Shown here: positions 1 to 64,000 of the stretch, piece by piece | Position numbering within the stretch: position 1 is the stretch's first letter | How the letters are laid out: each line of letters opens with the position of its first letter | DNA from: Ahrensia sp. | Lineage (GTDB): Bacteria; Pseudomonadota; Alphaproteobacteria; Rhizobiales; Rhizobiaceae | Reading direction: 5' to 3' | NCBI GenBank assembly: GCA_002698425.1 | Contig: NZXU01000009.1 | Span: 10,434-74,433 of the forward strand | DNA: 64,000 bases | Notes under the pieces: generated by a model | Told to the model about the DNA's origin: nothing | The model's database searches: none | The model's input: only the letters and a program-made list of their open reading frames with translations | Translations under genes and position numbers: made by a program

Positions 1-1556
1 TCGTTTGCCGCCAGGACCCTGGCGCGGCCGTCGGTGCGCAGGCCTGCGAAGGTGCCGAGACTGCCCGGCTCGACCTTCACGGCGTAGAAGGGGCCGCGAC
101 GAAGTGCGCCAAGCGCCGGATTGGGCTTGTGATCGGCATCGCCCTGCATGTGATTGTAGGCAGAGCGTCCGCGCCCGAAATCGGGGTCTTCGCCTGTTTC
201 CGCATGGGCGTTGAAGCGCGCGACCGTTTCCGCCAGGGCGTCCGCCGGCAGGCCGCATTTGCCCGCCAGTTCGGCAAGCGTCGCGCCCCGCCGGAGATAG
301 CCGTTCGCCAGATATGGCCGGAGCGGGAAGGGGAAGGGCTTTGCCCAGCCGAGACCGTAGCGGCGCTGCGCGCTATGGTCGGCGATGATCCAGGCATGCG
401 GCGTGGTCGTTCCGGGATCCGATTCGAACAGGGCGCGCATGAAATCGTGGTAGGAATTGGCTTCGTTGACGAAGCGCTGCCCTTTGGCGTTCACCGCGAT
501 GATGCCGGGCTTGGCGCGCTCCACGAGGTGGGCGAAATGGCCCGGCTCGCCTTTGCGACGCGGTACGATGGAGACCGGCGCCAGCGCCGCAGGCGAGACA
601 AGGTCGTCGGCGACGCGCGCGCCGGCTTTCTCGGCTATGCGAAGACCGTCGCCGGTATTCGAGCGCGGTGCGGCGGACTGGTGCTCGGTGCCGTTTGGCG
701 CGTGTTCGAACATTGCCGCAATGCGTTGATAATCATGCGGAAAGCCACCTGTCGCCAGCACCACGCCGCGGCGGGCGATGATGGTCTCGCCGCCGCAGAT
801 CGCCCCGGTCACCGCGCCATCGCGGATTTGCAGGCCGGTTGCCGGCGCGTCGCAGCGGACCTCGACGCCGAGCTCGAGTGCGGAGCGCAGCAGCATTGCG
901 ACAAGGGCGTTTCCGGCGACGAGATCCATGCCGCGGCCATGGCGAAGCACGCCGGAAAAATGGCGCGCGAAGCGGCGCAGCGCATGAGCGAGCGAGGCCG
1001 GTTTTCGCGTCGCGTTGAGGAAATGGTTCATGTCGGCGCCGCCAGCGATGCCCATCCCGGCGACGCTTGCGATATCCAGCGGCGGGCGCAGCTTCCATAT
1101 CCACTCGCCGAGCTTGCGCCCGTCGAACGGGGCCGCGGTGACCGACCTGCCGCCCTTGGCCGCGCCCGGTGTTTCATGGAAATCCGGGATCGTGTTTCCG
1201 GCGATCCAGTTGACCGCCGTGTTGTCGCGAAAGAACGACACCATTTCCGGGCCGTTTTCCAGAAAGACATGCAGGCGCGGGTCGTTGACGCGATTTCCGA
1301 TCTCGGAGCGCAGATAGGCAAGCGGCCCGTCCTCGTCCTCGACGATCCCGGCTTCGACCGCGAGCGGATTGCGCGGGATCCAGAGCCAGCCGCCCGACCA
1401 TGCGGTGGTGCCGCCGAGCACGCTTTCCTTTTCGGCGACGATCACGCGCAATCCGTGAAAGGCCGCGGTCACCGCGGCGGCCAGCCCGCCCGCGCCGGAG
1501 CCGATCACCAGCACGTCGCAGTCATGGCCGGCCGGCACGGGATCATGCGTCACCAC
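1..1556 (-). CDS. FAD-dependent dehydrogenase, KstD-like (C-terminus cut by window edge)
   Basis: A flavoprotein of the fumarate reductase/3-ketosteroid Δ1-dehydrogenase superfamily, expected to remove hydrogens next to a ring ketone. Near the N-terminus the frame shows VLVIGSGAGGLAAAV (Rossmann FAD site), then EKESVLGGTTAWSGG. Further on come RFVNEANSYHDF, carrying the conserved Tyr, and GPFYAVKVEPGSLGTFAGL. The last ~40 residues lie beyond base 1. No ATG fits; GTG at 1556 or 1553 is the likely start, overlapping the end of the IclR gene by about 11 bases, so it is the last gene of a three-gene leftward operon. It resembles the proteins at 3555-5249 and 13257-14951. Substrate unknown; a steroid, a cyclohexanone carboxylate or another cyclic ketone is possible. 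Confidence 0.85.
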   Translation of the reverse strand, partial: MVTHDPVPAGHDCDVLVIGSGAGGLAAAVTAAFHGLRVIVAEKESVLGGTTAWSGGWLWIPRNPLAVEAGIVEDEDGPLAYLRSEIGNRVNDPRLHVFLENGPEMVSFFRDNTAVNWIAGNTIPDFHETPGAAKGGRSVTAAPFDGRKLGEWIWKLRPPLDIASVAGMGIAGGADMNHFLNATRKPASLAHALRRFARHFSGVLRHGRGMDLVAGNALVAMLLRSALELGVEVRCDAPATGLQIRDGAVTGAICGGETIIARRGVVLATGGFPHDYQRIAAMFEHAPNGTEHQSAAPRSNTGDGLRIAEKAGARVADDLVSPAALAPVSIVPRRKGEPGHFAHLVERAKPGIIAVNAKGQRFVNEANSYHDFMRALFESDPGTTTPHAWIIADHSAQRRYGLGWAKPFPFPLRPYLANGYLRRGATLAELAGKCGLPADALAETVARFNAHAETGEDPDFGRGRSAYNHMQGDADHKPNPALGALRRGPFYAVKVEPGSLGTFAGLRTDGRARVLAAN

Positions 1557-2367
1557 TTGCGCCTTTCGGTTCGTGGTGGAGGCTGTGGAAATATTGCGAC
1601 GCATGCGCGGCCGCTCCCAGCTCGCCAGCTGCCTCGCTCAGGATCGGCGCGAATTCGGCGATCTTCGCGTCATTCATGCGCACCGACGGGCCTGCGACGG
1701 AGAGGCAGCCGATGACGGTCTGTTGCGGGCCGTAGCGCACCGGAACCGCCATGGCGGCCATGCCTTCCAGGTAGCTGTCGACTGAAACCGAGTAGCCGCG
1801 CCGCCGCGTCTCGGCGAGGACTTCGAGGAGTTCCTTGATCGTCGTCGGCGCGCCGCTTCCCGGTACGAATGCTGTCGGTTTCATGCCCTGCCTGGAAACA
1901 TGGGTGAGGGCGTCCTCGTCGCTCATGGCGGCGAGCAGAGCCTGCCCGCCGGCGGATGCCGCCAGATGTACGACGACGCCCTGTTCGCGGCCCGGATCGT
2001 AACGCAGTCCGCCGGTGGCGCCCTGCGCGACGGCGACCCAGACGAGGCTATCGCCGTCCAGGACCGAGAGCCGGATGAGTTCGCCGGTGCGCGCCGCCAG
2101 CCGGTCGAGGATCGGCTGGGCGATATCGGTCACGCCCGAGCGACCGAGAAAGCCGAGGCCCATGGCGGCGAGCCTGATCGTCAGCGTGTAGTTGCCATGG
2201 TTTTTCTCCTGGCGCACATAGCCGAGCCGGGCGAGTTCCTTGAGCTGGCGGTGGACGCCCGAGACCGGCATCTCCAGTGTCGAGGCGATCGCGCTGACCT
2301 GCAGGCCTTCCGGGCTTTCGGCCATCAGCTCCAGGATGGCCAGTGACTTCTCAAGCGCGCTGCTCAT
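1543..2367 (-). CDS. IclR family transcriptional regulator
   Basis: A 274-residue protein with the IclR layout: an N-terminal winged helix (about residues 5-65, including ASTLEMPVSGVHRQLKEL) and a C-terminal effector-binding domain (about 75-255, with HLAASAGGQALLA and GYSVSVDSYLEGMAAMAVPV). The length is normal for the family. Its ATG overlaps the stop of the upstream oxidoreductase gene (ATGA) and its end overlaps the start of the flavoprotein gene, so it is co-transcribed with the enzymes it probably controls. Two palindromes in the divergent promoter region (3464-3497) are candidate binding sites. The effector cannot be read from sequence but is probably the module's substrate or an intermediate. 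Confidence 0.9.
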   Translation of the reverse strand: MSSALEKSLAILELMAESPEGLQVSAIASTLEMPVSGVHRQLKELARLGYVRQEKNHGNYTLTIRLAAMGLGFLGRSGVTDIAQPILDRLAARTGELIRLSVLDGDSLVWVAVAQGATGGLRYDPGREQGVVVHLAASAGGQALLAAMSDEDALTHVSRQGMKPTAFVPGSGAPTTIKELLEVLAETRRRGYSVSVDSYLEGMAAMAVPVRYGPQQTVIGCLSVAGPSVRMNDAKIAEFAPILSEAAGELGAAAHASQYFHSLHHEPKGASGDA

Positions 2368-3416
2368 TGGAAAATCGCCTCCAGCTCGATACGGCGGCCG
2401 TCGCGGGCCGATGCCTGCACCGCCTCGATGACCTGCATGTTCGCCAGTCCGTCGCGACAGGAGACCAGCGGCTCGGTTTCGCCGCGGATCAGCGCCGAGA
2501 AATGCTCGAGTTGCGCGACATAGGGATCGGCATGGGTGCAGGGCAGCCGATGGCGCGACATCTCATGCGTCCAGTCGGGCGAGCCGGAATGTTTCCAGAG
2601 CGCAAGATCCGGCAGGCTCAGTCCGGCCTCGGTGCCGGAATAGGCATGGGCGAAGACATCGTGGGAGGGGAATCGCGCCGGGTTCTCGCCGGCGGTCACG
2701 TCCCATGCCCAGGGGCCGCATGCGGCATCGGTTATCGTGCAGGAGGCGAGGCCGCCTTCTTCGAACTCCAGGATCGCGGCCGCCGTGTCCTCGACCTCGA
2801 AGTTTCTCCGGGCATTGGACGTCAGTGCCGTGACGGCCTTCACGTCGCCGAAGAAGTGGCGCAACAGGTCGACCTCGTGAATGAGGTTGATGAGCAGGGG
2901 GCCGCCCTGGCCGGGCTGCTTGCGCCATGCAATGTCGAAATAGGACGCAGGCTTGGTCAGCGTCACATTGACATTGGCGGTGACAAGCGCACCGATCGCG
3001 CCTTCCGAGATGGCCTTTTTTGCGGCCTTGATGATGGGATTATGCCTGCGGTGATGGCCGACGAGCAGCGGGGCTGCGGCAGCCTTCACGGCCGCATCGA
3101 GCTCGAGGCCTTCCGCCACGGTGGTCGAGACCGGCTTTTCGAGAAGGACGGCGAGGCCGGCTTCGAGAAGCCGCTTCGCGATGGCGACATGGGTTTTGTT
3201 GGGGGAGGCGACGATGACGCCTTTGGCCGTGCCGGAGGCGATCAGCGCGTCCAGATCCTCGAAGAGCGGCACGCCATTGTTTTCAGCGAGTTCCGCGGCC
3301 GCGGGAAGCGGGTCGACAATGCCGCACAGGTGGATTCCGTCGGTCTGCGCCAGCGTCTCGATATGCGTCCGGCCGATGATGCCGGCGCCGATCACCGCTA
3401 CGGGTGTGCTGTCCAT
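2364..3416 (-). CDS. Gfo/Idh/MocA family NAD(P)-dependent oxidoreductase
   Basis: A 350-residue protein. An N-terminal Rossmann fold (VAVIGAGIIGRTHIETLA) is followed by the family's EKP signature (LLEKPVSTT, Lys near residue 97) and the C-terminal α/β domain. Family members oxidise hydroxyls on sugars, inositols and other cyclic polyols. The start is the ATG at 3416, preceded by GGAGGAGGC; the open frame runs much further upstream but that extension is antisense to the flavoprotein gene and has no support. First gene of the leftward operon oxidoreductase-IclR-flavoprotein, divergent from the flavoprotein gene at 3555. Confidence 0.9.
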   Translation of the reverse strand: MDSTPVAVIGAGIIGRTHIETLAQTDGIHLCGIVDPLPAAAELAENNGVPLFEDLDALIASGTAKGVIVASPNKTHVAIAKRLLEAGLAVLLEKPVSTTVAEGLELDAAVKAAAAPLLVGHHRRHNPIIKAAKKAISEGAIGALVTANVNVTLTKPASYFDIAWRKQPGQGGPLLINLIHEVDLLRHFFGDVKAVTALTSNARRNFEVEDTAAAILEFEEGGLASCTITDAACGPWAWDVTAGENPARFPSHDVFAHAYSGTEAGLSLPDLALWKHSGSPDWTHEMSRHRLPCTHADPYVAQLEHFSALIRGETEPLVSCRDGLANMQVIEAVQASARDGRRIELEAIFQ

Positions 3417-3463
3417 GAATGCCTCCTCCATGCGGCCGGACCATAGCTGAACGTCACAAAAAA

Positions 3464-3497
3464 AGAAATCAGTTTCTAAAGTTGAAATCATTTCCAA
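3464..3497. promoter_or_regulatory. Candidate IclR operators between divergent operons
   Basis: Two A+T-rich near-palindromes lie in the 138-bp gap between divergent genes: AGAAATCAGTTTCT (3464-3477) and TTGAAATCATTTCCAA (3482-3497). Both are built from GAAA/TTTC arms and their centres are about 19 bp apart. The nearest regulator gene is the IclR at 1543-2367. Assignment to IclR is inference from position and symmetry. Confidence 0.45.
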
Positions 3498-3554
3498 TTT
3501 CTGTAATTGTCGCTCCACCGGTTCCCAGCGGGCCGATGAGGGAGGAATTTGCCG

Positions 3555-5249
3555 ATGACCGGCGAGGCGCCAAAAGACAGCGACCGCTACGACATCGCCG
3601 TGCTCGGCGCGGGCGCCGCGGGCCTGTCGGCAGCCGTGTTCGCGGCCCTCGACGGTCGGCGCACGATCCTTATCGAAAAGACGGAATATGTCGGCGGCAC
3701 CTCTTCCTACTCGGCGGCCACGACATGGGTGCCGAACACCCGGCTGGCGAAGACGGTCGGAAGCGACGATACGCCGGAGCGCGCGAAAACCTATCTCGAC
3801 AACGCTGTCGGCAACCGGGCTTCCGCGGACCTGCGAGCGTCCTTCCTGAAAGCCGGCCCGGAAGCGATCCACACCCTCATCGACAGGACCGACGCGCAGT
3901 TTCGCGCGCGGCCGTTCCATCCGGATTATCTCCATGAAATGGAGGGCTCGACCTCCTGCGGACGGGCGCTCGAGCCGCTGCCTTTCGACGGCAAGCCGCT
4001 CGGCGACGATCTGCGCCTGATCCGCCCGCCCATTCCCGAGTTCACGATTCTCGGCGGCCTGATGGTCGACCGCGACGACATCGCGCAACTGCTCAACATG
4101 ACGAAATCGGCGAAGTCGCTTGGCTATTCGATCAAGCTGATCGGACGGTATCTGCTCGACCGTCTGCGCTATGGCCGCAGCACGCGGTTGGTGATGGGCA
4201 ACGCGCTGATCGGCCGGCTGCTGCTGTCGGCGCGAAAGCTCGGCGTCGAGATCGTCACGGAGGCAAATGTGACCGACATCGGCGGCACGCCGGACGAGCG
4301 GGTCGTTACCTACGAGACATCCGGGCAGGTGCGTGAAATCCGCGTCAGCGCCGGGGTCATCCTGGCCTCGGGCGGATTTGCCCGCCATCCGGAACGCCGC
4401 GCCGAAATGCTGCCTTCGCCGGTTCCCGAATACAGCCCGTCGGCGCCCGGCCATACCGGGGCCCTGCACGACATCGCGCTGAAACTCGGCGCCCATTACG
4501 GCGAGGGTGGCGACCAGAACGCCTTCCTCACGCCGGTCTCTTTGCGCAAGCGCCCCGACGGGACGATGGCCGTGTTCCCGCATTTCGTCTTCGACCGGTC
4601 GAAGCCAGGCATCATCACGGTTGGAGCGGACGGGAAGCGATTTACCAACGAAGCGCGCTCCTACCACGAATTCGCCATCGCCATGTTCCGCACCGGGACG
4701 ATTCCGGCCTTTCTCGTCACCGACGCGGCGGGCCTGAGGAAATACGGGCTCGGCATGGTGCGTCCAGGCGGGCATGGCTGGGCGAAGTTCCTCGCCGACG
4801 GCTATCTCACCGAGGGCGCGACGCTCGCCGATCTTGCGGCGAAGCTCGGCATCGATGCCGGCAATCTGGACGAGACGGTGCGCCGCATGGGGGACTTCGC
4901 CAAGACCGGCGTGGACGAGGACTTCCACCGCGGCGAGACCGTCTATGAATGCGGCAATGGCGATGCGTCGCACGGGCCGAACCCGACACTGGGCGCGCTC
5001 GCCGAAGCCCCGTTCTACGCGGTTCGCCTCTATCCGAGCGACATCGGCTCGGCGACGGGCCTGCAGACGGACGCGGATGCCCAGGTCCTCGGCGCGGACA
5101 ACAAGCCGCTCGGCGGCATCTATGCCTGCGGCAACGACATGCATTCGATCATGGGCGGTGTCTATCCGGGGCCGGGCATCACGATCGGCCCCGGCATCAC
5201 ATTCGGATATGTCGCCGCGCGGCACGCCAGCGGGAGGATCGCGGCATGA
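3555..5249 (+). CDS. FAD-dependent dehydrogenase, KstD-like
   Basis: A 564-residue flavoprotein. It has the FAD-binding Rossmann motif at the N-terminus (IAVLGAGAAGLSAAVF), EKTEYVGGTSSYSAA, a central RFTNEARSYHEF with the Tyr conserved in 3-ketosteroid Δ1-dehydrogenases, and the C-terminal cap GNDMHSIMGGVYPGPGITIGP, where the Tyr-Pro-Gly-x-Gly loop sits at the KstD active site. The ATG at 3555 is chosen because GGGAGG lies about 10 bases upstream; a TTG at 3549 is too close to it. It overlaps the next gene by ATGA. Chemistry is probably a desaturation α,β to a ring ketone; the substrate is not shown. Second of three paralogues in the window. Confidence 0.88.
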   Translation: MTGEAPKDSDRYDIAVLGAGAAGLSAAVFAALDGRRTILIEKTEYVGGTSSYSAATTWVPNTRLAKTVGSDDTPERAKTYLDNAVGNRASADLRASFLKAGPEAIHTLIDRTDAQFRARPFHPDYLHEMEGSTSCGRALEPLPFDGKPLGDDLRLIRPPIPEFTILGGLMVDRDDIAQLLNMTKSAKSLGYSIKLIGRYLLDRLRYGRSTRLVMGNALIGRLLLSARKLGVEIVTEANVTDIGGTPDERVVTYETSGQVREIRVSAGVILASGGFARHPERRAEMLPSPVPEYSPSAPGHTGALHDIALKLGAHYGEGGDQNAFLTPVSLRKRPDGTMAVFPHFVFDRSKPGIITVGADGKRFTNEARSYHEFAIAMFRTGTIPAFLVTDAAGLRKYGLGMVRPGGHGWAKFLADGYLTEGATLADLAAKLGIDAGNLDETVRRMGDFAKTGVDEDFHRGETVYECGNGDASHGPNPTLGALAEAPFYAVRLYPSDIGSATGLQTDADAQVLGADNKPLGGIYACGNDMHSIMGGVYPGPGITIGPGITFGYVAARHASGRIAA

Positions 5250-6151
5250 CACGTGTTCTTGTCACGGGCGGAACCGGGTTCCTCGGCCGGTTCGTGGTCG
5301 CGGCGCTGCTGCGCGACGGTCACGAGGTCATCATATTCGACGTGAAGCCGAACCGGGCCGTGCTGGACGAGATCGAGCCCGGCCTGTCGAACCGCGTTTC
5401 CTATGTCGAGGGCGACATCACCGACGGCAGCGTGCGGGATGCGGCGAAAGGGTGCGATGCGATCATCCACCTTGCCGGCGTCATGACCGTGGATTGCGCG
5501 CGCGATCCGGTGCGCGGGGCGCAGATAAACGTGATCGGCAGCCTGCATGTCTTCGAGGCCGCGCGGATGCACGGGATCGACCGGATCGCCTATGTCTCGT
5601 CCGCCGGCGTGTTCGGCCCGGACGACAGGGTTCATCCGCATCCGATGACCCACTACGGCGCGCAGAAACTGGCCATCGAGGGGTCGGCGCGCGCCTATTT
5701 GCTCGATCACGGAATCCCGAGCGTCGGTTTCCGTCCCTATATCGTCTACGGACCGGGACAGAGCTCGGGTATCGCCGCCGGGCCGTCGATTGCCTGCGAC
5801 GCGGCGTTTCGCGGAGAGCCGGCCACGATCCGGTTTTCCGGGCGCGCCGGCTTCGTGCTCGTCACCGACGTGGCCGAAATCATGGTGCGGGCGATATCGA
5901 ACCCGGTGGAGGGCGCGCAGGCTTATACACTGTGCGGCGAGACCGCGGAGATGGACGAATTCGTCCAGACGCTGAAGAAGGAAATCCCCGGTGCGGACAT
6001 CGCCGTCGAGGGGCCGCCGCTGCGCATACCCGGCGATCTCGCCAGCAGCGCGCTGCCGCCGCATCTGGCGGGTTTGCCCGTCACGAGCGTCCGCGAGGGC
6101 ATCGCGTCGACATTGCGGTTCTACCGCTATCGTCAAACGGAGCCGGTATGA
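5246..6151 (+). CDS. NAD-dependent epimerase/dehydratase family protein (extended SDR)
   Basis: A 301-residue extended SDR. It has the TGGTGFLG NAD motif at residues 7-14, a D-I-x-D segment near residue 65, SSAGVFGP, and the catalytic Tyr-x3-Lys in HYGAQK. Members carry out epimerisation, dehydration or hydroxyl oxidation of NDP-sugars, sterols and related alcohols. The start codon overlaps the flavoprotein stop (ATGA), so translation is coupled. Pairing with a KstD-like enzyme recalls the 3β-hydroxysteroid dehydrogenase/KstD pair, but a smaller cyclic alcohol is equally possible. Confidence 0.85.
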   Translation: MTRVLVTGGTGFLGRFVVAALLRDGHEVIIFDVKPNRAVLDEIEPGLSNRVSYVEGDITDGSVRDAAKGCDAIIHLAGVMTVDCARDPVRGAQINVIGSLHVFEAARMHGIDRIAYVSSAGVFGPDDRVHPHPMTHYGAQKLAIEGSARAYLLDHGIPSVGFRPYIVYGPGQSSGIAAGPSIACDAAFRGEPATIRFSGRAGFVLVTDVAEIMVRAISNPVEGAQAYTLCGETAEMDEFVQTLKKEIPGADIAVEGPPLRIPGDLASSALPPHLAGLPVTSVREGIASTLRFYRYRQTEPV

Positions 6152-6192
6152 TGATGCAGCAGCGGATGACCGTTTCCCCGACGGTATTCATT

Positions 6193-6222
6193 TGTCCAAG
6201 CATTCGTCCCTTTAATCCATTT
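6193..6222 (-). promoter_or_regulatory. Candidate AraC operator, copy 1 (half-sites 21 bp apart)
   Basis: TGTCCAA (6193-6199) and ATCCATTT (6215-6222) have the half-site order, orientation and 21-bp spacing of the elements at 16016-16044 and, inverted, 15014-15042. The second half-site has one mismatch (A for G). It lies about 105 bp before the AroE-like start, farther than in the other two copies, so it is the weakest of the three. Confidence 0.5.
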
Positions 6223-6325
6223 CAAAAATGGGCGCTCTTGCCCATTAATCTGCAAGGAAACAGGGGTGTGCGCTGCATTGCAGAACATTTTCGCATCAAC
6301 AGAGCCGTGCAGGGAGGCAGTTGAT

Positions 6326-7159
6326 ATGTCCAACTCGCCAACCGGCGATTCCGTTCGCGCCATGCCTTCGCTCAACGGCGAAACGAAGGTCTTCATCATC
6401 ATCGGCGATCCGATCGCCCAGGTGAAGTCGCCGGCATTGCTCACCGCCAACATGCATGAACGCGGAGTCAATGCCGTGGTCGTCCCCGGTCATGTGTTTC
6501 CCGCCGATGTCGCAGCGTTCATGGCCGGCTGCGACGCCCTGCGAAATGTCGACGGCGTCATCGCAACCATCCCGCACAAGCAGGCTATGCTCGGCTATTG
6601 CGCCGAGATTACCGAGCGCGCCCGTTATGCCAATTCGGTAAATGTGATGCGGCGCTCGGACGCCGGCTGGTCGGGCGACAATACCGACGGCATGGGCTAC
6701 GTGTCCGGGATCAAGGCGGCCGGTGGAGCGATCGAGGGCAAGCGGGTCCTTTTGATCGGGGCGGGCGGAGCCGGGTCGGCCATCGCCTATGAATTCCTCG
6801 CCCAGGGCGCAGCGCATCTGGATATCCACGATGTCGACGCCGCGCGCCGCGATGCGCTGATCGCGCGGCTGGAGGAGAAGTTCGCGGGAAAGGTCGCGGC
6901 CGGGAGCAACGATCCGCGCGGCTACGACATCGTCGGAAACGCGACGCCGCTCGGCATGAAGGAGGGCGATCCGCTGCCGGTTCTCTGCGAGCATCTCGAT
7001 GCGGGCCAATTCGTCGCCGACGTCATCACCAAGCCCGAGATCTCGCCGCTGATCGCGGCCGCGAGATCGCGGGGTTGCAAGACGATGCCGGGCCTCGGCA
7101 TGTTCAAGGCTCAGGAGGGTTTGCTGGTCGACGCCCTTCTCGGAAATCCATACGACTGA
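6326..7159 (+). CDS. Shikimate/quinate dehydrogenase family protein (AroE-like, divergent)
   Basis: A 277-residue AroE-fold oxidoreductase. The catalytic lysine is in ATIPHKQAM, the partner Asp in DNTDGMGY, and the nucleotide site is GAGGAGSA. The usual N-terminal SxS substrate-carboxylate motif (S-x-SP) is replaced by VKSP, so one of the two serines is missing; this is known from AroE-like paralogues with changed substrates. Start at ATG 6326 is supported by AGGGAGG at 6311-6317; the frame is open to 6266 but lacks a good site. First gene of an operon with the liv-type transporter, suggesting that the transported compound or an early product is its substrate. Confidence 0.85.
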   Translation: MSNSPTGDSVRAMPSLNGETKVFIIIGDPIAQVKSPALLTANMHERGVNAVVVPGHVFPADVAAFMAGCDALRNVDGVIATIPHKQAMLGYCAEITERARYANSVNVMRRSDAGWSGDNTDGMGYVSGIKAAGGAIEGKRVLLIGAGGAGSAIAYEFLAQGAAHLDIHDVDAARRDALIARLEEKFAGKVAAGSNDPRGYDIVGNATPLGMKEGDPLPVLCEHLDAGQFVADVITKPEISPLIAAARSRGCKTMPGLGMFKAQEGLLVDALLGNPYD

Positions 7160-7183
7160 CCAACTGATCTGGGAGGAAACCAA

Positions 7184-8311
7184 ATGATCAAGACACTCAC
7201 TGCATCCACGGCTATCGCGCTGGCCCTGATGGCCGGCGCCGCCAATGCCGACGTCACCATCGCCGACGTGGCCGAACTGTCCGGCGCGGGCGCCGCTGCC
7301 GGCGCTGTCTGGCACGACGGCGTCACCATGGGCTTCGACGAGGTCAACGCCGCCGGCGGCATTCTCGGCGAGCAAGTCAATCTCGTGTCCTATGACAGCC
7401 AGACGGATCCGCAGAACAGCCGCGCGATGGTGCAGAAGGCCATTGACGAGGGCACCTTCGTGCTGATGGGCACGGTCTATTCGTCGTCGACGGTGGTCAA
7501 CATGCTGGTCGCACAGCAAAACGGCATGCCGCAGTTCACGGGCTCGGAGTCGCCGACGATCACCGCGAAGGGCAACCCCTACATCTTCCGCACGTCTTTC
7601 GGCGCGCAGAAGTCCATGCCGAAAGTGGCCACCTATTACGCCGACGGTCTCGGCGCGAAGAAGGTCGCCGTCGTCTGGGCCAACACGGAGTTCGGCAAGG
7701 GCGGTCGTGACGCCTTCCTCGCAAACGCGGAAGAGAAGGGCATCGAGATCATCGCCGACATTCCGACAGAACAGGCGCAGGTCGACTTTGCCGCCGACGT
7801 GGCAAAGATCAAGGCGGCGGGGGCCGATGCCATCTTCGCCTACATGACGGAAGAGGAAAGCGCCCGCTTCCTGATTGAGGCCGACAAGCAGGATGTCGGC
7901 GTGCCGATCGGCGGCGAGACGGTTCTGGTTTCGCAGAAGGTCATCGACCTGGCCGGCGACGCCGCCAATGGCGCGTTCGGTCATGTCGGCCTCAGCGCCG
8001 ATGCGCCGGTGCCCGCCATCCAGGAAATGTCCAAGAAGTTCGAGGAGCGCTTCGGCTACAAGGCCGACCACAACGCGATCAAGGGCTATATCGGCGCCTG
8101 GACGGTCAAATACGTCACCGAGCAGATCGGCGAATTCGACCGCGAGAAATTCGCCGACACGATGCACGGTCTGTGCCTCGATGCGGCGTCGCATCCGAAT
8201 ATCCTGATGGATGTCTGCTGGGACGACACCGGCGAGGTGTCGCGCGAGAGCTTCCTCGTCGAAGTCATCGACGGCAAGCAGCAGATCACCAAGACGCTTC
8301 CGGCGAACTGA
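7184..8311 (+). CDS. livK: ABC transporter substrate-binding protein, LivK/Peripla_BP_6 type
   Basis: A 375-residue periplasmic binding protein with a signal peptide (positive MIKT, hydrophobic core, cleavage after AANA near residue 22). The mature part has the two-lobe type I fold of branched-chain amino acid and aromatic acid binding proteins (GFDEVNAAGGILG, GSESPTITAKG, DYATEFG-like KKVAVVWANTEFGKGG). GGGAGG precedes the ATG by 8 bases. The cargo is unknown; in a ring-degrading cluster without amino-acid genes a carboxylated cyclic compound is more likely than leucine. Confidence 0.9.
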   Translation: MIKTLTASTAIALALMAGAANADVTIADVAELSGAGAAAGAVWHDGVTMGFDEVNAAGGILGEQVNLVSYDSQTDPQNSRAMVQKAIDEGTFVLMGTVYSSSTVVNMLVAQQNGMPQFTGSESPTITAKGNPYIFRTSFGAQKSMPKVATYYADGLGAKKVAVVWANTEFGKGGRDAFLANAEEKGIEIIADIPTEQAQVDFAADVAKIKAAGADAIFAYMTEEESARFLIEADKQDVGVPIGGETVLVSQKVIDLAGDAANGAFGHVGLSADAPVPAIQEMSKKFEERFGYKADHNAIKGYIGAWTVKYVTEQIGEFDREKFADTMHGLCLDAASHPNILMDVCWDDTGEVSRESFLVEVIDGKQQITKTLPAN

Positions 8312-8381
8312 TTGCCTCTGCCGCGGGCGGCCCGGTCACGGCGCCGCCCGCGTTTCCGCTCCCGAAATCAGGTGAGGGCGC

Positions 8382-9260
8382 ATGTCCGAATTCATCCAAA
8401 TACTGGTCTCCGGGCTATCGGCCGGCGCGATCTACGCCCTGGCGGCGGTCGGCTTCACGCTGTTGTGGCAAGCCTCGCAGACGATCAATTTCGCCCAAGG
8501 CGAGTTCGTCATGATACCGGCCTTCTTCGTGCTGGCCTTCATGAACTGGGCCGGCATGCCCTTCGGGCTCTCCATCCTGTTCGCGATCATCGTTTCGGTG
8601 ATCGTGCTCGGCGCAGTGTTCAAGAAGCTGGTCGTCGATCCGATGATGCGGCACGGGACATTGCCGCTGGTCATCGCCACCATCGCGCTCGGATTGCTGA
8701 TGAAGGAGAGCGTGAAGGAACTTTATTCGCCGCTCGGCCAACCGTTCCCGAGCCTGTTTCCGGCTGACGTGCTGACCTTTCTGGGCGCGTCCATATCCGT
8801 GTCCGACATCGCCAATTTCTTTATCGCAATGGGGACGATCATTGCGCTGCAGTTGTTCCTGCAAAAGACGCGGACGGGGCGCTGCATGCAGGCGACCGCG
8901 CAGAACCCGGACGTCGCGCAGATCCTCGGCGTCGATATCAAGCGGATGGTGCTCTACACCTTCCTGATCAACGGGGCGCTGGCGGCGATCGCGTCCGTCC
9001 TGATCACGCCGGTCTACCTGGCGAAATTCTCCAATGGCGAGGTACTCGGACTCGTCGCCTTCATCGCGGCGATCGTCGGCGGTTTCAACCAGATCCGCGG
9101 CGCGCTCGTCGGCGGCTTGCTGATCGGCGTGATCGACAATCTGTCGGCGAGTTACGTGTCGTCCGAATACCGCCAGGCGATGCCCCTCATCCTGCTGATC
9201 GTCATCATTCTCGTGCGGCCGCAGGGCATTATGGGCACTTCGGAAGGGCGCGCGGTATGA
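8382..9260 (+). CDS. livH: ABC transporter permease, LivH type
   Basis: A 292-residue inner-membrane protein with about eight hydrophobic helices. The N-terminal SGLSAGAIYALAAVGFTLLW and the later INFAQGEFVM are typical of LivH permeases. It follows the binding-protein gene by 70 bases and overlaps the next permease gene by ATGA. It forms the membrane channel with the LivM-type partner. Confidence 0.92.
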   Translation: MSEFIQILVSGLSAGAIYALAAVGFTLLWQASQTINFAQGEFVMIPAFFVLAFMNWAGMPFGLSILFAIIVSVIVLGAVFKKLVVDPMMRHGTLPLVIATIALGLLMKESVKELYSPLGQPFPSLFPADVLTFLGASISVSDIANFFIAMGTIIALQLFLQKTRTGRCMQATAQNPDVAQILGVDIKRMVLYTFLINGALAAIASVLITPVYLAKFSNGEVLGLVAFIAAIVGGFNQIRGALVGGLLIGVIDNLSASYVSSEYRQAMPLILLIVIILVRPQGIMGTSEGRAV

Positions 9261-10231
9261 ACCGGAAAACACTCATCATCGCGGTCGTCGGGATCGTGCT
9301 CCTCGTGCTGGCTCCGATGGGGCAGAAGAACTACATCATCTATGTCCTGTGTTCCTGGCTGATGTTCTCCATCGGCGCGATGGGGCTGAACCTGACGCTC
9401 GGCTATGCCGGCCAGGTCTCGCTGGCGCAGGCCTCCTTCATGGGCATCGGCGCCTATGTCACCGCTCTGTTGACGCTGAATGGCTGGCACTGGATGGCGG
9501 CGATGCCGCTCGCCGTGCTGACGACCTTCGTGATCGGTCTGTTGCTCGGCTACCCGGCATTGCGGGTACAGCACCATTTCCTCGCCTTCGTGACGCTTGC
9601 GTTCAACACGCTCGTCTTCCTCGTCCTTCGCAACGAGGAATGGCTGACCGGCGGCTCGTTCGGTCTCGTCGGCATGCCGCGGCCCGACTTCGGTTTCTAC
9701 GACACCGGCAAGCAGATCGATTTCTACTATTTCACGCTGGTTCTGTTCGTCCTGTCGGCGGCAGTGCTGGCCTGGATCGTCAATTCGCCATGGGGCAGGG
9801 CCTTCAAGGCTCTGCGCGAGAACCCGATCCGGGCCAACAGCCTCGGCGTCGACATTCGCCGCATGACGCTGCTCGCATTCGCGATCGGCTCCGCTTTCGG
9901 CGGCCTCGCCGGGGCGATCATGACGCCGCTCGTCCAGTTCATCGAGCCCGGCTCCTTCGGCCTCATCCATTCGCTGAAGATGCTGCTGATGGTTGTCGTG
10001 GGCGGCGCGGGCTTCTTCTTCGGGCCGATCCTCGGCGCGGCGGTGGTCATCATTCTTCCCGAACTGCTGCGCTTCACCGAGGGCTATTACCTGATGATCT
10101 ACGCCTTCCTCGTCATCGTGCTGATGGTCTACTCGCCCGACGGCCTGATCGGGCTCGGAAAGAAGCTGGTGGTTCGTGTCCGCGGCAAGCAGGAAGTGCG
10201 CAAGGACATGACGCAAGGAGCGCAGCTATGA
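9257..10231 (+). CDS. livM: ABC transporter permease, LivM type
   Basis: A 324-residue inner-membrane protein with LivM hallmarks: MGLNLTLGYAGQVSLAQASFMG early on, ALRENPIRANSLGVD in the cytoplasmic loop that docks the ATPase, and FAIGSAFGGLAGA. Its start overlaps the LivH stop and its stop overlaps the LivG start (both ATGA). The C-terminal tail is basic and cytoplasmic. Confidence 0.92.
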   Translation: MNRKTLIIAVVGIVLLVLAPMGQKNYIIYVLCSWLMFSIGAMGLNLTLGYAGQVSLAQASFMGIGAYVTALLTLNGWHWMAAMPLAVLTTFVIGLLLGYPALRVQHHFLAFVTLAFNTLVFLVLRNEEWLTGGSFGLVGMPRPDFGFYDTGKQIDFYYFTLVLFVLSAAVLAWIVNSPWGRAFKALRENPIRANSLGVDIRRMTLLAFAIGSAFGGLAGAIMTPLVQFIEPGSFGLIHSLKMLLMVVVGGAGFFFGPILGAAVVIILPELLRFTEGYYLMIYAFLVIVLMVYSPDGLIGLGKKLVVRVRGKQEVRKDMTQGAQL

Positions 10232-10971
10232 GCGTGGTCCTGAACGTCCAGGGAATTTCAAAGTCGTTCGGCGGCATTCACGCCGTGCGCGATGTCAGCT
10301 TCGAGGTTCGCAAGGGCGAGATGCTCGGCCTGATCGGCCCGAACGGTTCCGGCAAGTCTACGCTGTTCAATTGCGTGCTCGGGCAATTGAAGCTGAGTGC
10401 AGGCCGGGTCGAGGTGAACGGACGCGATGTCAACGGCATGCGCGCGTGCGATCTCAACAAGCTCGGCGTCGGCCGCACCTTCCAGCAATTGTCGGTGTTC
10501 CCGCAGATGTCGGTGATCGACAACATCATCCTGGCCGGGCAGGAGCATCACGGCTCGATGCTGAGCCGGCTCTTCGGTCCGTCGGACGCCGGATTGACCG
10601 CCGAAGCCGAGCAGATGATCGAATTCTTCCGCCTCGGCCATTTGCGCGACGAGCTGGCAGGATCGCTTTCCTACGGACAGCAGAAGCTTGTCGATGCGGC
10701 GATGGCCTTCATGGCCGGGCCGTCGCTGGTGCTGCTGGACGAACCGGCCGGCGGGGTGAACCTGACCATGCTTGGCAATCTGAAGGAACGGCTGAAGGCC
10801 TATAACGAGACCCACGACACGACATTCGTGGTGATCGAGCACAACATGGAATTCGTGATGTCGCTGTGCAACCGCATCATCGTTCTCGCCGAGGGCGCGA
10901 TCATCGCCGAAGGGACGCCGGACGAAATCCGCGCGAACCAGCAGGTCATCGACGCGTATCTGGGAGGCTGA
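10228..10971 (+). CDS. livG: ABC transporter ATP-binding protein, LivG type
   Basis: A 247-residue ATPase with Walker A GPNGSGKST (about residues 36-44), Q-loop near GRTFQQLSVFPQM, signature LSYGQQK, Walker B LVLLDEPAGGVN and switch His in VIEHNMEFVM. The C-terminal extension with EGTPDEIRANQQVIDAYLG is typical of LivG. The signature LSYG rather than LSGG is common in this subfamily. It couples ATP hydrolysis to import through the LivHM channel. Confidence 0.93.
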   Translation: MSVVLNVQGISKSFGGIHAVRDVSFEVRKGEMLGLIGPNGSGKSTLFNCVLGQLKLSAGRVEVNGRDVNGMRACDLNKLGVGRTFQQLSVFPQMSVIDNIILAGQEHHGSMLSRLFGPSDAGLTAEAEQMIEFFRLGHLRDELAGSLSYGQQKLVDAAMAFMAGPSLVLLDEPAGGVNLTMLGNLKERLKAYNETHDTTFVVIEHNMEFVMSLCNRIIVLAEGAIIAEGTPDEIRANQQVIDAYLGG

Positions 10972-10973
10972 CC

Positions 10974-11702
10974 ATGTTGGAAATCAAGGACCTCTATGGC
11001 GGCTACGGCAAGATCACCATTCTCAATGGCGTCTCGTTCACGATCCCGCCGGCCTCGATCACGACCGTTATCGGCCCCAACGGGGCCGGCAAGTCCACGG
11101 TCTTCAAGGCTGTCTTCGGGCTGCTGAATATCCATTCCGGGCAGATCCTGCTCGACGGCAAGGACGTGACGCGCCAGACGCCGAAGCAGATGATTGACCA
11201 CGGCGTGACCTATGTGCCGCAAGGGCGCAACGTGGTGCCGCAGCTGTCGGTCTATCACAATCTCGAACTCGGCGGCATCACCGCCAAGGACCAGGGGCTG
11301 GTGCGCGAGCGCATCGACAAGGTGATGGACCAGTTCCCGATGCTGCGCGAGTTCCGCAACCGCAAGGCGATCGAACTGTCGGGCGGTCAGCAGAAGCAGT
11401 TGGAAGTGGCGCGCTCGCTGTTGCTCGATCCGAAGCTCATCCTGATCGACGAGCCGTCGATCGGCTTGTCGCCTAATCTCGTTCAGGAAGTCTTCCGGAC
11501 GTTGCAGATGCTGCGCGATCAGGGCGTGACCATTTTGATGGTGGAGCAGAACGCGAAGTCGGCGCTGGCGATGTCCGATTACGGCCTCGTGCTCGAACTC
11601 GGCCAGACGCGCATGCACGACAAGGCGCAGAAGCTTCTCGACGATCCGCGTGTCGGCCATCTCTTTCTCGGCGGCCATATCGAGGAGGAAGAGGAGGCGT
11701 GA
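10974..11702 (+). CDS. livF: ABC transporter ATP-binding protein, LivF type
   Basis: A 242-residue ATPase starting two bases after the LivG stop, with Walker A GPNGAGKST, signature LSGGQQKQ, Walker B LILIDEPSIGLSP and VEQNAKSALAMSD, which is typical of LivF. The C-terminus ends in a run of glutamates. Last gene of the 6326-11702 operon; it converges on the SDR gene, whose stop is only 12 bases away, with no hairpin visible between them. Confidence 0.93.
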   Translation: MLEIKDLYGGYGKITILNGVSFTIPPASITTVIGPNGAGKSTVFKAVFGLLNIHSGQILLDGKDVTRQTPKQMIDHGVTYVPQGRNVVPQLSVYHNLELGGITAKDQGLVRERIDKVMDQFPMLREFRNRKAIELSGGQQKQLEVARSLLLDPKLILIDEPSIGLSPNLVQEVFRTLQMLRDQGVTILMVEQNAKSALAMSDYGLVLELGQTRMHDKAQKLLDDPRVGHLFLGGHIEEEEEA

Positions 11703-11714
11703 CGGGGGCGGGCG

Positions 11715-12476
11715 TCAGCTAGCGCTGGCGTCACCGGCTGCACCGAAGGCGGCCCAGCCGCAATCGACGCTCAGAATGGCACCCGTGATGGCGCTGGCTG
11801 CCGGGGAGGCGAGAAACCAGGCAGCCTCGGTCAGCTCCGACGATTCCACCAGGCGGCCCATCGGGCTGCGCCTCTTGATCAGATCAAGATCGAGCGCGCC
11901 CTCGGCGGCCAGTTTCTCGACCAGCGCGGTGCGGGTGTATCCGGGCGCGATCGCGTTGACGCGGACGCCATGCGACGCCCATTCGCAGGCGAGCGACTTC
12001 GTCATCATAGCGATGCCCGCCTTGGCGGCGCCGTAAGCGTTGCGTCCGGGGATGCCGTCGAGACCGGCAATCGACGAGATGTTGACGATGGAGCCAGACC
12101 CCTGCGCGATCATCAGGCGGCCGATTTCGCGCGAACACAGGAAAGCGCCCGCCAGATGCACGTCGAGGACGGCGCGAAAATGGCCTATATCCTGTTCCAG
12201 CGTCGGCTTGGCGCTGTCGCCGATCCCGGCATTGTTGATCAAAACATCACAGCGCGACAGCGATGAGGCGAGGCGTTTCACGTCCTCCTCGCGGGTCACG
12301 TCGCAGGCGACCCCTGAACAGTCTCCGCCAAGCTCCGCCGCGCGGGCCTCGGCCTTGTCCCGGTCCAGGTCGGCGACGATGACGCTGTGGCCACGTTCGG
12401 CAAACAGGCGCGCCATGGCCCAGCCGATGCCGTCCGCGCCGCCCGTTATCACGGTCGTCTTGGGGTCAGTCGTCAT
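11715..12476 (-). CDS. Short-chain dehydrogenase/reductase (SDR)
   Basis: A 253-residue classical SDR with the cofactor motif TGGADGIG (about residues 11-18), NNAG, catalytic Ser in NISSIAG and the Tyr-x3-Lys of NAYGAAKAG, plus the PGYTRT segment. Likely an NAD(P)-dependent alcohol/ketone oxidoreductase. Its start overlaps the end of the next SDR gene by 11 bases. It is the third and last gene of the leftward flavoprotein-SDR-SDR operon, so it probably oxidises or reduces a hydroxyl or keto group on the same ring compound. Confidence 0.9.
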   Translation of the reverse strand: MTTDPKTTVITGGADGIGWAMARLFAERGHSVIVADLDRDKAEARAAELGGDCSGVACDVTREEDVKRLASSLSRCDVLINNAGIGDSAKPTLEQDIGHFRAVLDVHLAGAFLCSREIGRLMIAQGSGSIVNISSIAGLDGIPGRNAYGAAKAGIAMMTKSLACEWASHGVRVNAIAPGYTRTALVEKLAAEGALDLDLIKRRSPMGRLVESSELTEAAWFLASPAASAITGAILSVDCGWAAFGAAGDASAS

Positions 12477-13257
12477 TGTAGCCGGGACGCGGAACGTGGC
12501 TCATCAGCGTCTGTGCGTAGCCGCCGTCGACGATGATTTCCTGCCCGGACACATAGGACGCCCGCTTGGACGCGAAATAGAGGACCGCATCGGCGATGTC
12601 TTCCACCCGGCCGATACGGCGCAGCGGAACCACCTTTTCGCGCGCGGCCTTGGTCTTTTCGTCGGCATAGAACGCTTCCGACAAGGCGGTCCGCACGAGG
12701 CCGGGGCTGACGACGTTGGAGCGCACGCCGCGCGGGCCCCATTCATAGGCCAGTTGCCGGGAGAGCATGGAGACGCCGGCTTTCGAGGCCGAATAGGCGT
12801 TGGAGAACGCTTGCTGGTGATTGCCCGAAATCGAGCCGACATGGACCAGCGCTCCGGAACCGCGCGCCAGCATCGGCGCGCCGAACGCCTGCGCGCAGCG
12901 CAGATAGCCGGTCAGGTTGACGTCGAGCATCCTCTGCCAGGCCGCCACGTCCACCTCGTCCAAATTGCCCGGCGAGAGATAGGCCGCGTTGTTGACGAGG
13001 ATGTCCGCGTCGCCGAAGGCCTCCGCGACGGCAGCCGTCGCCGCCGACACGCTGGTTGCATCGGTGACGTCGCAGCCGACGGCGAGCGTGTCCTTGCCGA
13101 ATTCGGCGGCGACCGCCTGGGCCGCATCCCGGTTAATGTCGAGGACCGCGATCTTGCAGCCGGCTTCGCGAAACGCCGACGCGATGGCCTTGCCGATGCC
13201 GCCGGCGGCGCCCGTGACGACGGCGGTCTTGCCGCCGATCCCAAGCCAGTCCGCCAT
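12466..13257 (-). CDS. Short-chain dehydrogenase/reductase (SDR)
   Basis: A 263-residue classical SDR with TGAAGGIG, NNAA, catalytic residues in the HVGSISG and AYSASKAG segments, and SPGLVRT. It differs enough from the neighbouring SDR to suggest a different substrate or stereochemistry rather than a recent duplication. The start codon overlaps the stop of the flavoprotein gene (ATGA). Confidence 0.9.
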   Translation of the reverse strand: MADWLGIGGKTAVVTGAAGGIGKAIASAFREAGCKIAVLDINRDAAQAVAAEFGKDTLAVGCDVTDATSVSAATAAVAEAFGDADILVNNAAYLSPGNLDEVDVAAWQRMLDVNLTGYLRCAQAFGAPMLARGSGALVHVGSISGNHQQAFSNAYSASKAGVSMLSRQLAYEWGPRGVRSNVVSPGLVRTALSEAFYADEKTKAAREKVVPLRRIGRVEDIADAVLYFASKRASYVSGQEIIVDGGYAQTLMSHVPRPGYNDD

Positions 13258-14951
13258 CAGTCCAGCCCCGCGATATGGCGGCCGGTGATATAGCCGAAGG
13301 TCATGGCCGGGCCGAGCGTGATGCCGGCGCCGGGATAGTTGCCGCCCATGATCGAGGCACGGTCGTTGCCGACGGCGTACAAGCCGTCGATCGCGGCGCC
13401 GTCCTTCGTCAGTACCTGCCCGTTTACCGTCGTCTTCAGGCCGTCGAAGGTGCCGAGATCGCCCATGATGATCTTCAACGCGTAGTAGGGACCTTTCTCG
13501 ATGGGGCCGACGCAGGGGTTTGGCTTGTGCTCGGGATCGGCAAGGTAGCGGTTGAACGCGGTGCGCCCGCGGCCGAATTCGGGATCCTCGCCACGGACCG
13601 CGTGTTCGTTATAGGCGGCCACGGTGGCTTCCAGGCCGGCCGGGTCTATGCCTGTGCGTGCGGCGAGGTCGGCCAGTGTCGCGCCCTTATGGATATAGCC
13701 GTTGGCGATGTATTTCGACAGCGGCACGGGCGCCGGCTTGGCGAAACCGAGGCCGTATTTGCGGATCGTCGGATGGTCGCAGATGAGCCAGGCCGCGGTT
13801 TCGGACTGCCCCTCGCAGGCCCCCGTCAGTGCCGCGCCGACATCGTGATAGCTCTCGCTCTCATTGGTGAAGCGTTTACCGTTCTTCAGGACGGCGATGA
13901 TGCCGGGCTTGTAGCGGTCGAGGAGATGCGGGAAGGCGCCGAACTTGCCGTTGCCCATCGGCACCTTCGATACGGGCATCCAGGCGGATGTGTCCTTGAA
14001 CTCGATCGGCGCATCGCCGCCCACGGCCTCGGCAAGGCGGATGCCGTCGCCGGTGTTGCCCTCCGGAACGGGGCTGAAATGTTCGCCGCCACGCCTGAGA
14101 TGCGGATAGGCTTTCTGCAGCTTTTCCACATCGTGCGCGAAACCGCCCGATGCCAGCACGACGGCCTTGCGCGCGGTGAGCGTCGCGCCGGGAACCCGGA
14201 CGCCGGTCACCCGACCGTCTTCGACGAGCAGTTCCTCGGCCGGCGTATCGGTATAGACCGGGATGCCGAGATCGAAGGCGCTCTTGGCCAGCCGTGCGGC
14301 CAGCGCGTTGCCGGATGTCACCTGGACGCCGCGTCCGTAGCGGGCGACCTCTGCGAAATGGGCGAGCAGGCGCTTGGCGACATAGACGAAGGATGTCGGG
14401 GACTTCGTTGCGTTGAAGAAATGCTTGATGTCGGCATTGGACGAATTGAACATCATTCCCATGAAGGTGATCGTCGCCAGCGGCGGCCGCAATCGCTTCA
14501 GGTTGTCGCCGAGCGACGACGTGTCGAACGGCGCGGCCAGCACGGCGCGACCGACATCGACGCCGCCGGGCTGGTCGGGATGGTAGTCCGGATAGAGGGT
14601 CGGCACGAATTTGACCGACGTCTCGCGCTCGAAAAATTCAAGCATTTCCGGACCGGTGTCGATGTAGGTTTCGACAGCGGCGGCATCGTAGAAATTGCCG
14701 GTCTCCGCCTTCATGTAAGTGATGGCTGCTTCGCGGTCGTCGTTGACGCCGGCGGCTTTCGCGTGGTGGTTCAGCGGTATCCACAGCACCCCGCCGGAAA
14801 AAGCGGTGGTGCCGCCGAAGACCGGTTCCTTCTCGATGATCGCGACGCTGGCGCCGAGTTTCTTCGCGGTGATGGCGGTCGACATTCCGGCCGCGCCCGA
14901 TCCGACGACGACGATGTCATAGGTTTCCGATTTCGTCGGTCGCGTGCTCAT
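13257..14951 (-). CDS. FAD-dependent dehydrogenase, KstD-like
   Basis: A 564-residue flavoprotein, the third KstD-type paralogue. N-terminal FAD site DIVVVGSGAAGMSTA, EKEPVFGGTTAFSGG, central RFTNESESYHDV with the conserved Tyr, and C-terminal GNDRASIMGGNYPGAGITLGP. The ATG at 14951 has GGGGAGG just upstream; a longer open frame continues to 16043 but that part is antisense to the AraC gene and is rejected. First gene of the leftward operon with two SDRs, divergent from the AraC regulator, with a candidate AraC operator 62 bp upstream. Predicted to desaturate a cyclic keto compound; substrate unproven. Confidence 0.88.
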   Translation of the reverse strand: MSTRPTKSETYDIVVVGSGAAGMSTAITAKKLGASVAIIEKEPVFGGTTAFSGGVLWIPLNHHAKAAGVNDDREAAITYMKAETGNFYDAAAVETYIDTGPEMLEFFERETSVKFVPTLYPDYHPDQPGGVDVGRAVLAAPFDTSSLGDNLKRLRPPLATITFMGMMFNSSNADIKHFFNATKSPTSFVYVAKRLLAHFAEVARYGRGVQVTSGNALAARLAKSAFDLGIPVYTDTPAEELLVEDGRVTGVRVPGATLTARKAVVLASGGFAHDVEKLQKAYPHLRRGGEHFSPVPEGNTGDGIRLAEAVGGDAPIEFKDTSAWMPVSKVPMGNGKFGAFPHLLDRYKPGIIAVLKNGKRFTNESESYHDVGAALTGACEGQSETAAWLICDHPTIRKYGLGFAKPAPVPLSKYIANGYIHKGATLADLAARTGIDPAGLEATVAAYNEHAVRGEDPEFGRGRTAFNRYLADPEHKPNPCVGPIEKGPYYALKIIMGDLGTFDGLKTTVNGQVLTKDGAAIDGLYAVGNDRASIMGGNYPGAGITLGPAMTFGYITGRHIAGLD

Positions 14952-15013
14952 GGTCCTCCCCGATGCAGCCTGGACAGCGTCGCTGATTAAGGTCGCCGAA
15001 CGGTCTTCGCGCC

Positions 15014-15042
15014 AATGGACACGGACGGGAATTTGTTGGACA
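15014..15042 (+). promoter_or_regulatory. Candidate AraC operator, copy 2 (half-sites 21 bp apart)
   Basis: AATGGAC, 13 bases, then TGTTGGACA. The TGGAC cores are 21 bp apart, two helical turns, the usual geometry of AraC-family direct repeats. The same half-sites with the same 13-base spacer occur inverted at 16016-16044. It lies 62 bp upstream of the flavoprotein start at 14951 and just before the AraC gene. Confidence 0.65.
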
Positions 15043-15101
15043 ATTCGTTGCAGGTGATCCCGCCGGGCGGAGATTGCCGACGGGAGGAGGAGCCCGTGAG
15101 C

Positions 15102-16004
15102 ATGAACAAGATGACGCCGGTCCCGCACTTCTATCTCTACGGTGACGAGGAAAAGGACGTCGAGATCGACACGGTTCATATCGAGCCGATCCGCGAACGG
15201 TCCCTGCGGCATGATTGGATAATTCATCCGCATGTCCATCCAGATCATTTCCAGGTTCTGTTCTTCACCGGCGGCGGAGCGACGATCGATATCGAGGGCG
15301 AAACCATTGTCGCCGAACCCAGATGCCTGATGGTTCAGCCGGCCGGCATGGTGCATGGAATCCACTTCCTGCCGGGCACCGAGGGCAAGGTTGCGACGAT
15401 TGCCACGTCCTATCTCACCAGCATCGCCCGGGACGATCCGCGGCTGATCGAGACGGTCGGTCACGCGGCCGCCTATCCGTTGCAGGAAGGGGGACAGGAC
15501 GACATCAATGCCGAGTTTGCGTTCGAGCAGATCATGCGGGAAGCGAACTGGACGGAGCCGGGCCGCCGCACGGCCATTCGCGCGCATCTCCTCTCGCTGC
15601 TGGTGGTGCTGCTTCGCCGACGCGCCGCCAGCGGCATCGACGGACCGCGCTACCGCGACCGCAACTACGATCTCGTCAGCCGGTACAAGGCGCTGCTCGA
15701 AACGAGCTTCCGCGAACACAAGATGCTCTCCTACTACGCGCGGGAACTCGGCGTGTCGCCACAACGGCTCAATGCGGCCTGCCGGGTACGTGCGGGAAAG
15801 ACCGCGTCGGAGGCCCTGCATGACCGCATCGTCGCCGAGGCGAAGCGCAACCTGATCTACACCGAGATGACCATCGCTGAGATCGGCCATTCGCTCGGCT
15901 ATGACGATCCGGCCTATTTCAACCGCTTCTTTTCGCAGCGTGTCGGCGTGCCGCCCGGCACCTACCGCGCCAATGCCGCGACGACCCAGCGTGTCAGCCG
16001 CTGA
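15102..16004 (+). CDS. AraC family transcriptional regulator, PobR/HpaA-like
   Basis: A 300-residue regulator. The N-terminal cupin half (about residues 5-150) begins PHFYLYGDE and has HPHVHPDHFQVLFF and MVQPAGMVHGIHF, the pattern of AraC-type activators of 4-hydroxybenzoate and hydroxyphenylacetate genes. The C-terminal part (about 205-295) is the double helix-turn-helix (YYARELGVSPQRLNAAC, then IAEIGHSLGYDDPAYFNRFF). ATG 15102 sits 9 bases after GGAGGAGGAG; an upstream in-frame ATG at 15015 lies inside the candidate operator and is less likely. Divergent from the flavoprotein operon and 99 bases before the NIPSNAP operon, both of which carry the candidate operator. The ligand is probably a carboxylated ring compound. 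Confidence 0.88.
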   Translation: MNKMTPVPHFYLYGDEEKDVEIDTVHIEPIRERSLRHDWIIHPHVHPDHFQVLFFTGGGATIDIEGETIVAEPRCLMVQPAGMVHGIHFLPGTEGKVATIATSYLTSIARDDPRLIETVGHAAAYPLQEGGQDDINAEFAFEQIMREANWTEPGRRTAIRAHLLSLLVVLLRRRAASGIDGPRYRDRNYDLVSRYKALLETSFREHKMLSYYARELGVSPQRLNAACRVRAGKTASEALHDRIVAEAKRNLIYTEMTIAEIGHSLGYDDPAYFNRFFSQRVGVPPGTYRANAATTQRVSR

Positions 16005-16015
16005 GACACGCGGAA

Positions 16016-16044
16016 TGTCCAACACAATGCGCCGATCGTCCATT
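16016..16044 (-). promoter_or_regulatory. Candidate AraC operator, copy 3 (half-sites 21 bp apart)
   Basis: TGTCCAACA (16016-16024), 13 bases, GTCCATT (16038-16044): the exact reverse complement of the half-sites at 15014-15042. It ends 59 bp before the NIPSNAP start codon, nearly the same distance as copy 2 has to its own target, and with the same orientation relative to transcription. Confidence 0.65.
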
Positions 16045-16103
16045 TAACTGGATACGGCCTGTCGTAAACCTGCCCATGCCGCAATCGGGAGGGCGGCGGG
16101 CAG

Positions 16104-16685
16104 ATGCTATTCGAGCTGCGAACCTATGACCTGAAGCCGGCCAAGGCGCCTGTTTATCTGGACAATTTCCGCAGGAACGGCGTCGGCCTGGTGACCGTGA
16201 GCCTGCCGCTTGGCGGTTACTGGATGACCGAGAGCGGACGCCTCAACCGGATCCAGCATCTCTGGATCTACGACGATTTTGCCGATCGCGAGCGCTGCCG
16301 CGCCAACCTTTCCCGCGACGAGGCATGGATGACCGGGTTCATTCCGGGCGCCTTCGTCGACGTGGTCGGCCAGCAGAACCGGTTTCTGAATCTGGTCGAA
16401 GGCAGCGGGGCGCTGGAGCGCGTCGTGGCCGGGAGGCGGACCGTTCACCCAAACCAGCCGGCGGACGTTCCGATGTTCGCCGATACGCTGCACGCGCTGG
16501 CGATCCATCGTGACAAGCCGGCCGTCAGCGAGCGGATAATCGCCCTTTTCGAGGTTCTGAGCGGTACCGACGCCGGCCAATTCATCACCCTGTCCGCGGG
16601 GCCTGCCGACACACTCCTCGCCGGCGCGAACGGGGCAGGGGACCACGAGATTCTCAGACCGCTCAGCCTTTCGCCGCTGCGCTGA
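16104..16685 (+). CDS. NIPSNAP family protein
   Basis: A 193-residue protein of the NIPSNAP/dimeric α/β-barrel group. It starts with the family's hallmark FELRTYDLKP, followed by GGYWMTESGRLNRIQHLWIYDDFADRERCRANL. Function of bacterial members is not established; they are often found in aromatic and terpene degradation operons. GGGAGGGCGGCGGGCAG precedes the ATG. First gene of an operon with an acyl-CoA dehydrogenase and a CoA-transferase, under the third candidate AraC operator. Confidence 0.82.
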   Translation: MLFELRTYDLKPAKAPVYLDNFRRNGVGLVTVSLPLGGYWMTESGRLNRIQHLWIYDDFADRERCRANLSRDEAWMTGFIPGAFVDVVGQQNRFLNLVEGSGALERVVAGRRTVHPNQPADVPMFADTLHALAIHRDKPAVSERIIALFEVLSGTDAGQFITLSAGPADTLLAGANGAGDHEILRPLSLSPLR

Positions 16686-16710
16686 TACCCATCAAGAGAA
16701 AGATGCCGCC

Positions 16711-17886
16711 ATGGATTTTTCGCTGACCCACGAACAACGCATGCTGGTCGACACCGTGCGTGAGTTCATCCGCAACGAACTCGCCCCGCTGGAAGACACG
16801 ATCGAGGAAACCGGCGTCCTGCCGCCCGAAACCGCGCGCGACATCTTCGAGAAATCGCGCGCGCTCGGCCTGTACGGCATGAACATCCCGGAAGAACATG
16901 GCGGCGGCGGGTTGTCGGTGCTGGAATCGATGTTGGTGGAGGAACAGTTCGGCCATACGACCGACATCCTGATCCGGCGCGCCTTCGGCAATGTCTACGA
17001 GGTGCTGCTGTCGTGCACGGGCGCCCAGGTGGATCGCTGGCTGGCGCCGGCGGTCAGCGGCGACCGCGTCTGTTCCATCGCCTTTACCGAACCTGGAGCC
17101 GGGTCGGACGCCGCCGGCATCAAGACGCGCGCCCGGCGCGACGGCGACAAGTGGATCCTCAACGGGATGAAGCACTTCATCTCCGACGGGGCTTTCTCGG
17201 ACTTCTTCGTCGTCACCGCCGTGACCGATCCGGACAAGGGCCATCGCGGCATCTCCATGTTCCTTGTCGACAAGGGCACGCCGGGCTTCACGGTCGGGCG
17301 CGACCAGCCGATGATGGGCATCCGCGGCACGTCGCATCTGGAGCTGCATTTCGACGACGTGGAACTGACCAACGAGAACCTGCTCGGCGAGGAGGGCGGC
17401 GGGCTGAAGCTGGCGCTTTCCGTTTTGGGGCGCGTGCGGCTGGCGCAGGTAGCAGCACGGTCGATCGGCAAGGCCACCAAGGTGCTCTCCATGACACTCG
17501 ACTATGCCCGCGACCGACGCCAGTTCGGCCAGGCGATCGGCGAGTTCCAGATGGTGCAGCAAATGCTGGCCGACAGCGCCATCGAGATCAACGCCGCGCG
17601 CACCGCGCTGTGGGAATGCGCATGGCAGATGGACAAGGGCATGGACCCGCGCGCCAAGATCTCGATGCTCAAGGTCCAGGCATCCGAAACGCTCGGCCGC
17701 GTCGTCGACCGCGCCATGCAGATCTACGGCGGCATGGGCTTTTCAAAGGACCTGCCGATCGAGCGCTATTACCGCGATGCGCGTATCTACCGCATCTTCG
17801 ACGGCGCCAGCGAGATCCATCGCAGCGTGGTGGCGAATTCGATGCTGAAGGGCGGCGCGTCCGCCTTCGACCCGTTCGGAGACTGA
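16711..17886 (+). CDS. Acyl-CoA dehydrogenase
   Basis: A 391-residue flavoenzyme of normal family length. N-terminal helical domain, then the CSIAFTEPGAGSDAAG signature in the middle β-domain (about residues 120-135), then the C-terminal helices with QIYGGMGFSKDLPIERYYRDAR and the catalytic Glu in DGASEIHR. It desaturates an acyl-CoA at Cα-Cβ, passing electrons to ETF. It is followed after two bases by a CoA-transferase gene, suggesting a ring or side-chain acid is first activated by CoA transfer and then desaturated. Confidence 0.92.
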   Translation: MDFSLTHEQRMLVDTVREFIRNELAPLEDTIEETGVLPPETARDIFEKSRALGLYGMNIPEEHGGGGLSVLESMLVEEQFGHTTDILIRRAFGNVYEVLLSCTGAQVDRWLAPAVSGDRVCSIAFTEPGAGSDAAGIKTRARRDGDKWILNGMKHFISDGAFSDFFVVTAVTDPDKGHRGISMFLVDKGTPGFTVGRDQPMMGIRGTSHLELHFDDVELTNENLLGEEGGGLKLALSVLGRVRLAQVAARSIGKATKVLSMTLDYARDRRQFGQAIGEFQMVQQMLADSAIEINAARTALWECAWQMDKGMDPRAKISMLKVQASETLGRVVDRAMQIYGGMGFSKDLPIERYYRDARIYRIFDGASEIHRSVVANSMLKGGASAFDPFGD

Positions 17887-17888
17887 CC

Positions 17889-19406
17889 ATGGCGCGTTTC
17901 ATGACTGCAGCCGAGGCCGTTTCGCTCGTCCCTGACAACGCGACGCTCGGCCTTGTCGGCGGCGGCGGCGGCCTGTGCGAGGCGATGCTGCTGCACGAGG
18001 AGACCGAAAAGCGGTTCCTCGAGACCGGCCATCCGCGCAACCTGACCGTCGTGCATGCGCTCGGAATCGGCGACCGCCAGAAGACCGGCATGAACCGTTT
18101 CGCCCACAAGGGCATGGTCGCGGCGGTGATCGGCGGCCACTGGGTCTGGTCGCCGGAGATGCAGCGCATGGCGGCCGAAAACGAGATCGAGGCCTATGTG
18201 CTGCCCGGCGGCGTCGCCATGCAGCTGATGCGCGAAATCGCGGCGGGTCGACCCGGCCTCATCACCCATGTCGGGCTCGGCACGTTTGTCGATCCGCGCG
18301 TGGAAGGCGGCCGGATGAACGACGTGTCCGCGCGCGATCTCAGCGAGGTGCTGGAACTGGATGGACGGGAGTATCTCCGCTACCGGACGTTCCCGGTCAA
18401 CGCCTGTCTGCTGAAGGGGTCGATCGCCGACGAGGAGGGCAATATCAGCCTCGACGAAGAGCCTGCCAATGTCGACACCTATGCGATGGCCGCGGCGGTT
18501 CATAACAGCGGCGGCACGGTGATTTTCCAGGTCCGAGAGAAGGTGCCCGCCGGCGCGCTCGGTGCGCGCCAGGTGCGCATCCCGTCGGCCATCGTCGATG
18601 CGATCGTTGTCGATCCCGGCCAGCGCCAGGGCTATGACATTGTCTACGACCCGGCGATTTCCGGTCAGGAGCGCAGCGTGGAAGCGCGTCCGCAGCCGCC
18701 GGCGCCCTCCGTGCGCCAGATCATCGCGCGGCGCGCCCGCCACGAATTGCGCGATGGCATGGTCGTCAATTACGGGTTCGGCATTCCGGACGAAATCGCC
18801 TCGCTCGTCGCCGCCGACGGCGAGCAGCACCGCTACTACCAGACGATCGAGCACGGCACCTATGGCGGGACGCTGCTGACAGGCAATCTGTTCGGCTATG
18901 CGCGCAATCCGTCCTGCATGATCGACGGGCCGTCGCAATTCGATTTCTATTCCGGCGGCGGGCTGGACATCGCCTTTCTCGGTTTCGGGGAATTCGACGG
19001 CGAAGGCAATGTGAATGCCTCGAAGCTCGGCGGGTTACCGGTCGGGCCGGGCGGTTTCATCGATATCGCCCAGAACGCGCGCAAGGTGGTGTTCTGCGGC
19101 ACGTTCGACGCCAAGGGCGCCGATATCGCGGCGAGCGGCGGCAAGCTTGCGATCGCCACACATGGCTCGATCAGGAAGCTGGTCGCGCGCGTTCGCCAGA
19201 TCACTTTCTCGGGCGCCCAGGCGATAAGGCAGGGGCAGGAGATCCTCTATGTCACCGAACGCGCGGTCTTCGCGCTGCGCCAGGACGGATTGTGGCTGAC
19301 CGAAGTCGCTCCGGGCATCGACCTGCGCGCCGACGTTCTGGAGCGGATAGATTTCGAGGTGAAGCTGGACAATCCGAAAGTGATGCCCGCTTCATGCTTC
19401 GCGTGA
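17889..19406 (+). CDS. CoA-transferase, fused A and B subunits (family I)
   Basis: A 505-residue protein with the α subunit-like half at about residues 1-250 (GLVGGGGGLCEAML, HVGLGTFVDPRVEGG) and the β-like half after about residue 270. The catalytic Glu is in TIEHGTYGG (E321). The fused layout matches acetate/propionate CoA-transferases such as E. coli YdiF. The acceptor acid is unknown; its place behind an acyl-CoA dehydrogenase suggests activation of an acid made by the ring-oxidising enzymes nearby. Last gene of its operon, converging on a terminator. Confidence 0.9.
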   Translation: MARFMTAAEAVSLVPDNATLGLVGGGGGLCEAMLLHEETEKRFLETGHPRNLTVVHALGIGDRQKTGMNRFAHKGMVAAVIGGHWVWSPEMQRMAAENEIEAYVLPGGVAMQLMREIAAGRPGLITHVGLGTFVDPRVEGGRMNDVSARDLSEVLELDGREYLRYRTFPVNACLLKGSIADEEGNISLDEEPANVDTYAMAAAVHNSGGTVIFQVREKVPAGALGARQVRIPSAIVDAIVVDPGQRQGYDIVYDPAISGQERSVEARPQPPAPSVRQIIARRARHELRDGMVVNYGFGIPDEIASLVAADGEQHRYYQTIEHGTYGGTLLTGNLFGYARNPSCMIDGPSQFDFYSGGGLDIAFLGFGEFDGEGNVNASKLGGLPVGPGGFIDIAQNARKVVFCGTFDAKGADIAASGGKLAIATHGSIRKLVARVRQITFSGAQAIRQGQEILYVTERAVFALRQDGLWLTEVAPGIDLRADVLERIDFEVKLDNPKVMPASCFA

Positions 19407-19426
19407 TCGAAAAGAGAGCGCAAAAA

Positions 19427-19451
19427 ACAAGGGGGCCAATGGCCCCCTTGT
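19427..19451 (-). terminator. Rho-independent terminator for the leftward TRAP gene
   Basis: Perfect stem ACAAGGGGGCC / GGCCCCCTTGT with a three-base loop. On the minus strand the stem is followed by TTTTTT interrupted only by G, so it ends the dctP transcript coming from the right. The plus-strand side lacks a T run, though the hairpin may also stop the CoA-transferase transcript. Confidence 0.85.
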
Positions 19452-19473
19452 CGCTTCGAACGCGGCCCGTCCC

Positions 19474-20457
19474 TCAGAGCGCGTTGATCTTGTCGAGCAT
19501 CCCTTCCGGCCAGGACTTGGAAAGCGGCGAGGACTTGTATTTCTCCTGCGCGAAATCCTGGAACGCCTTCACGTTCGGGGTGTAGATCTTGAGACCTTCG
19601 CCCTTGAAGAAATCCACGAGCTCCTGCTCCTGCTTCTGGTATTCCTTGGTGCTCGAAGCAAACGCCTTGCGGGCGGCCGCCTTGACGCGGTCCTTCTGCT
19701 CGTCGGTGAGCTTGTCGAAGACGTCGGAGCTCATCACCAGGATGCCGAAGCCGACATTGTGGCCGGTCAGCACGATCTGGTCGGTGACCTCGTAGAACTT
19801 CATCGCCTTGTCGTTGGGAAGCGGATTGTCCTGGCCGTCGATGACGCCGGTCTGCAGGGCCGTGTAGGTTTCCGTGTAGGGGATCGGAACCGGGTTGGCG
19901 CCGAGCGAAGCCCCGAGGAACTGCCAGCTTTCACCGCCCGGCATGCGCAGCTTGATGCCGCTCATGTCTTCGGGTGTGTCGATCTTCTTGTCGCCGCGCA
20001 GATTGACGTGGCGCGTGCCGTAATAGGCGACGCCGAGGATCTCCACGCCGAGCTCTTCGCGCGCCATCGCGGCAAATTCCTCGCCGACGTCGCTGTCGAA
20101 CACATTCTGCAAGTGCTCGGCGTCACGGATGACATAGGCGGCGCCGAGAATGTCGAAGGCCGGCACCTGGTTGGCGAAATCGGACGGCGGCAGCAGCGCA
20201 AGCTGCGCATTGCCGCGTTGGATCGAGACCAGTTCCGTCCCCTGCTTCACCAGTGTCCCGCTGAAATAGGGCTGGAAGTCGAACTCGTCGCCGATCTCCT
20301 TTGCGAAGATCTCGGTCATGGCGACGGAACGCGGCACGTCCGGCGGGTTCACATCCGGAAAGATCAGTTCGATCTTGTCCTGGGCGAGGGCGCTTGCGCC
20401 GAGCCCGACGACCATCGCACCGGCGATGGTCAGGCTCTTCAGGTTCATCCAATTCAT
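19474..20457 (-). CDS. dctP: TRAP transporter solute-binding protein DctP
   Basis: A 327-residue periplasmic protein with a signal peptide ending at ASALAQ (about residue 26). DctP features are present: YFSGTLVKQGTELVSIQRGNAQL, KLRMPGGESWQFLGASLGANPVPIPYTETYTALQTGVIDGQDNPL-type segments (the conserved GxDGQDNP loop and the Arg that binds the substrate carboxylate). GGAGG lies upstream of the ATG. No DctQ/DctM genes adjoin; it shares an operon with the SMP-30 gene and may feed the DctQM pair at 26375-28184. Confidence 0.9.
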   Translation of the reverse strand: MNWMNLKSLTIAGAMVVGLGASALAQDKIELIFPDVNPPDVPRSVAMTEIFAKEIGDEFDFQPYFSGTLVKQGTELVSIQRGNAQLALLPPSDFANQVPAFDILGAAYVIRDAEHLQNVFDSDVGEEFAAMAREELGVEILGVAYYGTRHVNLRGDKKIDTPEDMSGIKLRMPGGESWQFLGASLGANPVPIPYTETYTALQTGVIDGQDNPLPNDKAMKFYEVTDQIVLTGHNVGFGILVMSSDVFDKLTDEQKDRVKAAARKAFASSTKEYQKQEQELVDFFKGEGLKIYTPNVKAFQDFAQEKYKSSPLSKSWPEGMLDKINAL

Positions 20458-20496
20458 GAAGTATCCTCCTTTTTTGCGTGTTTGGTGATGTGGCGC

Positions 20497-21396
20497 TCAG
20501 AGTCCGAACCGGTTCTCCGGCAATCCCTGACCGACGCCGGGGATGCCCAGCAGGCTTCCGGCGAGGGGTTCGTTTGCCAGTTGGCGCTCGTCGAGAAACT
20601 TGCGCGCCGTCGTGACATAGAGTGTCGAAAGATCCGGCCCGCCGAAGCACACGCAGGTCGGATTGGTCACCGGCAGTTCGATCGTGCGGTCGATCCGTCC
20701 GTCCGGCGTGTAGCGGACAATGCGTGAACCGGCGAAGAATGCCGTCCAGATACAGCCATCGACATCGACGCAGGCGCCGTCGGGCCGATCTCCCGTATCG
20801 CTATGGTCGGCGAAGACGCGCCTGTCTGTAACGGCTCCGTCTTCCGGGTCGAGCGTGAAGATGTAGCTGATGTGGCGGCGGGTATCTGTGAAATGCATCC
20901 AGGTCCCGTCGGGCGAAAACGCGATGCCGTTCGAGACGATGACGCCGTCCATGATCCTGGTCGAACAGCCGTCCGGATCGATCCGGTAGAGGGCGCCGTT
21001 CGGACGATGCAGCTGGTTGTCCATCGTGCCGATCCAGAGGTGTCCCCTGGCGTCGACTCGTCCGTCATTGAGGCGGTTGTCCAGGCCGTGTTCCACGTCG
21101 AGAAGCACGTGGCCCGGGTCTTCGGGACTGTCGAGAAGCTTCAGCGAAAGGTCTTCCGCGACGAGATGGCGTCCGGACCGGGTGAGGGCCTGGCTGCCGA
21201 GGAAGGTGCAGTCGCGTTCCCGGCTTTCAATTTCTCCGCTCGACGGCGAGAAGGACCGGAGCTTCGGCTTTTCGATGTCGACCCACCACAGCTTCTGTTC
21301 GCGATCGCACCAAAGCGGCGTTTCGCCGAGCTGGTCATGGCCGCGCACGGCCACCTCCACGGCGGGATATCGGAAATCGGCTGCTGCAGCGGTCAT
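20497..21396 (-). CDS. SMP-30/gluconolactonase/LRE family protein
   Basis: A 299-residue six-bladed β-propeller lactonase. Metal ligands are visible: Glu in GETPLW near residue 18, Asn in DNRLNDGRVD, Asp in DRPDGACVD, and the GTMDN and NGIAFSPDG repeats. It probably opens a sugar or polyol lactone. ATG 21396 overlaps the stop of a 20-codon upstream frame (ATGA), and its own ribosome site is weak, so coupling to that frame is likely. Followed after 39 bases by dctP. Confidence 0.88.
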   Translation of the reverse strand: MTAAAADFRYPAVEVAVRGHDQLGETPLWCDREQKLWWVDIEKPKLRSFSPSSGEIESRERDCTFLGSQALTRSGRHLVAEDLSLKLLDSPEDPGHVLLDVEHGLDNRLNDGRVDARGHLWIGTMDNQLHRPNGALYRIDPDGCSTRIMDGVIVSNGIAFSPDGTWMHFTDTRRHISYIFTLDPEDGAVTDRRVFADHSDTGDRPDGACVDVDGCIWTAFFAGSRIVRYTPDGRIDRTIELPVTNPTCVCFGGPDLSTLYVTTARKFLDERQLANEPLAGSLLGIPGVGQGLPENRFGL

Positions 21397-21455
21397 CGGC
21401 GGGGGCTCTCCGGAAGCGCTGGCGCGTTTTCGAAGCGACTGGCGTCGATGGTCAT
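21393..21455 (-). CDS. Short leader ORF (20 residues) upstream of the SMP-30 gene
   Basis: ATG at 21455 is preceded by GGGGAGGAAG, a much better ribosome site than the one before the SMP-30 gene. The frame runs 20 codons (MTIDASRFENAPALPESPRR) and its TGA overlaps the SMP-30 ATG. It could be a translational coupling leader, or the remains of an N-terminus split from the lactonase by a frameshift. Confidence 0.45.
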   Translation of the reverse strand: MTIDASRFENAPALPESPRR

Positions 21456-21510
21456 GATCGCGTTCTTCCTCCCCGCGCGGCGAGGTTTTTTCGCCGGTCG
21501 AATTGCGGTG

Positions 21511-21545
21511 TTGACAAATAAACGAACTGGATAGTTTAGTCAACG
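21511..21545. promoter_or_regulatory. Candidate TetR operator/promoter, copy 1
   Basis: TTGACAAATAAACGAACTGG is followed by ATAGTTTAGTCAAC. The first 16 bases match 15 of 16 at 24303-24318, and ACTGGATAGTT is the near reverse complement of AACTATCCGGT at 24283. TAAAC and GTTTA form an inverted repeat. TTGACA could be the −35 box for the QuiC gene at 21657. It lies between divergent lactonase and QuiC genes. Confidence 0.5.
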
Positions 21546-21656
21546 CGACGCCGGATCCTCCTGCCTGTCGAGGCCCCTGGAGCCGGGGCGTCGCGCCTAT
21601 GAGCCCGAGAACTCTTCAGTCGACCGGCTCCGGCGCCGCAACGAACGAGGCCCCCA

Positions 21657-23549
21657 ATGAAGACCGCCATCGCAACCGTTTCGATCTCCGGAGACCTTGC
21701 CGAGAAACTGGCCGCGATCGCCGCCGCCGGATTTGACGGCGTGGAGATCTTCGAGAACGACTTTCTCGCCTTCGACGGCGGTCCGGGGGAGGTCGGCCGC
21801 ATGGTGCGCGATCACGGCCTGGAGATTTCGCTCTTCCAGCCCTTCCGCGATTTCGAGGGCATGCCGGAGCCGCAGCGCGCCCGCGCGTTCGACAGGGCGG
21901 AACGCAAATTCGATGTCATGCAGGAACTTGGAACCGATCTGGTGCTGATCTGCTCCAACGTGTCGCCGATCTCGCTTGGCGGTATCGACCGTGCAGCCGA
22001 CGATTTCCGCGAACTGGGCGAGCGGGCGGCGAAACGCGGCATTCGCATCGGTTACGAGGCGCTGGCCTGGGGCAGGCACGTCAATGACCATCGCGACGCC
22101 TGGGAGATCGTGCGGCGCGCCGACCATCCCAATGTCGGTCTGATCCTGGACAGCTTCCACACGCTGGCGAGAAAGATCGACCCGGACACGATCCGCTCCA
22201 TCCCCGGCGACCGCATCTTCTTCATCCAGCTGGCAGATGCGCCGAAGATCGACATGGACCTCCTCTACTGGAGCCGGCATTTCCGCAACATGCCGGGCGA
22301 GGGCGACCTCGACGTCACCGGTTTCATGCGGGCCGTCGCCGCCACAGGCTATGACGGCATGCTGTCTCTCGAGATTTTCAACGACCAGTTCCGCGGCGGT
22401 TCGCCTAAAGCGATCTCGGTCGATGGGCACCGTTCGCTCGTCTACCTGATGGACCAGGTTCGCCGATCGGAGCCGGATATAAGCATCCGGGTTCCCGACA
22501 TGCCGGACCGCATACCGGTGCACGGCGTCGAGTTCGCGGAATTCGCAGCCAACGAGGAGGAGGCGGCGCAACTCGGTGCGATGCTTCATACGCTCGGCTT
22601 CCGGCGCGCCGGCAAGCATGTCTCCAAGGATGTCGGGCTGTGGCGGCAGGGCGATATCAATATCGTCATCAACACCGAACGCGAGGGCTTCGCCCATTCC
22701 TCCTATGTCGTCCACGGCGCCAATGTCTGCGACATCGGTTTGAAGGTGGAGGACGCCGGCGCGACGGTGGAGCGCGCGCGGGCGCTCGGCGCGGATCTTT
22801 TCGAGCAGCCGGTCGGTCCGGGCGAACTGAAGATCCCGGCGATCCGCGGCGTCGGCGGCGGGATCGTGCATTTCATCGATGCGAAAAGCGATCTCGCCCG
22901 TGTCTGGGAGATTGAATTCGAACCGGTTGCCGACGCCGAAACGCCAGTCGACGCCGGCCTCACGCGTGTCGATCATATCGCCCAGACGATGAATTACGAG
23001 GAGATGCTGACCTGGCTGCTCTTCTACACCTCGATCTTCGAGACCGGTAAGTCGCCAATGGTGGATGTGGTCGACCCGGCCGGGCTCGTGCGCAGCCAGG
23101 TGATCGAAAACGAGACCGGCCTGCTGCGCATCACGCTGAACGGCGCAGAGAACAGGCGGACGCTGGCCGGACACTTTCTGGCCGAGAGCTTCGGCTCATC
23201 TGTCCAGCATCTTGCCTTCGCGACCGAGGACATTTTCGCGACTGCCGCTGCGCTGGCGGCGAACGGCTTTTCGTCGCTGGTCATCTCGCCCAATTACTAT
23301 GACGATCTGGACGCCCGCTTCGGCCTGGAGGAGGAGTTCCTGAACCGCCTGCGCGACAACAACATCCTCTATGATCGCGACGACAACGGCGAATACTTCC
23401 AGCTCTACAGCCCGAATTACGGCGAGGGTTTCTTCTTCGAGATCGTCGAACGCCGAAACGGCTATCGCGGCTACGGCGCGTCCAATGCGCAATTCCGCAT
23501 CGCCGCGCAGAAGCGTCACATGCGGCCGAAGGGAATGCCGAAGACTTAA
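21657..23549 (+). CDS. quiC: 3-Dehydroshikimate dehydratase, QuiC type (TIM barrel + VOC/HPPD-like domain)
   Basis: A 630-residue two-domain protein. Residues about 1-270 are a xylose-isomerase-like TIM barrel whose four metal ligands fall at Glu134 (GYEALAW), Asp165 (LILDSFH), Gln191 (FIQLADAP) and Glu239 (SLEIFND), the same numbers as in Pseudomonas QuiC1. Residues about 290-615 form a 4-hydroxyphenylpyruvate-dioxygenase-like VOC module (HIAQTMNYEEM, QHLAFATEDIF, YFQLYSPNYGEGFFFEIVER). The barrel converts 3-dehydroshikimate to protocatechuate; the role of the VOC half is less clear. It sits divergent from lactonase-dctP and convergent with a TetR gene, and supports quinate/shikimate catabolism in this module. 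Confidence 0.93.
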   Translation: MKTAIATVSISGDLAEKLAAIAAAGFDGVEIFENDFLAFDGGPGEVGRMVRDHGLEISLFQPFRDFEGMPEPQRARAFDRAERKFDVMQELGTDLVLICSNVSPISLGGIDRAADDFRELGERAAKRGIRIGYEALAWGRHVNDHRDAWEIVRRADHPNVGLILDSFHTLARKIDPDTIRSIPGDRIFFIQLADAPKIDMDLLYWSRHFRNMPGEGDLDVTGFMRAVAATGYDGMLSLEIFNDQFRGGSPKAISVDGHRSLVYLMDQVRRSEPDISIRVPDMPDRIPVHGVEFAEFAANEEEAAQLGAMLHTLGFRRAGKHVSKDVGLWRQGDINIVINTEREGFAHSSYVVHGANVCDIGLKVEDAGATVERARALGADLFEQPVGPGELKIPAIRGVGGGIVHFIDAKSDLARVWEIEFEPVADAETPVDAGLTRVDHIAQTMNYEEMLTWLLFYTSIFETGKSPMVDVVDPAGLVRSQVIENETGLLRITLNGAENRRTLAGHFLAESFGSSVQHLAFATEDIFATAAALAANGFSSLVISPNYYDDLDARFGLEEEFLNRLRDNNILYDRDDNGEYFQLYSPNYGEGFFFEIVERRNGYRGYGASNAQFRIAAQKRHMRPKGMPKT

Positions 23550-23558
23550 AGGGTGGCC

Positions 23559-24236
23559 CTAGGCCGCCGTATCGGTGGAGACGAAGCGGATGACGCTGTC
23601 CGCGATCTGCGCACGCAGTGCGAGTTGTCCTTCGTCGTCGAAGAGGTCGTCGCCGAATATTTGCGAGAACGTCATCCGGTTGGAAACATTGAAAAAGCTC
23701 AGCGCGGAGATTTCCCAGTGGATCGCCACGGGCGCGATCCCCTTGCGAAAATCTCCGGTTTCGACGCCCTTCTTGTAGATCGCCTCGATCCGCGAGATCG
23801 CGGTCTCGTTTAACTGACGTATCAGCTCCGACTTTTTCAGATAGTCGCCATTGTGGATGTTCTCGATCATCACGAGGCGGATGAAATCCGGGTTTCTGCG
23901 ATGGTGCTCGAACGTGAATTCGACGAGTTGCCGCAATGCGTCTACGGGCGCGAGATCTTCGGGGTGGAGCTCTTTCTCACCGTCGCGAACGTGGCGGTAG
24001 GCTTCTTCAAGGACTTTCTGGTAGAGGCCTTCCTTGTCGCCGAAATAGTAATAGATCATGCGCTTCGACGTCCGCGTCTTCGCCGCGATTTCGTCGATCC
24101 GCGCGCCGGAAAGTCCGTGTTCCGAGAACTCCTTGAGCGCGACGGCGAGAATGTTGGCGCGAACGCCTTCCGGATCCTGCTTCCAGCGCGCGCGCTGCGA
24201 TCCCTTGCCCGAATCTGTGTCCTGCCGCGAGTCCAT
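23559..24236 (-). CDS. TetR/AcrR family transcriptional regulator
   Basis: A 225-residue repressor. The N-terminal helix-turn-helix (about residues 28-72: ILAVALKEFSEHGLSGARID, then SKRMIYYYFGDKEGLYQKVLE) is typical, and the rest is the helical ligand domain with HHRRNPDFIRLVMIENIHNG. Located between QuiC and the quinate/shikimate dehydrogenase operon and divergent from the latter, it is a good candidate for control of both through the shared motif at 21511 and 24283. Confidence 0.9.
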   Translation of the reverse strand: MDSRQDTDSGKGSQRARWKQDPEGVRANILAVALKEFSEHGLSGARIDEIAAKTRTSKRMIYYYFGDKEGLYQKVLEEAYRHVRDGEKELHPEDLAPVDALRQLVEFTFEHHRRNPDFIRLVMIENIHNGDYLKKSELIRQLNETAISRIEAIYKKGVETGDFRKGIAPVAIHWEISALSFFNVSNRMTFSQIFGDDLFDDEGQLALRAQIADSVIRFVSTDTAA

Positions 24237-24282
24237 CTGCTGTTCTTAGCGGTACGGACCCGGCATGCCAAGCATCGCATTT

Positions 24283-24330
24283 AACTATCCGGTACAAAGT
24301 GGTTGACAAATTAACGAAGCGTTACATAAG
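24283..24330. promoter_or_regulatory. Candidate TetR operator/promoter, copy 2
   Basis: AACTATCCGGT (24283-24293) is followed by TTGACAAATTAACGAAGCG (from 24303), which also contains TAACG-AAG-CGTTA. Both blocks recur in the lactonase/QuiC intergenic region at 21511-21545. TTGACA with ATAAGT 17 bases later could be the promoter of the rightward dehydrogenase-TRAP operon; the TetR gene starts just to the left. Confidence 0.5.
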
Positions 24331-24368
24331 TGGGTATCTCTGCGGATTGGCGGAGGCGGAGGACGGCA

Positions 24369-25280
24369 TTGAATTCTGGTACGGTTGTCGAAAACGAGAA
24401 GGCTGATGCCGGCGCGCAAGGGCCGCGCACGGTTCTGGTCGGGCTCCTGGGGCGCGGCATCCAGCTTTCGCGATCGCCGGCGATGCACGAGGCCGAAGGC
24501 GCCGCGCGCGGAATTAATTACCAGTACAAACTTTTCGACACCGCGAAGATGGAACCGGATGTCGACATCGAGGAAATCCTGAAGTCTGCCGAAGCCGGCG
24601 GATTTTCCGGCCTCAACGTGACCTATCCCTACAAGGTCGAAATCATCGACCATCTCGATGAACTGTCGGATGCGGCGCGCGCGCTCGGTGCGGTGAACAC
24701 AGTCGTTTTCCGCGACGGCCGGCGCCGCGGGCACAATACGGACTGGTGGGGCTTCGCGGAGAGCTTCCGGCGAAACATGCCGGGCGCCAAATGCGATACC
24801 GTGCTGCAGATCGGTGCGGGCGGGGCAGGGGCCGCCGTCGCGCATGCCCTTCTCGAACAGGGTGTCGGCGAGTTGCGGATTTTCGATCGCGACCTGGAGA
24901 AATCGCAAGCCCTCGAAGATCGTATCAATTCATCGGCCGCGCATGGGCGCGCGAGAGCGGTGGCCAGCCTCGAAGAGGGCTCGGATGGCGTGGTTGACGG
25001 TATCGTCAACACATCGCCCGTCGGCATGGCTTCGATGCCCGGAACACCCGTTCCCGCCGAAGCCATCCTGCCGGCCATGTGGGTCGCGGACATCGTCTAT
25101 TTCCCGCTCGAAACCGAGTTGCTTCGGATCGCACGGGAGAAGAGTTGTCGCGTTCTGCCGGGATCCGGCATGGCCGTGTTCCAGGCCGTTCGGGCCTTCG
25201 AGCATTTCACGGGGCTGGCGCCCGACAGCGACAGGATGGAGGCAGCTTTCAATCGGTTCGATTCCAGGGATCGGACCTAA
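24369..25280 (+). CDS. Quinate/shikimate dehydrogenase (AroE family)
   Basis: A 303-residue AroE-fold enzyme with the canonical substrate motif SRSPAMH near the N-terminus, catalytic Lys in NVTYPYKVEI, Asp in HNTDWWGF and dinucleotide site GAGGAGAA. It oxidises quinate or shikimate to the 3-dehydro compound in the degradative direction expected beside QuiC. TTG at 24369 is chosen because GGAGGCGGAGGA lies just upstream; the open frame continues to 24330 without a comparable site. First gene of the operon running through the TRAP genes, esterase and DUF3237 protein. It is more canonical than the AroE-like protein at 6326. Confidence 0.9.
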   Translation: MNSGTVVENEKADAGAQGPRTVLVGLLGRGIQLSRSPAMHEAEGAARGINYQYKLFDTAKMEPDVDIEEILKSAEAGGFSGLNVTYPYKVEIIDHLDELSDAARALGAVNTVVFRDGRRRGHNTDWWGFAESFRRNMPGAKCDTVLQIGAGGAGAAVAHALLEQGVGELRIFDRDLEKSQALEDRINSSAAHGRARAVASLEEGSDGVVDGIVNTSPVGMASMPGTPVPAEAILPAMWVADIVYFPLETELLRIAREKSCRVLPGSGMAVFQAVRAFEHFTGLAPDSDRMEAAFNRFDSRDRT

Positions 25281-25330
25281 CCGGTGCCGGCGCGGCCGGT
25301 ATCATCACGCGTGCAATCTGGGAGGAAAAA

Positions 25331-26317
25331 TTGCGCAACATCATGAAAACACTCATGGGGGGCGTGGCCGTCGCGGTCATGAGCCTTTCAACGTCCGCCG
25401 CCTTCGCGCAGGACAAGGTCGAACTGATCTATTCGGATACGGTTCCGGAAAGCGACATCCGGTCGGAGACGCTGAAAACGGCGTTCGGCGAGTGCCTCGG
25501 CGACGGATTCGACTTCAAGCCCTATTTCGGCGCGACGCTGTTCAAGCAGGGCACCGAACTGACCGCCATGCAGCGCGGCAATCTCGATATGGGCGCGCTG
25601 GCCGTCTATGATTTCTACAACCAGGTGCCGCACACCGCGATCCTCGGCACTGCCTATCTCTTCAAGAGCTACGATCACATGCGCCAGGTCTGGGCGTCCG
25701 GCGTGCTCGACGATCTCGCGCAGGAAGTCGCAGACAAGGCCAAGGTCAAGATCCTCGCCAATCCCTATATCGGCACCCGCCACGTCAACATCAAAGGCGA
25801 CAAGAAGGTCATGACGCCGGCCGATCTCGACGGCGTGAAGCTGCGCATGCCGGGCGGCGAGGGCTGGCAGTTCGTCGGCGAGGCGCTTGGCGCCAATCCG
25901 ACGCCGCTCGCCTTCACTGAAGTCTACACCGCGCTGCAGACCGGCGCGATCGACGGTCAGGACAATCCGCTTCCCGCCGACAAGGCGATGAAGTTCTACG
26001 AGGTGACCGACCAGATCATCCTCACCGGCCATCTGGTCGCCAACAACCAGTTCTCGATCTCGATGTCCAAGTGGAACTCGATGAACGAGGAACAGCAGGC
26101 CAAGGTTCAGGAATGCGCCATCAATTTCGAGAAGGCGCTCGACAAGGTCACGCTCGACCAGGAAGCCGAGCTGGTCGACTTCTTCAAGGGCGAAGGCCTG
26201 CAGGTCTACGAACCCGACAAGGAAGCGTTCCGCAACCATGTGCTCGATGCCTACAAGGCGTCCAAATACTCCGCCGACTGGCCGGAAGGCCTTCTCGAGA
26301 AGATCAACGAACTCTAA
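25331..26317 (+). CDS. dctP: TRAP transporter solute-binding protein DctP
   Basis: A 328-residue periplasmic protein; signal peptide ends at AAFAQ. It shows YFGATLFKQGTELTAMQRGNLDMG and the DGQDNPLP loop. TTG 25331 lies 5 bases after GGGAGGAA; the ATG at 25343 would be too far from it. Unlike the other three copies it directly precedes dctQ and dctM, so it is the cognate binding protein of this TRAP system. Closely similar to the copy at 39821 (both have DKVELIYSDT and a cysteine near residue 49 of the mature region). Confidence 0.92.
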   Translation: MRNIMKTLMGGVAVAVMSLSTSAAFAQDKVELIYSDTVPESDIRSETLKTAFGECLGDGFDFKPYFGATLFKQGTELTAMQRGNLDMGALAVYDFYNQVPHTAILGTAYLFKSYDHMRQVWASGVLDDLAQEVADKAKVKILANPYIGTRHVNIKGDKKVMTPADLDGVKLRMPGGEGWQFVGEALGANPTPLAFTEVYTALQTGAIDGQDNPLPADKAMKFYEVTDQIILTGHLVANNQFSISMSKWNSMNEEQQAKVQECAINFEKALDKVTLDQEAELVDFFKGEGLQVYEPDKEAFRNHVLDAYKASKYSADWPEGLLEKINEL

Positions 26318-26374
26318 TCGCCAATCCGTCCGGCGGCTTTGCCCGCCGGACGCGAAACCTGCCGGAAACACGAA

Positions 26375-26896
26375 ATGGAAGCATTCTCGACCTTACGCGA
26401 CTGGCTGGGACGCCGGGCGGAAGAACTGCTCGCCCTCATATTGGCCAGCCTCTTCATCACGTTCCTGATCCAGATCGTGTTCCGCTATTTCCTGAACTTG
26501 CCGCTCGGCTGGACGATCGAGTTCGTTTCGATCGCGTGGCTGTGGGGAATCCTGTTCGGCTATGCCTTCGTCACGCGCGACGCAGAGATCATACGCCTCG
26601 ATATCGTCTACGGCGCGGTGCCGGTCGGCGCGCAGCGGGCGATGGACGCCGTGACGGGGCTGGTTTGCGCCGGGATATTCCTGTGGTCGCTGCCCAATGT
26701 CTGGGAATACGTCACCTTCATGAAAATCGAGAAGACCGCCTATATGCGGATTCCATTCAACTACGTCTTTTCCATCTACATCCCGTTCGCCATCGCCGTC
26801 GCCATTCGCTGCCTCATCAATGTCTGGCAAGCTATCCGCGGCACGCATCCAAAATATGCCACGGGCTCAGGCGCGGAAGGTCACGACTATGACTGA
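26375..26896 (+). CDS. dctQ: TRAP transporter small permease DctQ
   Basis: A 173-residue membrane protein with four hydrophobic helices (starting LLALILASLFITFLIQIVF) and the conserved Arg in FRYFLNLPLGWTIEF. ATG 26375 is taken as start. It overlaps dctM by 8 bases. It bridges the binding protein and the large permease. Confidence 0.9.
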   Translation: MEAFSTLRDWLGRRAEELLALILASLFITFLIQIVFRYFLNLPLGWTIEFVSIAWLWGILFGYAFVTRDAEIIRLDIVYGAVPVGAQRAMDAVTGLVCAGIFLWSLPNVWEYVTFMKIEKTAYMRIPFNYVFSIYIPFAIAVAIRCLINVWQAIRGTHPKYATGSGAEGHDYD

Positions 26897-28184
26897 TCCT
26901 TTCGTCATTTCGCTCGTTCTCATCGTCGCGCTTTCGCTCGGGGGCCTGTCGATCGGTGTCGCCATGGTCTGCGGATCGACGGTCTATCTGGCGCTGAAGG
27001 GTTTTGATCCGTCCATCGCCGCCGAGACGCTTCTCCAGGGTCTGCTCAACAGCTACACTTTGCTGGCGATCCCGCTCTTCATCCTCGCCGCGGACATCAT
27101 GAATGTCGGCAGTCTCGCCGACCGGCTGCTGCGATTCTGTCAGGCGCTGGTCGGACGCTTCCGCGGCGGGCTCGGGCACGTCAACGTCGTCTCGTCGCTG
27201 ATCTTTTCCGGCATGTCCGGATCCGCCGTCGCCGATGCTGTCGGGATGGGCCGCATCATCATCAACATGATGACCAAGGACGGCAAATATTCGAAGAGCT
27301 ACGCCGCCGCGATCACCGCCGCCACGGCGACGATCGGGCCGATCATTCCGCCATCCATTCCGATGGTGCTCTACGCGCTCGTCTCCGACCAGTCCGTCGG
27401 CTACCTCTTCGCCGCCGGCATGGCGCCCGGCCTGCTGATGGGCCTGATGATGGGCGTGACCAACTTCATGGTCGCCCGCAAGCGCGGCTTCCCGGTGGAC
27501 GACAGCGTGCCGCTGGCGGAGATGCCGCGCGTGACGTTCCAGGCTTTTCCAGCACTGATGCTGCCGGTCATCCTGCTGGGCGGCATCTATAGCGGTGTCG
27601 TCACGCCGACCGAGGCGGCGGCGGTCGCAGCCTTTTATGCGCTGGTGATTTCGGTCGTCTTCTACCGGTCGGTGTCGCCGGGCCAGTTCTATCGCACATT
27701 GGCCAACAGTTCGCGATCGACCGCATCGGTCGGCATCCTGATCGCCGGCGCGCTGACCTTCAATTACGTGATCACCCGCGAGAACGTTCCCAACACGCTG
27801 GCGGATTTCCTCGCCCAGTTCGAATTGACGAAATGGGGCTTCCTGATCGCGATCAACATCCTGATCCTGGCGCTCGGCTGCATTCTTGAAGGCGGCGCGA
27901 TCCTGCTGATCATCGTGCCGATCTTCATACCGACGGCGCAGGCGCTGGGCGTCGACCTGATCCATTTCGGCGTCGTCATCGTGGTCAACGCCATGCTCGG
28001 CCTCGTCACGCCACCATACGGATTGCTGCTCTTCATCGTCGCGAACATAACCGGGCAACCCATGGCGCGCATCGTCAGGGATTTGTTGCCCTTCCTCGTG
28101 GCGCTGTTTGGCGCGCTTGCCTTCATCACCTTCGTGCCGGACTTCGTGCTCTTCCTGCCGCGTCTGCTCGGCTACAACGGCTAA
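26889..28184 (+). CDS. dctM: TRAP transporter large permease DctM
   Basis: A 431-residue inner-membrane protein with about twelve helices. Typical DctM blocks: AIPLFILAADIMN, SLIFSGMSGSAVADAVGMG, ATIGPIIPPSIPMVLYA, TPTEAAAVAAFYAL and TPPYGLLLF. It carries the substrate across the membrane using the sodium gradient. The only DctM in the window although there are four DctP proteins. Confidence 0.94.
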   Translation: MTDPFVISLVLIVALSLGGLSIGVAMVCGSTVYLALKGFDPSIAAETLLQGLLNSYTLLAIPLFILAADIMNVGSLADRLLRFCQALVGRFRGGLGHVNVVSSLIFSGMSGSAVADAVGMGRIIINMMTKDGKYSKSYAAAITAATATIGPIIPPSIPMVLYALVSDQSVGYLFAAGMAPGLLMGLMMGVTNFMVARKRGFPVDDSVPLAEMPRVTFQAFPALMLPVILLGGIYSGVVTPTEAAAVAAFYALVISVVFYRSVSPGQFYRTLANSSRSTASVGILIAGALTFNYVITRENVPNTLADFLAQFELTKWGFLIAINILILALGCILEGGAILLIIVPIFIPTAQALGVDLIHFGVVIVVNAMLGLVTPPYGLLLFIVANITGQPMARIVRDLLPFLVALFGALAFITFVPDFVLFLPRLLGYNG

Positions 28185-28197
28185 AACAGGAAAACCA

Positions 28198-29127
28198 ATG
28201 ATCAACCCCGAACTCGAAGCCTTTCTGGACGTCTGGAACCGGAGCTGGACCGTCCTGCCCGCCGGCGCGACCCCGAAGGAACGGCGTATCCTGTTCGAAT
28301 ATATAGCCGATGACATGGCGCTTCCGCGCCCGGATGGCGTGCAGACCTCGGCCCGGTTCGTCCCGAGCGGCGACCGTCTCGTCACCATCCGGGTCGACCG
28401 CCACGAGGATGGCGGCACGCAGCCCTGCCTCGTCTACATGCATGGCGGGGCGTGGATGCAGGGTAGCCCGATGACGCATGCCGACATCACCATGCGCATC
28501 GCCGCTGCGAACCGGCAGACCGTGATCAGCGTCGACTACGCCTTGGCGCCGGAACACCCGTTCCCGCAGGCGGTTCATGAATGCCGCGACACGGTGCTCT
28601 GGCTGCATGACCATGCCGGCGACCTGGGAATCGACGCGTCGAAGATCGCCATCGGTGGCGACAGCGCCGGCGGCAACCTGGCGGCCGCTGTGACGCTGCT
28701 GCTGCGCGGCACGCCGCATGCGCCGATGGCGCAACTGCTCATCTATCCCGGCACGACCTTCGACATGGACCTGCCGTCCTACACCGAAAACGCCGATGCG
28801 CCGCTTCTGAACGTTCGCGGCATGCCGGCGGTCAATGCGATGTATGTCCCGGACGAAAGCGAGCGCCGCAATCCGCTCGCCGCGCCGCTGCATGCGGAAA
28901 GCCATGCCGACCTGCCGCCGGCCCTGATCTGCGTCGCCCAGTACGATCCGTTGCGCGACGACGGCTATGCGTATGCCGACAAGCTGCGCGCCGCCGGCGT
29001 ACCCGTGGAATTCGACGCGGGCGAGGGGCTGATCCACGGCTATCTGCGGGCGATGGAATATTGCGCGGCCTCGCGCGACCGCCTCGACAGGATGTGCCGC
29101 TGGCTGGCGGAGCGCTACGCGGCCTGA
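28198..29127 (+). CDS. α/β-Hydrolase, HSL (BD-FAE-like) family esterase
   Basis: A 309-residue hydrolase with the oxyanion-hole motif HGGAW (residues 82-86), nucleophile Ser156 in GGDSAGGN, Asp in QYDPLRDDG and His in GLIHGY. Cytoplasmic: no signal peptide. It hydrolyses small carboxylic esters. In an operon with quinate/shikimate dehydrogenase and TRAP genes, an ester or lactone of a quinate-like acid is a reasonable but unproven substrate. Confidence 0.88.
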   Translation: MINPELEAFLDVWNRSWTVLPAGATPKERRILFEYIADDMALPRPDGVQTSARFVPSGDRLVTIRVDRHEDGGTQPCLVYMHGGAWMQGSPMTHADITMRIAAANRQTVISVDYALAPEHPFPQAVHECRDTVLWLHDHAGDLGIDASKIAIGGDSAGGNLAAAVTLLLRGTPHAPMAQLLIYPGTTFDMDLPSYTENADAPLLNVRGMPAVNAMYVPDESERRNPLAAPLHAESHADLPPALICVAQYDPLRDDGYAYADKLRAAGVPVEFDAGEGLIHGYLRAMEYCAASRDRLDRMCRWLAERYAA

Positions 29128-29128
29128 C

Positions 29129-29611
29129 ATGGAACCGCCTGCCGCCGTCATGCCGACCGAGCCCGGCCTGGCATTCGCGTTCCTCATTCGGGCCGAAATC
29201 GGCGAGGCGCGGTCCGGCGGTCGGTCGCCGAAAGGCGAAAGGCTGCACGTTCCGATAACCGGCGGCACGGTAAATGGGCCGATGCTGACCGGGACCATCG
29301 CGCCGGGCGGGTCGGACTGGCCGCTTGTCCGTCTTGACGGCACGTCTGAAATCAGCGCGCGCTACAGCATCGTCGCGTCGGACGGGACGCCGATCATGGT
29401 GCGCAATGACGGGCTGCGCGTGTCGTCGCCCGAGGTACTGGCCCGCTTGCGGGCAGGCGAGGCGGTGGATCCGTCCGAATTCTACTTCCGCTCGGTTCCG
29501 GTCTTCGAGGCGCCGGACGGGCCGCATGGCTGGCTGAACGACACGGTGTTCGTCGCCAGCGTGTGCCGCGACGGGGCCGATGTCGTGATCGCGGTCTACC
29601 GCGTCACCTGA
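29129..29611 (+). CDS. DUF3237 family protein
   Basis: A 160-residue protein with the DUF3237 pattern: LAFAFLIRAEIGEA, PITGGTVNGPMLTGTIAPGGSDW, ISARYSI, MVRNDGLRV, DPSEFYFRSVPVFEAPDG and WLNDTVFVA. Function not established; members are frequent in aromatic and terpenoid catabolic operons. It starts one base after the esterase stop and is the last gene of the operon, converging on the dehydroquinase gene 13 bases away. Confidence 0.85.
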   Translation: MEPPAAVMPTEPGLAFAFLIRAEIGEARSGGRSPKGERLHVPITGGTVNGPMLTGTIAPGGSDWPLVRLDGTSEISARYSIVASDGTPIMVRNDGLRVSSPEVLARLRAGEAVDPSEFYFRSVPVFEAPDGPHGWLNDTVFVASVCRDGADVVIAVYRVT

Positions 29612-29624
29612 CGGCGCCCGCGGA

Positions 29625-30071
29625 TCACGTGTCTTCGAGCGACAGCATGTCGACCATGGCGCCCATGGCCATGCGATATCCAGAAGGGCCGAGCCCGGCT
29701 ATCACCGCCGTGGCGACGCGTGACACCAGCGAATTGTGATAGATCGCCTCGCGGCGATGGATGTTGGAGATGTGCAGCTCGATAATCGGGCCGGGGAACA
29801 TCTTCAGCGCGTCCAGGATGGCGATCGAGGTGAAGGTGAATGCGGCCGGATTGATGACGATCCCGCCGGCTGACGCATCGATCGCCTCATGGACCCATTC
29901 GATGATTTCATATTCGCGGTTCGACTGTCGAAATTCCACCGGGATGGAGCCGGCGGCTGCGCGGCACATGGCTTCGACCTCGGCAAGCGTCGTGTGGCCG
30001 TAGATTTCGGGTTCGCGAGTCCCAAGCCTGTTCAGGTTCGGGCCGTTCAGGACGTAAATGGAATTTGCCAT
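29625..30071 (-). CDS. Type II 3-dehydroquinate dehydratase-like protein
   Basis: A 148-residue protein of type II dehydroquinase length and fold, with NGPNLNRLGTREPEIYG (Asn, Arg and the catalytic Tyr) and ELHISNIH. Several otherwise conserved positions differ: QSNHEG is QSNREY, GAYTHTS is AAFTFTS (His to Phe), and the Arg four residues after the conserved RE motif's Arg is Tyr (RREAIYHNS). The catalytic Tyr and loop Arg remain. It may be a catabolic QuiB-like enzyme with relaxed specificity or act on a related cyclic compound. Transcribed leftward after dctP at 30213, with a hairpin between. Confidence 0.85.
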   Translation of the reverse strand: MANSIYVLNGPNLNRLGTREPEIYGHTTLAEVEAMCRAAAGSIPVEFRQSNREYEIIEWVHEAIDASAGGIVINPAAFTFTSIAILDALKMFPGPIIELHISNIHRREAIYHNSLVSRVATAVIAGLGPSGYRMAMGAMVDMLSLEDT

Positions 30072-30171
30072 CGAGCGCTACCGGGGTTTGGGATGCCTGC
30101 GCCCGTCGGCGCGTCCGCACAGAAAGGCGGCGGACCGGAAATGTCGGGTGCAGGCTGATACAGGATTGAAG

Positions 30172-30197
30172 AACGGGCAGGCCGACACCTGCCCGTT
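30172..30197. terminator. Hairpin between dctP and the dehydroquinase-like gene
   Basis: AACGGGCAGG, six-base loop, CCTGCCCGTT: a perfect 10-bp stem in the 141-bp gap between two leftward genes. T-rich sequence after the stem is weak on either strand, so it may be a partial terminator or an RNA-stabilising element that lowers expression of the distal gene. Confidence 0.55.
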
Positions 30198-30212
30198 TGT
30201 TCGAAGGTCAGA

Positions 30213-31202
30213 TCATTCGACCGCGTTGATCCGGTCGACGATTCCCTCCGGCCAATCCTTTGCAAGATCGGATTTGAGGTATTTGTCCTGTGCGAATGCC
30301 CGGAACGCGTCGACGTCCGGCTTGTAGAGCTTCAACCCCTCGCTTTCGAAGAATGCCGCCAGTTCGGCCTCGCGGTTGAGGTGCTGTTCGGTGCTCCAGG
30401 CGATGGCGTCATCGGCGGCTTTCTGCACCGTGTCCTGCTGCTCGGGCGACAGCTTGTTCCACGTGTCGAGCGAGATGGTCAGCAGGTCGAAGCCGATCAG
30501 ATGCGAAGTCAGCACGATCTGCTTCATGACCTCGTAGAACTTCATGTTCTGGACGTTGGGAAGCGGATTGTCCTGACCGTCGATCGCCCCGGTCTGCAAG
30601 GCGGTGTAGACCTCGGCATAGGCGACCGGCACGGGGTTTGCGCCAAGCGCGGAACCGAGGAACTGCCAGGCTTCGCCGCCCGGCATCCGGAGTTTGATGC
30701 CGGACATGTCTTCGGGCGTCTTGATTTCCTTGTCCAGGTTGAGACCGACCTGGCGCGTGCCGAAGAAGGTCGGACCGAGAATCTTCACGCTGAGCTGGTC
30801 TTCGACCATCTGCGTCATTTCCTTGCCGACATCGCTGGCGAAGAAGGCGCGCAGATGAGCGGCGTCGCGGAACAGATAGGCCGAGGTTACGACCGAAAAT
30901 GCGGGAACCTGGTTGGCGATGTCCTGCGGCGCGATATTGCCCATTTCGAGATTGCCGCGCTGCAGGGCGACGAGTTCTGTACCCTGCTTGAACAGCGTGC
31001 CGCCGTAGTAGCCGTTGAAGGCGAAGTCGTCGCCGATTGCATCGGAGAACTTCTTCATCATCTCCGCGCGGATATCCTGCGGGGAGAACACCGCCGAGAA
31101 GTTGAGTTCGATCTTGTCCTGGGCGGCCGCGAAGGTCGCGGAACCCGCCAGCGCGGCGGTCATGCCGGCGGCCATCAGTGCACGTCTGGTGAATTTCATC
31201 AT
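30213..31202 (-). CDS. dctP: TRAP transporter solute-binding protein DctP
   Basis: A 329-residue periplasmic protein. The signal peptide contains an Arg pair (KFTRRALMAAGMTAALAGS), Tat-like but lacking the full consensus, and cleavage is expected near FAAAQ. Mature part: YYGGTLFKQGTELVALQRGNLEMG and DGQDNPLP. ATG 31202 follows GGGAGGA by four bases. No membrane genes adjoin. It is divergent from the first GntR gene. Confidence 0.9.
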   Translation of the reverse strand: MMKFTRRALMAAGMTAALAGSATFAAAQDKIELNFSAVFSPQDIRAEMMKKFSDAIGDDFAFNGYYGGTLFKQGTELVALQRGNLEMGNIAPQDIANQVPAFSVVTSAYLFRDAAHLRAFFASDVGKEMTQMVEDQLSVKILGPTFFGTRQVGLNLDKEIKTPEDMSGIKLRMPGGEAWQFLGSALGANPVPVAYAEVYTALQTGAIDGQDNPLPNVQNMKFYEVMKQIVLTSHLIGFDLLTISLDTWNKLSPEQQDTVQKAADDAIAWSTEQHLNREAELAAFFESEGLKLYKPDVDAFRAFAQDKYLKSDLAKDWPEGIVDRINAVE

Positions 31203-31299
31203 GGCATTCCTCCCGGGCCATTCGAGTTCAGAAACAGCGGATCCTTCGGACCTGCGCCGTTCCGGGAAACTGCCATTCGACAAATCGCGGATCAATAGG

Positions 31300-31332
31300 T
31301 ATTTTCAATAATCTCATATGAAACTGAAAATA
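31300..31332. promoter_or_regulatory. Candidate GntR operator between dctP and gntR-1
   Basis: Inverted repeat TATTTTCA, 17 bases, TGAAAATA, with a second palindrome TCATATGA at the centre. It sits in the A+T-rich 180-bp gap between the divergent dctP (start 31202) and GntR (start 31383) genes. Binding by the adjacent GntR protein is inference. Confidence 0.45.
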
Positions 31333-31382
31333 TCATCATATCCCGCGCTTGCCTGACAGGCGCTTGGCGGTAGAATGGGCAG

Positions 31383-32072
31383 ATGAACACGGCGAATCCT
31401 GAAATCACCCATCTGGGCGGGGAGACGGCCGGCGAAATCGCCTACCGCCAGATCCGCCGCGATATCGTCTTCGGTACGCTTGCGCCCGGAACGCGCCTGC
31501 GCCTCGACAGGCTGAAGGATCCGTATCTGGTCAGCGTCAGCACGTTGCGGGAGATCTTCAACCGCCTCGCTTCGGAACGCTTCGTCGTCGCGGAGGACCA
31601 GAGGGGGTTTCGCGTGTCGCCCGTGTCGCAAGGTCATTTCCGCGAGATTGCCGGCATGCGCGAGCTTCTGGAGGCGCATGCGCTGCGGCAATCTTTCGAA
31701 CGCGGCGATATCGAATGGGAGAGCCAGGTCGTGGCCGCCCATTACAAGCTGGCAAAGATGGAAGCCCTGATCGAGGCGGGGGACGCCGACCATACCGAAG
31801 CCTGGAAGCGCTATGACCGGGAGTTCCACGCCGCGCTGATCGCCGCATGCGGCTCCAAAGCGCTGATGGAGACGCATCGCGGCATCTTCGATCACTATCT
31901 GCGATACCAGATCGTCGCGGTGATCTATCGCGGAGAAGCCGCATCACAGGAGCACCGGCAATTGATGGAATGCGCCCTGTCGCGCGATGCCGGGACGGCC
32001 GCGGCGATCCTTGCCCGGCACATTCGCGCCTGCGTGGACCATACGCTCGACAACGGGCTGCTTTCCGCATGA
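31383..32072 (+). CDS. GntR family transcriptional regulator, FCD type
   Basis: A 229-residue regulator: N-terminal winged helix (about residues 15-80; QIRRDIVFGTLAPGTRLRLDRL, VSVSTLREIFNRL) and C-terminal all-helical FCD ligand domain (about 90-220) with the metal/ligand residues in WKRYDREFHAALIAACG and EHRQLMECAL. It is a close paralogue of the next gene, 44 bases downstream. Divergent from an orphan dctP. FCD regulators usually sense sugar acids or organic acids. Confidence 0.9.
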   Translation: MNTANPEITHLGGETAGEIAYRQIRRDIVFGTLAPGTRLRLDRLKDPYLVSVSTLREIFNRLASERFVVAEDQRGFRVSPVSQGHFREIAGMRELLEAHALRQSFERGDIEWESQVVAAHYKLAKMEALIEAGDADHTEAWKRYDREFHAALIAACGSKALMETHRGIFDHYLRYQIVAVIYRGEAASQEHRQLMECALSRDAGTAAAILARHIRACVDHTLDNGLLSA

Positions 32073-32115
32073 GTGCCGGATCGCCCACTTCCGTTGGCGG
32101 GTCGGGAGCCTCCGG

Positions 32116-32802
32116 ATGAAGAGAGAAGCGCCGCCAATCGCAAGCCCCGCCGTCCCCACGATCGCCGAAAGCGCCTATGCGCGCATCCGCACCGACATCA
32201 TTTTCGGCGTTCTGCCGCCGGGTCGCCGGCTGCGGCTCGAGAAACTCAAGAAGGACTACGGCGCAAGCGTCAGTACGTTGCGCGAAATCCTGAACCGGCT
32301 GTCGTCGGAAACGCTGGTCGTGGCGGAGGGGCAGCGCGGCTTCGAGGTCGCGCCGGTTTCGCCGGAACATCTGCGGGAAATCGCCGATCTCAGGCTGCTG
32401 CTCGAAGGCCATGCGCTGGAGCAGTCCTTCGCGGCGGGCGATGTGGAATGGGAAGGCCGCGTCGTCGCGGCGCATCACAAGCTGGCCGGCTTGGAGCGCC
32501 GCATGAAGGACGGGGACTACAGCGAGGTGCAGACCTGGAAGCGATATGACTGGGAGTTCCATCAGGCGCTGATATCGGCGTGCGGGTCCGAAGTGCTCAT
32601 GGAGACACATGCGTCTGTTTTCGACCAGTATCTGCGCTACCAGCTTATCGCATTGTCGTTTCGCGGCGACATCGCGTCGGCAGAGCATTTGGCGCTTCGA
32701 GACTGCGCGCTCGCGAAGGATGCCGCCAAGGCCCGGGACGTGCTCACGCGGCATATTCTCGGCGGCGTCGAGCACGCGTTGGAGGGCGGGCTGAAGCTTT
32801 AG
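32116..32802 (+). CDS. GntR family transcriptional regulator, FCD type
   Basis: A 228-residue regulator with the same layout as its neighbour (RIRTDIIFGVLPPGRRLRLEKL, SVSTLREILNRLSSE, WKRYDWEFHQALISACGSEVLMETH). Matching motifs and equal length show a tandem duplication. No strong ribosome site (GGGAGCC). The SDR gene at 33005 lies downstream in the same direction, separated by 202 bases. Confidence 0.9.
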   Translation: MKREAPPIASPAVPTIAESAYARIRTDIIFGVLPPGRRLRLEKLKKDYGASVSTLREILNRLSSETLVVAEGQRGFEVAPVSPEHLREIADLRLLLEGHALEQSFAAGDVEWEGRVVAAHHKLAGLERRMKDGDYSEVQTWKRYDWEFHQALISACGSEVLMETHASVFDQYLRYQLIALSFRGDIASAEHLALRDCALAKDAAKARDVLTRHILGGVEHALEGGLKL

Positions 32803-33004
32803 GACGGATATCAGGAGCCGATGCTTCCCGAGAGGTGATCCCGTACCGCCTTTCGGCGGCTCGAAGTCGCAGATGTGGGTGGTTCATTCTCCCGACGTCC
32901 TGTCGTCGCTCAACCTGAATTCCAAGCCTTCGAACCAAATCCGGAACATGCGTGTCAGCCGCATTCTGCGCCGGTGAATTTCGAACTCAACGGGAACCCG
33001 ATCC

Positions 33005-33754
33005 ATGGAAACAAGAAAAGAAGACCGCGTTCGATTGGGCCTTCAGGGGCGCGTGGCTGTCGTTACCGGCGGGGAAGGGGGTATCGGCCGCGCCTTCGTG
33101 CAACGCTGCATTTCGGAAGAGGCGATCCCCGTGATCTGGGACATCGGCGGGACGCAGCACTTTGGCGATCGGGTCAGGTCGATCGCTTGCAATGTGTCCG
33201 ATCCCGACTCCGTTTCCAACGCGGCGAGGGAGACGCTCGAACACTATGGCCGGGTCGATATTCTGGTGAATGCTGCCGGCATAACCGGACCCAGCCTGCC
33301 GGTCGCGGACTATCCGCTCGATGCATGGGAGAAGGTGTTCGCCGTCAACATGACCGGAGCCTTTCTGTGCACCAAGGCGCTGCTGGATAGCATGAAAGAC
33401 CAGCGCTACGGACGTATCGTCAATGTCGCCTCGGTCGCGGGTAAAGAGGGCAATCCGAACCAGTCGGCTTACTCGGCATCGAAGGCGGCGCTCATTGCCT
33501 TCACGAAAAGCCTTGGCAAGGAACTGGTGGATTTCGGCGTTCTGGCAAATTGCGTTGCGCCGACCATCATCAAAACAGAACTCCTCGAACAGATCGGCCA
33601 GGCGCAACTCGATGCGATGCTGGACAAGATCCCGCTGGGCCGTGCCGGCATGCCCGAAGAGGCCGCCGCCGCAATTGCCTGGCTCGCATCCGACGAATGC
33701 AGCTTTTCGACGGGAGCCGTCTTCGATCTTTCGGGCGGCCGGGCGACCTATTGA
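33005..33754 (+). CDS. Short-chain dehydrogenase/reductase (SDR)
   Basis: A 249-residue classical SDR with TGGEGGIG, NAAG, catalytic Ser in NVASVAGKEG and Tyr-x3-Lys in AYSASKAAL. Probably oxidises a hydroxyl of a sugar-like or cyclic alcohol. It lies between the tandem GntR genes and a GntR-type palindrome at 33841, so it may belong to either unit. Confidence 0.88.
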   Translation: METRKEDRVRLGLQGRVAVVTGGEGGIGRAFVQRCISEEAIPVIWDIGGTQHFGDRVRSIACNVSDPDSVSNAARETLEHYGRVDILVNAAGITGPSLPVADYPLDAWEKVFAVNMTGAFLCTKALLDSMKDQRYGRIVNVASVAGKEGNPNQSAYSASKAALIAFTKSLGKELVDFGVLANCVAPTIIKTELLEQIGQAQLDAMLDKIPLGRAGMPEEAAAAIAWLASDECSFSTGAVFDLSGGRATY

Positions 33755-33840
33755 GGACAAGTTCCGACCTGTGCCGTTCCCAGTATTGGGTGCTCACACG
33801 TTGTGAACTGCTAAAGCCGCGGCATGGATACCCGCGCGCG

Positions 33841-33859
33841 TTGACATACAGTATGTCAA
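33841..33859. promoter_or_regulatory. GntR-type palindrome, site C
   Basis: TTGACATAC-A-GTATGTCAA, a perfect 9+1+9 inverted repeat about 100 bp before the start at 33959. The same core occurs at 36593, 39594 and 39614. The ATAC-n-GTAT centre is the kind bound by FCD-type GntR dimers. Confidence 0.7.
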
Positions 33860-33958
33860 ATGATTGAAGTGACCCGTGACGGCGGCTCGATGGATGTCGC
33901 GCAAGCCCATCGGCTTCGCAGGTCCGCCATGCCGTATCCGCAATAGGGAGATGACAGA

Positions 33959-34660
33959 ATGAGCCTGCCGGGAAATGCATTTTTGGCCATGTGGCATGAC
34001 ATCGAGCCGGACGCCTGGACCGAATACATGGAATGGCACACACGCGAACACATGCCGGAACGCCTTTCGATTCCGGGCTTTCTCGTCGGCAAGCGGCTGA
34101 TCAACCATACGGTCGATCGCTATCGCTACGGCACGATCTACACGGGGCGCGATGTGGAGGTATTCCGCTCGCCAGCCTATCTTGAGCGCCTGAACAACCC
34201 GACGGAATGGTCCGGGCGGGTGCAGCCATATTTCCGAAACTTCCTTCGCGTTGCCTGTGACCGGATTGCATCTGCCGGCCATGGCGACGGCGGCGCGATG
34301 GCCACCATCCGGCTCGATCTGCCGGAAGGCGCCGACGAGAAGCTTGCGGCCGGAGCCAACGCGCTTTGTGCGGCCTTGCTGGACGTGACCGGTGCTGCCG
34401 CGGTCAGCCTCGGCAAGGCCCGAAACGAGGTTTCGGACATCAAGACGCGTGAAACGGAAATGCGCCCCGGCATGTCGGAGGAGGGTTTCGACGTGGTCGT
34501 GCTGGTGGAAGGCAGCGGCGCGCCCGAGCTGGAGGCATCCATGCCTGAACTGCTGCGCGTCATTGCCGAAAGCGGCCTGGGTCTCGATCGCCCACGATCC
34601 ATTGTCTACAACCTCGCCTATCAGCTGACGGCGAACGACATGGCAGAAGCCTCGAAGTGA
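33959..34660 (+). CDS. DUF4286-like dimeric α/β-barrel protein
   Basis: A 233-residue protein. The N-terminal half carries the pattern MWHDIEPDAWTEYMEWHTREHMPER followed by PGFLVGKR, as in DUF4286/EthD-like ferredoxin-fold proteins; the second half appears to be another, more divergent copy (FDVVVLVEGSG near residue 180). Function unknown; such proteins accompany catabolic enzymes. Its stop overlaps the GTG start of the zinc dehydrogenase gene (GTGA). Confidence 0.7.
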   Translation: MSLPGNAFLAMWHDIEPDAWTEYMEWHTREHMPERLSIPGFLVGKRLINHTVDRYRYGTIYTGRDVEVFRSPAYLERLNNPTEWSGRVQPYFRNFLRVACDRIASAGHGDGGAMATIRLDLPEGADEKLAAGANALCAALLDVTGAAAVSLGKARNEVSDIKTRETEMRPGMSEEGFDVVVLVEGSGAPELEASMPELLRVIAESGLGLDRPRSIVYNLAYQLTANDMAEASK

Positions 34661-35682
34661 GGGCTGTCGCCAAACTGGCAGCCGCTCCCGGCGAGATGGC
34701 GCTGATCGACCGGCCCGCGCCGGTGCGAAATGCGGGCGATGTCCTGGTTCGGATCGCGGCCGCGGGAATATGCGGCACCGACGTGGCGATCTGGCGCTGG
34801 CATGAAGCCGTCGTGGGCCAGTACGCGCCGACATTTCCCGTGACCGTGGGACATGAATTCGCTGGCCACGTGGTTGAAGCGCCAGATGATAGCGGGCTCG
34901 AGCCGGGCATGCTTGTCGCGATCAATCCGCAGATCGGCTGCGGGCTCTGCAAGTATTGCGGCCTGGGCCGGCCGACGCTGTGCGACAATCGCAAGCTGAT
35001 GGGCGGGCATGTCGATGGGGGCTGGACCGAAATGGTCTGTGTCCCGGTGCAGCAGGTTTTCCCCTTGCCGGATGGCGTCGATCCGGCCGTGGCGCCGCTT
35101 CTGGAGCCCATGGCGGTCGCGGTCCATGCCGTGCTGGAGCGGGTGCCTGTGCGCGCCGGCGACGTGGTGCTGGTGATCGGGGCGGGGCCGATCGGCCTGC
35201 TCTGCGGAATTCTCGCGCTTCAGGCGGGCGCAGCGAAAGTCGTGATGACCGGTGTTGGCGCCGATGCCGACCGTCTCGCCCTCGCGCGGGATATGGGGAT
35301 GTCGCCGGTCGACGTCGAAACGTCGGATCCGGCGGCTGAAATCGGGCCTCTCGGAGCGGATGTCGTTTATGAGACAAGCGGCAATGCGGCGGTTGCCGAA
35401 CAGGCGCTGGCGCTCACCGGCAAGGCCGGGCGGGTTGCGCTGATCGGCCTGTGCCATGGCCCCTCGACCTTCGTCACCACACCCGCCGTACTCAAGGAAA
35501 TCGAGCTGATCGGCTCGCGTGGCTACAACGATCCGACATGGCGGCTGGTCATGCAGGTCTTGCCGGGAGTGGCGGCGCAGGTGGTGCGCCTCGTGACGCA
35601 TCGCTTCAAGCTGGAACAGTTCGAGGAGGCGCTTGAGACCGTCGCGAAGCGCGAAGGCGTCAAGGTTCTTCTGGAACCCTGA
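34657..35682 (+). CDS. Zinc-dependent alcohol dehydrogenase (MDR family)
   Basis: A 341-residue medium-chain dehydrogenase. Catalytic-zinc Cys in GICGTDV, GHEFAGHV (His-Glu), structural-zinc cysteines in CGLCKYCGLGRPTLC, and the Rossmann site VIGAGPIGLL. It oxidises a sugar- or polyol-like alcohol (sorbitol/threonine dehydrogenase group). The GTG start overlaps the preceding stop, so translation is coupled. Converges on the TIM-barrel gene. Confidence 0.9.
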   Translation: MRAVAKLAAAPGEMALIDRPAPVRNAGDVLVRIAAAGICGTDVAIWRWHEAVVGQYAPTFPVTVGHEFAGHVVEAPDDSGLEPGMLVAINPQIGCGLCKYCGLGRPTLCDNRKLMGGHVDGGWTEMVCVPVQQVFPLPDGVDPAVAPLLEPMAVAVHAVLERVPVRAGDVVLVIGAGPIGLLCGILALQAGAAKVVMTGVGADADRLALARDMGMSPVDVETSDPAAEIGPLGADVVYETSGNAAVAEQALALTGKAGRVALIGLCHGPSTFVTTPAVLKEIELIGSRGYNDPTWRLVMQVLPGVAAQVVRLVTHRFKLEQFEEALETVAKREGVKVLLEP

Positions 35683-35710
35683 TCCGGTGCAGCCCCGAAG
35701 CCCCCGGCAA

Positions 35711-35739
35711 TAAGGCGGGTCTCCTAACGCGCCTTATCG
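35711..35739. terminator. Hairpin between convergent genes
   Basis: ATAAGGCG and CGCCTTAT form an 8-bp inverted repeat with a 13-base loop across the stop codon of the leftward gene. T content after the stem is modest, so termination strength is uncertain. Confidence 0.4.
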
Positions 35740-36542
35740 ATACATTCCATCGCCTTGCGTGAGGCGTCGAGACAGGTCTTTGCCCAGGCAGCATGCCCCG
35801 TTTCGGCGATACGGCGGTGACTGGGTATTTCGACGCTCACGAAAAGGTCTTCCGGCAGCGCGCCGATGATCCCCGCGAGATCCGCGCCGCCTTCGCCGGG
35901 GAGCAGCCGTTCCTCACGGGCCGTGTGGAGAAGCTCATCGAGCGTCCCGGGCGGTTCCGACGGGCAGTCGCAAATCTGGAAGTAGCTCATCCGCTCGGCC
36001 GGAATGGCGCGGAGATCGTCCAGTGTGGTCTGCGAGCGCGCGACATGGATCGTGTCGATGAGGATCTGGCCGTTCGGCCGGTCCGCGGCGGTAACGACCC
36101 GGGTCGCGGCAGCCGCGTTGTTCGACGGCGCCCATGGCGTGAATTCGAGGTTGATCGTCAGGCCGTACGGATCGGCAGCCTCGCAGAGCGATGCGAACGT
36201 ATCGGTCATGCGGGCCTCGTCCGGATCGAGCCCTGCGGCGATGACCGTCCTCGCCCTCAGCCGACCGGCCGCTTCCAGCATTGGCAGCCACGCCTCGACC
36301 TTGGTGTGTTCGTCGATACGGGCGATCTCCACGTCGAAAATCGACAGGCCCGTGTCCTCCAGACGCCGCTCGGTTTCACGCACGAGACGCTTGTCATCCA
36401 TCAACGGAAATGCGCGGCCGCCGGGCAGGGCGGGCATCATGCGGATACCGACCGAATCGTAGCCCGCGCCGGCGGCGATGGTGATCGTCTCGGGCGGCGA
36501 GAGTTCGAGGGTCAGGTAAGACAGGCAATAGCTGCGGGGCAC
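35724..36542 (-). CDS. Sugar phosphate isomerase/epimerase-like TIM barrel protein
   Basis: A 272-residue xylose-isomerase-like barrel: YCLSYLTLELSPPETITIAAGAGYDSVGIR at the first strands, Glu in TINLEFTPW, Asp in ILIDTIHVARS, Gln in YFQICDCP and Glu in FVSVEIPS, the four metal ligands of the family in order. It may isomerise or dehydrate a keto-sugar or cyclic polyol product. GTG 36542 is chosen (GGGAG nine bases upstream); the ATGs at 36590/36593 lie next to the operator and give a non-conserved N-terminus. Confidence 0.85.
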   Translation of the reverse strand: MPRSYCLSYLTLELSPPETITIAAGAGYDSVGIRMMPALPGGRAFPLMDDKRLVRETERRLEDTGLSIFDVEIARIDEHTKVEAWLPMLEAAGRLRARTVIAAGLDPDEARMTDTFASLCEAADPYGLTINLEFTPWAPSNNAAAATRVVTAADRPNGQILIDTIHVARSQTTLDDLRAIPAERMSYFQICDCPSEPPGTLDELLHTAREERLLPGEGGADLAGIIGALPEDLFVSVEIPSHRRIAETGHAAWAKTCLDASRKAMECIDKAR

Positions 36543-36592
36543 GAAGCGGATACTCCCGGGATATGCGACAGGAATGGGTAGGGGACACATCA

Positions 36593-36611
36593 TTGACATA
36601 CAGTACCTCAG
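36593..36611. promoter_or_regulatory. GntR-type operator, site D (one degenerate arm)
   Basis: TTGACATAC-A-GTACCTCAG: the left arm is identical to site C, the right arm keeps GTA and TCA only. It lies in the 129-bp gap between the divergent TIM-barrel (36542) and zinc dehydrogenase (36672) genes and could serve both. Confidence 0.6.
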
Positions 36612-36671
36612 ATGCCAAGTGTCTTTCCGGCGTGAATCCTGTCCGCTGTCACGACCCCGCACGCATTTGGA

Positions 36672-37670
36672 ATGATAATGAAAGCAATCGTCTACCTCGG
36701 CAAAGCCAGGATGGAATTGCAGGACGTTCCCGACCCGGTTCCCGGCGCGGGCGAGGTTTTGTTGCAGGTGAGGGCATGCGGTATCTGCGGCTCCGACATG
36801 CATGGCTATCACGGCCATGACCCGCGCCGCGTTCCGCCAATGATCATGGGCCACGAAGCGGCCGGGATCGTGCGGGGCGGTCGTCTCGACGGACAACGCG
36901 TGGCGCTCAATCCCTTTCTGAGTTGCGGCACGTGCACGAACTGCGTGTCCGGCGATCCGCAACTATGCGAATCCCAGCGCAATATCGGATTGCCGCCGCA
37001 TGATGGCGCGTTTGCACAACTTGTCGCGGTCCCCGAAAGGAACCTCGAGCCCATTCCCGACGATTTGCCGTTCGAGGCTGCGGCGCTGGCCGAACCGCTC
37101 GCTGTCGCCGTTCATGCGGTGGTCATTGGCCGGCGGGCTTTCGCAGGGTCGCTTGCGACGGCGAATATCGCGGTTTTCGGTGGCGGTGCGATCGGTCTGG
37201 CCACCGCGCTGGTTCTCGTTTCGGAAGGCGCACGCGAAGTCCTGCTGGTCGAAACCAATCCCGCCAGGTGCGCGACGGCAGAGGCGGCTTCCCACAGGAT
37301 ACGCGCCATCGCGCCGGACGAAGAGCCGGATCGCGGCAGCCATGATCTGATCTTCGATGCGGTCGGCGCGTCCGCGACGCGCGAAATGGCCTTTCGAATG
37401 GCCCGGCGCGGCGGCGTTATCGTGCATAGCGGTCTGCTGCCTGGCAGCGAAGGCGTCGACGTGCGCGCCCTGACCCTTCGCGAATTGGCGTTCCTGGGTG
37501 CCTACTGCTATTCGATCCAGGATTTTCGCCATGCGATCGCTTTGCTGGCGTCCGGCGCGCTCGGGCCGCTCAACTGGGTCGAGGCGCGCCCACTCACGGA
37601 AGGCATCCAGGCTTTTTCGGATATCGACGCCGGCCGGGTTGCCGCTGCAAAAATCGTTCTTACCGCCTGA
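36672..37670 (+). CDS. Zinc-dependent alcohol dehydrogenase (MDR family)
   Basis: A 332-residue medium-chain dehydrogenase with GICGSDMHGYHG, GHEAAG, structural cysteines CGTCTNCVSGDPQLC and Rossmann site VFGGGAIGLA. Similar to but clearly distinct from the one at 34657, so two different alcohol steps or stereoisomers are likely. The ATGs at 36672 and 36678 are both possible; no strong ribosome site. Followed after 11 bases by an aldo/keto reductase gene. Confidence 0.9.
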   Translation: MIMKAIVYLGKARMELQDVPDPVPGAGEVLLQVRACGICGSDMHGYHGHDPRRVPPMIMGHEAAGIVRGGRLDGQRVALNPFLSCGTCTNCVSGDPQLCESQRNIGLPPHDGAFAQLVAVPERNLEPIPDDLPFEAAALAEPLAVAVHAVVIGRRAFAGSLATANIAVFGGGAIGLATALVLVSEGAREVLLVETNPARCATAEAASHRIRAIAPDEEPDRGSHDLIFDAVGASATREMAFRMARRGGVIVHSGLLPGSEGVDVRALTLRELAFLGAYCYSIQDFRHAIALLASGALGPLNWVEARPLTEGIQAFSDIDAGRVAAAKIVLTA

Positions 37671-37681
37671 AGGAGGCAAAC

Positions 37682-38506
37682 ATGATCTACAGGACCGCGA
37701 AGGGCGTCACCATGCCCGCTCTCGGGCTCGGCACTTTCGAGCTGACTGGCGCTGAAGGCATCGCTTCTATCCGCTCCGCCATCGAATACGGCTATCGCCA
37801 TATCGACACGGCGATCCGTTACGGCAACGAAGCCGAGGTAGGGCAGGCGATCCGCGAATCCGGTATTCCACGCGACGAGATCTTCGTCACCACGAAGATC
37901 TGGTTCGACTCGCTTGCCCCTGAGACCGTTCACCAGCGGATCGGCGAAAGCCTAGAACGCCTTCAAATGGATCAGGTCGATCTCCTTCTGGTGCATTGGC
38001 CGGGCACGGAAGTGCCCATGGGCGAGACCTTGGCGGCGTTCGCCGACGTGCGCGCGAAAGGGCAGACGCGCAGTATCGGCGTGAGCAATTTCACGACGGC
38101 GCTGCTCGATGAAGCCATCAATGTGCATGGCGCCGAACTGGTAACCAACCAGATCGAATATCATCCGCTCCTGGCGCAGCCGAAACTGCTGCCGGCGCTG
38201 CGCAATGCCGGGATGATCCTCACCGCCTATCTGCCGCTGGCGCGTGGCGCGGTGTTCAAGGAAGAGATGATCCAGGAAATCGGCCGCCGCCACGGCAAAT
38301 CGGCCGCGCAGGTCTCTTTGCGCTGGCTGCTGCAGCAGGACGGCGTCGCCGCAATTCCGCGGTCCTCGAAGATCAAGAATATCCGCTCGAATTTCGACAT
38401 CTTCGATTTCGAACTGGATGAGGCCGAGATGGCCCGGATCGCCGGCCTCGACCGGCAGGAGCGGATGGTCGATTTCGACTGGTCGCCGGAATGGGACACG
38501 ATCTGA
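37682..38506 (+). CDS. Aldo/keto reductase
   Basis: A 274-residue (β/α)8 reductase with the full catalytic tetrad: Asp and Tyr in HIDTAIRYGNE, Lys in VTTKIW and His in LLVHWPG. NADPH site near the C-terminus (AIPRSSKIKNIRSN). It has the 2,5-diketo-gluconate reductase type pattern GVSNF...QIEYHP. AAGGAGG precedes the ATG. It acts on a carbonyl in the same pathway as the preceding dehydrogenase. Confidence 0.92.
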   Translation: MIYRTAKGVTMPALGLGTFELTGAEGIASIRSAIEYGYRHIDTAIRYGNEAEVGQAIRESGIPRDEIFVTTKIWFDSLAPETVHQRIGESLERLQMDQVDLLLVHWPGTEVPMGETLAAFADVRAKGQTRSIGVSNFTTALLDEAINVHGAELVTNQIEYHPLLAQPKLLPALRNAGMILTAYLPLARGAVFKEEMIQEIGRRHGKSAAQVSLRWLLQQDGVAAIPRSSKIKNIRSNFDIFDFELDEAEMARIAGLDRQERMVDFDWSPEWDTI

Positions 38507-38575
38507 GGGCGCGCTTCCGGAGATCGGCGTGCTCTTGAGGGGGATGCGGTCCATCTCCCGTCTCGGGCGCTCGGG

Positions 38576-38636
38576 TATTGGAATTCTGTCCGTTGAATAT
38601 CCAATAGGGTGGTTGTATCTGACATTTCAGATACAA
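38576..38636. promoter_or_regulatory. Operator region of the third GntR gene
   Basis: Two inverted repeats precede the GntR start at 38693. The first is TATTGGA (38576-38582) with TCCAATA (38600-38606). The second is a perfect 10-bp repeat, TTGTATCTGA (38613-38622), four bases, TCAGATACAA (38627-38636). The second has the TTGTAT/ATACAA ends common in GntR sites and suggests autoregulation. Confidence 0.6.
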
Positions 38637-38692
38637 TCCTCCCGGTTCGAAGCCTGCGGACGCCGCAGGCAAACCGCAAGCGCGACGTGCCC

Positions 38693-39370
38693 ATGAAAAA
38701 AAGTCCCATTCATCGCCCGAAATCCCTCGCCGCCACGGTCGCCGAGAATCTCAAGGACGCGATCATGCGGCGCGAGATTGCGCTCGGCGAGCCGCTGTCG
38801 GAGGAGAAGATCGCCGTCGCGATGGATGTCAGCCGCACGCCGGTGCGCGAAGCGCTCACGATCCTGCAGATGCAGGGGCTGATCAACATCCTGCCGCGCC
38901 GTGGCAGCATCGTCTTCAAGCCTGATGCGGAAGAGCTGCACAGGCTTGTCGACTACCGCCTGAACCTCGAGCTGCTCGTAAGCCGCCTGGCGCTGGAACG
39001 CGCGCCCGAAGCGACGCTGGCCGGGCTCAAGGCGGCGATCGCGAAAATGGAAAAGGCGCGTGACGCGGATGACACGCTGGCCTACGCCCAGGCGGACACC
39101 CAGTTTCACAACACCTTCTTCGAGAATTCGGGCAATCCGTTTTTCGTCGAGGCTTTCGATATCGCTTCGGGCCGTATCGCTGCGCTGCGCGTCCATCTGT
39201 CGACCCAGCTCGACCTGCACCGCTACACGACGTTCGGCGAGCATGTCGAGATTGCCGAAGCGGTGGAGGCCCGAGATGCCGACAGGCTGGAACAGCAGCT
39301 GCGCAAGCATATCGGGGCAATGGAGCCGAACTATTCGCAGGCGCTGGAGATGCTCGAGGCGGAACAGTAG
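38693..39370 (+). CDS. GntR family transcriptional regulator, FCD type
   Basis: A 225-residue regulator with winged helix (about residues 12-75: LKDAIMRREIALGEPLSEEKIAVAMDVSRTPVREAL, NILPRRGSIV) and FCD domain with metal/ligand residues in ADTQFHNTFFENSGN and FGEHVEIAEAVEARD. It is more canonical than the tandem pair at 31383-32802 (VSRTPVREA versus SVSTLREI). ATG 38693 gives the conserved start. It may bind the palindromes at 33841-39630 or only its own upstream repeat. Confidence 0.92.
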   Translation: MKKSPIHRPKSLAATVAENLKDAIMRREIALGEPLSEEKIAVAMDVSRTPVREALTILQMQGLINILPRRGSIVFKPDAEELHRLVDYRLNLELLVSRLALERAPEATLAGLKAAIAKMEKARDADDTLAYAQADTQFHNTFFENSGNPFFVEAFDIASGRIAALRVHLSTQLDLHRYTTFGEHVEIAEAVEARDADRLEQQLRKHIGAMEPNYSQALEMLEAEQ

Positions 39371-39820
39371 GGCTTTCAGAGCCGTCGCGGTGAGCCTTGC
39401 CGGAATGCCGCAACAAGGCAGCGATATCCTGCCCGCCGAACAGTTTTAGCTACATCGTCACAAGGATATCGTGATCCATTTTGGCCGTTACACGGCCTCG
39501 CCGCTCGTCCGGTTTCGTGTTTCGCTTTTCGACCTTCGTTATCTCTCCAATCCGCTTGAATGGTGCCGCATCAGGCCCGTGACGGCTCTCTCTGACATAC
39601 AGTATGTCTGTATTGACATACGGTATGTTACATGTTTGAGATTGTGAATTCATGCTGTTCCGATCGTGCACCTCTTTCGAAACGAAGTGCCTTCGCGATT
39701 GCCGTCGGATGTGCGGGAGGGAAGCAGGTTTACGGTTGGGTTGACGCCCAATTCGCCGGCAGCGGGTCGCCACGTTCACGGCCTTCTCCGACAATCTCAG
39801 AACGCAATGGGAGGATAATG
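39371..39820. other. 450-bp intergenic region before orphan dctP
   Basis: No gene is supported. The left part has coding-like shadow frames only. The stretch from about 39590 carries two GntR-type palindromes, then an A+T-richer leader ending in GGGAGG at 39809. Confidence 0.6.
39594..39630. promoter_or_regulatory. Paired GntR-type operators, sites A and B
   Basis: Site A GACATAC-A-GTATGTC (39594-39608) and site B TGACATAC-G-GTATGTTA (39614-39630). Their centres (39601 and 39622) are 21 bp apart, so two dimers would bind the same helical face. About 190 bp upstream of the dctP start at 39821. Confidence 0.7.
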
Positions 39821-40795
39821 ATGCGTTTGTTCACCACGATCTCTGTGGCAGCCATGCTTGTCGCTGGCGCTGTCCAGGCCGCTGACAAGGTCGAACTGAT
39901 CTATTCCGATACGATCTCCGAAAACGACACGCGGTCGAAATTGCTCCGCGACGAATTCGCCGCCTGCCTTGGCGATGAGTTCGATTTCAAGGAGTATCAC
40001 GGCGCGACGCTGTTCAAGCAGGGTACCGAGCTTACCGCCATGCAGCGTGGCAACCTCGATATGGGCAATCTGGCGATCTATGATTTCTACAATCAGGTGC
40101 CTTCGACCAGCATTCTCGGCACGGCTTTCCTGTTCCGCGACTATGATCACATGCGCGCCGTGTTCGACAGCGGCCTGCTGGACGACCTGTGGGCCGAGGT
40201 TGAGGAAAAGGCGAACGTCAAGGTCTTGTCCAGCCCTTACATCGGCACGCGGAACATCTCCTATGTGGGCGATCGCGAGTATATGACTCCGGCGGATCTC
40301 AAAGGCGTCAAGATGCGGTTCCCCGGTGGCGAGGGGTGGCAGTTCGTCGGCGTCGCCATGGGCGCCACGCCCGTGCCGATCGCCTTTACCGAAGTCTACA
40401 CCGCTCTTCAGACCGGGGCCGTCGACGGCCAGGACAACGGGTTCCCGCTGACGCGCTCGATGAAGTTCGACGAGATCGTCAACTATGTCGGCCTGACCAA
40501 TCACCTCATCCAGACCAACCAGTTCACGATTTCGCTCAGCAAGTGGAACGCGTTGACGGAGGCCCAGCAGGCCAGGATGCAGGACTGCGCGACCAATTTC
40601 GAAGCCGCTGTCGACAAGGCTATCATCGAGGAAGAAAACAGCCTCAAGGACGAGTTCATAGCCAACGGCATTCACGTCTATACGCCGGACAAACCGGCAT
40701 TTCAGAACCAGGTGTTGAATACCTACCGTGAGTCCAAATACTCCGCCGATTGGCCGGAGGGTCTGGTCGACGCGATCGTGGCCGTTGGTCAGTGA
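39821..40795 (+). CDS. dctP: TRAP transporter solute-binding protein DctP
   Basis: A 324-residue periplasmic protein. Signal peptide ends near AVQAA; mature part has GATLFKQGTELTAMQRGNLDMG, DGQDNGFP and C-terminal SKYSADWPEGL. It is closest to the copy at 25331. ATG 39821 is five bases after GGGAGGAT; another ATG at 39818 is too close. No DctQ or DctM nearby. The paired palindromes upstream link it to the 33-38 kb enzymes. Confidence 0.9.
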   Translation: MRLFTTISVAAMLVAGAVQAADKVELIYSDTISENDTRSKLLRDEFAACLGDEFDFKEYHGATLFKQGTELTAMQRGNLDMGNLAIYDFYNQVPSTSILGTAFLFRDYDHMRAVFDSGLLDDLWAEVEEKANVKVLSSPYIGTRNISYVGDREYMTPADLKGVKMRFPGGEGWQFVGVAMGATPVPIAFTEVYTALQTGAVDGQDNGFPLTRSMKFDEIVNYVGLTNHLIQTNQFTISLSKWNALTEAQQARMQDCATNFEAAVDKAIIEEENSLKDEFIANGIHVYTPDKPAFQNQVLNTYRESKYSADWPEGLVDAIVAVGQ

Positions 40796-40803
40796 ACATT
40801 GTA

Positions 40804-40830
40804 TCGCAGGCGGGACCCTCCCGCCTGCGA
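40804..40830 (+). terminator. Strong hairpin after orphan dctP
   Basis: TCGCAGGCGGGA, CCC loop, TCCCGCCTGCGA: a perfect 12-bp stem 8 bases after the dctP stop. No T run follows, but the stem's strength and place support transcript termination or 3'-end protection. Confidence 0.65.
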
Positions 40831-41407
40831 CCCCATGGGGTTCGATTTCCGCCCGGACGATAAAGACCGCATGCCGGGAGGAGTTGGCCCGGCAATGGCG
40901 CGACGGCTTTCCCTTTCTGCCGGGGAATGCCGGAAACACCGTAACAGACGATCCGGTGTCGCGAAGTTGCGGTGAGACAAACTCATCCCGGAATTTCCGT
41001 ATTGCTATCTCCGGCGCTCGACTTTTCGGTCACGATTGGCCGCGGCTATCGATCCATATTCCGATGCTCATTCGCGAGCCTGTTTGAGAGAAACAGCCTG
41101 CATTCCTCCCGGGCCGATTTTCCGGCCTTCGGTCCAAATATCTTGACCGACTCAAGTCGAGACCCGATAAGCGATCGGGAGAGGGCGGAAAGCCCGGCGC
41201 AGACATTCCATCGGACAGCGGAGCGGCTCCGGAAAAGGGATCGGGACGCGCGATCGCGCTGCCCGTCGGCGCAGGGGTCGCCGCCAGCGCCTTGAAAAAT
41301 GTCGGATTTCCGGCGACATGCTGGTGATCCGGGGTCGGAAGACCTGAAACCGCATCCCGGCAACGGCCTGATCCAGCGCGACGGCCGGGGCCGGAAGAAG
41401 AGATCAG
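40831..41407. other. 577-bp intergenic region without a gene
   Basis: Only short, mutually contradictory frames are open. No homology, repeat or operator was recognised. It separates the catabolic cluster from the β-oxidation genes. Confidence 0.6.
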
Positions 41408-42540
<1,133 letters not shown>

Positions 42541-42541
<1 letters not shown>

Positions 42542-43590
42542 TGGGTCGACCGCAGACAGAGCAGGCAGGCATGGACGCCGCGGCGCGTCATGACGGGCCG
42601 CCGCTGCCGGCGCTGCTTGCCGGCGACAACGAGATCGCGGGCAATTCCGAAGCCTCGCTGCGCGACATCGGCGACGGGCTGGCGCTCTTCGAGATCCACC
42701 GCAAGATGAACAGTTTCGATCCGGCGGTCCAGGACATGCTGGAGGACACGCTGGCGCGCGCCGGGCGCGGCTTCCGGGCGCTGATCCTCGCCAACGGATC
42801 GGACCGCGCCTTTTCGGCGGGCGCCGACCTCAATCACTTCCTCGGCCTCATCGAGCGACAGGATTTCGACGGGCTGACGGGTTTCATCCGGCGTGGGCAG
42901 GAGCTGTTCCAGGCGATGAAATATGCGCCCGTGCCCGTCGTCGCGGCGGTCACCGGCGTGGCGCTGGGCGGCGGCTGCGAGTTCGCGCTGCATGCCGATG
43001 CTATCGTCGCCGACGCCGATGCGCGTTTCGGCCTGCCCGAGGCGAAGCTCGGCGTCCTGCCTGCCTGGGGCGGCTGCACCCAGATGCTGCTGCGGGCGCA
43101 GGCGCAACCGGCCGTTTCCGGTCCGCTCGCGCCGGCCGGTGCGGTCTTCGATCTCATCCTGCATGGCTGGGTCTCGGGCTCGGCGGCCAAGGCGCGCGAA
43201 AAGGGCTTCCTGCGCGATGGCGACGCGATCGTGGAGGCGGGCGGCGACGTTTTTGCCGCCGCCAGGGCCAGGGCGATCGAACTCGCGGACGGCTACAGCC
43301 CGCCGGACAAGCCGCTGATCACCATTGCCGGCCATTCCGGCTGGCTCGGGCTCATGCAGCCCGCCTACGGGATGGGCTATGCCGGGCGGCTGACCGAGAC
43401 CGATCTGCGCATTGGCGGGGCCGTCGCCGATGTCCTGACGGGCGGGCCGGAAGGCGAATATCTCTGGCGCGTCAGCGAGGACGATCTGATGCGGCGCGAG
43501 CTGGAGGCGCTGGTGGCGCTGTGCAGGACAGTGGAAACGCGGGAGCGCATGGCGCATTTTCTCAAGACCGGCGAGCCGCTGCACAACTAA
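42541..43590 (+). CDS. Enoyl-CoA hydratase/isomerase domain protein (like the C-terminal half of long 3-hydroxyacyl-CoA dehydrogenases)
   Basis: A 349-residue crotonase-fold protein: oxyanion-hole segment DRAFSAGADLN, VTGVALGGGCEFALHADAIVADADARFGLPEAKLGVLPAWGGC and a helical C-terminal extension. The pattern SLRDIGDGLALFEIHRKMNSFDP near the N-terminus matches the domain that in many bacteria is fused behind an NAD-binding 3-hydroxyacyl-CoA dehydrogenase. That dehydrogenase half is absent here. It may be a free-standing hydratase, or the product of a gene split. Confidence 0.85.
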
Positions 43591-43691
43591 AACGGCGCCT
43601 CTTCCCAATAGCTGACCTTGGGGAATTAAGCCGTTTGTAAGAGATCGTCCGGCAAAAAGCATCCATTATCGTTTGTGGGGCGGGAAACCGG

Positions 43692-46100
43692 ATGCTTCGT
43701 CAAAATTCTTCCATTTTTTCTACAGGTGCGCTGAAGTCGATCAAGGCGCGATTTGCGGCGCTGGTCGTGGGCGCGGCGCTGGTGTCTTGCGCGGCGGTCG
43801 GCGTGCTGAGTTACCAGATCGGCAAGACCGGCCTGATCGAGGCGAGCCAGGTTCGCCTCGATATGATCGCCGAGAACCAGGCCGATACCGTGTCCTCCAA
43901 GCTCCAGCGCATCGAGCAGGCGATGGGCGACATGGCGAAGAACAACTCTTTCGGCGAGTCCATCGATTCCGCCGCGGCCATGCTGGAGGCCGAGGCCGAT
44001 GACATCCGCGCCGCATTCCAGGCGCCGGACATGAGCGCGGAACAGCGCGCCGCCATCGACGGTGCGGATCTGAAGCTGATGTATGCCGTGCAATACGGCA
44101 AGATCCACGGCTCGCTCTTCAACGCTCTGCAGAATACCGGCGTCAGCGACGTCTATATCGTCAACGAGAGCGGTATCGTTATCTACTCCGCGACCAAGGG
44201 ACGCGAGCTTCTGGCCAATGTGAGGGATGCCGGTTTCGAGCCCCTGGCGCAGCTTTTCGATGCGGCGCATGGCGAGGACATTGCTGCTGTCCAGAGCCTG
44301 GACTTCACCCCTTACGAGGCCGAGGACGGGTCTGTGTCCGCTTTTGTCGCGCAGCCGCTCCAGCACAATAGCTGGGGCACGATCAGCCAGAAGGGCGTGA
44401 TCATCTTCCGGCTCTCCGCCGAAAAGCTGCTGGCGGCCGTAACGCCGAAAGGGATCGGCGATACGGTCGACGAAGCCCTTCTGCTGACCGGGGACGGCGG
44501 CTTCCGCACCGGCGTTGCGCCGCAATCCGTCATGGACAATGTGCCCTCGGGACTGGTTTCCGCGGCGAAGGCGGGCGTCACGGGTTCACAACTCGTCGAC
44601 GAGGCCGGCCACGAGGTGTTCTATTCTTTCGTGCCGGTGAGTGTGTTCGGCCAGAACTATCTGCTCGCCATCGGCGAAAAGGAGAGCAAGGTGCTCGCCT
44701 CGGCGAATGCGCTCGCCTGGTGGGCGCTGATCGCCACGGTTGCGGTCGTCGCCGTGATGAGCCTTGCCGGCTATTTCGTCTCCTCGCGGATGACGCGGCC
44801 GCTGATCGCGCTGGCCGGTCAGATGAACCGCCTGACGGGTGGCGATACCTCCTTCGAAATCGCCTCCGCCGAGCGCAAGGACGAGATCGGTGCGATGGCG
44901 CGCGCGCTGGATTCCTTCCGCAGCAACGCGCTGGAAAAGGAGCGCATGGAGGCCGAAGCATCCGTGCGCGACCGCGAGATGGCCGAGGAGCGCCAGCAGC
45001 GCGATTCCGAAAAGGAACGCAGTGCGCAGGAACTCGAAGCGGCGGTCTCCGCGCTTGGCACCGGCCTGCATGCGCTGGCCGAGGGCGATCTCGAACAACG
45101 TATCCAGACGCCGTTCACGGCTTCGCTCGACCAGTTGAGGCTCGACTTCAACAATTCGGTCGAGCGGCTTCAGACGGCGATGCAGCGTGTCGGCGAGAAC
45201 TCCTCGGCGATCCGCAGCGCCTCGGACGAGATCCGCACGGCGGCCGACGACCTGTCGCGCCGCACCGAACAGCAGGCCGCATCGGTGGAACAGACCGCCG
45301 CCGCGGTCGAGGAAGTCACCGCGTCGGTGAAGGAATCGGCCGGCCGCGCCGAAGAGGCGGGCGCGCTGGTGTCGCGCACCAAGACGTCCGCCGAGAAATC
45401 GGGCGAGGTGGTGCGCCAGGCCGTGACGGCCATGGGCGAGATCGAGACGTCGTCGCGCCAGATCGAGAACATCATCGGCATGATCGACGAGATCGCCTTC
45501 CAGACCAACCTGCTGGCGCTGAACGCCGGAGTCGAGGCTGCGCGGGCGGGCGAGGCCGGCAAGGGCTTCGCGGTCGTCGCGCAGGAAGTGCGCGAACTGG
45601 CGCAGCGTTCGGCCAATGCCGCCAAGGAGATCAAGCAACTGATCGACCGGTCCTCGCAGCAGGTCAAGAGCGGGTCGGACCTGGTTGGGGAGACCGGCAA
45701 GGCGCTCGAGGTGATCGTCGCCGAGGTGCAGGAGGTCAACGCCAATGTCATGGCGATCGTCGACGCCGTGCGCGAGCAGTCGACGACGCTGAGCGAGATC
45801 AACCAGGCGGTTACCGAGGTCGACAAGGGTACTCAGCAGAATGCCGCCATGGTCGAACAGACGACGGCGGCCAGCCACGGGCTCGCCGGCGAGGCGCAGT
45901 CGCTCGCCGACCTGCTCGGTCAGTTCAAGCTCGGCGCGAAGCTGCAGTCGGCGGCGCCGGCCGCGCGAGGCCGGCCTGTCGAGGGCAAACCGGCGAAGAG
46001 CGATCCGCGCTCCACGCGCGCGGCGATCGCCGATGCGATCAAGTCCTTCCCGACGCGCGGCAACGCCGCCGTGCAGGCGGAAGACTGGGAAGAATTCTGA
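43692..46100 (+). CDS. Methyl-accepting chemotaxis protein, transmembrane
   Basis: An 802-residue receptor. TM1 about residues 17-41, a periplasmic Cache-like sensor (about 42-335, with [18 protein letters not shown]), TM2 about 338-361, HAMP after [21 protein letters not shown], then the signalling domain with the hairpin tip [27 protein letters not shown]. It ends in DWEEF, a CheR/CheB-docking pentapeptide. Cytoplasmic parts are nearly identical to the two receptors downstream. The ligand is unknown. Confidence 0.94.
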
Positions 46101-46130
46101 TCGAACCGGTTTCGCAGACAGACTTCAGGA

Positions 46131-46154
46131 ACGGCGCCTTCGGGCGCCGTTTTC
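46131..46154 (+). terminator. Terminator after the first chemoreceptor
   Basis: ACGGCGCC-TTCG-GGCGCCGT followed by TTTCG. The same stem, tetraloop and tail recur after the second chemoreceptor at 48374. Confidence 0.85.
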
Positions 46155-46553
46155 GTATTTACGCCAGGAATCCGGGCATTTCCCGCAGATTGAAGCTGCG
46201 GAGACATATTTGCCTGTTTTGAAGGCATTTTTATCTCCGTAATCTCGTGCGGTCTTACAAAATGCAATAAGAACAATAGGTTGATCCGCGTTTCAGTTGC
46301 GGCTCATTGCGTAGCTTTCTAAGCGCCATCCTGACGTCTTACCCCCTAAATCCTGTAATTTGAGCTGCGCTGTTCAGCGTTTGTTAAGTGGCGACTGCAA
46401 AAACTTGTAGTGCCTTAAGAGAAGCCTGACGGCTTGGCTGCGCATGACGCGCGCACGGGCATTCGGCTGCGCCGAAATGTAGGTCGGCAAGACTACTAAC
46501 AATAATCCAAACAATTCTTGGGGCGCTCCAGGCGTACCCTCCGGGGGATAACT
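46155..46553. other. 399-bp intergenic region before the second chemoreceptor
   Basis: No gene is supported. It is A+T-richer than its surroundings and probably holds the promoter of the gene at 46554. No regulator site was recognised. Confidence 0.6.
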
Positions 46554-48344
46554 ATGTTCAGCAGTATGGGAATGGGCGACGATTCGAAATCCGTCCTCGC
46601 AGCCATCGACAAGTCGCTCGCCATCATCGAATTCGATCTGACGGGCAAGATTCTCGCCGCCAATGCGAATTTTTGCCAGGCGATGGGCTATGAAGCTGCG
46701 GAGATCGTCGGCAAGCATCATTCCATGTTCGTCGACCCGGACTACGCGCGCAGCGCCGACTACAAGCAGTTCTGGGAAAAGCTCGGCCGCGGCGAATTCG
46801 ACGCGAACGAATATCTGCGTTTCGGCAAGGGCGGCAAGGAGATCTGGATCCAGGCCTCCTACAACCCGGTCAAGGGCCGCAACGGCAAGCCCTACAAGGT
46901 GGTGAAATTCGCCACCGACATTACCGACGCGAAAACGAAGTCGGCCGATGACGAGGGCAAGATCGCGGCGATCTCGCGTGCGCAGGCCGTCATCGAGTTC
47001 GACCTTCAGGGCAATATCCTGGCCGCCAACGAAAACTTCTGCATGACGCTCGGCTACGACCTGAGCGAGATCAAGGGCAAGCACCACTCGCTCTTCGTCG
47101 ATCCGTCCTATGCGCGCAGCGGCGAGTACAAGGAATTCTGGGACAAGCTGCGCAACGGCGAGTTCATCGCCGAGGAGTTCAAGCGCTTCGGCAAGGGCGG
47201 CAAGGAAATCTGGATCCAGGCCTCCTACAATCCGATCTTCGACGCGGCGGGCCGGGTGATGAAAGTCGTCAAGTTCGCCACCGACATCACCGGCCGGGTC
47301 AGCGCGGTCAACCAGATCGGCGCGGGCCTGCAGCACCTCGCCGAGGGCGACCTGGAGCAGCGCATTTCGCAGCCCTTCATTCCGTCCCTCGACCGGCTGC
47401 GGCTGGACTTCAACAATTCGATCGAGAAGCTTCAATCCGCGATGCAGCGCGTCGGCGATAACACGTCGGCGATCCGCAGCGCGTCGGACGAGATCCGCAC
47501 GGCGGCCGACGACCTGTCGCGCCGCACGGAGCAGCAGGCCGCATCCGTGGAAGAAACAGCTGCCGCTGTCGAGGAGGTCACCGCGTCGGTGAAGGAATCG
47601 GCGAGCCGCGCCGAGGAGGCGGGTGCTCTGGTGTCGCGCACCAAGGCGTCCGCCGAGAAATCCGGCGAAGTCGTGCGCGAAGCGGTGGCGGCGATGCAAG
47701 CCATCGAGGAATCCTCGCGCAAGATCGGCAACATCATCGGCATGATCGACGAGATCGCCTTCCAGACCAACCTGCTGGCGTTGAATGCGGGCGTCGAGGC
47801 GGCGCGGGCCGGGGAGGCCGGCAAGGGCTTCGCGGTCGTCGCGCAGGAAGTGCGCGAACTGGCGCAGCGTTCGGCCAATGCCGCCAAGGAGATCAAGACG
47901 CTGATCAACACCTCGTCGCAGCAGGTCAAGAGCGGGTCCGAGCTCGTCGGCGAGACGGGCAAGGCGCTCGAGGTGATCGTCGCCGAGGTGCAGGAGGTCA
48001 ACGCCAATGTCGTGGCGATCGTCGAGGCGGTGCGCGAACAGTCGACGACGCTGAACGAGATCAACCAGGCCGTCACCGAGGTCGACAAGGGCACGCAGCA
48101 GAACGCCGCCATGGTGGAGGAATCCACCGCCGCGAGCCACGGCTTGGCTAGCGAGGCGCAGTCGCTTGCCGAACTGCTCGCCCAATTCAAGCTTGGCGGC
48201 GCGATTGTCCAGTCGCAATCGCGGCCGGCGCCGGTCCCTTCAGGCGATGCGCGCGCGACGCAGGCAAAGGTCGCCAAGGCGATCAAGTCCTTCCCGACAA
48301 GCGGCAATGCCGCCGTCAAGGCGGAGGATTGGGAGGAATTCTGA
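46554..48344 (+). CDS. Soluble methyl-accepting chemotaxis protein with two PAS domains
   Basis: A 596-residue cytoplasmic receptor without membrane segments. Two PAS domains (about residues 15-125 and 137-247), each with the pattern IEFDLxGxILAAN and [16 protein letters not shown], are followed by a HAMP-like linker and the signalling domain with [27 protein letters not shown]. It ends in DWEEF. PAS domains may bind heme, flavin or a small metabolite; no diagnostic residue was recognised. A close paralogue lies at 49720. Confidence 0.94.
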
Positions 48345-48373
48345 TCGCTCCCCTCCCGCTCAAGTCAAATTGG

Positions 48374-48398
48374 AAACGGCGCCTTCGGGCGCCGTTTT
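48374..48398 (+). terminator. Terminator after the second chemoreceptor
   Basis: AAACGGCGCC-TTCG-GGCGCCGTTT then T: the same hairpin as at 46131. The leftward LuxR-type gene ends at 48423, so it could act on both strands. Confidence 0.85.
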
Positions 48399-48422
48399 CA
48401 TGTTTGGAGGTCGTGGCTATCG

Positions 48423-49172
48423 TCAGTTCGAAGCGCCGGACAGCCAGCCGTTTTGCAGGATCGAGACCAGGGCCTGGGTCTTGTTCTTCATGCCGAGCTT
48501 ATTCGTCGCGTTGGCGATGTGGTAGTTCACCGTGTGGCTGGTGATGCCGAGTTCGCGGCCGATCTGTTCGGCCGTCAGGCCGCCCGCCACCAGCTTGAAG
48601 ACGCCGAGTTCCCGCTCCGTCAGCGGGTTGTGGGGCGTTTGCGTGGTGGACAATTGCATCAATCTCAGGAAAGCGCAGGAGCCAAAATAGTAGAGGTGCG
48701 CCATCTCATGGGAGCCGACCGGGCCGCGTGCGCCGGTAAATGACAGGGCGCCGCGTTTCTGTTGATCGCAGCGAAATGGAAAATAGGCAGTGCGGTCATA
48801 ACCGCGCGCGATCATGACCTCGAGGTCTTCCAGCACGTCGGCGTTTTCGCTATCGGCTCCGTCGGACATTCGAAGCGTGACAGGCCCGGTGCTGGTGTGA
48901 ATTCCCTCGACGATCCGCGATCGATCGAGCGTCCCCATTTCGATGAAACGGCTGAGGATCTCCGCCTCCCAATTGGTGATGACGACGCGCTGGAAGAAGT
49001 TCACGGCGTTGCCCGGCGGCTGCGCCGTGACCAGAAAGCGGGGCAAGCCGAACGCCGCCCCGGCCGCGGTCAGCTGCTTGAATATGTCGAAGACCGTATC
49101 GGCGAGACGGATATCCTCGATCGCGTTTTCGAGATCGAAACTTTCCTGACGGACCGCTGCTGTCGTGTTCAT
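48423..49172 (-). CDS. LuxR family transcriptional regulator (autoinducer-binding-like)
   Basis: A 249-residue protein: N-terminal ligand domain resembling the autoinducer-binding fold (about residues 10-165, with VVITNWEAEILSRFIE and AYFPFRCDQQKRGALSF) and a C-terminal GerE helix-turn-helix (NPLTERELGVFKLVAGGLTAEQIGRELGITSHTVNYHIANATNKLG). No luxI-type synthase is in the window, so it would be a LuxR solo. ATG 49172 gives normal family length; its ribosome site is weak. Confidence 0.85.
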   Translation of the reverse strand: MNTTAAVRQESFDLENAIEDIRLADTVFDIFKQLTAAGAAFGLPRFLVTAQPPGNAVNFFQRVVITNWEAEILSRFIEMGTLDRSRIVEGIHTSTGPVTLRMSDGADSENADVLEDLEVMIARGYDRTAYFPFRCDQQKRGALSFTGARGPVGSHEMAHLYYFGSCAFLRLMQLSTTQTPHNPLTERELGVFKLVAGGLTAEQIGRELGITSHTVNYHIANATNKLGMKNKTQALVSILQNGWLSGASN

Positions 49173-49719
49173 CAGACCCCCGTTTCGTATTCTCCCCGGA
49201 TCAGGATAGACAGATACGAACCGTGCGGTCATTCGCCATATGGGCGTAAATATCCGCCGATTTATTACCAAACGGCAGCTTGTTCTTCGCCGGCGCCTCT
49301 ATCGTTTTTGCAAGTTCTCATTCCTGAGAAAGCTATCCTTTTGGAAGTATTTGTAAAATATATGGAAATTGAAGGTGGTCGCGAGGCGTGGCGCTTTCCT
49401 CTCCTTGACCCTTGCGGATTGGCGGTCTGTTTGCCCTGTCTGTCTTCGGAGTGGAAAATCTCGTGCGGGGAGATTTTTCGAAAGTAATCGAAAAGCTCCT
49501 GTTCCGGACAACGGCAATCAATCGCTACGAGAATTCGCAGTCGTTCCATTATTTGTTTTTCATCCATCGGTTGCACTCTCGGCTGATCGGAATGGACGGG
49601 GAATTGCCGCGTCCTTGGCATGATGCCCTTCCGGCGGCCAAGCGGCATGTCAGTTACGAACGATTGTGTTGCCCCAGGTCGCGGCCTGCGGGCTGGAATC
49701 AAATCCGGAAAAATTGCGT
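49173..49719. other. 547-bp intergenic region, no supported gene
   Basis: Visibly A+T-richer than its surroundings. A leftward frame at 49265-49702 contains the protein-like MDEKQIMERLRILVAIDCRC, then loses coding character; it may be a decayed short gene. It holds the promoters of the divergent LuxR-type and chemoreceptor genes. Confidence 0.5.
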
Positions 49720-51483
49720 ATGTTCTCGAAATCCAGACGGTCCGGCGGGGATGCCGTTTCCATAGTTGCGGCCCTCGACAAGTCGCTCGCCATCATCGAA
49801 TTCGACCTGACCGGAAAGATCCTCGAGGCCAACGACAATTTCTGCCAGGCAATGGGCTACGAGCGATCCGAGATCGTCGGCCGGCATCACCGCATGTTCG
49901 TCGACGAGGCCTATGCCGCAAGTGCGGAGTATCGCGAATTCTGGGCGGCGCTCGGCCGGGGCGAGTTCGAAAGCCGGGAATATCTGCGCTACGGCAAGGG
50001 CGGGCGCGAAATCTGGATCCAGGCGACCTACAATCCGGTGTTCGACCGAAGCGGCAGGCCGATCAAGGTCATCAAGCTGGCGACCGACATTACCGAGGCC
50101 AAGTGCAAGGCGATGGAGGATGACGGCAAGCTCGTCGCGGTGTCGCGCTCGCAGGCGGTCATCGAGTTCGATCTGCAGGGCAATATCCTGACCGCCAACG
50201 AGAATTTCTGTGCGACGCTTGGCTACGATCTCTCCGAGATCAAGGGCAGGCACCATTCGATGTTCGTCGATACCGACTTCGCGAAGAGCGCGGAATACCA
50301 GGCGTTCTGGGACCGGCTGAGGAGCGGCGAGTTCATCGCGGGCGAGTTCAAGCGCGTCGGCAAGGGCGGCAAGGCCGTCTGTATCGTCGCGTCCTACAAC
50401 CCGATCCTCGACCACACCGGCAAGCCGGTCAAATTCGTCAAGATAGCGACGGACCTGTCGGAGCGCATGGCCGATGTCGGGGAACTGGGCAAGGGGCTTT
50501 CCGCGCTGGCGCATGGCGATCTGGTGCAGCGGATCGAGCGCACATTCGGCTATTCGCTGGAGCAGCTGCGCACCGACTTCAACAATTCGGTCGAGAAACT
50601 GCAGCGCACCATGCGCCAGGTCGGCGAGAACGCCGAGGCGATCCGCAGCGGATCCGGCGAGGTTCGTTCGGCGGCGGACGACCTGTCGCGGCGGACCGAG
50701 CAGCAAGCCGCCAATGTCGAGGAAACGGCGGCGGCCGTCGAGGAGGTCACAGCCTCGGTCAAGCAGGCCGCAGGCCGGGCAGAGGAGGCGGGCGTGCTGG
50801 TGACCCGGACCAAGGCGACCGCGGAGAAGTCCGGCGCGGTCGTGCGCGAGGCGATCGCCGCCATGGGCGAGATCGAGGAGTCCTCGCGCAAGATCGGCAA
50901 CATCATCGGTATCATCGACGAGATCGCCTTCCAGACCAATCTGCTGGCGCTCAATGCGGGTGTCGAGGCGGCGCGAGCAGGCGAGGCTGGCAAGGGCTTT
51001 GCGGTCGTGGCGCAGGAAGTGCGCGAGCTGGCGCAGCGTTCGGCCAATGCCGCCAAGGAGATCAAGACGCTGATCAACACCTCCTCGCAGCAGGTGAAGA
51101 CCGGTTCCGACCTGGTCAACGAGACCGGCAAGACGCTTGAGGCGATCGTCGGCGAGGTGCATGACGTCAACGCCAATGTCGTGGCGATCGTCGATGCGGT
51201 CCGCGAGCAGTCGGCGACGCTGCAGGAAATCAACAAGGCGGTCACCGAGATCGACAAGGGGACGCAGCAGAACGCCGCCATGGTGGAGGAATCGACCGCG
51301 GCGAGCCACGGGCTGGCCAGCGAGGCGCAGTCGCTTACCGACCTGCTCGGCCAGTTCAACCTCGGCGGTTCGGTATCAGTCAAGCCGCGGGCCGACACAC
51401 CGCAGAAAAAGCCGGAACCGGCAAGAACCTTCGCCGTCGTCGGCAATGCCGCCGTCAAGGCCGATGACTGGGAGGAGTTCTAG
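49720..51483 (+). CDS. Soluble methyl-accepting chemotaxis protein with two PAS domains
   Basis: A 587-residue cytoplasmic receptor with the same layout as the one at 46554: two PAS domains (about residues 12-122 and 134-244), a HAMP-like linker, the signalling domain with [27 protein letters not shown], and C-terminal DWEEF. The second PAS has [11 protein letters not shown] where the paralogue has [14 protein letters not shown] 49720 gives an N-terminus aligning with the paralogue; the ribosome site is weak. Confidence 0.93.
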
Positions 51484-51518
51484 GATTTCACCCGCGACGG
51501 GATGCCAGCCAATAAAAT

Positions 51519-51546
51519 GGGCCGCGTGTCTTACGCGGCCCTTTTT
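51519..51546 (+). terminator. Terminator after the third chemoreceptor
   Basis: GGGCCGCG, seven-base loop, CGCGGCCC, then TTTTT. Converges on the GGDEF gene. Confidence 0.9.
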
Positions 51547-51565
51547 CGTTTCGGCAGTCGGCCGC

Positions 51566-52450
51566 TCAGGTTCCCGACAGAAGCACATCCATGTCGAAAC
51601 TCTCGGACAATTCGCGCAGTTCGCCGGCGCCGCCGTCGATCGCCAGCATCGGCGTCATGACGCTGTTGCGGCCGGTGTTCTTGGCGGCGTGGAGCAGTTC
51701 CTCGGCGGCTGCGCTGTCGAGGTCGATATTGCCGCTCATGGCGACAAGGCCGGCGGAGAAGGTGACGCGGTGCTGCGAAATCCCGGCGGCCGACGCCACC
51801 GCTTCGCGCAGTGTCTCCAGCGCCTCGCGGGCGCGGTCCGGGTCGTCTTCGTCCAGATAAAGGACAAACTCTGCGCCGCTCCAGCGCGCGAGGATGTCGC
51901 GCGGTCCGATTTTGGAGACCGCGAAGGCGGCGAAACCGCGCAGCAGCTCGTCGCCTTCCGCCTGGCCGTAGAGATCATTGACGGATTTCAGCCGGTCGAT
52001 CTCGATCAGCGCCAGGCTCGCGGGCTCTCTCTTGCCGATCGTTTCCATGAAGGCGCAACGGTTCGGCAGGCCCGTCAGCACGTCCCTGCGAGCGTTGTCA
52101 TCCCGGTCGCGGCGGAGTGCCTGAGCGTTTTCGACGACGCTTTCGGCGGCCCGTGCGAGCTGACCGATCTCGTCATAGGGGCGGTGGGCGGCGGGGCGCC
52201 ACACATCGTGCCGGACGAAGTCGCGCAACGACGCGGCGATGCCGGCAACCGGCTCCACCTCCCGGCGCATCCGGACGGCTGTCGCGACCGCGCTGGCGAT
52301 GCTCGCGACGCCCAGCACCGACAGCAGCGTCCAGTCGGCACCTTCCGGGCGCACAGCCATGTAGCCGCCGGCTACGAGCAGCGGCGCGTTGACGCCGACG
52401 AGGGATTCGAGCGTGATACGCGCCCTGAGCCGGTTCCTGAAAAATCGCAT
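51566..52450 (-). CDS. Membrane GGDEF-domain protein with degenerate signature
   Basis: A 294-residue protein: two N-terminal hydrophobic segments (about residues 16-60), a HAMP-like stretch (YDEIGQLARAAESVVENAQAL), then a GGDEF domain (about 122-280: RRDVLTGLPNRCAF, LIEIDRLKSVND). The active-site signature reads SGAEF instead of GG(D/E)EF, so diguanylate cyclase activity is doubtful; it may bind GTP or c-di-GMP as a regulator. It lies beside an intact GGDEF-EAL gene and the chemoreceptors. Confidence 0.88.
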   Translation of the reverse strand: MRFFRNRLRARITLESLVGVNAPLLVAGGYMAVRPEGADWTLLSVLGVASIASAVATAVRMRREVEPVAGIAASLRDFVRHDVWRPAAHRPYDEIGQLARAAESVVENAQALRRDRDDNARRDVLTGLPNRCAFMETIGKREPASLALIEIDRLKSVNDLYGQAEGDELLRGFAAFAVSKIGPRDILARWSGAEFVLYLDEDDPDRAREALETLREAVASAAGISQHRVTFSAGLVAMSGNIDLDSAAAEELLHAAKNTGRNSVMTPMLAIDGGAGELRELSESFDMDVLLSGT

Positions 52451-52636
52451 GAAGACGCCCCGTTTGAAATCCTGGCGGACCCATGGACGTGCGGGAATTC
52501 ATTGCCCCGCGCGGTTTTCCCCGCGCCGTACGCCGCCTTTGGTTCCGGTTCTACCGCAATGCAATAAGAATTCGGCTAAGCCGTTCGGGGGCTTTTTAGC
52601 GGTTGCGGTAAGGCTTGGAGCGGGTGTGCCGCACGA

Positions 52637-55051
52637 TTACGCGGAAGCCTCGGCTTTGTTCTGTTCGGCTTGCCGGGAAGCAAGGCCGAAACTCTCGACA
52701 TAGGAGCCGACCGCTTCGACATTCATGGGTCTTGCGAAATAGTAGCCCTGCACCTGCCGGCAGCCGAGCCCTGTCACCCAGGCGAGTTCGGCGGCGGTTT
52801 CCACGCCTTCCGCCGTCGTTTTCATGTTGAGGGTGCGCGCGATGCCGACCACGGCCGACACGATCGCATTTCTTTCCTTGAAGGCGCGATGGCCGGAGAC
52901 GAAGGACCGGTCGATCTTCAGCTTCTGCACCGGAAAACGGGTGAGATAGGCGAAGGAGGAATAGCCGGTGCCGAAATCATCGAGCGCGATGCTGACGCCG
53001 AGCCTGTTCATCTCGCCGATGAACTTGTCCGCCATCATTTCGCGATGCACGAACACGGCTTCGGTGATCTCGATTTCCAGCCTCCGGGCTGGCAACCCGG
53101 AACGGTCGAGGGCGGTCCGGACCGCGCGAACGAGACCTTCGCCGTAAAACTGGACTGGTGAAATGTTCACCGAAACCCCGATGTGATCCGGCCAGGACAT
53201 CGCGTCGCTGCAGGCGCGGTCTATGACCCAATTGCCGATGGCGTCGATCATGCCGGCGGATTCGGCTATTTCGACGAAGCGGTCGGGCGGCAGAAGGCCA
53301 AGACGCGGGTGCTCCCAACGCAGCAGCGCCTCGAACGCGGCGATGCGGTCTTCGGCGGTGTCGATGATGGGCTGGTACTGCAGGCAAAACTCGTCATTGG
53401 CGAGCGCTGCGCGGAGTTCTTCGCGTAACGCGCGCTTTTCCTCCGCCTCCCGGTGCATCTCGGGATTGTAGAACTCGATCCTGCCGCGGCCCTTGGCTTT
53501 CGCGGCGTAGAGCGCAAGATCCGCGTTGCGGATCATGTCGTCGACCGTGGCCGCGTCGTTCGCGGAGAGGGCGACGCCGATCGTCCCGCCGACACGGATC
53601 GTGTTGCCGTCGATCTCGACCGGGTCGCAGACCGCCGCGACGATCGCCTCAATACGCTTCATGGCCGCGGAGCGGTCGTCCGCATCCACGATCAGCACAC
53701 CGAACTCGTCGCCGCCCAGACGTCCCATCGTCACGCCGCCGCCCGGCAGGGCCGTAAGGCGCGCCGCAAGCGTCTTGAGCAGTTCGTCGCCTATCGGATG
53801 ACCGAGCGTGTCGTTGATTTCCTTGAAGTGGTCGAGGTCGAGGCAGCCGATCGCGATCTTGCTGCGGTTTCTTTTCGCCGTTTCCAGGGCCTCGGCGGCA
53901 AGCTCTCGGAACCGGCTGCGATTGTGCAGGCCTGTCAGCGAATCGAATTGCGCCATCCAGACGATTCGGTCCTTCGCCTGTTTGGCGTCGGTAATATCCG
54001 AGCCGACGCCGCGCCAGCCGATCGGCTGGGCGTGCTTTCCCGCAATCGGGCTTGCCGTAAGCGACCACCAGGTTTCGGTCTCCCCGAAACTCACCTCGCA
54101 GGTGAAATCGTGGAAGACAGCGCCTTTCGCGGTGAGGTCGAGGAACTCGTTCCGATACGATCGATGGATCAGGTCGGGAAAATAGAGCCCGACGAGCTCC
54201 TCTGCCGGTGTGTTGGTGACGGCGGACATGCGTGGCGACGTGTTGACGATCCTCAGATCGGCATCCAGTTCGTAGAGCCAGTCGGACCCGTTTTCCTGGA
54301 ATTCGCGCAGCAGCAGTTCGATCACTTCGCTGCGGTCCTTGACCGCTTCTTCCGCGATTGTGCGTTCCTCGAAGAACTTCGCGGTGCCGTGAACGGCGTA
54401 GATGATGATCGCGGAATAGGTGAGGAACAAAAGCGTGAGGAGTTCGAAATGCGCTGCTTCGCCGCGCAACAGGCCGATCATCCCGCCACCGGTAATGGTG
54501 ACGACATAGGCCATGGCGGCGGAAGGCAGGCTCGACAACGAGAACGCGCCTGCGCCGACCATGCCGGCAATGAGCGTGGCGATCAGCAATTCCTGTTCGT
54601 GACCGATTTGCGGCAGCCAGACAGCCGGCAACATCCCCCACAATGCGCCGAGAACAAATGCTTGGGCCGTCGCCTTGGCGATCATCGACTTGCGGACATG
54701 GAGCAGCGGCAGGTGTTTGCGCCCGCGCCGCCATTTCGCGATGTTGTAGAACGCGAAGACCCAGACCGCAGTGGCCCACGCAATCGGTCCCGGTCCATGC
54801 AACGTCGGCCAGATGGCTGCCGCGACCAGCGCAGCATTGATGATGTTGGCCAGCATGTTTGCGAGCGTGAAGCGGATCGCCGCATTGATCTGGGCGGCGC
54901 GAATGCGTGCGTCTATAGCAGGTCTGCCGGTCGGGGCGGCGTATCTTTCGAGCCGATTTTTCAGACGGGCCGGGAGCAGGCGAGCGGGCATATCGTCGTG
55001 TTTTCGCTTTTCTTCTCGGCGGGCCAGCATGCCCTGTATGCCAGAGGGCAA
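52637..55051 (-). CDS. GGDEF-EAL protein with membrane and PAS domains
   Basis: An 804-residue c-di-GMP enzyme. About six hydrophobic helices at residues 60-220, a PAS domain (about 245-365: DWLYELDADLRIVNTSPRM), GGDEF (about 375-535) with intact GRLGGDEFGVL, and EAL (about 550-790) with intact EALLRW, NISPVQF, DDFGTGYSS and KIDRSFV. Both cyclase and phosphodiesterase motifs are present. TTG 55051, four bases after GGGGAG, is the likely start; ATG 55030 is the alternative. Confidence 0.92.
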   Translation of the reverse strand: MPSGIQGMLARREEKRKHDDMPARLLPARLKNRLERYAAPTGRPAIDARIRAAQINAAIRFTLANMLANIINAALVAAAIWPTLHGPGPIAWATAVWVFAFYNIAKWRRGRKHLPLLHVRKSMIAKATAQAFVLGALWGMLPAVWLPQIGHEQELLIATLIAGMVGAGAFSLSSLPSAAMAYVVTITGGGMIGLLRGEAAHFELLTLLFLTYSAIIIYAVHGTAKFFEERTIAEEAVKDRSEVIELLLREFQENGSDWLYELDADLRIVNTSPRMSAVTNTPAEELVGLYFPDLIHRSYRNEFLDLTAKGAVFHDFTCEVSFGETETWWSLTASPIAGKHAQPIGWRGVGSDITDAKQAKDRIVWMAQFDSLTGLHNRSRFRELAAEALETAKRNRSKIAIGCLDLDHFKEINDTLGHPIGDELLKTLAARLTALPGGGVTMGRLGGDEFGVLIVDADDRSAAMKRIEAIVAAVCDPVEIDGNTIRVGGTIGVALSANDAATVDDMIRNADLALYAAKAKGRGRIEFYNPEMHREAEEKRALREELRAALANDEFCLQYQPIIDTAEDRIAAFEALLRWEHPRLGLLPPDRFVEIAESAGMIDAIGNWVIDRACSDAMSWPDHIGVSVNISPVQFYGEGLVRAVRTALDRSGLPARRLEIEITEAVFVHREMMADKFIGEMNRLGVSIALDDFGTGYSSFAYLTRFPVQKLKIDRSFVSGHRAFKERNAIVSAVVGIARTLNMKTTAEGVETAAELAWVTGLGCRQVQGYYFARPMNVEAVGSYVESFGLASRQAEQNKAEASA

Positions 55052-55181
55052 ACACTCCCCTATGTGACCCTAGGTCATCTCACCTAACCAATCCTGAACA
55101 GGCGAGGCGGGAGCCACCCGCGGAGGCTGGAAATCCGCTTCATTCGCGGGCATGGTTGACGGAACCTTTCCGGAGACAGCC

Positions 55182-56987
55182 ATGCCGACAAATTTCACGC
55201 CGCCGAAACCCTGGACCGAATGCGCCCGCGACCTCGTCAATGTCGCGATGGGGCGTAAGGCGGCCGATCTTGTCGTGCGTAACGGCAAATGGGTCAATGT
55301 CCATTCGGGCGAGGTGATCCCGGCGACCGATCTGGCCATTGTCGGCGGGCGTTTCGCCTATTGCGGGCCGGACGCCTCGCATTGCATCGGCGCCGGCACC
55401 AAGGTGGTCGATGCGCGCGGGCGCTATCTCGTGCCGGGCCTGTGCGATGCGCATATGCATATCGAGAGCGGCATGGTCACGGTGACCGAATTCACTCGCG
55501 CCGTGGTGCCGCACGGCACGACCTCGATGTTCGTCGACCCGCACGAGATTGCCAACGTGCTGGGGCTCTCCGGCGTGCGGATGATGCATGACGAGGCCGA
55601 GGCGATGCCGGTCAACGTCTTCGTGCAGATGCCGTCCTGCGTGCCGTCCGCGCCGGGGCTGGAGCATGCCGGCGCGTCGCTCGGACCGCAGGAGATCGGC
55701 GAGGCAATGGCCTGGCCGAACATCATCGGGCTCGGCGAGGTGATGAATTTCCCGGGCGTGGCGGCGAACGACCAGACAATGGTCGGTGCCATCGAGGCCA
55801 CCGTGAAGGCCGGCAAGACCGTCGGCGGGCATTATGCCTCTCCCGATCTCGGCCTGCCGTTCCACGGCTATGTCGCGGGCGGGCCGGAGGACGACCACGA
55901 GGGCACCCGCGCCGAGGACGCCATCGCCCGCGTCCGCCAGGGCATGAAGGCGATGCTGCGGCTGGGGTCCGCATGGTACGACGTCGCCGAGCAGATCAAG
56001 GCGGTGACCGAGAACAGGATCGACAGCCGCAACGTCATCTTGTGCACCGACGACAGCCATTCCGGCACGCTGGTCAAGGAAGGCCACATGGACCGGGTGG
56101 TGCGCCACGCCATTCAACAGGGCCTGCCGCCCGTCACCGCGATCCAGATGGCGACGCTCAACACCGCGCAGCATTTCAAGATCGAGCGCGAGCTGGGCTC
56201 GATCACGCCCGGCCGCCGCGCCGACTTCCTGATCGTCTCCAACCTCGCCGAGCTATCGATCGACGAGGTCTATGGCCGCGGCGCGCAACTGGCGAAAGAC
56301 GGCAAGCTGACGGTCGAAATCCCGCCTTACGACTATCCGGCGGAGGCAAAGAACACTGTCAAGCTCGGCAAGGAACTGCTCGCCGATGATTTCGTCATCG
56401 CCGCACCGAAGGGAAAGGCGGAGGTCGATGTGCGCGTGATCGGCGTGATCGAGAACCAGGCACCAACGCGGGCGCTGGAGGCGCGGCTGCCGGTCGAGGG
56501 CGGTATCGTCGAGATGGACCGCCCGAACGACGTCTGCCAGATCGCTTTGGTCGAGCGGCACCAGGGCACCGGCAATGTCGCCAACGCCTTCGTGTCCGGT
56601 TTCGGCTACACGCAGGACTGCGCCATGGCCTCGACGGTGGCGCATGACAGTCACCACATGATCGTGGTCGGCACCAACCGCGAGGACATGGCGATCGCCG
56701 CCAACAGGCTGGGCGAGGTCGGCGGCGGCGTGGTGATGATTTCCAAGGGCGAGGAACTGGCGCTGATCGAGATGCCGATCGCCGGGCTGATGTCCGACGA
56801 GCGCGCCGAGATCGTCGCCGCCAAGGCCGAAATCCTCGGCGCGGCGATGCGCGAAATGGGCTGCACCCTCAACAACGCCTACATGCAGCACTCGCTCCTG
56901 GCGCTGGTGGTGATCCCGGAACTGAGGATCTCCGATGTCGGGCTGGTGGATGTGCGGACGTTCGAGAAGGTGGATGTGTTCGGGTGA
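55182..56987 (+). CDS. ade: Adenine deaminase
   Basis: A 601-residue metal-dependent amidohydrolase of the Ade type. Metal ligands in DAHMHIESG, the HGTTSMFVDPHEIANV block, GHYASPDL, and CTDDSHSG; the C-terminal domain has GEVGGGVVMISKGE. It converts adenine to hypoxanthine and ammonia in purine salvage. ATG 55182, with CGGAG seven bases upstream, is preferred over 55152. No purine genes adjoin. Confidence 0.93.
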   Translation: MPTNFTPPKPWTECARDLVNVAMGRKAADLVVRNGKWVNVHSGEVIPATDLAIVGGRFAYCGPDASHCIGAGTKVVDARGRYLVPGLCDAHMHIESGMVTVTEFTRAVVPHGTTSMFVDPHEIANVLGLSGVRMMHDEAEAMPVNVFVQMPSCVPSAPGLEHAGASLGPQEIGEAMAWPNIIGLGEVMNFPGVAANDQTMVGAIEATVKAGKTVGGHYASPDLGLPFHGYVAGGPEDDHEGTRAEDAIARVRQGMKAMLRLGSAWYDVAEQIKAVTENRIDSRNVILCTDDSHSGTLVKEGHMDRVVRHAIQQGLPPVTAIQMATLNTAQHFKIERELGSITPGRRADFLIVSNLAELSIDEVYGRGAQLAKDGKLTVEIPPYDYPAEAKNTVKLGKELLADDFVIAAPKGKAEVDVRVIGVIENQAPTRALEARLPVEGGIVEMDRPNDVCQIALVERHQGTGNVANAFVSGFGYTQDCAMASTVAHDSHHMIVVGTNREDMAIAANRLGEVGGGVVMISKGEELALIEMPIAGLMSDERAEIVAAKAEILGAAMREMGCTLNNAYMQHSLLALVVIPELRISDVGLVDVRTFEKVDVFG

Positions 56988-57060
56988 GCAACCGGCCGGC
57001 GGCTTGACGTGGGGGACGCTTGAAACCTACTGTGCCCTCGGGATTTCAGGGGGTTAGGGG

Positions 57061-57585
57061 ATGTTTCTTAGATATTTTGCAGCCGTTTCGGCGCTTTTTG
57101 CGTGGATCGGCGCCGCGGGCGCGGTGCCCGTCTCGGTCGGGAGCCCGGTGTCGGGAACCTACGACATCTCGTCCTTTGCCAGTCCGGTCATCATCAAATA
57201 CGAGATGGAATTCGGCCCGGGCGGTCCGGCGGATGACGTCAATCCCGGCGAGGCCTTGCGCGTCGAGATTTTCGATGCTGCCGACACTCTCGTCAATTCG
57301 ACGGACTGGACGAATTTGGGCTCCAACGATGCTTTCAGTCTCAGCCTTCCTGCCGGCGCTGTCCCGATACCGGAGACCGGCGTGATCGTGTTGCATGCGC
57401 TGAGCGGGTTCTTCGAGATTTCCGGGTTCGACCTGATTTTCGACGCCGCCGAAACCTCCGGCAACCGGCAGGCCGTTTCGCTCGCCCCCGTCTCAGCGGT
57501 GCCGCTGCCGGCGGCGCTGCCATTGATGGCGGGCGGTTTCGGGGTTCTAGCCCTGCTCGGATGGCGGCGGAGACTTGCCGGCTGA
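57061..57585 (+). CDS. VPLPA-CTERM sorting domain protein
   Basis: A 174-residue exported protein: signal peptide (FAAVSALFAWIGAAGA), a β-rich body without recognised domain, and a C-terminal VPLPAALPLMAGGFGVLALLGWRRR, the VPLPA-CTERM tripartite signal (motif, hydrophobic helix, basic tail) processed by XrtD-type exosortases. No exosortase is in the window. A second substrate lies at 62450. Confidence 0.85.
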   Translation: MFLRYFAAVSALFAWIGAAGAVPVSVGSPVSGTYDISSFASPVIIKYEMEFGPGGPADDVNPGEALRVEIFDAADTLVNSTDWTNLGSNDAFSLSLPAGAVPIPETGVIVLHALSGFFEISGFDLIFDAAETSGNRQAVSLAPVSAVPLPAALPLMAGGFGVLALLGWRRRLAG

Positions 57586-57634
57586 CGGCGCGGGGCATAG
57601 GTTTCCGCCATGCGCCGGGGCGAGGGAGCACGAC

Positions 57635-58273
57635 ATGGCGGAAATGAGTTTCGAGCCCGAAGACGTCCTTTCCCTCTGGTTTCCGGATAACGGCCACTGG
57701 GAGGACGACGAGACGCATGGGGCGTTCTGGATCGAGCGGATGCAGGGCGGCATGGACGAGCGGATCATCGCCGATTACGCCGACCTGACGCTTGCCGCGG
57801 CGCGCGGGCAACTCGACCATTGGGCGGAGACGCCGCGCGGGCGGCTGGCGTTGCTGATCGCGCTCGACCAGTTTCCGCGTTCGCTGTGGCGCGACACGCC
57901 CGGAGCCTACGGGCAGGACATCAAGGCATGCCGGCTGGCGCTGGCGGGCATCGAGAACGGCGATTTCGACCGGCTCGCGCCCTGGGAGCAGGGCTTCTTC
58001 ATGATCGCGATCTCGCATTGCGAGGGGCCGGATCACCTGAAGCGCATGGAGATGCTCGACGCGATCGTTCAAGGCATCGTCGACCGCCTGCCGGAGCATC
58101 TGGCGTCGCGGCGCGAGCGGTTCCTGTCCCAGCAGGCGCGCGTGAAGGGCATCATCGCCCGCTTCGGCCGCCATCCGCACCGCAATCCGATCCTCGGCCG
58201 CGTCTCGACGCCCGAGGAGGAGGCCTATATCGCCGAGGGCGATTTCCCGCATCTGAGGCGGCCCGGGACCTAG
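57635..58273 (+). CDS. DUF924 family protein
   Basis: A 212-residue helical protein with the DUF924 pattern: VLSLWFPDNGHW, LALLIALDQFPRSLWRDTPGAY, PWEQGFFMIAISHCEG and FGRHPHRNPILGR. It has a TPR-like fold; function unknown. Its stop codon shares four bases (CTAG) with that of the leftward acetyltransferase gene. Confidence 0.9.
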   Translation: MAEMSFEPEDVLSLWFPDNGHWEDDETHGAFWIERMQGGMDERIIADYADLTLAAARGQLDHWAETPRGRLALLIALDQFPRSLWRDTPGAYGQDIKACRLALAGIENGDFDRLAPWEQGFFMIAISHCEGPDHLKRMEMLDAIVQGIVDRLPEHLASRRERFLSQQARVKGIIARFGRHPHRNPILGRVSTPEEEAYIAEGDFPHLRRPGT

Positions 58274-58926
58274 GCCGCCCGGTCCATCCCCATCCACAGC
58301 GTCCGGCCTTCCGGCATGCCCTGCGGGCCGATCTCGCGGAAGCCGCGGCTGCGCCAGAACCGAACCGCGTTGGCGTTGCCGCGATTGACGCCGACATGGA
58401 TGCGCGTGACGCTGTTTGTCCGTGCCTTATCCAGCCAGGTCTCGAGCAGCCGCGTGCCGAGCCCGCGCCCTTGCAGCCTCGGCAGCAGGTTCATGTGAAT
58501 ATGCGCCGGAAACCGGGCGACGACTTCGGCGGGCGGCGTTTCCGGCCGGTGGATCATCGCCGCGCGACGCTGGTCGGGCGTGCGCCGGCCGGGCGGGACA
58601 TCGCCCGGATCGGGGTAGCGTGCGCGCAAATGCGGCCACCATTCGCGTTCCAGCCGGTCCGCCCATTCGAGCGTATCGAAGACGCCGAGGACATATCCGC
58701 CGACGCCGTCCTCGTCCTCGGCGACGAGCGCCATTTCCGGCGCGAGCACGGCATAGGGCGCCGCATAGATGTGGCCCATCAGGCGCGGATCCTCGTAGAG
58801 ATGTGCGGCGTCGCCGCCGCTATCTCCCGTGGCAAGGGAGATGGCGTAGAGCGCGTCGAGATCCCGCGGACGGACTTGCCTGATCGCCGCCGCGGCCGGT
58901 GCGCCGCTTCCGTCCGGCGCGCTCAT
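58270..58926 (-). CDS. GNAT family N-acetyltransferase
   Basis: A 218-residue acetyltransferase. The acetyl-CoA-binding motif is RLQGRGLGTRLLETW (about residue 165), followed by HVGVNRGNANAVRFWRSRGF. The long insert before motif A (WWPHLRARYP...) resembles the acetyltransferase-like domains near bacterial O-GlcNAcase-type proteins. Substrate unknown. ATG 58926 taken as start. Confidence 0.87.
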   Translation of the reverse strand: MSAPDGSGAPAAAAIRQVRPRDLDALYAISLATGDSGGDAAHLYEDPRLMGHIYAAPYAVLAPEMALVAEDEDGVGGYVLGVFDTLEWADRLEREWWPHLRARYPDPGDVPPGRRTPDQRRAAMIHRPETPPAEVVARFPAHIHMNLLPRLQGRGLGTRLLETWLDKARTNSVTRIHVGVNRGNANAVRFWRSRGFREIGPQGMPEGRTLWMGMDRAA

Positions 58927-58945
58927 CGGAGGCGGGCGACCGTGT

Positions 58946-59323
58946 TCACGCCGGCTCCGCCTGGTCTTCGAAGCGCTTGCGCGCCTCGGCGACGGCGTTC
59001 TCGTTCTCGACCGCCCAGACGCCCAGCGCATGGATCGGTTCGAGCAGCGATTCGCCCAGTTCGGTCAGCTGGTAGTCGACGCGCGGCGGGATCGACGGCG
59101 TCACGGTGCGGTTGACGATGCCGTTGCGTTCAAGATCCCGCAACACACTGGTCAACACTTTCTGGCTTATCGTGCCGATTTCGCGCTTCAGCTCGGAGAA
59201 GCGCTTGGGGCGCTCCGACAGGCGAATGAGCACCAAAACCACCCATTTCGAGCTGATAGAGGCCAGTAATTCGCCCACCGGACGGCAGACCATTCCGATA
59301 TCGTTGATGTGACTAGGTTTCAT
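58946..59323 (-). CDS. HxlR family transcriptional regulator
   Basis: A 125-residue winged-helix protein with a single Cys near the N-terminus (GMVCRPVGELLASISSKWVV), RPKRFSELKREIGTISQKVLTSVLRDLE and VDYQLTELGESLLEPI. HxlR members often sense quinones, aldehydes or oxidants through such a cysteine. Divergent from a flavin reductase gene, its likely target. ATG 59323 gives the usual length. Confidence 0.92.
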   Translation of the reverse strand: MKPSHINDIGMVCRPVGELLASISSKWVVLVLIRLSERPKRFSELKREIGTISQKVLTSVLRDLERNGIVNRTVTPSIPPRVDYQLTELGESLLEPIHALGVWAVENENAVAEARKRFEDQAEPA

Positions 59324-59388
59324 TCTGGTGACCCGGTTGCCAAAAAGTGCCGTCTTGTGCGCTGCAGCACCTTCACTAAATAGGGTCC

Positions 59389-59426
59389 CGGTATCAAAAA
59401 GCGACGGCGGTATCAAATCAATACCG
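59389..59426. promoter_or_regulatory. Candidate HxlR operator
   Basis: CGGTATCAAA occurs at 59389 and again at 59408, and the second copy forms a perfect inverted repeat CGGTAT, seven bases, ATACCG (59408-59426). It is in the divergent gap between the HxlR and FMN-reductase genes. Confidence 0.6.
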
Positions 59427-59598
59427 AGTTTCTTTTTCCTACCGCAAGGACATCGTCGGAATAAGCGCCTCCAGGGGAACCGCAGCCGGAACAGCCCGTT
59501 CCGGAGACGGGAGAGCTTTGCCTGCCGGTCCATGCCGAAAGAAACAACCGCGCACAGACAGGCCGCAAGGCCGAAACGCAACACCCAGGAGACAGAAA

Positions 59599-60186
59599 AT
59601 GTCACTCAAGCTCAACGTGATCGTCACCTCCACCCGACCGGGCCGCATCGGTCCGAAGATCGGCAAGTGGATGGCCGACTTCGCCAGGGAAAATTCCGAT
59701 TTCGAGGTCGAGCTCGTCGATCTCGCCGATTTCGACCTGCCCCTGCTCGACGAGCCGAAGCACCCGACCATGCAGGACTACCAGCATGAGCACACCAAGC
59801 GCTGGAGCGCGGTCAACGAAAAGGCCGACGCCTTCGTCTTCGTTTCGCCGGAATACGACTATTTCCCGGCCGCCTCGACCGTGAACGCGATCCAGGTGCT
59901 GCACAAGGAATGGCACAAGAAGCCGGTCGGCCTCGTCGGCTATGGCGGCGTCTCGGGCGGCCTGCGCGCCATGCAGACCACCAAGATCCTGATGACCACG
60001 GTCCACATGATGCCGCTGCCGGCGGAAGTGCCGATCCCCTTCGTCTTCAACTTCCTCGGCGAGGACGGCTCGTTTTCCCCGGCGCCGGAAGTGGTGCAGG
60101 GCGCAACCGGCATGCTCGCCGAACTGAAGATCTGGTCCGAGTCGCTGAAGCCGGCCCGGGAAGAAGAGATGAAGAAGGCGGCCTGA
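59599..60186 (+). CDS. NADPH-dependent FMN reductase family protein
   Basis: A 195-residue flavodoxin-like reductase: STRPGRIGPKIGKWM binds the FMN phosphate, SPEYDYFPAASTVNAIQ is the second flavin loop and GYGGVSGGLRAMQ the third. Members reduce flavins, quinones or azo compounds. Likely induced through the divergent HxlR regulator. CAGGAGACAG precedes the ATG. Confidence 0.9.
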   Translation: MSLKLNVIVTSTRPGRIGPKIGKWMADFARENSDFEVELVDLADFDLPLLDEPKHPTMQDYQHEHTKRWSAVNEKADAFVFVSPEYDYFPAASTVNAIQVLHKEWHKKPVGLVGYGGVSGGLRAMQTTKILMTTVHMMPLPAEVPIPFVFNFLGEDGSFSPAPEVVQGATGMLAELKIWSESLKPAREEEMKKAA

Positions 60187-60208
60187 CGGGGCTAGCCCAT
60201 GCAGGATG

Positions 60209-60247
60209 AATTTGGCGCTCCGCTCCTCGGGAACGAGGGGCGGGGCG
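60209..60247 (+). terminator. Hairpin after the FMN reductase gene
   Basis: CGCTCCGCTCCTCG, GGAA loop, CGAGGGGCGGGGCG pairs along its whole length with two G-U pairs. No long T run follows. Confidence 0.55.
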
Positions 60248-60575
60248 TTAACGTAGACTGATCATCAGCTTAAAACGCCCCATAAAAGTGCTGTCTTTGT
60301 TCCGGATATGCACCGAGTCATTTTTTTGAGCGGCCGCACCATCCGCTCTGGCTGTTAAGTTGTTCATTCATAGTATTTTTCTTTGAAACAAAAGACGAAC
60401 GCGGTAGGGTGGCCTTTAGTGACCCCCAGCCACCGAGGATAATCATACGTTTAGCGCCACCCAAGCATCTGCTATTGCGGGCATCCTTGCCGATACGATC
60501 AAGATCGAGCATTTAACGAGCAGTCGATTTGATCGACAAACCGACGCAGTCAAAATTGCGTTTGCTGTTGCGCAA
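60248..60575. other. A+T-richer stretch before the HUH-like gene
   Basis: The first part (to about 60420) has no recognisable gene. From 60423 to 60575 the frame of the next gene stays open and looks coding (…FSATQASAIAGILADTIKIEH…) but has no ATG, GTG or TTG. Composition is unlike the GC-rich neighbours, suggesting acquired DNA. Confidence 0.5.
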
Positions 60576-61259
60576 ATGGAAGCGCAGCAAGAAAGCGACG
60601 TGGTGCTAGTCGACGGACTAATCTCAACTAAGCTCCAGACCGAGGCGTATTCTCATCCAAAGGGACCAAAGGCATACTTCTCGCAGCGTTGCCATGATCG
60701 GCAGCTTACATGTCGTCGGATAATTTTCTTAGATGCGAAATCGACTCGAGCGATGGGCTCACGAGCAACCGGCGAGGGCGTTCTGCACTTTCACGGTATG
60801 TTTCTGCTTGGCCGAGGTCAGTCCGAAAGATGGCTTCGGCAGGGACTGACTGCGGTATTCGGCCATGCCATTGACGCACGAACGTTCCAGTTCAAGTTAA
60901 CGACATCCGATAACAAGAAATCACACGGATATGCGGGCCTGATCTGTACTGGGGCAACGGGCAAGTTGGCCTACATGCTCAGCCATGTGGGTACAACCTA
61001 CGCCAGCTTAGGGTTAAACGACGACGGAAAGCGCAGTAGAAGAGCGCCAAGTGCGCGCGGTCGCGTTAACCGGAAAGCTACCGGGTTTGCGCGCGGAATC
61101 CCAAGTAATTTCGTTTCCAAGGTGGTGATTTGGGATATCGAGACCAGAAAAATTGCACGCCACGCCTTTGATGCTTGGTACCGCGCGAATGCGGCTGACA
61201 GTCAAGAGAGGACGGATGAACCTGCGCCGCTTAAGGGAGTAATTCGGCGTACTGCATGA
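60576..61259 (+). CDS. Hypothetical protein with HUH-like motif, possibly replication/relaxase-type
   Basis: A 227-residue protein. I do not recognise the family with certainty. VLHFHGMFLL (His-x-His flanked by hydrophobics) resembles motif II of HUH endonucleases, RRIIFLDAKS could be motif I, and KLAYMLSHVGTTY with its tyrosines motif III. The reading frame is open upstream to 60423 without a normal start codon, so the N-terminus may be truncated or an ATT start used. The A+T-rich composition and its isolation suggest a remnant of a mobile replicon. Confidence 0.45.
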   Translation: MEAQQESDVVLVDGLISTKLQTEAYSHPKGPKAYFSQRCHDRQLTCRRIIFLDAKSTRAMGSRATGEGVLHFHGMFLLGRGQSERWLRQGLTAVFGHAIDARTFQFKLTTSDNKKSHGYAGLICTGATGKLAYMLSHVGTTYASLGLNDDGKRSRRAPSARGRVNRKATGFARGIPSNFVSKVVIWDIETRKIARHAFDAWYRANAADSQERTDEPAPLKGVIRRTA

Positions 61260-61280
61260 GCGCCGCAACCATATCGGCCG

Positions 61281-61456
61281 CTAGATCACGATCTTCGGCT
61301 TGCGGTCGCGGTCGTATTCGCTGACCTTGATCGCGCAGTCCTTCGCGTTGCATTCGCCGCAGCGGAAGGGCAGGGCCTCGATGGCGCGGCCGGGATTGAC
61401 GAAATGGATGACATCGCTCGCCATGAACTGGCCGAGATGGCCGCATTGCCGGCAGG
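61281..61456 (-). pseudogene. Truncated copy of the zinc-ribbon gene
   Basis: The minus strand encodes CRQCGHLGQFMASDVIHF … LPFRCGECNAKDCAIK … RKPKIVI then TAG, nearly identical to the intact gene at 61926-62138 but lacking its first residues and start codon. The match ends at 61456, after which the sequence diverges. Left half of a 171-bp direct repeat with a 666-bp period. Confidence 0.8.
61286..61456. repeat. Direct repeat, left copy (about 171 bp)
   Basis: Matches 61952-62122 with a constant offset of 666 bases and only scattered substitutions. It brackets the DUF2019 gene. Confidence 0.85.
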
Positions 61457-61465
61457 GCGCAGCTT

Positions 61466-61906
61466 ATGAGAGACATTGAACTCCTGCTCGAAAGCCAGAC
61501 GCATTGGGAGCGGGCGATCCGCAAGGATGATGTTCCGACCGCCAACAGATATGCGCTGCGGATGACGCATGCGGTCCGCCGGCTTCGTGAGACGGAGGCT
61601 GGCCGGACGGAACTGGAGAAACTCCTGACCCATCCCAAGCCAAATCTGCGCCTCTGGGCGGCCGGGTCCGTCGAAGCTTGGGCTCCGGACCTTGCGGTTC
61701 CGGTTCTCGCGAGACTTCTTTATGAGCCGCTCGAAAAGGACGGCGGCGCCATCGAGGATGTCGGGATAAGGATGAATGCGCAGGGTTATCTTGCGGAACA
61801 TTTCGGGCTCCATCCGTCTGATCTGCGCGAATTGCCGCGCCGGCTGGCGGATATGGGCATTGACCTCCCGGAAGAAACGGCGCGGCAGCTTCGTTGGGAA
61901 CAATGA
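61466..61906 (+). CDS. DUF2019 family protein
   Basis: A 146-residue, mostly helical protein with the DUF2019 pattern: repeated helices, KLLTHPKPNLRLWAAGSVEAWAPDLAVPVLARLL. Function unknown; such small HEAT-like proteins are sometimes immunity proteins next to toxins, but no toxin is visible here. Lies between the two copies of the zinc-ribbon gene and appears inserted with the duplication. The ATG has no strong ribosome site. Confidence 0.75.
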   Translation: MRDIELLLESQTHWERAIRKDDVPTANRYALRMTHAVRRLRETEAGRTELEKLLTHPKPNLRLWAAGSVEAWAPDLAVPVLARLLYEPLEKDGGAIEDVGIRMNAQGYLAEHFGLHPSDLRELPRRLADMGIDLPEETARQLRWEQ

Positions 61907-61925
61907 CGATTTCGTCTTTGACGAG

Positions 61926-62138
61926 TTACCGCAGCCGCATCGGTCGCCAGACGACGATCTTCGGCTTCCGGTCATAGTCATATTCACTGGCCTTGATGGC
62001 ACAGTCCTTCGCGTTGCATTCGCCGCAGCGGAAGGGCAGGGCCTCGATGGCGCGGCCGGGACTGACGAAGTGGATGACGTCGCTCGCCATGAACTGGCCG
62101 AGATGGCCGCATTGCCGGCAGGTGACCGAGAGAATCAT
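61926..62138 (-). CDS. Small zinc-ribbon protein
   Basis: A 70-residue protein with two Cys pairs, CRQCG near the start and CGECNAKDC in the middle, giving a zinc ribbon, and a basic C-terminus. Start taken at MILSVT (62138); ATG 62183 would add 15 residues. Function unknown, perhaps nucleic-acid or protein binding. A truncated copy lies at 61281-61456. Confidence 0.7.
   Translation of the reverse strand: MILSVTCRQCGHLGQFMASDVIHFVSPGRAIEALPFRCGECNAKDCAIKASEYDYDRKPKIVVWRPMRLR
61952..62122. repeat. Direct repeat, right copy (about 171 bp)
   Basis: Partner of 61286-61456; lies within the intact zinc-ribbon gene. Confidence 0.85.
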
Positions 62139-62235
62139 GCCGTGTCGGGCTGCTTGACGAAGGGTGCGGATGGGGCCGGCCATGCCCCGATCATATCGAA
62201 CAAAGCATAAACATCGTCAACCGCGCTTATGCGAC

Positions 62236-62388
62236 CTAATCGCTTCCCGGTTCTTCCACTTCCGTCAGCTTGTCGTCGGGCAGGGGCGTTGCAGCGCCTT
62301 GGCTTCGTTCCACGGCGCGGTCAGCCAGAGTTCGATTTCGTCCTTTTCCGCCAGGACGACAGGCGTCGCCTTCTTGTGGATATCCGCG
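62236..62388 (-). pseudogene. Remnant of an SOS-response-associated peptidase (SRAP/YedK) gene
   Basis: The minus strand reads ADIHKKATPVVLAEKDEIELW and then LTAPWNEAKALQRP, the C-terminal SRAP pattern (H-x-K-x-x-P-V-x-L … W … LQRPLPDD). A missing C near 62300 shifts the frame; the expected LPDDKL continues in another frame to a TAG at 62236. The catalytic N-terminal Cys part is gone. The remnant starts just beyond the terminator of the VPLPA-CTERM gene. Confidence 0.7.
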
Positions 62389-62397
62389 AAACAACAA

Positions 62398-62420
62398 AGG
62401 CGCGGTCATCGACCGCGCCT
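62398..62420 (-). terminator. Terminator of the second VPLPA-CTERM gene
   Basis: AGGCGCGGTC, three-base loop, GACCGCGCCT; on the minus strand TTGTTGTTT follows. It lies 30 bases after the stop codon at 62450. Confidence 0.85.
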
Positions 62421-62449
62421 CTTTGAGAAATCAGTTTTTCGATTGCAGG

Positions 62450-63214
62450 TCAGGCCGCTTTTCGACCTCTCCACCCGAGCAATCCGACCGCGGCAGCCAG
62501 AAGCCAGACCGTGGCGGGAAGTGGCACTGCGGAGACCGACGCATTGCCAACGATATACCCGGTATTATCGGTTACGTAGTTGCTCAGTGTATCGCCGAAC
62601 ACCCAGTTCACCCCATAGGCCACGTTGGTGTTCAACTCACGCGGTGCGCCGTCGCCCAGTCCAACCCAACCGGCGTTTAACTCTGCGACGGTTGGAGCCA
62701 TAATGGTGAACGCTGCAAGATCCGCGAAGGTTAGCCCGACTCCAGCGTTCGGCAGCCAGGACTTGTCGGTGATCTCATAGATTTTCGCCGCCTTGTCGCT
62801 CAGGTCGGCAAAACTCAGGCTGTAACCGTTATTATAAAGCGGCTGAAACGCCGGGTTCGAAGGTTCGTTGGCCACGACAGCGTAGTTCGTGCCATCCGTT
62901 ATCCAGAAATTGAGGTATGGCGCAACGGCAGGCCCGCTCCCCGCTGTAAATCGGGTTATATCATCGAAGCGATCAATGCTGATGTTGGAGATGGACCCCA
63001 AGGTCATGCCATTGATGTCGTTGGATCCGAGGCCGGCCTTTTCACCGCCCACATCAGTAACAAACTCGGTCTTGCCGCCACCGAGATCATTAATTTCAGC
63101 AGCGCCGCGAATGATGAAAGGATTAAACGACGATGCACTGGCAGGCAGGCTAAATGCTGCCGAGGTTGCTATTATCAGCGCAGTTAAAGCTAATTTGTAT
63201 TTTCCAACCACCAT
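62450..63214 (-). CDS. VPLPA-CTERM sorting domain protein
   Basis: A 254-residue exported protein: signal peptide (LALTALIIATSAAFSLPASA), a β-rich, Asn/Gly-rich body without recognised domain, and a C-terminal VPLPATVWLLAAAVGLLGWRGRK, the VPLPA-CTERM signal for exosortase processing. GGGGAGGAAT precedes the ATG. Likely a surface or secreted matrix protein. Base composition is A+T-richer than the neighbours. Confidence 0.88.
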   Translation of the reverse strand: MVVGKYKLALTALIIATSAAFSLPASASSFNPFIIRGAAEINDLGGGKTEFVTDVGGEKAGLGSNDINGMTLGSISNISIDRFDDITRFTAGSGPAVAPYLNFWITDGTNYAVVANEPSNPAFQPLYNNGYSLSFADLSDKAAKIYEITDKSWLPNAGVGLTFADLAAFTIMAPTVAELNAGWVGLGDGAPRELNTNVAYGVNWVFGDTLSNYVTDNTGYIVGNASVSAVPLPATVWLLAAAVGLLGWRGRKAA

Positions 63215-63230
63215 ATTCCTCCCCTGCTGA

Positions 63231-64000
63231 ATAATATTAGATTTCTGATATTATATGCTTACTCTAGGTCAGGTAATTTTGACTCACCCAAAAAGCCAAA
63301 ATTCTAGCCCTCTATTTACGATTAACACCTTATTAATATCCTTTCAATGCGTCGCATCCGTTCTAGACCGAGAAATGGGTCCGCGTGGCAACGAAGGCGT
63401 TGCGCTTTTCATGGGTCAAGCCCGAGGATGACCGCGGGTGGGATAGGCAATACGACAAATCGCCGAAATCCCGCCAATCTGCGCAATACTTATCCACCTT
63501 CCTCCACCGTCCCTTACCCTGACCGTGCCCTTTCATTGGAAGCCGGGTCTAGAACCGATGGCCTGGGAAAGGGACGGTTCCTGGTGTTCGTGCTGAGGTG
63601 GCACGGATAGGGCAGGCGCGATGGATGACCGTCGCGTGAATGTTTCGAACCAGGGCGGCGTATCGGTCGTGGCGTGGCCGTTCCGTGCCCCGTTTCCATG
63701 CGGGGTAGCAGCAGCGGAGGGTTGAGCCCGGATCAGCCAGCAGCGCATCCGCGAGGGACGCGGGCAACAGGTGCGTAGCGGAGGGTCCGGACGAGTTGCC
63801 TTGAGGGGCAAGCGTGGCGGCGTCTGAAGTCGCAGAGTGCCGAGCGGGCGGTCGAAGGACCGCAGTATTTACATTAGACAGAGCGATCCCCCGACCGCCC
63901 GTCTTCCAGCTTTACGTGCTCACGGCAGTTCCCGCTGCGCGGGAACGCCTCCGCATGGGCCTCGCATAAGCTCGGACGGCCGGTCGGCCTTGCGGGCTAA
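63231..64000. other. 770 bp at the right edge without a supported gene
   Basis: Open frames on both strands are short, Arg/Pro/Ser-rich and conflict with each other. It contains a hairpin GTTCCCGC-TGC-GCGGGAAC (63928-63946) and stretches such as GTCAAGCCCGAGGATGAC near 63418 that resemble intergenic repeats common in Rhizobiales. The first ~130 bases are A+T-rich and hold the promoter of the gene at 63214. Confidence 0.5.

Follow-up and report, generated by a model that had tools for sequence, protein, structure and literature searches.

The window, the whole 64-kb stretch that was analysed, holds an araC-type gene and three operons, together with the other features in Table 1. Of the liv genes, the SBP gene was named via Peripla_BP_6 and the other four from their translations and relatives. 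Among the proteins scanned with NCBIfam, only SDR1 (NF005559) and FAD1 (NF009477, a model with an unspecific name), which lies outside the regulon, passed a cut-off; FAD2 reached 740.4 bits against subfamily NF004789, just under the cut-off of 747. The QuiC-like protein encoded downstream shared 67% identity with a protein of Paracoccus sp. MA (L086) that has AP_endonuc_2 and HPPD-type domains, and it is a dehydratase candidate, a name that we took from this domain make-up and not from a curated match. Neither pobA nor pcaH was found in the 64-kb window.

Table 1. Genes and paired operators of the locus (window positions)
Feature	Position	Strand	Remarks
AraC-family regulator, PobR/HpaA-like	15102..16004	+	N-terminal cupin sensor (AraC_binding), C-terminal HTH_18; from Pfam, NCBIfam, homologues and tree
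FAD2, FAD-dependent oxidoreductase	13257..14951	-	FAD_binding_2; 4-oxocyclohexenecarboxylate/ketosteroid dehydrogenase-like
SDR1, SDR oxidoreductase	12466..13257	-	subfamily NF005559, 225.8 bits (cut-off 215)
SDR2, SDR oxidoreductase	11715..12476	-	cis-4-hydroxycyclohexanecarboxylate dehydrogenase-like, 206.5 bits (under cut-off 350)
AroE-like (shikimate/quinate dehydrogenase family) protein	6326..7159	+	aroE, 141.3 bits (under cut-off 200.2)
liv-type ABC importer	7184..11702	+	SBP 7184-8311; permeases 8382-9260 and 9257-10231; ATPases about 10228-10971 and 10974-11702
NIPSNAP family protein	16104..16685	+	PF07978
Acyl-CoA dehydrogenase	16711..17886	+	profile matches
CoA-transferase	17883..19406	+	PF01144
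QuiC-like 3-dehydroshikimate dehydratase candidate	21657..23549	+	downstream, same locus; no element in front
IclR protein	1543-2367
TetR protein	23559-24236
Paired operator 1	15014..15041	-	GTCCAA 15036-15041, GTCCATT 15014-15020; perfect core; faces flavoprotein/SDR operon
Paired operator 2	16017..16044	+	GTCCAA 16017-16022, GTCCATT 16038-16044; perfect core; faces NIPSNAP/acyl-CoA dehydrogenase/CoA-transferase operon
Paired operator 3	6194..6221	+	GTCCAA 6194-6199, ATCCATT 6215-6221; perfect core; faces AroE-like/liv operon

The initial annotation had noticed by eye a string, AATGGAC-N13-TGTTGGACA, and we found it to be exact at 15014-15042 (plus strand) and at 16016-16044 (minus strand), with the TGGAC cores 21 bp apart in both copies and the araC gene between them, as described. 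The coordinates also gave the same gaps to the start codons, 62 bp for the flavoprotein gene (14951, minus strand) and 59 bp for the NIPSNAP gene (16104, plus strand). The copy at 6193-6221 had been credited with a single mismatch, which had to be corrected to 3 mismatches in the 16 specified bases. This copy lies about 104 bp from the AroE-like start codon, because the gene most likely starts at 6326, with GGAGG 8 bases upstream. All three copies have the same orientation relative to their own operon, as had been claimed for two of them, and operator 1 also lies 60 bp upstream of the araC gene. When read in the direction of transcription, the conserved core was GTNCAA-N15-RTCCATT and was perfect in all three copies; the ACA adjoining the distal half in the longer string (TGT on its strand) falls outside it. 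In the 64-kb window the core was perfect at exactly these three places and occurred nowhere with one mismatch. With two mismatches allowed, four matches were seen and 4.98 expected, so at this level the core was unspecific in a window of this size. The longer string with up to 3 mismatches gave four matches in the window against 0.30 expected, and none of 100 shuffles reached four. The fourth of these, at 6327-6355, was rejected as a site because it sits on the AroE start codon; a similar 10/12 match at the AroE start of one close relative (L013) is expected of coding DNA.

The initial annotation had named a lack of the spaced half-sites in orthologous promoters as an observation that would speak against a regulon, and this is not what we found. 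In 42 loci, the window included, these promoters carried the element, always with half-sites 21 nt apart. Across 83 loci (1.63 Mb, pobA loci included), 106 half-site pairs were 21 nt apart and none had any other spacing between 8 and 27 nt; beyond that range, 11 pairs were found at 28 nt and 7 at 33 nt. At a score of at least 12/13 within about 335 bp upstream, the element was present at 39 of 47 FAD2-type, 32 of 34 NIPSNAP and 17 of 27 AroE-like genes, counts that take in paralogous genes and near-identical loci (L008/L009; window/L001/L013). Six of 27 SBP genes also had it, in loci without an AroE placed before the SBP gene. At the same threshold it was found at none of 198 genes of nine other locus families (FAD1 0/16, Gfo 0/16, acyl-CoA dehydrogenase 0/10, CoA-transferase 0/8, livH 0/29, livF 0/28, SDR2 0/38, QuiC 0/7 and pcaH 0/46), and the QuiC promoters stayed at 0/7 even at 11/13 or more. 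A match at SDR0 (1/22, L003) was dismissed as an artefact of a truncated flank. Shuffled 335-bp pieces gave one match in 5220. The element was kept in front of an inverted NIPSNAP gene in L034 (11/13) and L088 (13/13), and in front of an AroE operon on a separate contig of a draft genome (L095). It was missing at the inverted NIPSNAP gene of L033, at the inverted liv operon of L015 and at the AroE genes of L016 and L043.

A genome-wide scan had been proposed as a check, and we scanned the 23 regulator-holding genomes that were available from 24 of the 78 regulator loci. These contained 54 exact core matches, 46 at cluster promoters, four at pobA and four elsewhere, so that 50 of the 54 lay at cluster promoters or pobA. 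Two of the pobA matches were directly behind the clade's own araC (G017, G018) and two beside a PobR (G015, G020). The core read backwards matched five times in the same genomes. As a control, 110 genomes of one family were used, in which the centre genome alone had a regulator orthologue at E<=1e-70. The centre genome had three core matches within about 10 kb; the other 109, with no regulator, had 41 scattered matches, no two of them within 200 kb on one contig, and the core read backwards matched 29 times in all 110. Conserved promoters, fixed spacing and near restriction to them in regulator-holding genomes thus supported the probable AraC regulon over three operons that the initial annotation had proposed.

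For three groups, FAD2, NIPSNAP and pobA, the score for a -10-like hexamer was highest 21 nt past the proximal half. In the AroE/SBP group, into which one FAD2 site (L037) was sorted for this scoring, the best offset was 28 and the second best 21; the score at 21 nt was above the 99% shuffle level in all four groups. In the window, TTAATC was seen by eye 23 nt downstream of operators 1 and 3 and TAAACC 20 nt past operator 2. A -10-like hexamer about 21 nt downstream would place the proximal half at or beside -35. The direct half-site repeats, about two turns apart and in the same orientation at each target, are arranged as at class II promoters; a class II activator has one orientation at all its targets and the proximal half at -35. 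E. coli AraC at araI1-I2 is the familiar case of class II activation, from 21-bp-spaced direct repeats with the proximal one at -35; in the window this position is suggested by the -10-like hexamer. The two systems differ in half-site sequence and sensor ligand, and a looping site is not shown in the window system.

The protein encoded at 15102-16004 belongs to the AraC/XylS family, with HTH_18 (PF12833) at residues 212-290 (72 bits, cut-off 33.6), and has a ligand domain, the N-terminal cupin PF02311 (24.1 bits, cut-off 21.1); Cupin_2 stayed under its cut-off (23.1 versus 27.2 bits). Its DNA-binding domain matched the AraC structure 2k9s (E 1.9e-9). The best NCBIfam match, over residues 23-290, was HpaA (TIGR02297), the activator of 4-hydroxyphenylacetate catabolism, at 136.6 bits against a cut-off of 274.65, which leaves the protein outside that family. 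A scan of viral contigs found no relatives.

Judged from the sequence, the element is most likely read by the product of the adjacent regulator gene, and the three operons probably break down ring-shaped acids. Taken together, we give a probability of about 0.85 to the reading that the element is the operator of the 15102-16004 protein and serves class II activation of three operons for hydroaromatic or alicyclic acid catabolism. For this reading we infer dimer binding by the window regulator, the direction of regulation, the ligand and the substrate. A PobR-like dimer would bind the direct half-sites GTNCAA and RTCCATT, 21 bp or two helical turns apart, the proximal one at or next to -35, and with an aromatic or hydroaromatic carboxylate as ligand it would activate transcription of the flavoprotein/SDR/SDR, AroE-like/liv importer and NIPSNAP/acyl-CoA dehydrogenase/CoA-transferase operons. 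The regulator may also use operator 1, between araC and the flavoprotein gene, for autorepression. The regulon would be a new example of a well-known kind, and a motif first noticed by eye now has defined half-sites, spacing and promoter geometry, which makes the three-operon regulon testable in many alphaproteobacteria.

The closest comparison is with PobR, the AraC-type activator of pobA (4-hydroxybenzoate 3-monooxygenase) in A. tumefaciens and other rhizobia, which the tree placed in the same cupin/AraC family. In function the window regulator would resemble PobR, but the tree (support 98/94) sets it in a paralogous clade. The two are about 30% identical, three operons of another pathway take the place of pobA alone, and the window gene is divergent from the flavoprotein gene and not, as pobR is, from the pobA that it activates. 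In some clade members, pobA lies behind NIPSNAP or right behind araC. The paired element was also found before pobA in Nitratireductor, Mesorhizobium, Aliihoeflea, S. fredii NGR234 and A. cucumeris, and 32 of 53 pobA genes had it at 12/13 or more. Several PobR-like regulators had no clear element, namely those of six Azospirillaceae-type pobA loci (L040, L041, L042, L044, L049, L052), of P. putida L091 and of Sphingobium L092; L051 and L053 had at most a distal half, by eye.

A. tumefaciens PobR was reported to bind CGTGCGATGGTCGGATT (EMSA with motif replacement; PMC12285266). In A. cucumeris L089 and L102, GGTCGGATT runs directly into GTGCAA-N15-GTCCATT, so that in these two relatives the published EMSA site ends where the element begins. 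With one mismatch allowed, the published motif occurred at seven places in six of 297 genomes, and none of the seven loci matched pobA/pobR. The 16-mer read off L089 had two matches in 394 genomes, at pobA with the full element in L102 and at pobA with GTGCAA and just CTGCATT (5/7) at the proximal place in L103. A search of the literature on operator, regulators and pathway, mostly outside subscription journals, found no paired PobR operator. Nine 4-hydroxybenzoate-binding residues are listed for Xcc PobR in PMC12285266, and eight were placed on the window regulator by eye from motif spacing, with R134 left out. Six were kept (H26, R33, H37, W39, Q51 and H85 for H8, R15, H19, W21, Q33 and H67), but V45 and F54 correspond to R27 and Y36, and the ligand may therefore differ from that of PobR.

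In 12 genomes, a linked pobR-pobA pair with an element of at least 11/13 was present in addition to the cluster regulator. Binding could thus be shared, giving a joint regulon in which a PobR from elsewhere in the genome acts alongside the cluster AraC protein. Both groups have almost the same second HTH stretch, DPAYFNRF, although many PobR rows read DPAYFSR. The identity of the linked PobR proteins to the window protein was about 27-37%. Base 3 of the distal half was mostly C or G in the hydroaromatic cluster and A at pobA; it differed between the two regulons in 10 of the 12 genomes, which are not independent of one another, and was identical in G015 and G019. We consider a joint regulon unlikely. 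The comparison left out linked elements scoring below 11 (9 in G004, L122; 10 in G014, L108), pobA genes for which no linked regulator was found (L106, L107, L111, L113, L117, L130-L132; L106 and L111 score 12) and those behind the clade's own regulator (L119, L121, L123-L126, L129). Residue 195 was the best column in 80 distinct rows (F in 17/17 A-type, 2/12 C-type and 2/51 G-type), but we do not claim it as the determinant of base 3, as it lies outside the two HTH helices as placed and is confounded by descent. We tentatively raise the possibility that PobR-type AraC regulators across the family share GTNCAA-N15-RTCCATT as their operator, which would have persisted as the proteins diverged to about 30% identity and moved to other target pathways, and that two such regulators in one genome are insulated mainly by distal base 3. 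If so, the functional core of the A. tumefaciens PobR site would move from the reported 17 bp to the adjoining element, and the paralogue pairs would be a natural series for how related regulators with nearly the same operator stay separate.

The regulator might instead be a repressor that is released by its ligand, since sites near -35 can repress, and A. tumefaciens PobR represses its own gene. The same source describes PobR as the activator of pobA (PMC12285266), and the class II activator layout, a shared orientation to three operons and the proximal half at -35, speaks against repression, which we regard as improbable.

The element could also belong to another regulator of the locus, such as the IclR or TetR protein, both encoded inside the window, and be a chance neighbour of araC. 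IclR relatives were present in 15 other loci, and in G006 (L095) the AroE operon has an IclR-like reading frame nearby. However, in most of L055-L078, where no IclR relative was found, the element stood between PobR and pobA, and clusters with no IclR match in their flanks of 10 kb at most still carried it (L001-L005, L011, L020-L022). Direct repeats at this 21-bp spacing are typical of AraC proteins, not of IclR or TetR proteins, and this explanation is very improbable. Chance, or a general promoter motif without a specific regulator, would fit the poor specificity of the core with two mismatches in one 64-kb window but is opposed by the fixed spacing, the promoter restriction and the regulator-free control, and is practically negligible.

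The view of the initial annotation that the three operons belong to one pathway rests on conserved gene content. The operons would jointly serve to import a hydroaromatic or alicyclic acid and oxidize it towards 4-hydroxybenzoate or protocatechuate, an uncharacterised pathway tied to 4-hydroxybenzoate regulation. Compared with the quinate/shikimate (QuiC/QsuB-type) and cyclohexanecarboxylate (ChcB/ChcC) pathways, the locus joins QuiC-like and AroE-like proteins to ChcC2-like flavoproteins and ChcB2-like SDRs, with scores for the specific ChcB2, ChcC2 and aroE models that all stayed under their cut-offs. In the five clusters checked for this, pobA was directly behind NIPSNAP, and pcaGHC lay near the cluster in Paracoccus sp. 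MA.

The paired element had been described in the initial annotation as exact at 15014-15042 and 16016-16044 and as carrying one mismatch in a third copy. The two exact copies were confirmed, and the third, at 6193-6221, was found to have three mismatches. When loci fetched by protein similarity were compared, the element was reduced, in transcription orientation, to the core GTNCAA-N15-RTCCATT (a distal and a proximal half, scored out of 13). This core matches the window perfectly at three places and nowhere with a single mismatch. Across 83 loci totalling 1.63 Mb, among them the pobA loci, the half-site starts were 21 nt apart in 106 pairs and in none at any other spacing of 8-27 nt; among wider spacings, 28 nt occurred 11 times and 33 nt 7 times. 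The GTSCAA version gave 74 pairs at 21 nt in the 43 loci L001-L043 and none at all other spacings of 8-32 nt.

Features of the cluster and its surroundings (window coordinates)
Feature	Position	Strand	Remark
Third FAD-protein homologue	about 12-1526	-	
IclR regulator	1543-2367	-	
Gfo/Idh/MocA oxidoreductase	2364-3488	-	
Second FAD/SDR pair (FAD1 + SDR)	3549-6151		directly upstream of AroE operon
AroE-like + liv-type importer operon	6326-11702	+	third operon, farther left
Flavoprotein/SDR/SDR operon (FAD2, SDR1, SDR2)	14951 down to 11715	-	left of araC
AraC-family gene	15102-16004	+	between flavoprotein and NIPSNAP operons
NIPSNAP/acyl-CoA dehydrogenase/CoA-transferase operon	16104-19406	+	right of araC
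TRAP transporter DctP and DctM proteins, SMP-30/gluconolactonase-like gene	19474-20457, 20497-21543, 26820-28184		adjoin cluster
QuiC-like protein, 3-dehydroshikimate dehydratase candidate	21657-23549		

The spaced half-sites, whose presence at orthologous promoters had been named as a check, were found there. With each placed gene scored by the best element within about 335 bp upstream, 12 or 13 of 13 was reached by 39/47 FAD2-type, 32/34 NIPSNAP and 17/27 AroE-type genes. The same level was seen for 6 of 27 SBP genes, in loci without AroE placed ahead of SBP, and for 3 of 40 SDR1 genes (L017-L019, with FAD2 not at that place), and 42 loci, the window included, had an element on the flavoprotein or SDR1 side. 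The eight FAD2 misses showed 41-62% identity (a window gene, 46%; L007, L008, L009, L017, L033; L086, 41%; L093). Eight of the ten AroE misses were placed elsewhere in the locus (L007-L009, L031, L032, L035, L036 and the second L086 copy), the others being L016 and L043, and the NIPSNAP shortfalls were L034 (score 11) and L033 (score 8). None of 198 genes in nine other families reached 12 (FAD1 16, Gfo 16, acyl-CoA dehydrogenase 10, CoA-transferase 8, livH 29, livF 28, SDR2 38, QuiC 7, pcaH 46), nor did any of 86 araC genes scored in their own direction, and shuffled sequence scored at least 12 in 1 of 5220 pieces. A single SDR0 match (1/22) was rejected as an artefact; the L003 flank is truncated.

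A scan of 23 genomes, from 24 loci, gave 54 exact matches to GTSCAA-N15-RTCCATT and 5 to the backwards-read pattern. By position and fetched loci, 46 lay at cluster promoters, two at a pobA that immediately follows the clade's araC (G017, G018), two at pobA adjoining a PobR (G015, G020) and four elsewhere (G005, G007, G013, G019). The AroE operon and its element were on another contig in the G006 draft (L095) and just past the fetched flank, on the same contig, in G009 (L100). In a control of 110 genomes from one family, the regulator was present at E<=1e-70 in the centre genome only, which had three matches in a stretch of about 10 kb. The remaining 109 had 41 matches, none closer than 200 kb to another on one contig, and 29 matches to the backwards pattern were counted across all 110.

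The window regulator, a cupin/AraC protein, has PobR and HpaA among its relatives, but its HpaA score is under the cut-off. A tree built from 107 rows placed every one of the 41 rows carrying the cluster-regulator label in a single clade (support 98/94) together with eight unlabelled rows: L047, five copies fetched again from loci already in the set, and L027 and L030, in which pobA lies right behind the regulator. The eight label changes counted on the tree are taken to be explained by these rows. The sister group was Azospirillaceae PobR with Sphingobium L092, on a long branch. Conservation, spacing and the genome-scale comparisons support the initial annotation's reading of three operons under one regulator, and the locus as a predicted AraC-type regulon, a kind of system already known.

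The operator sites shared the same orientation towards their operons. In the FAD2, NIPSNAP and pobA groups, the -10-like score peaked 21 nt past the proximal half; in the AroE/SBP group it was best at 28 and second best at 21. At 21 nt it exceeded the 99% shuffle level in every group. Assuming the usual 17-nt spacer, this offset would put the -35 at or directly beside RTCCATT, a predicted class II layout. Such a layout is known from AraC at araI1-I2.

The same element was found before pobA next to PobR proteins that share about 30% identity with the window protein. Scores of at least 12 were obtained for 32/53 pobA genes, including L027 and L030 behind the clade's own araC, one scored 11 (L046) and 20 scored lower: twelve from cluster loci in which pobA stands behind other genes, six from Azospirillaceae-type loci, and those of P. 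putida L091 and Sphingobium L092. The six Azospirillaceae-type PobR-pobA loci (L040, L041, L042, L044, L049, L052), sister to the cluster clade and without the element, have TCCAATTTTTTGAT with nearby GTGTCCTG before pobA (varied in L044). A. tumefaciens PobR binds CGTGCGATGGTCGGATT, as shown by EMSA and motif replacement, and 4-hydroxybenzoate strengthens this binding; the site is reported there as 17 bp (PMC12285266). Because GGTCGGATT, the end of the published EMSA motif, directly abuts GTGCAA-N15-GTCCATT in two relatives, A. cucumeris L089 and the locus L102, the published 17 bp most likely lie next to the paired element, with the conserved 5' flank GGAT/GAAT common to both.

Twelve genomes combine a cluster regulator with a linked pobR-pobA pair whose element scores 11/13 or better. 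Base 3 of the distal half differed between the flavoprotein-side (or SDR-side) and pobA sites in ten, being C or G versus A in nine and A versus G in G020, and was identical in G015 and G019. This suggests the hypothesis, drawn from related genomes, that one base insulates the two regulators. No residue in the regulator alignment tracked base 3 convincingly. Residue 195 (window protein numbering) was phenylalanine in 17/17 regulator rows with A at site base 3, and these 17 include cluster-type rows of Bradyrhizobium and L033; this pattern may reflect common descent.

In five clusters checked (Allorhizobium L007, at 11565-12731; Ectorhizobium L010; Neomegalonema L015; Shinella L023; Gemmobacter L043), pobA directly follows NIPSNAP, and the cluster regulator may therefore serve as PobR there. 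G007 has a second pobA elsewhere. Neither pobA nor pcaH was found within the 64-kb window. The Paracoccus sp. MA cluster (L086) has pcaGHC and a QuiC-like gene in its neighbourhood, and the QuiC-like product is 67% identical to the window counterpart; no paired element was found upstream of the window gene. The cluster probably imports a hydroaromatic or alicyclic acid and oxidises it to 4-hydroxybenzoate or protocatechuate. The second FAD/SDR pair, in which FAD1 exceeds the NF009477 cut-off, is without its own element (FAD1 0/16 across loci), and the genes at 12-3488 are possibly a second regulatory unit within the same locus.
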